Positions 1-21,529 of a stretch of 21,529 nucleotides of DNA are shown here, in pieces (position 1 is the stretch's first letter; each line of letters begins with the position of its first letter). The position numbers were made by a program, and so were the translations under genes. Source of the stretch: a virus; IMG/VR virus record IMGVR_UViG_3300045286_000115, positions 1 through 21,529 of that record; one strand, 5' to 3'. The notes under the pieces are model-generated. The model ran no database searches and was not told the DNA's origin. It saw only the letters and a list, made by a program, of their open reading frames with translations.

Positions 1-219
1 TCGACATCTGACGCTACGGGCGCGCGCATCGCGGCTCTTGGCGACGCCCACGTGTGCGACCTGACGCCCCGTCCTGCATTGCAGGTATGGGGCACGGTGG
101 CTTTCGCGCAGCCCATGACTGGCATTCACTGCTATCCCTGCCCCGTCTGCCAGGGCACTCGTCGGATGCTTGCTTGCACCATCTGCAACAACACTGGCCG
201 CTTTGCGGACTATCCATGA
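1..219 (+). CDS. small zinc-finger protein, 3' end (5' end outside window)
   Basis: An open frame runs from base 1 to TGA at 217-219 without an internal stop, giving 72 residues of a protein whose start lies left of the window. Its C-terminal third has two paired-cysteine knuckles, CPVCQG and CTICNNTG, 10 residues apart from the last Cys of the first to the first Cys of the second. This resembles half of a DnaJ-type CxxCxGxG zinc-binding region. The first in-frame ATG is at 115, but the frame is open further upstream, so I do not choose it as start. The stop overlaps the ATG of the aminotransferase gene (ATGA, 216-219), so the two are probably translationally coupled. Small phage proteins with such knuckles are often unassigned; no specific role can be given. 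It could be a stray open frame, but the clean knuckles and the ATGA junction argue for a real gene. Confidence 0.6.
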   Translation, partial: STSDATGARIAALGDAHVCDLTPRPALQVWGTVAFAQPMTGIHCYPCPVCQGTRRMLACTICNNTGRFADYP

Positions 220-1250
220 TCAAGGTTTTGATCCCCGATCTCCCGAGCCCGCAAGCGATTCTGCCGTACCTCGAAGAGATGCACAACAGTGCGCAATACG
301 TGAACGACTGCCCGCTCGTACAGCGCTTCGAGGGCGCTTTGTCCGAGATCACCGGCTACCCGGTTGCAGTGGTGTCGAATGGCACGGTCGCGCTCGAACT
401 CGCCTTGCGCGCCCTCGAACTGCCCCCGCGGTCGCTGGTGCTGGTGCCGTCCGTCACCTATGTTGCATCAGGGCAGGCGATCCGCAACGCCGGGCTCACG
501 CCCGTGCTGGCCGACGTCGACCCGATGACTTGGCTGCTGACGCCCGAGTACGCAGCGAACACTGTGCGAGATCTCGACATCCGGGCGGTCATGCCTGTTG
601 CTGCATTCGGCGCCCGGCTGCCGCTACGCGAGTGGGCTCGCTTCCAAGGTGAAACTGACGTAAAGGTGATCGTCGACGGCGCCGGCAGCCTGTACTCGCA
701 GCAAGAGCAGGTTCCGATCCCGATCTGCTACTCGCTACACGCGACCAAGTTCCTCGGGGTCGGTGAAGGTGGCTTCGTGACAGGGCCCGGTGACTTCGTG
801 AAGAAGGTTCACTCACTTGCGAACTTCGGCCCGTACGGCACGAACGGCAAGATGTCGGGCTTTCACGCTGCAGTGGGGCTTGCAGCCCTTGCCGACGAAT
901 TTCAGCTTGCAACGAAGCGCATAGCTACTTTCGTACAGGAAGCTGCTTACCGAAACAGCCTGCCGCCCTGGGTCGGCCAGCAGCAGGCATCTATCATCGG
1001 TCGCACGGTCATGCCGATCCTCGTGCCGCGCCGTCGTGACCTGATCGAGGCGGCACTGCTCGAAGCCGGCATCGAGACGAAGCGATGGTACTGCCCGCTG
1101 CTTCATGAACGTGAAGAGTTCGACTGCGACCTGCTGCCCCTGGTGCATGCCCGCATCATCGGTGAACACCTGATCGGACTGCCTTTCCATTCGCAACTAA
1201 AGGCGACTGACGTTCAGCACATCTGCGACACACTGCGAAGGTTCCCCTGA
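216..1250 (+). CDS. DegT/DnrJ/EryC1/StrS-family PLP-dependent sugar aminotransferase
   Basis: This 344-residue protein matches the fold-type I aminotransferases that convert keto groups of nucleotide-linked deoxysugars to amines, using PLP and usually glutamate. Visible marks are the phosphate-binding SNGTVALELAL segment near residues 64-74, the cofactor-pairing aspartate in DGAGS (D154), and the Schiff-base lysine in SLHATKFLGVGEGG (K178) followed by the typical GEGG turn. It is slightly shorter than the usual 360-400 residues. I chose ATG 216 because it overlaps the preceding stop (ATGA) and begins right before the family's N-terminal region; an in-frame ATG at 54 would add 54 residues unlike the family. 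The stop at 1248-1250 overlaps the next ATG (TGATG). The following dehydratase probably supplies the 4-keto-6-deoxy substrate, so the product could be a 4-amino-4,6-dideoxy or 3-amino-3,6-dideoxy sugar nucleotide. The exact position is not predictable here. Confidence 0.9.
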   Translation: MIKVLIPDLPSPQAILPYLEEMHNSAQYVNDCPLVQRFEGALSEITGYPVAVVSNGTVALELALRALELPPRSLVLVPSVTYVASGQAIRNAGLTPVLADVDPMTWLLTPEYAANTVRDLDIRAVMPVAAFGARLPLREWARFQGETDVKVIVDGAGSLYSQQEQVPIPICYSLHATKFLGVGEGGFVTGPGDFVKKVHSLANFGPYGTNGKMSGFHAAVGLAALADEFQLATKRIATFVQEAAYRNSLPPWVGQQQASIIGRTVMPILVPRRRDLIEAALLEAGIETKRWYCPLLHEREEFDCDLLPLVHARIIGEHLIGLPFHSQLKATDVQHICDTLRRFP

Positions 1251-2230
1251 TGCGCATCATTGTCACCGGCGGCTTCGGGTTCATCGGATCCGAGTTCATC
1301 CGCCTTGCCTCGAAGCACGGGCATACACTGCTGAACGTCGACGCCCGCACCTACGCTGCCCGGGTTGAAAACCTCGTGCCAATGCCGAAAGGCATGATCG
1401 GCACCGTGACCGCAGACATCTGCGAAGCGAACACGATCCACACGGTCTTCAGCAGTTTCAACCCGCACGCCCTGGTGAACTTCGCCGCTGAGACTCATGT
1501 CGGCCGCTCGATCGCCGACCGTGAGGCCTTCCTGCGCTCGAACGTGATCGGTGTCGACGTGCTGCTGAACGAAGCCTGCAGGTACATGCGCCTCGTGCGC
1601 AACCCCGATTTCAAGTTCCTGCAGGTGTCGACCGACGAGGTGTTCGGTTCACTCAAGGGCGAACAGCTGCCGTGGAGTGAGTCTGCACCTTACGCACCGA
1701 ACAACCCCTATGCTGCCAGCAAGGCGGCCGCCGACCACATGGTCCGGGCCTACGCTCACACCTTCAGGTTGCAAGTGGTGATCACGCACGGTTCAAACAC
1801 TTACGGGCCTGCGCAGCATCCCGAGAAGTTGATCCCGACTCTTACGCTGCAGGCTGCAGCCGGACAGCCCATGACGTTACACGGCGACGGCTTGAACATT
1901 CGCGACTGGCTGCACGTGTCGAACCACGCTGAAGGCATTCTGCGTGCGCTGGAGTTCGGCATGCCCGGCGCGACATACAACTTCGGCGGCGGGTGCGAGC
2001 GTACGAACCTCGACATCGCGCGCATGGTCTGGTCTGCACTGCAAGAGGGCGAACCGAAGATCTCGTTCATTGAAGACCGGCCCGGAAACGATTTGCGATA
2101 CGGGCTCGATTTCTCTGCTGCTGCGCGTGACCTTGCATGGTCGCCCGGCCCGCTAATCGAGACGCAGATTGCCGAAGTCGCTCGCTGGTACGCAAAGAAC
2201 CCTTACTACAAGGATGAGTATGGCTGCTGA
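1250..2230 (+). CDS. NAD-dependent NDP-glucose 4,6-dehydratase (RmlB-like extended SDR)
   Basis: The 326-residue product has the full extended short-chain dehydrogenase signature. The NAD-binding loop is TGGFGFIGS (residues 6-14). The conserved NFAAETHVGRSI segment follows (78-89), then the dehydratase-specific STDEVFGS (S127, T128, D129, E130), the catalytic pair Y154/K158 in YAASK, and NTYGP...PEKLIPT with GDGLNIRDWLHV further on. The TDE triad is the hallmark of enzymes that turn dTDP- or UDP-glucose into the 4-keto-6-deoxy derivative, which distinguishes it from plain 4-epimerases. It is somewhat shorter than cellular RmlB (about 350). The ATG overlaps the aminotransferase stop, and the last 11 bases overlap the glycosyltransferase start, so all three are one coupled unit. 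No nucleotidyltransferase to make dTDP-glucose is visible; it may lie to the left or come from the host. Confidence 0.92.
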   Translation: MRIIVTGGFGFIGSEFIRLASKHGHTLLNVDARTYAARVENLVPMPKGMIGTVTADICEANTIHTVFSSFNPHALVNFAAETHVGRSIADREAFLRSNVIGVDVLLNEACRYMRLVRNPDFKFLQVSTDEVFGSLKGEQLPWSESAPYAPNNPYAASKAAADHMVRAYAHTFRLQVVITHGSNTYGPAQHPEKLIPTLTLQAAAGQPMTLHGDGLNIRDWLHVSNHAEGILRALEFGMPGATYNFGGGCERTNLDIARMVWSALQEGEPKISFIEDRPGNDLRYGLDFSAAARDLAWSPGPLIETQIAEVARWYAKNPYYKDEYGC

Positions 2231-4085
2231 AGATCCGAAGAAACTGCGCGCCGTCATCCCGAACGTCGCCCTCGAAGTCTTTGAGAAGGCGGTCTACACA
2301 GGCGACTTGGAGCGCGCGGGCACTTTGATGCACGACATGATCGTGAAGCTGAAGACAGGCGCGGGCTTCATCCACTATTCAGCCGATCCTCGCATCGCTC
2401 AGGTGCTGTACACCCGAGCCTGTGCGGCAATCGTCGCGCTGCTGATGAATCCGAAGTTCGAGTTGTCATCGGTAGGCTTCAACACACTTGCGGCTGAGCA
2501 CGCCACGATCGATCTGCTGTTCCGCGCGAGCGCTTTCGGCACGAGCGACCACATGCTGCCGCTGGTGAGCAAGAACGAGAACGCGCCCTCGGGCGAATTG
2601 CAGTTCGAGGCCGGCCCGATGCTGGTGAAGTACCTTCTGACGCACTCGCTGCGCAGCGGCTTCGCCCTGAACTACCGGGTGACGTTCAGTCGCTCGCCTG
2701 ACGCAACCTTCGCGCTGTGGGCGGGCATGCTAGCTGCCCTGGTGACAACGAACGCCGTTGCGCAGAAGCGGCGCGAGGAACTGCTCGAAGTGCACGACGT
2801 CTTCGAGAACTGCCTGATCCCGACCGAATCCCTGTCGACGATCAGCGATGCCTTCATGTACACCTCGTACGGGCTGCGCGCCGACAAGCACGAGGCGAAG
2901 CGCACGATCTCTCGCCTGTTCGCCAAAACTCTGCGCCATCACAACGTGCCGCTGCCGACTCCCGAAGAACTGGCAGCCCGGTGGGATGCGCTGTGCGCTA
3001 GCTCGAAGCCCCTCATGGTCGTTGGACTCGAAGCGTTCGGCTCAGTGCATGCGATGTACCGCGTGTACGCCCCGATCATGCGGCAGCTTCGTCGCAAGTT
3101 CTACCTGATCGGAATCAGTCGCGAGTCGGAGATCGACGACGACGCGAAGCGCGAGTTCGACGAGTGGCGCGAGATCCCCGCGGCAGGCGCAGGCATCGCG
3201 GATATCACGCGCATGATCAACGAGATTGCGCCGATGGTGATGTACTACCCATCGATCGGCATGGCTGTGTGGTGGGTGGCGCTGTCGTCGGTCAGGCTGG
3301 CACCGCTGCAGATCATGACCTTGGGCCACCCCGCGACGAGCGGATCACCTGAGATCGACTTTGTGCTTGCCGAAGAGAACACAATCGGCGATCACGATCT
3401 GTTCGTCGAACCGATCCGCTACTGGTCGCTAGGCGCGAACCGGTTTGTCATGCGCGATGACGCCGATCTGCCCGAGCCGCGCATCCCGGAACTTCGTGAG
3501 GGCCCGGTCAAGGTCGCGATCCCTTCAATGGTCGCGAAGCTAAACTTCGACTTCCTCGAACTGCTGAAGAAGGCTGCCGACGAAACCGAGACGCCGATCG
3601 AGTATCACTTCTTTCCGAACCAGATCGGGCTCACGCTGTTCCAGACCGCAGCGGAGATCCGGGATGTGCTGCCGACGGCGCGGATCTACGAGCGATCGCA
3701 CTACAACCAGTACATGCGCCAGATGCGCGAGTGCGACTTCATGGTCGTCACCTACCCTTTCGGGAACACGAACTCGACTCTCGACGCCTTGCACCTGGGC
3801 CTGCCCGTGCTGACGCTACGCGGCAACGAATGCCACTCGCGGTACGACTCGGTCATGCTCCAGAAGGCAGGCCTGCCTGAATTTCTGATCGCTGACACAC
3901 CCGGGGTGCTGATCGAGAAGATCGCTGTGCTTGCCGACAATGAAGTGTACCGATGGACCCTCGCAGAACAGGTGCGATCGGTTGACCTGCAGGCTGTGTT
4001 CTACGGCGACCCACCGAACCCGACCGAGATCGTCGACTTGGTCGACGACCTACTGCTCGAAGTCGCCCCCGGAGTGCTCGAATGA
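2220..4085 (+). CDS. HMW1C/NGT-like GT41 glycosyltransferase (putative cytoplasmic N-glycosyltransferase)
   Basis: This 621-residue protein resembles the soluble HMW1C/NGT branch of family GT41, which transfers hexose from a UDP-sugar to Asn in N-X-S/T. The first half is mostly helical, as in the family's N-terminal all-alpha domain. The GT-B catalytic part then shows a SVHAMYR block (H277), APLQIMTLGHPAT (H370), MVAKLN (K440), YPFGNTNSTLDA (F514 to D522), LGLPVLTLRGNECHSRYD and KAGLPEFLIA. As I recall, H277, K441 and D525 of the Actinobacillus pleuropneumoniae NGT are sugar-nucleotide or catalytic residues, and the positions here match within a few residues. There is no TPR array and no TM segment, so cytoplasmic action is expected. 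ATG 2220 is preferred because AAGGA lies 5 bases upstream, inside the end of the dehydratase gene; ATG 2214 is possible. The sugar-nucleotide genes just upstream suggest a matched donor. The acceptor is unknown. Confidence 0.88.
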   Translation: MAAEDPKKLRAVIPNVALEVFEKAVYTGDLERAGTLMHDMIVKLKTGAGFIHYSADPRIAQVLYTRACAAIVALLMNPKFELSSVGFNTLAAEHATIDLLFRASAFGTSDHMLPLVSKNENAPSGELQFEAGPMLVKYLLTHSLRSGFALNYRVTFSRSPDATFALWAGMLAALVTTNAVAQKRREELLEVHDVFENCLIPTESLSTISDAFMYTSYGLRADKHEAKRTISRLFAKTLRHHNVPLPTPEELAARWDALCASSKPLMVVGLEAFGSVHAMYRVYAPIMRQLRRKFYLIGISRESEIDDDAKREFDEWREIPAAGAGIADITRMINEIAPMVMYYPSIGMAVWWVALSSVRLAPLQIMTLGHPATSGSPEIDFVLAEENTIGDHDLFVEPIRYWSLGANRFVMRDDADLPEPRIPELREGPVKVAIPSMVAKLNFDFLELLKKAADETETPIEYHFFPNQIGLTLFQTAAEIRDVLPTARIYERSHYNQYMRQMRECDFMVVTYPFGNTNSTLDALHLGLPVLTLRGNECHSRYDSVMLQKAGLPEFLIADTPGVLIEKIAVLADNEVYRWTLAEQVRSVDLQAVFYGDPPNPTEIVDLVDDLLLEVAPGVLE

Positions 4086-4369
4086 AGAAGACCCCTTACA
4101 AGCCCCTGATCCCGTACACACCGGCCGGCGTGCCGCGGCTGCGCTTCAGGTGGATCGGCATGTACAGCCCTGCCGAACGGAAGACCCGGCTCTTCAAGGT
4201 GATCCGCAACAAGGGGCTGCCGGGCCTGCAAGGCGGCCACAGTGCGTTCGTGTCGGTGTCGCTCATGCCTGGGCTGTTCAGATGGGCTCGCCGGGGCAGC
4301 GAATGGCGTCTGACCGTCCTGGGCCTGTCGGTGCACTACCGCAAGTCGACATCCGGGCGGTTCGTATGA
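4082..4369 (+). CDS. hypothetical basic protein, 95 aa
   Basis: I do not recognise this family. The 95-residue product is rich in Lys and Arg, starts MKKTPYKPLIPYTP, and contains beta-prone stretches such as HSAFVSVSLMPGLF and WRLTVLGLSVHYR. No TM segment, signal peptide or cysteine motif is visible. Its ATG overlaps the glycosyltransferase stop (ATGA, 4082-4085) and its own stop overlaps the next ATG (4366-4369), so it belongs to the same translationally coupled chain. The high basic charge would allow nucleic-acid binding, but that is only a composition argument. The overlaps at both ends make a real gene likely. Confidence 0.7.
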   Translation: MKKTPYKPLIPYTPAGVPRLRFRWIGMYSPAERKTRLFKVIRNKGLPGLQGGHSAFVSVSLMPGLFRWARRGSEWRLTVLGLSVHYRKSTSGRFV

Positions 4370-4809
4370 AGCAAGAAATGGCTCTCGTGGCCGCCACTTG
4401 CGACCCGACCCTCGCGGGCAACGCCGCCCGCAAGACCCTGCGCGAGCAGACTGATGTGCTGATCCGCGAGGCCCTGCAGTTGAACTCGCTGCCAGCACTC
4501 GCCGCCCACGCCGGGCAGGTCATGCTGACGGTCGCCCAGATCCTTGTGAACGCCCAGGCCGAACCGGACGTGCCAGATTTGATCGAAGCGACTCAGGCAC
4601 TGATCGAAGACGGCCGAGCGGTCATGGACCGGGGCCTCATGATCGATTCACGCGAAACGCTACTCTGCGGCGCCGTGATGCTCGAACTCGCTTGCCGCGG
4701 GATCTTCCACGCCCTCGGGCTACCGTACGAGGCAGTGCTGAGTGCCGTTCTCGCAGGCGTCGATCTGGCGGCCCTGCTGCCCCCGAAGGCAGGTGAAGGT
4801 ACGGCCTGA
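4366..4809 (+). CDS. hypothetical helical protein, 147 aa
   Basis: No family is recognised. The product looks almost entirely alpha-helical, with alternating Ala/Leu-rich amphipathic stretches such as LPALAAHAGQVMLTVAQIL and EAVLSAVLAGVDLAALLPP. It has acidic patches in the middle and no signal peptide. The last third is hydrophobic, but charged residues interrupt it before it makes a convincing membrane span. I start it at ATG 4366, which overlaps the stop of the preceding gene (ATGA), rather than at upstream in-frame codons that would run antiparallel to the end of the glycosyltransferase frame. It is the penultimate gene of the plus-strand operon. It could be a small cytosolic regulatory or accessory protein. 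Confidence 0.7.
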   Translation: MKQEMALVAATCDPTLAGNAARKTLREQTDVLIREALQLNSLPALAAHAGQVMLTVAQILVNAQAEPDVPDLIEATQALIEDGRAVMDRGLMIDSRETLLCGAVMLELACRGIFHALGLPYEAVLSAVLAGVDLAALLPPKAGEGTA

Positions 4810-4820
4810 GGCTTCCGAGC

Positions 4821-5072
4821 ATGCGCCGCAGCACCGGATGGGACCTGGGCCTTCACTTTCAGTTCGTCCTCTGGCTGCTGAAAGTCAAGAGCCTGTCAGT
4901 TCAGGACGTCGTCAGCGTGTTCGGTATCGCGGCCTGCACTGCCCGCAATTGGTGCGCCGCAGCAGAAAAGATCGGCCTGTTGCAGCGACGACCGCGCTAC
5001 CGAGGGCCGCTGATCTGGGTCGTCCACCCCGACAAGGGTCTGCCGCCACGCCTAGCGGCCACGAGGCGGTAG
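4821..5072 (+). CDS. putative small winged helix-turn-helix protein
   Basis: The 83-residue product carries a likely helix-turn-helix at about residues 26-50 (SVQDVVSVFGIAACTARNW followed by a helix ending EKIGLLQRR). A short beta-wing-like stretch RGPLIWVVHPDKG comes next, and the whole is basic. This is the layout of small winged-helix DNA-binding proteins of phages, but I cannot name a family. A GAGG sits 9 bases before ATG 4821. It is the last gene of the left operon. Its final 21 bases overlap, tail to tail, the end of the minus-strand membrane-protein gene at 5052, so transcription from the two arms meets here. Being next to the junction, it might regulate one of the two operons; that is inference. 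Confidence 0.7.
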   Translation: MRRSTGWDLGLHFQFVLWLLKVKSLSVQDVVSVFGIAACTARNWCAAAEKIGLLQRRPRYRGPLIWVVHPDKGLPPRLAATRR

Positions 5073-5354
5073 CGTTCGAGCCTCTTCCAGCCGATCGAGC
5101 CGGTCATCGTAGTCCTTCAAGGTGCGCAGCACCACCTCTTGCCTTGTCTCGATCAGCGTGGTCCGATGTTCCATCGCTTGCACGTAGGCTGTGAACGCTT
5201 CTCTGGTCTGACGGTTCTCGCGCACGAGGTCGTCCACGGTGTTCCCGACCCACCGCACCGCGAGCGGTACGGCGAACGCCCAGGCTGCGAAAAGCGCGGC
5301 AGCTACTCGGGCCCAGAACTCGGTGCGCGATAGTGCTTGTCCTTCTTGTTCCAT
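5052..5354 (-). CDS. small membrane protein with one TM segment and a C-terminal coiled coil (putative lysis protein)
   Basis: The 100-residue product has a short N-terminus, one strongly hydrophobic segment at about residues 13-36 (FWARVAAALFAAWAFAVPLA and following), then about 60 residues of charged heptad-like helix (TVDDLVRENRQTREAFTAYV onward). An N-terminal anchor followed by a periplasmic coiled coil is the plan of Rz-type inner-membrane spanins, although these are usually nearer 150 residues. A holin accessory protein is the alternative. The start ATG at 5354 has a near-perfect TAGGAGG at 5364-5370, among the strongest ribosome sites in the window. It is the last minus-strand gene and runs 21 bases into the end of the convergent winged-helix gene. 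It is separated from the rest of the minus genes by a plus-strand gene and a 147-base gap. Confidence 0.75.
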   Translation of the reverse strand: MEQEGQALSRTEFWARVAAALFAAWAFAVPLAVRWVGNTVDDLVRENRQTREAFTAYVQAMEHRTTLIETRQEVVLRTLKDYDDRLDRLEEARTLPPRGR

Positions 5355-5476
5355 AGCCGCCTCCTAGTGAAGGCTCGCCACGGTTCCGTTCCCTGCCAAC
5401 TCCCCACCCTTGGGAAGCAACGGCCCCAACGAAGCCAATTGTCACCCAGAAGGTTTGTGCAGGGGCTAAGCTATCC

Positions 5477-5490
5477 CCACGTTCACGTGG
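5477..5490. promoter_or_regulatory. perfect inverted repeat before the 57-aa plus-strand gene (possible operator or leader hairpin)
   Basis: CCACGT and ACGTGG are perfectly complementary and separated only by TC. The repeat abuts AAGGA (5491-5495), the likely ribosome site of the gene starting at 5502. It lies in the only substantial non-coding gap of this region (5355-5501), which also separates divergent starts at 5354 (-) and 5502 (+). It could be a short dimer-protein operator or an RNA hairpin next to the ribosome site. A TTGTCA at 5439-5444 is a fair -35 box, but I see no good -10 at the right distance. The rest of the gap shows nothing I can name. Confidence 0.35.
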
Positions 5491-5501
5491 AAGGACTCAC
5501 G

Positions 5502-5675
5502 ATGGATTCGATCCTGTGGGCAGTCTGGATCACTTCAGGATGGGCCCTGGCGCACGGGCTGCTGCGGGTGCAGCAAACCAGCCATCAGATCACACTGTCC
5601 TTCTTCGCAGTGCCGGCCTGGGCGGCAGCAAGCGTACCGCTGACTGTAGTGTCGATCTTGATGAGGGTCGGCTAG
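5502..5675 (+). CDS. 57-aa protein with two hydrophobic segments (putative small holin-like membrane protein)
   Basis: The product has two predicted membrane spans, about residues 3-21 (SILWAVWITSGWALAHGLL) and 31-54 (ending SVPLTVVSILM), joined by a short polar loop. That is the size and topology of class II-like holins or small toxin-like membrane peptides, but no family is recognised. ATG 5502 is favoured over upstream in-frame codons because AAGGA lies 6 bases before it and the hydrophobic plan begins directly after it. The gene is on the plus strand inside a minus-strand gap. Its TAG stop (5673-5675) lies in CTAG, which also encodes the stop of the opposite-strand gene. Being antisense to the late operon, it would need its own promoter. 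Confidence 0.6.
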   Translation: MDSILWAVWITSGWALAHGLLRVQQTSHQITLSFFAVPAWAAASVPLTVVSILMRVG

Positions 5676-6055
5676 GGCAGCGCGATCGAGTAGGTGATCT
5701 CGACCCGTTGTCGTTCGAGCCGAAGGGCCCACCCCGTGAAGGCGGCCCCGACGGCACCGCCTGCGATCGTGACAGCAGCATCCTGCAGCGAGCACGTGTG
5801 CCCTGGGTGATGCTCGTCCCATGCCTCTTTCAGCACGCCGACTGCTGAAGCTGCGAGGAAGCCCCACATCGGCTTGTTGGTGGCTGCAGTGACGCCGGCA
5901 GCGATGAACGCCCCGCCGACTTCGTGGAATGCCTTGTCTTCACCGGTCCACTTGTCGTTCGTCAAGCATCGAGCCTGGGCTGCGATCGGCAGGCACAGGG
6001 TGAAGATGTAAGCCAGCTTGCACACCAGCGACCGACGAGCTAGACTGCTGATCAT
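5672..6055 (-). CDS. secreted YfiM/DUF2279-like protein
   Basis: The 127-residue product starts with a signal peptide: basic MISSLARRSLVCK, hydrophobic LAYIFTLCLPIA, then AQA before RC. The rest resembles the YfiM (DUF2279) family of putative outer-membrane or periplasmic proteins. It has WTGEDKAFH (D40, K41, H44), a Gly/Ala-rich helix, VLKEAWDEHHPG (K76, E77, W79, D80) and SLQDAAVTIAGGAVGAAF (D92 onward), all in the family order. Unlike YfiM itself, the cysteine near the cleavage site (C30) does not sit in a clear lipobox. The family's biochemical role is not known to me. Its ATG lies inside the palindrome TCATGA (6052-6057), shared with the start of the plus-strand lipoprotein. Its stop shares CTAG with the plus-strand membrane miniprotein. 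Only a weak GAAG-type ribosome site is present. Confidence 0.72.
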   Translation of the reverse strand: MISSLARRSLVCKLAYIFTLCLPIAAQARCLTNDKWTGEDKAFHEVGGAFIAAGVTAATNKPMWGFLAASAVGVLKEAWDEHHPGHTCSLQDAAVTIAGGAVGAAFTGWALRLERQRVEITYSIALP

Positions 6056-6200
6056 GAAAGCACTTCTTCTAGCCCTCTCGGCTGCACTGGCCCTTGGCGC
6101 GTGTGGAGGTGGCGACCTCGAGCCACCACCACCAGATCAACATCAGAAGACCACTCCGACACCGCCGAACTGTGTCGAGCATCCAACTTTGTGTCAGTAG
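6054..6200 (+). CDS. 48-aa proline-rich lipoprotein (putative o-spanin-like)
   Basis: The product begins with a lipoprotein signal peptide (MKALLLALSAALAL) and a lipobox LGAC with the modified cysteine at C17. A 31-residue mature part follows, rich in proline (EPPPPDQHQKTTPTPP), ending with two cysteines, C40 and C47. Tiny proline-rich lipoproteins of this kind include the Rz1-type outer-membrane spanins, although those usually lie on the same strand within or just after Rz. ATG 6054 is chosen for the signal peptide; the ribosome site is poor. The gene fills the gap between two minus-strand genes almost exactly: starts overlap by 2 bases and its TAG stop is one base from the opposite stop. 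A weak TTGCAC / 17 bases / TAGACT pair (6018-6046) might drive it. Its last nine residues resemble those of the facing minus-strand gene. Confidence 0.6.
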   Translation: MKALLLALSAALALGACGGGDLEPPPPDQHQKTTPTPPNCVEHPTLCQ

Positions 6201-6201
6201 C

Positions 6202-6384
6202 TCAGATGCACAGGATCGGGTACAGCCAGCAGGCCGGCGGCTGCGGTGTGGGCACGTTCGGACCCGTTGGACCGCAGTTGTAGGTGTTGGGCGACTCTGC
6301 CACGAGACACGAGGACACCGGCGCTTGCGCACCGAAAGAAGGGATGGCTGCCAGCAGGGCGGCCAGAAGGATCGGCTTGCTCAT
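6202..6384 (-). CDS. 60-aa secreted cysteine-rich protein
   Basis: The product has an N-terminal signal peptide (MSKPILLAALLAAIPSFGAQ), probably cut near A19 or A21. The short mature peptide has four cysteines (C26, C37, C52, C59) and a Pro-rich tail PTPQPPACWLYPILCI. The even number of cysteines in an exported peptide suggests two disulfides. The end, P-x-C-x3-P-x-L-C-x-stop, matches that of the plus-strand lipoprotein whose stop is one base away. AGGAG lies 5 bases before ATG 6384 and overlaps the TAG stop of the tail-tip gene, so it is a coupled late gene directly after the tail module. I know no family; an envelope, lysis or superinfection role is only suggested by location and export. 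Confidence 0.72.
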   Translation of the reverse strand: MSKPILLAALLAAIPSFGAQAPVSSCLVAESPNTYNCGPTGPNVPTPQPPACWLYPILCI

Positions 6385-6392
6385 GAGTGCTC

Positions 6393-9300
6393 CTATCGCT
6401 TGATTAAGCTGACATGCGTCAAAGGTGCTGAGTCAGCGTTTGCATAGTAGTACAAGCCCACATCAGGATGTTGCCCTTTCAGCAATGCACCGGCCCTGTA
6501 CTGGCTTCCTGCTAACACACTGAACCTTGATGACAAAGTGAAGTGAGCCCGGCTGTTTGGCAATCCTTGTCGTAAATCTTGAGTTGGGGTGTTAGTTGAA
6601 TTCAAGGTGAACACATCGTCTCCAGCAGCAGTAAGGTCAGCAGTAAGGCAACAGCCGGTTCCGATCAGACCAGCCCCCCACTCTGTACCCCCGCCCGAAC
6701 CGTGAGCGTCTAGCTCGACAGTAACTTCAGCTACACAGTCAACCGCTGGCGTGAATACGATACCGCCCAAAATGCTTCGGCTGATGACTGCCTTGGGGTA
6801 GGTGCCTGAGGATGTTGAAGGCGTAAGGACTTCAGTTGCTGCGTTTGCTCCGATCTGCGCTGTTGCAACAGAGTCAAGCTGAGCAAGCTGCCCAGTCGAC
6901 AGATTCGCTGCGCTGACCCACGAGCCGCTGACTCTCAGGTACAGCACAACTGGCGAACTTGAAGTATCAGCCCATACGTCGCCGTCGACTGCACTCTCTG
7001 GCGCACTGTTCTGCCAGTACATGCGGTTGACCGTAGCGCCTTCCGCTGCATTCACAGGCTGGAAGTACAACCAGTCGACCCACACCGACGTCGTCGGGGG
7101 GCTCGCAGACATGTTATTCGCGCCCCAGGTCCACACAACTGCATCTGTCGACAACCAGTTCGGCGTGAAGTCGGCGAGCTGGAGGGTTTGGTAAGACGTC
7201 GTCAGCTTGCTGATGAAGTTCTGGCTGTAAAGTGTGGTAGCCTGGGTTTCGTTGTAGATGTTGAACGGCGCTGCAGTCGGCGAGCCGACCTTCTTCGCAC
7301 GCACGAAGACCTTGTACACCTTGCCCTGCACGAAGCCGGGCACCCGCTGCGATGCGGGGCCACCCGCTGCAGGCGTGAGGTAGTTGTATGCCGTCCAACC
7401 GTCCCATACCCGCAACGAACTGCCGTCCGACGCAGCAGTGTCGCTCACGATGTCAGATTGAGTGCCGTCGTTCCCTGCGTCGTCATTGCCGAAATTGCGC
7501 AGCACCACGCTGATTGCAGTCGCGGGCACATGGGTGATCAACGGCCAGTCGGCTCTCGTAGCTGCGTCTGCGATCCGAGGCGTGTACGACCCGGTCAGCA
7601 GGTCCGACAGCGCAGGTTCTGTGCCGTCGCACAGGAACACCATCGGCGAGGCGAAGATCATCGTGTCACCGACATGCGAACCGTAGTACTGGTAAGCGCG
7701 GGTACTGATGCTGCTGATCCCCGCTTTCCAACACCAATTGACTCCACTGTGAGCCAGCGCACCGGTAACACAGTCGAACATCCCCGCCCCGTTGGAGCTA
7801 AGACCCGTGCTGCCCGCCGGAAAGATGTACCCGACCATGAGGTACCACTGGTCTGCAGTGGGGGGCCTACTGCCGCCTACAAAGTAAGGGTTGTCTTCGA
7901 CTGTCGAAGTGTTCAGATTGCAGACATGCCCCGTCGAGTTGCTCGGACCCCAGTAAGCTTGACCGTCACCCGATAAGTTTTGGACAAAGCACGCGAAAAG
8001 ATACGTCTTCGTAGTGTCAATTTGGAGGTTATTTCCTTCTGCCCCATCGCTGACCCATCCGCCTTGTGCGCCGCCTGCTGACGTCGATACAGCCTTCCAG
8101 ACCGACCCGACCGTCACCCCGTCAGGCATCACTGCAACGTCAAAACTGTTCGTCGCGCCGCCTAGCGGGGACCATCGCTGAGTTGCCCCCGGCGCCCACC
8201 ATGAAGAGTCGATGTAAGGCTTGATGCTAGCGTCCTGCATCAGCACCCACGTACCGTTCTGACGAACGTAGGGGCGGTTGCCATGCGCAGTGTCGAACCA
8301 CAGCGACCCGCTGATTACGAAGTGCTGAGTAGCAGGGTCGACTGCCTGCGAATACACAATCGCCCCGGGGTTGACTGACAGCGCGGCCATCGCACCTGTC
8401 ACGGCGTAGGTGTACTCAGTGACATCGGCAAGACTCTGTTCTGCCCCGCCGTAGACATTGAAGCTGGTGAACTTGAGATGGACAGTCTTGCCGACATAGC
8501 TTGTCGGGTCGAGATCTGCGCTCTTGAAGATCTGACTGTCACACCGCACGAAGAGATCGCTCGTGGAGTGGGCCTGAGTGCCATCAGTACCGTACGCCCC
8601 GCGCACGAGGCCGGTCAGCGTGTACTGCTGCGCGCTCGTAAGCGTGGCAGTTTGGTACGCAAGGTATTCTTGATGCGCACCACCGATGTAACACAGCGTC
8701 ACCAGCGCGGAAGCATCGGTCGCGCTCCCGCTCGTAAGAATCGCTTTGTTGCCGTTCAGAGCGACAGGCAACGACCCGCCCGAGATCGCACCACTGAGCA
8801 CGCCGTGACGCGAGGGGGCGTTCAGTTCGCCCATCTTGCGGTAGTTCGAGCCGTCGAGGCTCACCCACACGCTGCAACCGCCCCAGTATTGACTTGTGCC
8901 CAGGCAAGCCGCCCAGATCTGCAAGCCTGTACCGGTCAGCGGCGCGGGCGCCTCGAAGATCGTCGGGACGTTGATCGAACCCGGGTCGACGTTGCGGTCG
9001 TGAATGAAGCCCTGCCCTGATTGAGTCGGATACGCCGTCGCGGTCGCACTGCCAATCGGGAAGTCTTCCGCTGTGATCGTCATCGCGCCGTCCGTATCTT
9101 CCTCGATCGAGGTGATCCTCACCGGATACTTGTTCAGGCCCTGCTCAAGATCGGTCAGCGTGACGATGTCCATCGGTTCGAGCATGGCAAACGCCCACGA
9201 CAACCGGAACGTGTAAGTCTTGACGACGTTCAGCGAGCGCTGCAGCAGTATCTGCACGATCGTCCGGGCAACTGACGCATCGCAGACCCAGGGCGCGGTC

Positions 9301-10595
9301 AGGATCTCGGCAGACCGAAGACCGTAGGTGTCAATGTCGGCGCCATCCTTGGCTTCGGCGATCTCTTTGGCGTAGTTGCCGGTGAAGAGTTTGCTCGGTG
9401 CATCCCAGGCCCCGCGGTTGCACCACTCGATGCGAAAGTGGTTGTACCGGTCCGCGGCAGCCTTGTCTGCAATCTGGATCGGGTTCTCGTTGTCGAGGAA
9501 GTGGTTGTCGTCGAGGTCGTACAGCGGCGTGGTGTTCGCCGTGTAGGTTCGACCGTTAGCGGTCAGGGACTTGTCGCCGTAAGGTACGATCCGCAACTGA
9601 TTGCCCGACCACACCCCGGCTGAGTTCGTCAGCTTGAGGCACTGCGCCACGAGATCAGCCGCCTTCTGTTGCGACGTGATCGCCGGGCTCAAGAGCAGGC
9701 CTGAGGCGAGGCAGTAGTCAGAGTAGGTCGTCAGATCCGCGAGCCGCGAAGCCGGGAACTGCGCGCCACCGCCGGCCCCGATCAGCAGGTCAGTCAGAAA
9801 CGAAGCGCCGTCAACATCGGGTAGTGACGTGCTCGAACCATAAGCCAACCGCCCGACCACCTCGAAGTTGTGGTTTTCAAGCTGCGCAGCGTTGCCTAGG
9901 CGGTACTGCTGACCCGCCACGTAGCACAAGCCCGGGTACCGCAACTGCTCGTTCGAGGGGGCGATCGAAGTGAGAGGGCCCCATAGCGGCTGATCGATCG
10001 CACCAGGGGCGAAACTAAGCCCTAGCTCGTCGAGGCTTTGCTGCCCTGTCGAGCCGCTAAGCCACTGATACGTGATCAGCAACTGCTGCCCTGTGAAGTC
10101 CGCCGAGAACGTGATCTTGCTTGACGCCGAATCGAAGGTGAAGTCGACCCCCTGCGCAAGGGGAGGTAACGGGTAGCCTTGCGAAACACCGATGATCTGG
10201 CGGATCGTGTGCAGCGGGGTGAACTGCCGCGATCCTGAAACCGTGTAGTACTCGGTCAGGATGTTGTAAGTCGAGGGGTCGACCCCTCCTTTCGATGCGG
10301 CTTGCCCTTTCCACACCCGCGGAATCGAACTGACGAGCCCGGCGCACACAGCCATGATCAAGTCAGCAGCGTAGGTGTAGGTCGTATCGACCATGTTCGG
10401 GCTGCCGCCCTTGCCGCCGCCCTGATTGGCAGTCTCGTGCGCAGTTGCCGAGAAGTTGCCATACCACAGCAGGTTCCCGGCGATCCGGTTCACGCCCCAG
10501 ACAAGAGGGATGCAGACCCCGTAAGCCGAACTTTGGATCTGGAAAGCTTCCAGCTTGTCTTGACTGTGCGAAAGAGACTGGCTACCCCCACCCAT
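6393..10595 (-). CDS. tail-tip / host-specificity protein (GTA gp15 or phage J-like)
   Basis: This 1400-residue protein ends the tail operon, where siphoviruses encode the central fibre or tip attachment protein. The first 550 residues look like the tip hub: IPLVWGVNRIAGNLLWYGNF near residues 30-48, a YTYAADLIMAVCAGLV strand, and the long Phage-tail_3-like block with DGASFLTDLLIGAG and YSDYCLASGLLLSP (about 260-305), reaching LEPMDIVTLTD. The rest is a chain of beta-rich, Gly/Ser/Thr-rich modules. Two copies of a wrapper-like motif are visible: FDTAHGNRPYVRQNGTWV near 770 and DGDVWADTSSSPVVLYL with SGSWV near 1205. These are likely carbohydrate- or receptor-binding parts. The start ATG lies 14 bases inside the peptidase gene end. 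The C-terminal coding bases are clearly lower in GC than the N-terminal part, which suggests module exchange. Confidence 0.88.
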   Translation of the reverse strand: MGGGSQSLSHSQDKLEAFQIQSSAYGVCIPLVWGVNRIAGNLLWYGNFSATAHETANQGGGKGGSPNMVDTTYTYAADLIMAVCAGLVSSIPRVWKGQAASKGGVDPSTYNILTEYYTVSGSRQFTPLHTIRQIIGVSQGYPLPPLAQGVDFTFDSASSKITFSADFTGQQLLITYQWLSGSTGQQSLDELGLSFAPGAIDQPLWGPLTSIAPSNEQLRYPGLCYVAGQQYRLGNAAQLENHNFEVVGRLAYGSSTSLPDVDGASFLTDLLIGAGGGAQFPASRLADLTTYSDYCLASGLLLSPAITSQQKAADLVAQCLKLTNSAGVWSGNQLRIVPYGDKSLTANGRTYTANTTPLYDLDDNHFLDNENPIQIADKAAADRYNHFRIEWCNRGAWDAPSKLFTGNYAKEIAEAKDGADIDTYGLRSAEILTAPWVCDASVARTIVQILLQRSLNVVKTYTFRLSWAFAMLEPMDIVTLTDLEQGLNKYPVRITSIEEDTDGAMTITAEDFPIGSATATAYPTQSGQGFIHDRNVDPGSINVPTIFEAPAPLTGTGLQIWAACLGTSQYWGGCSVWVSLDGSNYRKMGELNAPSRHGVLSGAISGGSLPVALNGNKAILTSGSATDASALVTLCYIGGAHQEYLAYQTATLTSAQQYTLTGLVRGAYGTDGTQAHSTSDLFVRCDSQIFKSADLDPTSYVGKTVHLKFTSFNVYGGAEQSLADVTEYTYAVTGAMAALSVNPGAIVYSQAVDPATQHFVISGSLWFDTAHGNRPYVRQNGTWVLMQDASIKPYIDSSWWAPGATQRWSPLGGATNSFDVAVMPDGVTVGSVWKAVSTSAGGAQGGWVSDGAEGNNLQIDTTKTYLFACFVQNLSGDGQAYWGPSNSTGHVCNLNTSTVEDNPYFVGGSRPPTADQWYLMVGYIFPAGSTGLSSNGAGMFDCVTGALAHSGVNWCWKAGISSISTRAYQYYGSHVGDTMIFASPMVFLCDGTEPALSDLLTGSYTPRIADAATRADWPLITHVPATAISVVLRNFGNDDAGNDGTQSDIVSDTAASDGSSLRVWDGWTAYNYLTPAAGGPASQRVPGFVQGKVYKVFVRAKKVGSPTAAPFNIYNETQATTLYSQNFISKLTTSYQTLQLADFTPNWLSTDAVVWTWGANNMSASPPTTSVWVDWLYFQPVNAAEGATVNRMYWQNSAPESAVDGDVWADTSSSPVVLYLRVSGSWVSAANLSTGQLAQLDSVATAQIGANAATEVLTPSTSSGTYPKAVISRSILGGIVFTPAVDCVAEVTVELDAHGSGGGTEWGAGLIGTGCCLTADLTAAGDDVFTLNSTNTPTQDLRQGLPNSRAHFTLSSRFSVLAGSQYRAGALLKGQHPDVGLYYYANADSAPLTHVSLIKR

Positions 10596-11016
10596 GACAC
10601 AGACTCCAGTACTGAACCGGCCGACCGCTCAAAGGCGCTTCGCCTTGGCGGTTGAACGTGACGCCGATCTTGACATAGGCGTGCACGACTCCGAGGGCAT
10701 CGTCGACGATGATCGAGCCGTGCGAGAAGCACCGGCCGAACTTGAACAGTGCTACATCGCCCTGCCTGGGCGAGTCAACCGGCACGGCCCCTGCCGACCG
10801 AAGCCACTTCAGGTATAGCTCATCTGAGTGGTGCAGGTGGAAGCGGGGGTTGTAAGGCCTGGGATCGAAGCCCCTCGGGCCCAGGCCTGCTGCGTCGAAC
10901 ACCCGAACGAGCAGCATCGCGCAGTCGACACCTACACCCTTCAGGTCGGCACATTCATGATAGGGAGTTTTCAGCCACGACAGGGCTTCGGCAGCGATGC
11001 GCTCGCGCAGGTTCAT
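10582..11016 (-). CDS. NlpC/P60-family tail-tip peptidase (GTA gp14-like)
   Basis: The 144-residue product is a compact NlpC/P60 cysteine peptidase of the tail-tip type, which cuts peptidoglycan stem peptides during DNA entry. The catalytic cysteine is C32 in GVDCAMLLVRVF, the general-base histidine is H99 in CFSHGSIIVDD, and H112 in VVHAYV is the likely third polar residue. RQGDVALFKFGR before the histidine is the usual GD strand. It has no signal peptide, as expected for a virion component and unlike a secreted endolysin. Its ATG overlaps the DUF2163 stop (ATGA, 11013-11016), and its end overlaps the tip gene by 14 bases. The position between DUF2163 and the tip gene matches the gene order of gene transfer agents and many siphophages. 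Confidence 0.92.
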   Translation of the reverse strand: MNLRERIAAEALSWLKTPYHECADLKGVGVDCAMLLVRVFDAAGLGPRGFDPRPYNPRFHLHHSDELYLKWLRSAGAVPVDSPRQGDVALFKFGRCFSHGSIIVDDALGVVHAYVKIGVTFNRQGEAPLSGRPVQYWSLCHGWG

Positions 11017-11918
11017 GCAATCGTGTCCGGCGGCGGGATGTAAGGCTCGCCGCGGAAGTGCACGACATTCGCGTACCGGTTCGTGCAGGTAGCTTGACTC
11101 TTGTCGCAGCCGGCCTGAATGCTGAATGTGTCAGCCGGTGCCCAGGCGAAGGGGAAAGGCACGATCGTCGTGATCGAGACGTTTCTCAGGTACTGCCTCA
11201 CCGTGCGAGACACACCATTGTTCGCGCCACTGGTGAAGGTAATCTTGCCCAGATCGAACATATGGTCGCCGAGGGCAAGTCCTGTGTTTGGAATCGTGGC
11301 GTAGTCGCTGCCTGTCGGCCCGGCTGAAGCAGAGGACGAGTAGGTGAACGATGCCCGCGATACGCCGCAGTTCGCGTCGAAGAGAGTGTTGCGACAGTAC
11401 GGCTGATAGACGTCGCGGGGCAGCGACACGTCAAGCAACTGCAGATCGCTGTTGACCGTCACTTGCTTGGTGTGCCTGCCGCCTTCGATTGCGCCCACAG
11501 TACCGCTGAACTCGACACAGCTACCGACCGGGCTGAAGCTGCCGCCGCCGTCGTCATGGTAGAACAGCCGCTCGTGCAGCAGAGCCGCCCCGAGCAGACC
11601 ACTCTGCGCGAGGAACTTCATGAAGGGAACCCCGTTTACAGTCACGCCAGGGCTCGAACTGATCGACAGGGACAACGAGTCGACCTGCAGCGATGTGCTG
11701 CGCGAAATCCGATCGCGCTCGATGATCGGGCCAGCAGTGAAGGTTCGGCCGCCTACGGTCAGACTGCGGTCGGCACCTGTGTACCGCAGTACCTGCCCGC
11801 CAAGCAACGTGAACGTGTACAGATCGGCCCAGGGCGCCTGCCTGACGTTGCCCGTGATCAGCGAGTTCAGGAAGGCCAGAAGCGCGCCGGTGCTGACTTC
11901 CCAATAGGGCGACTTCAT
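11013..11918 (-). CDS. DUF2163 / phage BR0599-family tail protein (GTA gp13-like)
   Basis: The 301-residue product carries the N-terminal DUF2163 region (WADLYTFTLLGGQVLRYTG near residue 30, then ERDRISRSTSLQVDSLSLSI). The C-terminal phage_BR0599 part is marked by PYCRNTLFDANCGVS and, near the end, AGCDKSQATCTNRYANVVHF with GEPYIPPP. The cysteines in these blocks (near residues 180, 190, 274 and 280) are conserved in the family, where they may bind metal or an iron-sulfur cluster in the tail hub. It probably forms part of the distal tail hub between the DUF2460 protein and the tip peptidase. Both ends overlap neighbours by ATGA (11013-11016 and 11915-11918), so it is tightly coupled. There is no sign of truncation; family length is about 290-300. 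Confidence 0.92.
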   Translation of the reverse strand: MKSPYWEVSTGALLAFLNSLITGNVRQAPWADLYTFTLLGGQVLRYTGADRSLTVGGRTFTAGPIIERDRISRSTSLQVDSLSLSISSSPGVTVNGVPFMKFLAQSGLLGAALLHERLFYHDDGGGSFSPVGSCVEFSGTVGAIEGGRHTKQVTVNSDLQLLDVSLPRDVYQPYCRNTLFDANCGVSRASFTYSSSASAGPTGSDYATIPNTGLALGDHMFDLGKITFTSGANNGVSRTVRQYLRNVSITTIVPFPFAWAPADTFSIQAGCDKSQATCTNRYANVVHFRGEPYIPPPDTIA

Positions 11919-12517
11919 GGCAGCACCGTCTTGAAGCTGACTTCACGGGCTTCCCATAGCTTGTGCATGAACTTGGTGAACTCAAGTTCGTCCGCCTCGA
12001 AACGGCATCGCCAGTAGAACGAACCGGTCCACGTCAGCGAAGCCCCGTTGGCCGGCGCTGACACGAACGTCACTAGGCCTGAACTGCCGACCGTGTAGTC
12101 GCCCGGCGTGCTCTTCAGGACCCCCGCGACCGAGATTGCTGGCGCCCCGTTCAGGTCGTACACCGGCTCGCTCGAAGCCCCCAGCGTGCGCGCAAGCTGA
12201 AAGGTCTTCGTGCTCCCGTCGCCAGTACCGAACACACTGCCGCCAGCAGCATAGTCGTCAGGGTCAGTGAAGAACCAGTCGTCGTAAGACCCCTTCCGCG
12301 CATTGTAGAACCCGAGCAAGGTACGGAACCCATCGAGCCAGGATCCGTTGTCAGTCAGAATGTCGTATGTGAGGATGTAGCGGTATCGAGGTGACCCCAT
12401 CAAAAAGCCGCGGTACTCGCGCCCACTGGCCGCCTCGTGCGTGATGGTCTTGAACATCGGCACGCGCCGGACGTCGAATGCGAGCCCAGGTAGCGAGGGA
12501 TAGACTGCGTTGCTCAT
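11915..12517 (-). CDS. DUF2460 distal tail protein (GTA gp12-like)
   Basis: The 200-residue product matches the DUF2460 family: an opening YPSLPGLAFDVRRVPMFKT, then ASGREYR and a YRYILTYDILTDN strand. The aromatic segment LLGFYNARKGSYDDWFFTDP follows, and the end is WRCRFEADELEFTKFMHKLW. Family members act as the distal tail ring that joins the tail tube to the baseplate hub. Length is typical (about 200-210). The gene begins within the end of the tape measure gene (ATGA at 12514-12517) and ends within the DUF2163 start, with no free ribosome site, so translation probably depends on the upstream gene. Confidence 0.92.
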   Translation of the reverse strand: MSNAVYPSLPGLAFDVRRVPMFKTITHEAASGREYRGFLMGSPRYRYILTYDILTDNGSWLDGFRTLLGFYNARKGSYDDWFFTDPDDYAAGGSVFGTGDGSTKTFQLARTLGASSEPVYDLNGAPAISVAGVLKSTPGDYTVGSSGLVTFVSAPANGASLTWTGSFYWRCRFEADELEFTKFMHKLWEAREVSFKTVLP

Positions 12518-15240
12518 GGCCGTCGGATCTGGAAGTTGCGCTCGGCAAGCTTCAGGTGCTTGACGATCTTGTCGCCGCCGCCCATCTTGAGCCAGCCTTC
12601 AAAGCTGCGCGCGTCAAGCGCTTGCACCGTCAGGTTCATCCCGCCTCCGAGCCCGCCGCCCTTGTTGATCAGTTCGCGAAGGCCCTGGGCTTCCTTCGGC
12701 GGGATCGCCATCTCGCCCTTGTGCATCGCGACAAGCTGATCCTGGGGGAGTTCCCATTGGCCCTTCTCAGCCCCTGAGATGTTGCTGATGATGCCCTTGA
12801 CCGCAGCAAAGGCCGCCGCACCTGCTGCAACCGCCAGGAACGGGCCGACGTAGGGGATGCTCGCCATCGCTTGGAAAGCCCCCGCCATCGCTTCCCAGGC
12901 GTAGACCATGATGTTCTTGATCGCCGTGCCCGCTGTAATCGCCAGCGACGTCAGGGCTCCCGCCTGCTCGGCAGCCGTACGGGCTTCCACACCGGCGACT
13001 GTGGCGGTCGTCTGCGCTTCTTGATTCACCACGGTAGCCGCCAGCATCCGGTCGAGCCCGTCAACGACCATGTCGACTGCCTTCTGAATGACCTTGCCGC
13101 CTTCGGTACCTTCGCCGAAGAGCCGCTGCATGAACTTCTTCGCGATCAGTTCCTCGAAGGTCTTCGCGACCGAGATCCCGAACTCGCGGAAGATGTCGCG
13201 CATGCTCTTGACGTGCTGCATCATGTTGACGAGCAGGCTCTCCCCTGCCTGCTCGATGCTCCGCTGCGCATCGAGAGCGAAGCGCCGACGTTCAAGAGCG
13301 GCTTGGTTGTTGATCTGCGTCAGCCGCTGCTGATGCTGTTGTTCAGCCTTTTCGCGGTCAGCGTCAAGCTTGGCTTGCTCTACCTTGTCTTGGTGTACAA
13401 GATTCTGTCGATCGTTCAGCCCTTGCTGTTCGATCCGATACCGCCGGTCTTCAAGTTCGAGTTCAGCCGTCAAGGCTTCCTGATCGTCGACCTGACGAAG
13501 GGCCTTCCGCTGTTGAAGGATAGCTCGGTCCTGTTCGAGTTCAGCACTTGCGCGCCCACCAGCCCTGCCCGATTCGACCTGACTCAGCTTGTCGGCCTGA
13601 GCCTGCAGGGCGTTCGCTTCTTCCCGCGCATTCGCCCGGGTGATCTCCAGTTGCTGCATTCCGAGCGCGATCAGCTTGGCTCGAATTGCAGTCTCTTGCG
13701 TGTCGATCTTCGTGCGCTCGATAGGGTCCTTCGCCTTGCCGCGCGCCTTCTCCAGCGCACTCAAACTGACGACTTCGGTGTCGATCTCGGCGCGGTTCTG
13801 CTTGAGTTGCAGGTCCCGCTTCTGTTCGTAGTAGCTTTCAATGCTGACAAGGTTGTTCTTGTACGAATCGTCAAGTGCCTTCTCTTGTTCCTTGACCGAC
13901 TCACGAACGATCGCAAGTTCCTTCTGTGCTTCAGCAGCCGCAAGGGCCGCCTGAGCCTGGGCAAGCTGCGGGCCTTTCATGTCCTTTGCGCCGCCAGTAC
14001 CTGACCGAGGCTTCGCAGCAGTTTCAGGCGCCTTCGCATCAGGCACATCTGCCATCTTCTTGATCTGCTCGCCCCCGTCGCGAGCAATATCCGCCATCTT
14101 CTTCGCGTGCTCGCGCGCCATGTCCTGCAACTGTTCAGAACCGCGCCGCCACACTTCAGCGATCCGAGCAGGTGCTGACAGGATCGATCCAGACTCGAAC
14201 GCGACGATCGTCTCGCCGAGCACCATGAACGTCACGACAACCTGCTCGATCGCGACCTTGATCACCTCGAACGCTTCAAGGATGACTGTCTTGACCGTTA
14301 CAACCGCGATGCCGATCACGGTCAGCACGTTTTTGAAGAACTGCAGGCCGGTCATACCCGTCGACTCAGGCGCGAACGTGTCGTGCAACACCTTGCCAAT
14401 GGCAGCAAAGCCTTCGGTGACGAGGTTAGCGACCGAGCGCACGACTTCCATGACCGAATCAACGATCGTGATGAACAGTTCGAGCGCAGCGCCCGCCCCC
14501 TCGACGATCTGAGGGCCCAGGGCGACGAACTTCTCGCCCATCTCGGTGAGGCGCGGCATCATGCGGGTGCCGATGGTCTTCTCGACTGCTTCGAGCACCT
14601 CGTGCACCTTCACCATCATGTCGCCGTAAGCGTCCTTGATCTGAATATCCGATTCGGTGACAACGAGGCCTAGCTTACGCTGTTCTTCGGCAAGTTCCTC
14701 GACGTCCATCTTCATCGCACGCATGAAAGGCTCGATGTCACGAGCCCCGCGGCCGAGCAGTTGAAGTGAAGCTGAGTTACGGTCAGCCCCGACCTTCAGC
14801 CCTTCAAGCGCTGTGATCGTGTTGCGGAACTGCTGTTCGGCCGACAGCATGTTGCCGTTGCCGTCGCGCAGTTGAATGCCGTAAGCCCGGAAAGCTTCCT
14901 CGTTCGAGTTGATGCGCATCTGCATCCGCATCATGGTTGACGCGAAAGCTTCACCCGAGCTATCCGACATCCTGAGCGCAGTGGCCCAGGCCTGCGCTTG
15001 ATCCGCCGCCATGCCTGTCTGGTACATCAGGCGGCGGGTCGAATCGATCATCTCTTCAGTGCTGCGGATCATCTCGCGGAAGGCTTCACCTCCTGCAAGG
15101 GCCGCCGTGACTCCTGCGAGCACGCCAGAGAACTTCTCGAAGACCCCCGACAGACCCTCGAACTTCTCTTTCAGTGTCTCGACCGCTTCCAGCAGCGGAT
15201 CAGCACTGGCGCCGAACCCTACGTGGACGTCTTCAGCCAT
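12514..15240 (-). CDS. tail tape measure protein
   Basis: At 908 residues this is the second longest gene of the tail operon and lies directly after the tail chaperone frameshift pair, the fixed position for tape measures. Residues 20-95 and roughly 420-700 are long helical, Gln/Glu/Lys/Arg-rich coiled-coil stretches. A hydrophobic region around 230-330 and another near the C-terminus (AYAWEAMAGAFQAMASIPYV, then AVAAGAAAFAAVKGII) are the membrane-active segments typical of such proteins. The last 70 residues contain GGGLGGG before a short tail. With the usual 1.5 angstrom per residue rule, the tail would be roughly 135 nm long. The start at 15240 has GGAG 8 bases upstream and overlaps the end of the frameshift extension by 22 bases. 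Confidence 0.93.
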   Translation of the reverse strand: MAEDVHVGFGASADPLLEAVETLKEKFEGLSGVFEKFSGVLAGVTAALAGGEAFREMIRSTEEMIDSTRRLMYQTGMAADQAQAWATALRMSDSSGEAFASTMMRMQMRINSNEEAFRAYGIQLRDGNGNMLSAEQQFRNTITALEGLKVGADRNSASLQLLGRGARDIEPFMRAMKMDVEELAEEQRKLGLVVTESDIQIKDAYGDMMVKVHEVLEAVEKTIGTRMMPRLTEMGEKFVALGPQIVEGAGAALELFITIVDSVMEVVRSVANLVTEGFAAIGKVLHDTFAPESTGMTGLQFFKNVLTVIGIAVVTVKTVILEAFEVIKVAIEQVVVTFMVLGETIVAFESGSILSAPARIAEVWRRGSEQLQDMAREHAKKMADIARDGGEQIKKMADVPDAKAPETAAKPRSGTGGAKDMKGPQLAQAQAALAAAEAQKELAIVRESVKEQEKALDDSYKNNLVSIESYYEQKRDLQLKQNRAEIDTEVVSLSALEKARGKAKDPIERTKIDTQETAIRAKLIALGMQQLEITRANAREEANALQAQADKLSQVESGRAGGRASAELEQDRAILQQRKALRQVDDQEALTAELELEDRRYRIEQQGLNDRQNLVHQDKVEQAKLDADREKAEQQHQQRLTQINNQAALERRRFALDAQRSIEQAGESLLVNMMQHVKSMRDIFREFGISVAKTFEELIAKKFMQRLFGEGTEGGKVIQKAVDMVVDGLDRMLAATVVNQEAQTTATVAGVEARTAAEQAGALTSLAITAGTAIKNIMVYAWEAMAGAFQAMASIPYVGPFLAVAAGAAAFAAVKGIISNISGAEKGQWELPQDQLVAMHKGEMAIPPKEAQGLRELINKGGGLGGGMNLTVQALDARSFEGWLKMGGGDKIVKHLKLAERNFQIRRP

Positions 15241-15518
15241 TCCGGTTTCTCCGTTGACACGCTGCCCAACACTGCTACCAATTCGTCCAAGCCCGCCGCA
15301 TCAACAGGCTTCGGGGTCGCACTCTCGGGGTCCTTCATCCCGAGCCCCTTTGCGATGGCCGCCACTGACACCGAGAGTGGCGGGATCTTCTTCCAGCGCT
15401 CGCCGATTGCGAGCACCATCGGGATCGTGACTTCCTGCCCTACGTACTCCCAGGTCCATCCGAAGGCGTCGACGAGGGCAACGTAGAGGGCATCCCAGTC
15501 GACGACGCCGCCGTCTCC
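15219..15518 (-). CDS. tail assembly chaperone, -1 frameshift extension (gpT-like part)
   Basis: This frame is entered by a -1 shift from the upstream chaperone gene and is not an independent gene. Read from the slip site it gives 99 residues starting GDGGVVDWDALYVALVDAFG, then WTWEYVGQEVTIPMVLAIGE, and ending EWLKTST. The segment around DAFGWTWEYVGQ is typical of the T part of G-GT chaperone pairs. The first in-frame ATG (15419) would drop the conserved DWDAL...FGW portion, and I see no strong ribosome site before it, so a frameshift fits better than internal initiation. The complete fusion would be about 216 residues. The frame ends 22 bases inside the tape measure gene, as is common. Confidence 0.82.
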   Translation of the reverse strand, partial: GDGGVVDWDALYVALVDAFGWTWEYVGQEVTIPMVLAIGERWKKIPPLSVSVAAIAKGLGMKDPESATPKPVDAAGLDELVAVLGSVSTEKPEWLKTST

Positions 15519-15868
15519 CCCGGTGCCGGTGTCCCTGCCTTGCGCTGGAAGCCGCTCACACTGAAGACCGCATTCATCGCTTCAGCGTAGTTGCCCAGGT
15601 CGATCATGTCGCGGACCACTTCAAGCGTCATGCTCGGGTAGTTGCGCGCCAGCGCAGCGTGCACGATCTCTTGCACAGCCTTGAGCCGATCGCCTGTCGG
15701 AATGCTCGCCGCAACCCCTGTCATGACCGCCTCGAACTGCTGCTGCAGTTCCTGAATGTCGTCGAGAGCGAGAGGCGGCACACGGTAGGCTTCCTCGCCG
15801 AACGTGACCCACACCCCGCCCCTCTTCCGTTCGGGCGGGACACGGGTCACTTCACCATCATCGGCCAT
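15440..15868 (-). CDS. tail assembly chaperone (gpG-like, unshifted product)
   Basis: The 142-residue product lies between tail tube and tape measure. It begins with an acidic/basic N-terminus, has PPLALDDIQELQQQFEAVMT and IVHAALARNYPSMTLEVVRD, and ends with a low-complexity Ser/Thr/Pro/Gly tail (residues 111-142). The helical core is what tail chaperones of the G type look like; they coat the tape measure during tail assembly and are absent from the virion. The low-complexity tail arises because the reading frame continues past the shift site in the wrong frame. The start has GGAGGAG about 6 bases upstream, inside the end of the tail tube gene, predicting high expression. Confidence 0.88.
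   Translation of the reverse strand: MADDGEVTRVPPERKRGGVWVTFGEEAYRVPPLALDDIQELQQQFEAVMTGVAASIPTGDRLKAVQEIVHAALARNYPSMTLEVVRDMIDLGNYAEAMNAVFSVSGFQRKAGTPAPGETAASSTGMPSTLPSSTPSDGPGST
15515..15523 (-). promoter_or_regulatory. likely -1 ribosomal frameshift site CCGGGGGAG
   Basis: On the minus strand the zero frame reads CCG GGG GAG (codons 116-118 of the chaperone). After a one-base slip back, the glycine tRNA again finds GGG, and translation continues GGA GAC into the gpT-like frame. The P-site match is perfect; the A-site re-pairing is imperfect, so this is not a canonical X XXY YYZ heptamer. It is the only homopolymeric run in the overlap, and the -1 frame is also open further upstream, so another slip point is possible. 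I place it by inference from frame geometry. Confidence 0.55.
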
Positions 15869-15871
15869 CGA

Positions 15872-16603
15872 TCACTCCTCCAGCGACAGCGACCCGATCG
15901 CGTTCGCCGAGTCGGCGAAGGCCGCGAAGTCGAACTCGGGGATCACGAAGTCTTCCAGCTTGGTCGCGATCGTCAGCTTCGACGACATGCACGCGTTCAG
16001 CACCATCGTGAGTTGCTTGCTCTGGAAGGTCGTCGTCAGCACCGCCGAGAACTGCGGGGCGGACCCGAGCAACTGGTTCGTGATGCTGATCTTCTTGCCG
16101 TTCGAGGCATCGGTCCAGTTGTAGGACACCGCCACGGCGACGTTGTTCTGCGACGTGTTGAACGAGTAGACCCCTGTCGTCTCGTTGCAGGTGTACTGCT
16201 GGCCGACCGGGCCGTTCGCCACGCGCGTAAAGACCGTGTTGTCGGCCGCCAGCACCACGCCCAGGTCGGTGATGGCCCCGTTGTGCGTGACCGTCACGTT
16301 GCCGCTCGACACGGTCTGCGCTTCCGCAACCGCCGTCTTCACCTCGCCCGTCGCCGGGTTCGACAGGCCGAAGAACAGGTCGTTGAAGGCCTGGGCGTTG
16401 AACTGGGCGAACTTCGCCTTGCCCGAGATCTTCCCGGTGCCACGACCGAGCGCGATCGGAAACTGGTACTGCCCGTGCAGTTCCTTGACCGAGAAGGACA
16501 TATCGATCGACACGTCCTGCAAGCCGCCGAAGCGCACCGGAGTGGCGGGTGCGGTCAGATTGCGGCCATAGAGCACACCCGAACCGAAGCTGTATTGCGA
16601 CAT
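15872..16603 (-). CDS. major tail tube protein
   Basis: The 243-residue product is beta-rich with few charged helices. It has an N-terminal FGSGVLYGRNLT, a VSIDMSFSVKELHGQYQFPI strand (residues 31-50), a GRGTGKISGKAKFAQF segment, and a central Thr/Asn/Val-rich region. This is the usual composition and size of siphovirus tube proteins, and the gene lies between the terminator and chaperone genes. The conserved tube motif LHGQ...FPIALG...GKI is seen in related phage tails. Five N-X-S/T sites occur (N15, N102, N140, N149, N162). AGGAG is 6 bases before the ATG and overlaps the TAG stop of the terminator gene. Confidence 0.85.
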   Translation of the reverse strand: MSQYSFGSGVLYGRNLTAPATPVRFGGLQDVSIDMSFSVKELHGQYQFPIALGRGTGKISGKAKFAQFNAQAFNDLFFGLSNPATGEVKTAVAEAQTVSSGNVTVTHNGAITDLGVVLAADNTVFTRVANGPVGQQYTCNETTGVYSFNTSQNNVAVAVSYNWTDASNGKKISITNQLLGSAPQFSAVLTTTFQSKQLTMVLNACMSSKLTIATKLEDFVIPEFDFAAFADSANAIGSLSLEE

Positions 16604-16612
16604 GACTTTCTC

Positions 16613-17065
16613 CTAAGTCGGGACCACGACCACGAGGGGGATGATCGCAACCTCTTGGTCCCCGAGGTCCCCCTGAAAGATCTGAATCGGGCCTTCAATC
16701 GCACAGTGCGACACGAGGCCCCCGAGAGTACACGCATTGTTCGACAGATCGTCGACGACGAGCGATGCTTCCACCGCATCGATCAACGGGTTCAGCACCT
16801 GGCTCGGCACAATGTCAGGGTCGTTGTTGGCGCCGGTGTGCACGTACAGCCACAACTTGATGTGCAGAGTCCACTTCGTCGGCAGGCCGCGCACACGCAT
16901 CGCTTCTTCCGACTCTTGCGTCATCAGTAGCGCCGGCTGATCTTCGGGCGCGACACCGTCCCAGGTCGTGACCTTCCGCGTGGCAGTCTTGAACGCCCGC
17001 TCGTCGTCAGTCGTCAGCCCCCCGAAGAAACCGAAGACCGCAGCGTAGATGTCCTCGCGGATCAT
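16613..17065 (-). CDS. tail terminator / tail completion protein
   Basis: The 150-residue product has the plan of gpU/DUF-type tail terminators: an N-terminal helix (MIREDIYAAVFGFFGGLT), a short TRKVTTWDGVAPEDQPALLM segment in which an Asp-Gly-Val turn precedes a strand, THIKLWLYVHTG, and a C-terminal strand ending IPLVVVVPT. These rings stop tail tube growth and later contact the head. It sits between the gp10-like protein and the tube protein, the standard place. Its ATG overlaps the preceding stop (ATGA, 17062-17065). Assignment rests on order, size and secondary-structure pattern more than on a single motif. Confidence 0.75.
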   Translation of the reverse strand: MIREDIYAAVFGFFGGLTTDDERAFKTATRKVTTWDGVAPEDQPALLMTQESEEAMRVRGLPTKWTLHIKLWLYVHTGANNDPDIVPSQVLNPLIDAVEASLVVDDLSNNACTLGGLVSHCAIEGPIQIFQGDLGDQEVAIIPLVVVVPT

Positions 17066-17613
17066 TGAAGCTGCCCCTTGACTGCTCCGATGATCTGCGA
17101 GCGGATCCGTTCGCGGAACTCACGCAGCGTCGACCGCAGATAGCTGCGCTCGGGCATGTTCATCACGCGGCTGTGCGCCCGTACGTTGATCTCGCCTGGG
17201 CCGCCGCCTGCCTTGCGGTACGAGCCGCGGATCTCGATCTTCTCGCCAGCCTTGTTCGTTCGGTAACGGGCGAGGGCCATCTGACTCTGCGAGCGGCGCA
17301 CGTAAGCAGGTACGCTGACGGTGCCGTTGAACCCGTACTCGTGCACACCGGCGTACTCGACGTTCGTGCCGATCGTCGCCCGGACCGAGTCGCCCTCGAC
17401 TTCGACCTTGCGGTTGATCGAGCGCCGCAGAGTGCCGGTGCGTACGTGCAGCACCTGCCCCGTCAGCTTCGTCTCTTTGACAGCGCCCTGCACCTCAATC
17501 GACAGGCGCGTGATGACCCGGATCATGGCTTCGCGAAGCTGAGCCCACCTGCCGCGCATGCGCGCCTGCAGGATCTCGTCGCGGACATCGATGTAGAAGA
17601 GTTCGTCGCTCAT
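17062..17613 (-). CDS. HK97 gp10-like head-tail joining / neck protein
   Basis: The 183-residue product resembles the HK97 gp10 family of neck or tail-completion proteins. It shows HVRTGTLRRSINRKVEV (near residue 57), TIGTNVEYAGVHEYGF (near 80-95) and a C-terminal ERSYLRSTLREF block, all in the family order. The start is taken as ATG 17613 because it overlaps the connector stop (ATGA, 17610-17613), like its neighbours; an in-frame GTG at 17622 would add three residues. Between the connector and the tail terminator, it likely forms the ring that joins the filled head to the tail. Confidence 0.85.
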   Translation of the reverse strand: MSDELFYIDVRDEILQARMRGRWAQLREAMIRVITRLSIEVQGAVKETKLTGQVLHVRTGTLRRSINRKVEVEGDSVRATIGTNVEYAGVHEYGFNGTVSVPAYVRRSQSQMALARYRTNKAGEKIEIRGSYRKAGGGPGEINVRAHSRVMNMPERSYLRSTLREFRERIRSQIIGAVKGQLQ

Positions 17614-18386
17614 ACGACCCACCGACGGCGATAGGGCGACAACATCTCTTTGACCGAGTCGGTCATGCCTTTCGACGTGTAGCTGATCGACTCGCCTGCG
17701 AGGTTCTTGCTGCTGATGCCCAGGTTGTCACGTTGCTTCAGGTCAAGGCCCACCATCTCGATACAGGCCTGCTCGATTGCGGGCGGCACGCATTGATAGG
17801 TCAGTTCGACCTGACGCCCGGAGTCAGCCGGATTGAACTCGTACGCGCCTTCGTCGAAGGTGAACTGACCGGCTGCCGGGCTCGCCATGACGAGCGTCAG
17901 GGCGGCCCCCGTGTCGACGAAGATCGACTGCAGCGGCACCAGCGGGCGGCCCGTGTCGGTCGGTTTCAGCACGGGCTTGGTGCCTGCTGGAATGAACTCG
18001 GTGTCGGTACCGACATAGCCCGACTTCCACGACACGAAGACGTTACGGCGGCCTTTCGGGAAGACCGAGCCGATCAGATAGACCGCATTCTCGTCAAAGG
18101 TATAGCCTGCTGCCACGCCATCGGTCGAGAAGGGAATGTCAGTGTTCAGCACCTTGACCGCGGACACTGTCAGGGCAGGTGTCTCGGGCAGCGCCAGCAC
18201 TGAAGTGCCGCTGCCATTGCATGGGTAGAGGGTCCGATCGACGCCGAAGATGTCTCGCGACAGAAACGTCACGATCGTCTGCGACTCACGCGAGATCAGG
18301 GCCCTGATCAGGTTGTCCTGATTAGGCTTGTCGATCGCAAGGTACGACTTGACGTTCGACAGGGTCGTCAGGTCGCGATCGGACAT
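17610..18386 (-). CDS. head-tail connector protein (HK97 gp6-like adaptor)
   Basis: The 258-residue product starts with the connector-type helical segment LSNVKSYLAIDKPNQDNLIR and ALISRESQTIVTFLSRDIFG, which binds below the portal. A beta-rich middle follows (about residues 55-190), then a C-terminal helix with PPAIEQACIEMVGLDLKQRD before MLSPYRRRWV. That final helix-then-SPYRR pattern is common in phage head-tail adaptors. It is longer than HK97 gp6 itself (about 110), the difference being the beta-rich insertion of unknown role. Downstream overlap with the gp10-like gene is by ATGA. Ten bases separate it from the small gene upstream. Confidence 0.8.
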   Translation of the reverse strand: MSDRDLTTLSNVKSYLAIDKPNQDNLIRALISRESQTIVTFLSRDIFGVDRTLYPCNGSGTSVLALPETPALTVSAVKVLNTDIPFSTDGVAAGYTFDENAVYLIGSVFPKGRRNVFVSWKSGYVGTDTEFIPAGTKPVLKPTDTGRPLVPLQSIFVDTGAALTLVMASPAAGQFTFDEGAYEFNPADSGRQVELTYQCVPPAIEQACIEMVGLDLKQRDNLGISSKNLAGESISYTSKGMTDSVKEMLSPYRRRWVV

Positions 18387-18396
18387 GGCCGGCGCC

Positions 18397-18624
18397 TTAC
18401 TTCTTCCCGGCCATAGTCGGGATCTTCAGGTCGCTCTTCGTCTCGACTTCCTCGAACGGCGTGATCGACAGACCGTGCGGTTTCAGTTCCTCGACGAGGT
18501 TGTCCGGCACCTGCACGCTGCGGTCGTTGCCTTCGGCCGCGAGCACAAAGCCGCGCACCGACACGACCGGCGCCTTGTCGGGCGGGAAGTACATGCGCGT
18601 GAACGCTTGCTGAAACGGATTCAC
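18397..18624 (-). CDS. hypothetical protein between capsid and connector, 75 aa
   Basis: I do not recognise a family. The 75-residue product has no TM segment. It reads MNPFQQAFTRMYFPPDKAPV, then a short beta-like VVSVRGFVLAA and an acidic middle, and ends in lysines (MAGKK). It begins with GTG at 18624; AGGAG lies 7 bases upstream, a clear ribosome site that decides the start. The position after the capsid gene suits a decoration, head-completion or small connector-associated protein, but nothing in the sequence proves this. It is the first gene after a likely terminator hairpin. Confidence 0.7.
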   Translation of the reverse strand: MNPFQQAFTRMYFPPDKAPVVSVRGFVLAAEGNDRSVQVPDNLVEELKPHGLSITPFEEVETKSDLKIPTMAGKK

Positions 18625-18647
18625 TGTGACACTCCTATGTGGTTGGG

Positions 18648-18686
18648 CAAAAAGGCCGGCCCCCGGTGGAGTTATGTAAGGCCGGC
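18648..18686 (-). terminator. possible intrinsic terminator after the major capsid gene
   Basis: On the minus strand, GCCGGCC (18686-18680) and GGCCGGC (18661-18655) can form a seven-pair GC stem around an 18-base loop, followed after one C by TTTTT (18653-18649). This is the arrangement of a Rho-independent terminator, with a loop longer than ideal. It lies 23 bases after the capsid stop, in an operon otherwise nearly free of gaps. It may attenuate downstream transcription so that capsid is made in excess. GCCGGC is self-complementary, so other pairings exist. Confidence 0.45.
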
Positions 18687-18709
18687 AACGTCACGACAAC
18701 TGCCCTAGA

Positions 18710-20230
18710 TCAGCCGTTGCCGATGTTCGAGATGATGCCGAGCGACGGCGGGAAGTAGTGCTGCAGCACACCGTCTTCGTAGATGCCGTACTGGTACTTG
18801 CGGCTGACCTGCGGCCACTCGATCTGGTAGTACTCGCGCCGCATGCGCATCTGCATCACGTTCGTCACGTTCGACAGCGGGTAGGGCAGCCGGTTCGTGG
18901 TGAACAGGATCGTGCCGGGCGGCATGTTCGGGTGCAGCATTACCTGCAGTTCCTGGGCACCGTTCATGCCGAACTTGTTCAGGTAGGCCCGCACCATGAT
19001 GCCGCCGCCGACCGCCTTCTGGTCGGTCTGGAAGACGAAGCGCTGCGCCGACGTCGAGGACCCGTTCAGGATCTTCAGGCCGATGTTCTGCATCTCCTGC
19101 GAGTTCACCCACATCGTGTCGGGCGACAGGCGGTAGTTGTCCCAGAAGGACTGCAGGGCCGCGTCGATCTCCTTGATGCCGCCTGCACCATCGGACGTCA
19201 GCGGAGTGCCAGCACCAGCATTGCCGGTCGCCATCAGCTTGACGTACGCGCCCAGGCTCGACTGAGCCGCGAAAGTCAGCAGCCCGTCGAAGGCGAGGCT
19301 GTTCTTCGAGTAGTCGGCCTGGGCCAGCCCCTGGAAGTTGCCGCCGGGCTTGCTGGCGTTGCCAGTGGCCGCCGCCGTGATCACCACGCTGTTGATCGTC
19401 GTGATCGCGCCGAGCGTCAGGTTGCCGGTGTTGGCGCCCCAGTACCATGCATACCCGTAGGCGCCTGCAATGGCAGTCACGGTGGCCGAAATCGAGCCCA
19501 GGTTGCCCGAACCCGCGGCAACTGCGATGTTCGCCTGCGCCGAGAAATTCGACATGCCGCCGTTGATCGTCTCGTTGCCATCGCTGCCGGCGTTCACGCG
19601 AGTAACGGTCTGCGGCACGCCGTTCGTCAGCGATGCGTTGCGGTAGCCCTCGAACGTGAGCGCCACCACGCCGACACCGTAGTTCGCAGCGTTGACGAGC
19701 GTGCCGCCGGTGTTGGCGGTCGACAGGGTCGGGGTCGCAGCGGTCGACAGCGTCACAGACGTGTTGCCGCCCAGGATGACCACTTCTTCGGCGATCATCA
19801 TCGCGCGCAACAGGCCCTCCACTGCGAGGGCCTTGACGTCATCGAAGCCTTCAGCAGCATAGTCCGCCTCGAAGGTGACGTAGTCCTCCAGCCCCAGGCC
19901 CTTGTAGGCGGCGAGGTAGTCGGCAGTCGACGTCGCGATCACACCGCCGCGGTTGCCGCCGCTGACGTAGGGCGAGGTGTTGCCAGTGTTGACGCCGGTG
20001 ACAGCGCGCCAGTTGGCCTGAATGCCGCCCTTGCCGGACACGCGAGGGATGCTGTTGCGCAGCGGCGTGATGACCGGGTACAGCTTCTTCGCCGGCCCTT
20101 CGAGGTCGTAGGCAGTAATGCCCGAGATGGCGGATGCGGACTGCGTCCACGCCTTGGCGAGGCCTTCGTCGGCCTTCGACATGGCCGTCTTCAGCAGATC
20201 GAGCGTTTCTTGAGTGGTTTGCGGGTTCAT
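18710..20230 (-). CDS. major capsid protein (HK97-like fold) with a large inserted domain
   Basis: The 506-residue product has the marks of an HK97-like capsid protein. An N-terminal helical part is followed by TPLRNSIPRVSGKGGIQANW (about 56-74), then LEDYVTFEADYAAEGFDDVK (114-133), a long helix ending EEVVILGG, and the C-terminal strands MRREYYQIEWPQVSRKYQYG and LQHYFPPSLGIISNI. It is longer than the usual 300-400 residues. Residues about 158-290 are an Ala/Gly/Thr/Asn-rich, beta-like stretch (with GAYGYAWYWG) that looks like an inserted Ig/fibronectin-type surface domain. Nine N-X-S/T sites are present (N84, N156, N198, N219, N228, N270, N291, N389, N454), five of them in that region. AGGAG is 7 bases before ATG 20230. 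No cleavage site can be assigned. Confidence 0.9.
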   Translation of the reverse strand: MNPQTTQETLDLLKTAMSKADEGLAKAWTQSASAISGITAYDLEGPAKKLYPVITPLRNSIPRVSGKGGIQANWRAVTGVNTGNTSPYVSGGNRGGVIATSTADYLAAYKGLGLEDYVTFEADYAAEGFDDVKALAVEGLLRAMMIAEEVVILGGNTSVTLSTAATPTLSTANTGGTLVNAANYGVGVVALTFEGYRNASLTNGVPQTVTRVNAGSDGNETINGGMSNFSAQANIAVAAGSGNLGSISATVTAIAGAYGYAWYWGANTGNLTLGAITTINSVVITAAATGNASKPGGNFQGLAQADYSKNSLAFDGLLTFAAQSSLGAYVKLMATGNAGAGTPLTSDGAGGIKEIDAALQSFWDNYRLSPDTMWVNSQEMQNIGLKILNGSSTSAQRFVFQTDQKAVGGGIMVRAYLNKFGMNGAQELQVMLHPNMPPGTILFTTNRLPYPLSNVTNVMQMRMRREYYQIEWPQVSRKYQYGIYEDGVLQHYFPPSLGIISNIGNG

Positions 20231-20289
20231 GGAGCGACTCCTGTCTGCGGCCCTGACCTGCTAGGCTGAGGTGTGCCGCGGAGGGGGTT

Positions 20290-20308
20290 GGGTTGAAGGG
20301 TTGAAGGG
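20290..20308. repeat. short tandem repeat, 8-base unit GGGTTGAA
   Basis: Two full copies of GGGTTGAA and a third GGG stand in the gap between the protease and capsid genes, just after the protease stop (minus-strand sense). On the mRNA it reads as a pyrimidine-rich CCCTTCAA repeat. No function is evident. It may be replication slippage in an unconstrained spacer. Confidence 0.7.
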
Positions 20309-20309
20309 C

Positions 20310-21464
20310 CTACTTGTTGAGGGCGTGGACCGGCAGGGTCATAGGCTGGCCGGTGTACTTGTGCAAAGCCTTGATCAGGCCGGCCGCCTCGTGCTTGTCG
20401 CCGATGTCGTCGACGATTGGGGCGGATGCCTTGGCGAGCGCGGCTTCGGCTTCGGCAGCCGCGTCGGGGTTGGGGATGTCGTTGCCCTTGGCGACAGCGC
20501 GCAAACGCACCGTGGGCGCTGCAGGCTGTGCCTTCAGCTTCTCGATCTCGGAAGCCTGGGCCTTGATCAGGGTGTCCTGCTCGCCGAGTCGCTTCTCCAG
20601 CGGGCCGAGCGCATCGGCCAGCAGCTTGGTGAGCGCTTCGGGCGCCTGGGTCGTGGCCAGCTTGTCAGCTTCGGCCTTTGCGAGCGCGGCAGCCTTCGCC
20701 GCCTTCTCGGCTTCGTCGCCGTCGGGCTCGGAAGGGACGGCCTTCGGGATCGGCTTGCCATCCTTGCCCAGCTTTGGCTTGCCGTCGGCGTCGAGTTCGC
20801 AGTCTTCGGCCTTCACCACGATGAACTTCTCGACGACCTTCTCGACGGGGTCGGCCTGGATCTTCTCGATCACCTTCTTCAGGTCGAGGTTGCCGGCCTT
20901 CATTGCCTTGATCAAGGCAGTGACATCTTCCGGCGTGCCTTCGATCGTCTCGTCGTCTTCGGCTGGATGGAACTCGACCTTCGCCAACGTCCCGTCGGCC
21001 TTCTGCACCTCGAAGAACTTCGCGGTCGGCATGCACGGGCGGTCGACGAGCGAGATCTCGGTCGGGATCGCCGTGTAGCGCTTGATGTCCTTCCCGTCCA
21101 TCTTCTCGACGGAACTGCCGGCGTAGCTGCCGCCGATCGAGAACCCGGTGTAGACGCCTTCGAGCACCTTCTTCCACTCGTTGTCGTCGACGACCTTCGC
21201 GCACACGTCGATCGCCTTGGCGCCGTCGTTGAACTCGATCCCGGTCAACTTGCCGGCCGCCACCTTGCCGTGCATCGCGCGCAGGTTGCCCAGGCTCTTG
21301 CCGTCGGTGTCGGCTGCGACGTCTGCGCTCCACTTCTGGAAGTGCGGCTTGCTCGTCGCGTAGTCCATGATCTCGTCGGCCTTGTCGACGATCTCTTCCG
21401 CTGCGCGGCCGAAGACGAGTCGCTTCGCCTCGTCGACTTTCTGAATCTGTGCGAAGACCTTCAT
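20310..21464 (-). CDS. XkdF-like head maturation protease fused to scaffold-like C-terminus
   Basis: The N-terminal 155 residues match the XkdF-like phage prohead protease group: KVDEAKRLVFGRAAEEIVDK, then NLRAMHGKVAAGKLTGIEF (H65), GVYTGFSIGGSYAG (S109) and IPTEISLVDRPCMPTAKFF (140s). H65 and S109 are the likely catalytic His and Ser. The remaining 230 residues are charged, Ala/Glu/Lys-rich and partly coiled-coil (EAEKAAKAAALAKAEADKLA; ALGPLEKRLGEQ), which is typical of a scaffold or delta domain, so one gene appears to supply both functions. AGGAG lies 8 bases before ATG 21464, overlapping the stop of the gene upstream. It precedes the capsid gene as expected. It contains no N-X-S/T site, unlike the capsid protein. 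Confidence 0.87.
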   Translation of the reverse strand: MKVFAQIQKVDEAKRLVFGRAAEEIVDKADEIMDYATSKPHFQKWSADVAADTDGKSLGNLRAMHGKVAAGKLTGIEFNDGAKAIDVCAKVVDDNEWKKVLEGVYTGFSIGGSYAGSSVEKMDGKDIKRYTAIPTEISLVDRPCMPTAKFFEVQKADGTLAKVEFHPAEDDETIEGTPEDVTALIKAMKAGNLDLKKVIEKIQADPVEKVVEKFIVVKAEDCELDADGKPKLGKDGKPIPKAVPSEPDGDEAEKAAKAAALAKAEADKLATTQAPEALTKLLADALGPLEKRLGEQDTLIKAQASEIEKLKAQPAAPTVRLRAVAKGNDIPNPDAAAEAEAALAKASAPIVDDIGDKHEAAGLIKALHKYTGQPMTLPVHALNK

Positions 21465-21474
21465 CTTCCTGCTC

Positions 21475-21528
21475 CTAGCCGGGTGGACCGGATTGTGCTA
21501 CTGCGCGGGTGAATTGGGAAGTGAGCGC
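21475..21528 (-). CDS. 3' end of the upstream gene (probably portal or neighbour), partial
   Basis: One minus-strand frame from the window edge reads ALTSQFTRAVAQSGPPG and stops at TAG 21475-21477. That stop is fused to the protease gene's AGGAG (TAGGAG), the same stop/ribosome-site arrangement seen at 16610-16615 and 6390-6395. Only 17 residues are visible, so the identity is not supported by sequence. A portal gene would be expected here by gene order. A second frame would end at TGA over the protease start, but without that junction pattern. Confidence 0.45.
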   Translation of the reverse strand, partial: ALTSQFTRAVAQSGPPG

Positions 21529-21529
21529 T

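Follow-up and report, generated by a model that had tools for sequence, protein, structure and literature searches.

Known protein N-glycosyltransferases and viosamine pathways

The described enzymes closest to the phage protein dealt with here are the HMW1C-like N-glycosyltransferases (NGTs) of CAZy family GT41, such as ApNGT, AaNGT and HiHMW1C. The phage enzyme shares with them the two-domain fold, the catalytic and nucleotide-binding residues, the length and 27-31% sequence identity, but it has lost Arg177 and His214, reads HAMYRCYA where they read HSIYRTHS, and falls on a separate branch. The genomic associations differ as well, the HMW1C-like NGTs being tied to adhesins and the phage GT41 proteins to amino-sugar genes. 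In AaNGT, a dyad formed by Arg177 and Asp215 reads the Thr or Ser at position +2 of the sequon, with Asp215 contacting the +2 Thr and, in a model, Asn520 contacting glucose; R177A and D215A abolish activity, and H214A lowers it 11-fold (PMC10507012).

For the sugar-forming part of the locus, the nearest parallel is the viosamine island of Pseudomonas syringae, in which homologues of KAS III, FabG and an acyltransferase were linked to the N-(3-hydroxy-1-oxobutyl) substituent of modified viosamine, and where VioT (1173 aa) adds the cap to a rhamnosyl glycan O-linked to Ser of flagellin (PMC3927599). The vioA, vioB, vioS and vioR genes of this island correspond to the aminotransferase, acyltransferase, KAS III and FabG-like genes of the phage loci designated below as type A, and vioM has a counterpart in the methyltransferase of some type B records. 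However, VioT is not a GT41 protein, unlike the transferase of the phage cassette, and the window shows part of the vio set. Mimivirus, whose fibril glycans contain viosamine, likewise encodes the synthesis of an N-acylated 4-amino-4,6-dideoxyglucose (PMC9614988). It differs in being a eukaryotic virus, in using a UDP- instead of a dTDP-linked sugar, and in the lack of a GT41 assignment for its transferase. Finally, glycosyltransferases of mycobacteriophages such as Maravista have been proposed to modify the capsid protein (PMC11256854); the likeness to the cassette enzyme is one of predicted role, and the GT41 fold is absent from PHROGs and from the full-length matches in BFVD.

A probable sugar-plus-transferase cassette beside phage structural genes

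The window, meaning the whole stretch of DNA analysed, takes in the whole of one IMG/VR virus record (21,529 bp), which is linear and of metagenomic origin. Its features are as follows.

1-219, + strand: partial gene for a small Cys-rich (zinc-finger-like) protein, truncated at the edge of the contig so that its 3' end is left (open reading frame; alignment with L010:7053-7397 and L015:8654-8932)
216-1250, + strand: DegT/DnrJ-type PLP sugar aminotransferase, 344 aa, catalytic Lys in SLHATKFLGVGEGG (PF01041, PDB, alignment)
1250-2230, + strand: RmlB-like dTDP-glucose 4,6-dehydratase, 326 aa (TIGR01181, PDB 1g1a, alignment)
2220-4085, + strand: GT41 HMW1C/NGT-like glycosyltransferase, 621 aa, non-canonical subfamily with HAMYRVYA and FGNTNSTLD (Pfam, NCBIfam, AlphaFold, alignment, tree)
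4082-4369, + strand: 95-aa open reading frame, translationally coupled through ATGA (ORF call)
4366-4809, + strand: orf147, 147 aa, all-helical-looking, ATGA overlap with the preceding frame (conserved with the cassette)
4821-5072, + strand: 83-aa small helix-turn-helix-like protein, last + strand gene ahead of the convergent late genes (weak matches, below cut-off)
6393-21464, - strand: late operon, context outside the cassette (structural gene matches), with the next five genes
6393-10595, - strand: tail tip gene
10582-11016, - strand: NlpC-like gene
12514-15240, - strand: tape measure gene
18710-20230, - strand: major capsid gene
20310-21464, - strand: protease gene

The - strand genes form a siphophage head-tail operon converging on the + strand cassette, which identifies the record as a phage and agrees with the phage location given in the first-pass annotation. 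The closest isolates by capsid are the Brevundimonas phages vB_BpoS-Polewnik and Strzyga (53-54% identity of the major capsid protein), which resemble the window in the order of head and tail genes but differ from it in having no NGT-like protein in a tblastn search of INPHARED. That search returned no NGT at all, PHROGs holds no family for the GT41 enzyme, and no adhesin gene, of the two-partner or autotransporter kind, lies in the window.

The three genes of the cassette proper (216-4085) overlap start to stop as the annotation had noticed, by 1 bp between aminotransferase and dehydratase and by 11 bp between dehydratase and GT41. The aminotransferase matches PF01041 with 155 bits (4e-45; cut-off 19.8), its top PDB match is 2po3, and its PLP-binding Lys, in an HATK motif, is kept in all aligned relatives. 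Its top NCBIfam match is DesI (120 bits, under its cut-off); as the protein lies far below every equivalog cut-off, this match fixes neither C4 versus C3 nor gluco versus galacto, and action at C4 of a 4-keto-6-deoxysugar nucleotide is probable. The dehydratase matches PDB 1g1a (E 6e-72) and presents the Rossmann glycine motif (GGFGFIG), the Thr-Asp-Glu motif (STDEVFG) and the YxxxK motif (YAASK). Its TIGR01181 (RmlB) score of 342 bits (2.5e-102) is slightly below the equivalog cut-off of 365, making dTDP-glucose a likely, not a certain, substrate. Phage dehydratases of the RmlB-like type were already known, 235 INPHARED records giving a match.

Regarding the flanking genes, the Cys-rich gene has no Pfam match, and its relatives in two other phage-type loci (L010 and L015) are flanked by the genes for a Rieske oxygenase and the aminotransferase. 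Relatives of the 95-aa frame were looked for and none was found. Those of orf147 occur in seven cassette-bearing loci (L009, L010, L012, L015, L018, L020 and L197) and none was found in INPHARED. The helix-turn-helix-like gene may lie outside the cassette.

The GT41 enzyme keeps the NGT fold and loses acceptor-reading residues

Membership of the GT41 family, proposed in the annotation from motifs, was borne out by profile and structure comparisons. The protein passes the cut-offs of PF18071 (HMW1C_N, 37 bits) and PF13844 (Glyco_transf_41, 27.5 bits), aligns with ApNGT and AaNGT in phmmer, and matches the NCBIfam NGT model NF049992 from end to end (1.8e-78), with 264.7 bits that miss the equivalog cut-off of 1000. 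An AlphaFold model built on an alignment of phage homologues (pLDDT 87.7, pTM 0.87) predicts the whole NGT fold, composed of a GT-B catalytic domain and an N-terminal all-alpha (acceptor) domain. Compared with AaNGT, the model gives a Foldseek TM of 0.88 and a VIA Z score of 45.7 over 597 residues; OGT and SPY come next, with Z of 32.7 or less (VIA). In BFVD no full-length viral structure matched the model, the top TM normalised by query being 0.37.

Residues were mapped onto the AaNGT complexes (PMC10507012) in 13 phage sequences. All of them keep H276, R280, G369, H370, K440, T519, N520 and D524 (AaNGT numbering), and all have Arg177 changed to Leu or Met, His214 to Ser, Ser277 to Ala, Thr437 to Met, His494 to Arg and Gly521 to Ser. 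Asp215 of the dyad is kept and Arg177 gone in 13/13; for the window's enzyme the A2 alignment puts another residue opposite AaNGT position 177, still in a stretch devoid of any Arg. In most phage and bacterial members of the branch the canonical HSIYRTHS and GNTNGI have become HAMYRCYA and GGTNSN, the window showing HAMYRVYA and GNTNST. The motifs quoted in the first-pass annotation (SVHAMYR with H277, GHPAT, K440, FGNTN with D522, NECHSRYD and GLPEFLIA) are all present. Its statement that the NGT motifs are kept holds for the catalytic and nucleotide-binding residues but not for the acceptor machinery, from which Arg177 and His214 are missing in every phage sequence.

These changes bear on the simplest reading of the enzyme, namely an ordinary NGT that takes UDP-glucose from the host and glucosylates Asn in N-X-S/T of a phage or host protein, the neighbouring sugar genes serving some other end. 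The NGT fold, the catalytic residues, and the retained Asp215 and Asn520 all fit with it. Nevertheless, with Arg177 and His214 lost and residues on the sugar/pyrophosphate side changed (Ser277Ala, Thr437Met, Gly521Ser and His494Arg, invariably in the phage sequences), glucose transfer to Asn of such a sequon is not to be assumed. The score of 265 bits against an NGT equivalog cut-off of 1000, together with the constant linkage to aminotransferase and acyltransferase genes described below, makes this reading quite improbable.

The loss of Arg177 and His214 would also suit an enzyme that, its sequon-reading residues being gone, modifies a residue other than Asn, for instance by Ser/Thr O-glycosylation as in OGT and SPY, which are the next nearest folds. 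We consider this unlikely, given that sequence and structure stand far nearer to NGT than to OGT and that the phages have kept Asp215.

Relatives and conserved neighbourhood

GT41 relatives with 34-48% identity are encoded by 14 further phage-type loci. Searching viral and genome contigs with a single query, either the GT41 or the aminotransferase protein, gave no matches; the relatives came to light by profile scans. Profile scanning of viral contigs yielded 11 loci (L009-L019), a second scan with other patterns added one (L100), and the screening of 44 capsid relatives another (L197, in G027), while a contig from a metagenome-assembled genome (L020) represents a phage-like member with tail genes syntenic with those of the window. 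Four siphophage contigs that carry the cassette (61.8, 65.1, 63.7 and 67.5 kb) hold terminase, portal, capsid, tape measure and tail genes, their capsids being 66-74% identical to that of the window. The window being a linear metagenomic record of 21.5 kb, a chimera joining bacterial genes to a phage fragment could be imagined; this was rejected as barely credible, since the same cassette stands beside homologous structural genes on phage contigs that are independent of the window and reach 67 kb. Four capsid relatives of 46-65 kb (G024, G052, G054 and G057), whose records may be incomplete, gave no match to the enzyme, so the cassette is probably accessory.

In the tree, the phage GT41 proteins and DegT-linked bacterial homologues (from Thiotrichaceae, Planctomycetota and others) branch apart from the adhesin NGTs. 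The phage proteins on their own have an SH-aLRT of 100, as does the side of the tree that they share with bacterial members including Thioploca, Halobeggiatoa, Thiomargarita and Kuenenia. Among 98 homologues, Ala277 occurs in all 21 that have a DegT gene no more than 5 kb away and Ser277 in 71 of the 77 others; as a single change on the tree accounts for Ala277, this association counts as one clade-level event and not as repeated evidence, and an independent-pairs test of DegT linkage against Ala277 had too few independent events. Sampling 369 genomes of one class revealed one new member (L213), in which the DegT and GT41 genes overlap and the motif reads HAMFRC, and three canonical HSIYRTHS enzymes without a DegT neighbour. 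A Halobeggiatoa locus (L023) resembles the type B phages, with GT41, acyltransferase, ligase and GFO/IDH genes in a row and an aminotransferase upstream. The plasmid search retrieved NGTs at 27-31% identity, of which the six inspected adjoin adhesin-type genes or an adhesin secretion gene. AmGGT of A. minor was discarded as a relative, being kin of Agt (GT4) and not of NGT.

A DegT aminotransferase gene adjoins the GT41 gene in every phage-type locus with upstream sequence (14/14, window included), a linkage far beyond chance. Of the three-gene order for which a search in other phages had been suggested, the aminotransferase is constant in these loci, and the RmlB-like dehydratase occurs in eight. 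It was not found in the whole records G001 and G007, nor in the 40-kb G010; the host must supply the keto sugar in such records, two of which (G001 and G007) are of complete size. All 14 records other than the window also encode a hexapeptide acyltransferase of the PglD/VioB-like type. Beyond these genes, two decoration sets are distinguished. Type A, found in the GT41 subclade of the window (G001, G002, G007, G010 and L020), comprises a Rieske oxygenase, KAS III and a FabG-like reductase, so that aminotransferase, acyltransferase, KAS III and FabG all stand in one locus in these five. Type B (G003-G006, G008, G009 and G011) comprises an AMP-binding ligase and a GFO/IDH oxidoreductase, often with a GT2-radical SAM protein and a methyltransferase. 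The two sets (n=5 and n=7) match two GT41 subclades with no exception. From the N-acyl-viosamine-type set, the window displays the aminotransferase and dehydratase; KAS III and FabG are not at their usual downstream place. Its left edge cuts the Cys-rich gene next to the aminotransferase, which puts an acyltransferase, if there is any, off the contig.

Proposed pathway, acceptor and target

4-Amino-4,6-dideoxyhexoses are made from dTDP-glucose through a 4-keto-6-deoxy sugar. In the proposed model, the dehydratase would convert host dTDP-glucose to dTDP-4-keto-6-deoxyglucose, which the DegT enzyme would aminate at C4 to give a viosamine-like dTDP-4-amino-4,6-dideoxyhexose. In related phages the PglD/VioB-like acyltransferase would N-acylate this amino sugar, the acyl group being presumably supplied by KAS III and FabG (type A) or by the acyl ligase and GFO/IDH oxidoreductase (type B). 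The GT41 enzyme would then transfer the amino sugar in the cytoplasm, by inverting chemistry of the NGT/OGT type, to a protein side chain. We estimate at roughly 60% the probability that the cassette is such a module, placing an N-acylated, viosamine-like dTDP-4-amino-4,6-dideoxyhexose on protein.

Use of the amino sugar by the GT41 enzyme is suggested by its unfailing company of aminotransferase and acyltransferase genes and by the way its subclades go with the decoration genes. The first-pass proposal of an amino-dideoxyhexose donor, drawn from the coupling to dehydratase and aminotransferase, is strengthened by this phage and bacterial linkage and by the acyltransferase and acyl-supply genes. 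To our knowledge, characterised GT41 enzymes act on proteins, and this, with the presence of the acceptor domain, hints at a protein acceptor. The retention of Asp215, despite the loss of Arg177 and His214, similarly hints at Asn as the likeliest residue to be modified, within a relaxed or changed recognition motif. As target, a virion protein appears the likeliest candidate and a host surface protein the next; protein acceptor, residue and virion target are all held more loosely than the use of the amino sugar, and any benefit of the modification is presumptive. Counts of N-X-S/T in capsids of phages with and without the enzyme were set aside, being confounded by kinship.

Were the same donor used on a surface protein of the host, such as a pilin, a flagellin, or a protein of the outer membrane or S-layer, the modification could for example mask receptors and exclude other phages. 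The G007 cassette runs together with RecT and YqaJ genes, the late genes occupying the other strand, an arrangement that suggests early or middle expression and makes host targets possible. Moreover, the integrase of G001 hints that certain members could be temperate, two bacterial relatives (L037 and L057) lie near flagellar genes, and the type A genes resemble a flagellin-glycan island. Thiotrichaceae are gliding filaments, and with several bacterial carriers belonging to this family flagellin could not be a general target; a host target is a conjecture that we regard as unlikely.

Returning to the virion as target, a more ambitious version is put forward tentatively, as possible rather than probable: tailed phages would possess a self-contained system in which a second NGT subfamily attaches N-acylated 4-amino-4,6-dideoxyhexoses to virion proteins at a motif other than N-X-S/T, the whole module being swapped between phages and bacteria.

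Implications

The glycosyltransferase family was already known; as far as the sources searched show, what is new is the subfamily, together with its occurrence in phages and its coupling to amino-sugar genes. No report of a phage NGT or GT41 protein was found in the open-licence literature searched, and one may exist elsewhere. In the collections searched, soluble NGT-type enzymes were otherwise confined to bacteria, mostly beside adhesins, and the bacterial members of the HAMYRCYA/GGTNSN subfamily are unstudied as far as the literature searched shows. The cassette provides a natural enzyme with possible activity on dTDP-amino sugars, and it makes the purpose of phage protein glycosylation directly testable. 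If a phage lineage does possess an NGT-type enzyme together with an amino-sugar pathway dedicated to it, this would suggest undescribed kinds of glycoproteins in the virion or the host.

Genes accompanying the phage cassette

Alongside the aminotransferase, dehydratase and GT41 (NGT-like) cassette, a small protein is conserved in eight records, namely the window and the phage-type relatives L009, L010, L012, L015, L018, L020 and L197:

Window 4366-4809: helical-looking protein of 147 aa

In L012 its gene sits between those of the aminotransferase and the dehydratase, and searches of Pfam, PHROGs and INPHARED returned no matches to it. In three related phages, the stretch that separates the cassette from the tail tip gene holds a second gene, its virion-type product being a possible receptor-binding protein or acceptor:

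L018:15010-15777 and L020:9527-10330, minus strand: LamG/concanavalin-like (PF13385) virion-type protein
L009:14507-15955: relative of this protein

The type B cassette, with its AMP-binding ligase and oxidoreductase genes, is followed on its 3' side by a further gene in phage record G005:

L013:15708-17921: GT2 glycosyltransferase-radical SAM domain fusion

Bacterial GT41 genes

In Planctomycetota (L037 and L057, Kuenenia; region 6-21 kb), DegT-linked GT41 genes lie near genes for a GT61-TPR protein and a hexapeptide acyltransferase, and near a run of genes that, judged from sequence rather than by profile, look flagellar rod/hook-like. In a Pseudomonadales MAG (L029:9971-12901) GT41 precedes DegT instead of following it, and the GT41 protein combines a retained Arg177 with Ala277, making it a possible intermediate linking the two branches. 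Plasmids of Escherichia, Salmonella, Caballeronia and Paraburkholderia (L003-L006 among them) carry full-length NGTs next to adhesin genes; public records label these NGTs “cobalt ABC transporter permease” or “peptide transporter”, apparently in error.

Lifestyle

One cassette-bearing phage (G001) encodes an integrase:

L110:13285-14289: tyrosine integrase (PF00589)

Some cassette-bearing phages may therefore be temperate.

Follow-up and report, generated by a model that had tools for sequence, protein, structure and literature searches.

The window, by which we mean the whole 21,529-nucleotide stretch of virus record IMGVR_UViG_3300045286_000115, carries on its plus strand a cassette of sugar-related genes that includes a homologue of the HMW1C-like N-glycosyltransferases (NGTs), and on its minus strand genes for virion proteins, among them the major capsid and tail tube proteins (Table 1). 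Here we ask whether these two proteins are plausible substrates of the cassette, at N-x-S/T sites (sequons).

Table 1. Coordinates of the features discussed in the text
Feature	Position	Strand	Remark
DegT/DnrJ/EryC1 sugar aminotransferase	54..1250	+	Pfam PF01041, E 7e-45; ORF near record end, start uncertain
dTDP-glucose 4,6-dehydratase-like (RmlB-like) enzyme	1250..2230	+	NCBIfam TIGR01181 342 bits (cut-off 365); phmmer to 1g1a E 6e-72
HMW1C-like GT41 glycosyltransferase homologue, 638 aa	2169..4085	+	true start maybe slightly downstream
Tail protein, 1,400 aa (phage-tail_3)	6393..10595	-	10 sequons, 10.5 expected by composition
Tail tube protein with Ig-like insert, 243 aa	15872..16603	-	phrog_8234
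Ig-like insert of tube, residues 84-171	16091..16354	-	strands and pLDDT ~94, model residues 91-160
Tube sequon N149-T-S	16151..16159	-	12/17 in clade, 2/34 outside
Tube sequon N140-E-T	16178..16186	-	beta-hairpin of Ig-like insert
Major capsid protein, 506 aa, HK97 fold, inserted beta-domain	18710..20230	-	phrog_13692
Capsid sequon N454-V-T	18863..18871	-	weaker link: 17/21 clade, 12/61 outside
Beta-rich capsid insert, ~residues 208-284	19379..19609	-	DSSP of model
Capsid sequon N270-L-T	19415..19423	-	loop of beta-domain

The transferase homologue passes the cut-offs of both Pfam domains, HMW1C_N (36.9 bits, cut-off 27) and Glyco_transf_41 (27.4 bits, cut-off 25), and matches the solved NGT 3q3e with a phmmer E-value of 6.8e-65. 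Since its NCBIfam NGTferase score is 264.5 bits, below the cut-off of 1000, it is classified by sequence as a distant HMW1C-type homologue and not as an equivalog. By alignment, the Lys, Asn and Asp of the nucleotide-sugar site are conserved. R177 of AaNGT is a second residue that reads the +2 Ser/Thr of the sequon, its R177A mutant being inactive; at this position, where the alignment is gappy, all 13 aligned phage enzymes have Leu, Met or Thr, and H214 of AaNGT is not kept in them either. D215 of AaNGT also reads the +2 Ser/Thr, and D215A is inactive (PMC10507012). Its equivalent here, D227, is Asp in 13/13 aligned phage enzymes; of the cellular relatives (L020-L031, L033-L036), AaNGT apart, 15 have a residue in that column, and it is never Asp. 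AaNGT favours Thr at +3 (PMC10507012), and the tube sites in the phage clade read C-N-E-[TS]-T, that is, with Thr at +3.

The adjoining genes point to amino-sugar synthesis. The aminotransferase lies beside the transferase in 8 of the 9 transferase-bearing records, against 0 of 7 records without a transferase, while the 4,6-dehydratase is found in 4 of the 9, and a hexapeptide acyltransferase with a PglD_N domain occurs in relatives G004 and G035. The oligosaccharyltransferase STT3 (PF02516) is absent from the window.

Among the phage records searched, the enzyme occurs in one group of uncultured phages. Neither of two queries (E 1e-5 and E 0.01) found it among 50,697 isolate phage records, and a single-sequence scan of IMG/VR gave no match; a three-row profile found 8 loci there. 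Nine phage records with the same capsid encode it, including G011 and G013:C797, which were found via the enzyme and also carry the capsid; the bin that holds G013:C797 hints at a betaproteobacterial host. Among records of at least 30 kb found via the capsid, the enzyme is present in 6/6 inside the capsid clade, in 0/14 IMG/VR records outside it and in 0/5 isolate phage genomes. In the capsid tree, whose outgroup L042 is a second contig from the MAG of G013:C797, the nine enzyme-bearing rows (the identical pair L041 and L075 included) all belong to a single 21-row clade with SH-aLRT 99. The 13 phage enzymes likewise form one group (SH-aLRT 99; L019 and L032, incomplete in the alignment, were excluded); G011 and G035 branch off at its base, just as they do in the tree of capsids. 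One clade of phages carries the enzyme homologue and its adjoining aminotransferase as a fixed trait.

As modelled, the capsid protein has the HK97 fold, with about 250-265 residues matched to the SPO1 capsid 9vel (Z 20.2) and to HK97 2fs3 (Z 18.1) and with Z 15-20 to many HK97-type capsids, and its beta-rich region would be an added domain. The tube model has the fold of a siphophage tail tube (Z 12.9 to the SPR tail tube 8ygm, with 219 residues aligned at 4.5 A; Z 12.8 to 8xkn). In the assembled virion, the loops that bear the sequons would be exposed.

A preliminary description of this DNA had presented the capsid and tube as the sequon carriers among the virion proteins, while cautioning that composition explains most of the counts. 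A recount reproduces its figures: nine sequons in the capsid (N84, 156, 198, 219, 228, 270, 291, 389, 454), five in the tube (N15, 102, 140, 149, 162) and six in the 11 other structural proteins of the window, which total 2,814 aa. The contrast, however, hangs on the choice of proteins, for the long tail protein that had been omitted has 10. In the shuffled-sequence test that had been proposed, with composition kept, neither the capsid (9 sequons against 5.7 expected, p 0.10) nor the tube (5 against 3.2, p 0.195) stands out singly, and only the two shuffled jointly do so (14 against 8.8, p 0.044). Moreover, the capsid has 10 and the tube 7 copies of the reversed motif [ST]-x-N, no fewer than of the sequon, so the excess is not sequon-specific; column shuffles inside the clade give a z of 2.7 for N-x-[ST], yet 2.9 for [ST]-x-N. 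We thus reject sequon number as a demonstration of selection. The caution about composition was right: set against other relatives, the transferase clade is richer in sequons per protein (capsid 8.2 vs 5.1; tube 3.8 vs 1.8), yet Asn (35.5 vs 24.8; 18.8 vs 11.6) and the reversed motif (8.4 vs 4.9; 6.8 vs 2.1) are more numerous in it as well. Between enzyme-bearing and other genomes, sequon density differs only in the tube (p 0.019) and the capsid (p 0.037), and five other proteins compared show no such difference and no rise in Asn. Overall densities overlap (0.34-0.63 per 100 aa with the enzyme, 0.23-0.58 without), and a genome-wide search of 8 enzyme-bearing records for a dedicated sequon-rich substrate, with genes called by greedy ORF picking, brought out no outstanding protein (largest z 2.7, over many tests).

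Do individual sites, then, follow the enzyme? For the clade counts, capsids L042, L056, L057 and L058 (below 40% identity) and tubes L048, L053, L054 and L084 were dropped, and identical proteins were counted once. The capsid N270 sequon is present in 19/21 clade members against 1/61 outside, and in 8/9 records with the transferase against 1/16 without; G035 has the enzyme and lacks the site, and L088, a long record without the enzyme, has it as NET. The tube N140 sequon (N-[ETA]-[ST]) is found in 16/17 clade tubes against 2/34 outside, in 9/9 transferase-bearing records and in 1/13 tubes from long records without a transferase; L086, a long record without the enzyme, has it as NES. The comparison of relatives had been suggested for the stretch N198-N291, in which N270 follows the enzyme and the end sites do not (N198 8/21 in the clade against 37/61 outside; N291 only 4/21 clade members). 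N156 shows no transferase link either (17/21 against 41/61), and relatives without the enzyme have N156, N198 and N382 at least as often. The question whether relatives that lack the transferase have sequons just as often has in this way a divided answer: yes for N156 and N198, no for N270, N140 and N149. In the enzyme clade, loops of the added domains carry near-invariant N-x-S/T motifs (N270 in the capsid; N140 and, for the most part, N149 in the tube), and nearly all relatives without the enzyme lack them.

We also ranked 3,800 motifs of the form a-x-[bc] by clade-specific gain. N-x-[ST] comes 6th in the transferase clade, and in three control clades its rank lies between 482nd and 870th; T-x-N motifs gain as strongly as sequons in the transferase clade. 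The first thresholds (0.7/0.1) were set after the sites were known, and N149 barely passes them (12/17 = 0.706); a repeat used six thresholds and also a score that needs none; at 0.9/0.05, N-x-[ST] ties with 78 other motifs.

The co-occurrence of enzyme and virion motifs suggests, short of proof, that the virus coats its own particles with sugar. On balance we lean slightly towards the reading that a cytoplasmic N-glycosyltransferase of HMW1C-like type, encoded by the phage, modifies the phage's virion proteins; in this form, the proposal that capsid and tube are substrates of the cassette draws on two or three sites (N270, N140, N149) and no longer on the total count. Our confidence is only moderate because there is one evolutionary origin, because the sequon-reading Arg is missing, and because the activity is predicted from sequence. 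The enzyme would act in the cytoplasm of the infected host, on tube and capsid proteins that are not yet assembled or are being assembled, and put a single sugar on the Asn of these sites; each virion would then carry hundreds of copies of the glycosylated Asn. The sugar, perhaps a 4-amino- or 4-acylamino-6-deoxyhexose, would be made or altered by the neighbouring 4,6-dehydratase and DegT aminotransferase and, in relatives, by hexapeptide acyltransferases; the benefit might be shielding or changed surface chemistry, and the remaining sequons would be background. A more specific version is decidedly tentative: an N-linked 4-(acyl)amino-4,6-dideoxyhexose on capsid N270 and tube N140, made by the phage via dehydratase, aminotransferase and acyltransferase and transferred from a dTDP- or UDP-donor by an enzyme with an altered sequon pocket, could hide freshly synthesized tube and capsid from intracellular sensors that recognize them, as well as change the surface. 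The DSR2 defence senses the SPR tail tube, the best fold match of our tube.

Could the sites instead have hitch-hiked with the enzyme? The Asn/Thr-rich turns may be structural, fixed once in an ancestor that also gained the enzyme, with sequons as by-products. Capsid and enzyme trees both show a single origin, and since the link between enzyme and sites rests on it, any clade-wide feature would co-vary; the Fisher values of the site counts take no account of this, and enzyme absence is uncertain because the virus records are fragmentary. The clade-wide rise in Asn and reversed motifs, and total sequon counts close to composition, fit such a history too. However, the tube N140 sequon is kept while both of its other positions change (NET 10, NES 4, NTS 1, NAS 1 in the clade), the five other proteins show no rise in Asn, and the +2 Thr at N270 stands where outside rows have Leu, Val, Lys or Glu-type neighbours: Asn occurs in that column in 8 outside rows, with S/T at +2 in 1 of them, against 19/19 in the clade. 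We consider hitch-hiking rather unlikely.

A target other than the virion, whether a host surface protein or the envelope, altered by the sugar pathway during infection, seems to us improbable. The cassette does contain whole sugar-synthesis steps, as in envelope-modifying phages, and the phage enzymes lack the sequon-reading Arg; but HMW1C-type enzymes modify proteins in the cytoplasm, and acquisition of the enzyme coincides with that of the virion sites. The form implied by the preliminary description, with capsid and tube sequon-rich throughout and glycans on all 14 sites forming a dense coat, can appeal to the counts of nine and five and to the joint shuffle, but the equally common reversed motif and the capsid sites that do as well without the enzyme make it very improbable.

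If the virion reading is right, this would be a self-contained, cytoplasmic, one-enzyme N-glycosylation system in a bacterial virus with acceptor sites readable from the genome, and would offer an N-glycosyltransferase family whose donor is probably unusual. Tube N140 and capsid N270 are two named residues to examine, and the enzyme-bearing phages can be compared with a group that lacks the enzyme. To our knowledge, few cases of phage protein glycosylation are known, and in a literature search that covered subscription journals thinly we found no report of a phage-encoded HMW1C-type enzyme.

How does this system compare with known ones? Like ApNGT (3q3e), AaNGT (8p0o-8p0q) and Haemophilus HMW1C, the phage enzyme has HMW1C_N and GT41 domains with full-length homology, and shares the nucleotide-sugar-site Lys, Asn and Asp and the D215 equivalent. 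The known HMW1C-like NGTs modify secreted adhesins and use UDP-glucose as donor; the phage enzyme differs from them in being phage-borne, in the replacement of R177 and H214, in its adjoining amino-sugar genes and in its score below the equivalog level. The 4,6-dehydratase, DegT aminotransferase and hexapeptide acyltransferase (G004, G035) resemble those of Pgl- and anthrose-type pathways (PglF/PglE/PglD; RmlB, DesI/VioA), but the phage system has neither a lipid-linked carrier nor an oligosaccharyltransferase. Freeman et al. are said to have described mycobacteriophage virion glycosylation in Cell Host Microbe in 2023, and the glycan link in those phages is presumably of the O type. Two sources describe phage-encoded glycosyltransferases there with capsid and tail tube as targets (PMC11600133, PMC12619734), the glycans sitting at the C-termini of both proteins (PMC12619734). 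Here, in contrast, the candidate sites lie in internal loops of inserted domains, and the enzyme is of an N-linking type.

Our analysis concerns a 21.5-kb piece of a tailed phage genome (IMG/VR) in which the sugar genes lie on the plus strand and the structural genes, those of tail tube and capsid among them, on the minus strand. Predicted structures confirmed the identities of these two proteins.

Genes of the window considered in the analysis
Product	Position	Strand	Remarks
DegT-type sugar aminotransferase	54-1250	+	left end of window
RmlB-like 4,6-dehydratase	1250-2230	+	left end of window
HMW1C-like N-glycosyltransferase homologue (the enzyme)	2169-4085	+	left end of window; 638 residues
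Tail tube protein	15872-16603	-	among structural genes; predicted tail tube fold with Ig-like insert
Connector	17610-18386		
Major capsid protein	18710-20230	-	among structural genes; predicted HK97 fold with beta-rich insert

The preliminary description counted 9 N-x-[ST] sequons in the capsid, 5 in the tube and 6 in other structural proteins, and proposed capsid and tube as substrates of the sugar cassette, cautioning that composition explains most of the counts. Our recount agrees, and the caution was justified: sequons are frequent in both proteins because both are Asn-rich. The enrichment itself did not hold up, since shuffling gave weak p values (0.10 for capsid, 0.195 for tube, 0.044 jointly) and the reversed motif [ST]-x-N is equally frequent in them. 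A 1,400-residue tail protein outside the original comparison has 10 sequons, matching the prediction from composition. Sequon number by itself is weak evidence. However, the total masks particular sites that go with the enzyme, and because of these the substrate proposal gains support; from sequence comparison we lean somewhat towards capsid and tube being substrates of the phage enzyme.

A capsid profile scan of viral contigs matched more than 578 stretches; 80 loci among the matches listed, with earlier loci, gave at least 85 distinct capsids besides the window's. The whole records behind them (50 + 36) were searched with a three-row enzyme profile, which matched in 6 of those behind the capsids listed, absence being counted as meaningful only for records 30 kb or longer. 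A maximum-likelihood tree built from 83 capsids has one 21-row clade (SH-aLRT 99) that contains all 9 enzyme-bearing rows (the window and the relatives G001, G004, G008, G011, G013:C797, G015, G018 and G035). Among the matches listed, capsid-found records of at least 30 kb carry the enzyme in 6 of 6 cases inside the clade (G001, G004, G008, G015, G018, G035) and in 0 of 14 outside; it was likewise found in none of five isolate phages (Brevundimonas 2, Arthrobacter 2, Thermoanaerobacterium 1). When 16 cellular relatives are included, the phage enzymes group together, and their basal members are also those of the capsid tree, which indicates that enzyme and capsid have been transmitted jointly over a long period. 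In the betaproteobacterial MAG bin G013 (L018, L039, L042), one contig is a phage of this clade; a second carries a remote capsid (38%) that lacks the sites.

The site comparison set 21 capsids of the clade against 61 from outside it, and 17 tubes of the clade against 34. The tube N140 sequon occurs in 16/17 clade members (NET 10, NES 4, NTS 1, NAS 1; the other has NAA) against 2/34 outside, its Asn-Glu positions being mostly an insertion, filled in 17/17 against 12/34 and 9/34; N149 follows with 12/17 against 2/34, and a position near 108 with 9/17 against 0/34. Capsid N270 is a sequon in 19/21 against 1/61, without exception NLT in the clade and SEV, NEL, AEK, SEL and similar outside, while residue 266 is filled in 20/21 against 10/61. 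Capsid N454 (17/21 against 12/61) and N234, N243 and N306 (10/21, 9/21 and 9/21, each against 0/61) are also commoner as sequons in the clade. On the other hand, N156 (17/21 against 41/61), N198 (8/21 against 37/61) and N382 (3/21 against 44/61) imply that many sequons are unlinked to the enzyme or less frequent where it is present. The expectation that sequons track the transferase in relatives therefore holds for tube N140 and N149 and capsid N270, but not for these three. Where enzyme status is known, N140 is a sequon in 9/9 records with the enzyme and 1/13 without, and N270 in 8/9 and 1/16.

Could such gains reflect composition again? When all 3,800 a-x-[bc] motifs were scored by the columns that the clade has gained, N-x-[ST] ranked 6th by a threshold-free score and within the top 2.1% or better at all six thresholds, against 482nd, 870th and 652nd in three control clades of the same trees. 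T-x-N motifs rank equally high, however, so the gain partly reflects Asn and Thr becoming commoner in turns overall. Of seven proteins comparable between enzyme-bearing genomes and those lacking the enzyme, only tube and capsid show a difference in sequon density. This result, the motif test and the clade comparison all depend on a single evolutionary split.

In the predicted models, tube N140 ends strand 136-140 and forms, with residues 141-144, a turn before strand 145-148, which N149 directly follows (insert pLDDT near 94); in the capsid, strands 259-266 and 272-277 are joined by the loop that holds N270 (pLDDT about 91-97). By analogy with related phages, both inserts would point outwards. 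The tube insert (residues 93-167) weakly resembles a section of the connector gene in four relatives (E 1e-5 to 6e-4), so that one decorating domain may be common to both proteins. The tube model also matches 7qog_B, a chain from the portal region of crAss001 (Z 9.0 over 71 residues); its closest structural match is the tail tube of phage SPR, which several solved complexes show as the trigger of the defence protein DSR2.

In AaNGT, a soluble HMW1C-like N-glycosyltransferase, Arg177 and Asp215 read the +2 Ser/Thr and both Ala mutants are inactive, as reported in PMC10507012. The equivalent of Asp215 is kept in 13/13 aligned phage enzymes, unlike in the cellular relatives found, whereas that of Arg177 is replaced; in most members, Thr stands at +3 of the tube site. 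The phage enzyme is therefore a distant homologue, which may recognise N-x-[ST] too, though by altered means. In the nucleotide-sugar part, alignment identifies conserved Lys, Asn and Asp (K457, N535 and D539 of the window enzyme). Cellular HMW1C-like proteins (L020-L031, L033-L036) from large sulfur bacteria, Planctomycetota and others are without the AaNGT sequon-reading residues, except for Arg at the R177 column in L028, L033 and L035, and may therefore act on other substrates.

The aminotransferase adjoins the enzyme in 8 of the 9 enzyme-bearing records compared (it was not found there in G013), and 4 of the 9 have the dehydratase. A Pfam scan of 20 neighbouring proteins in relatives gave five hexapeptide acyltransferases (G004, G008, G013, G018, G035; two of them have a PglD_N domain), three AMP-binding enzymes (G001, G008, G018), three Rieske oxygenases (G004, G013, G015), two ketoacyl synthase III-like proteins (G004, G013), a methyltransferase (G001), a deaminase (G035) and five proteins without a match. 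Acyl-sugar genes of such types (AMP-binding ligases, ketoacyl synthase III-like, Rieske oxygenases, PglD-like acyltransferases; L184, L152, L154, L147, L144, L159, L161) are unusual for phages. The neighbouring genes look like makers of a modified 4-amino-4,6-dideoxyhexose; both this aminosugar and glucose are candidates for the sugar transferred. The bacillosamine and anthrose pathways synthesise modified 4-amino-4,6-dideoxyhexoses, and in its apparent synthesis of such a sugar the phage cassette resembles them.
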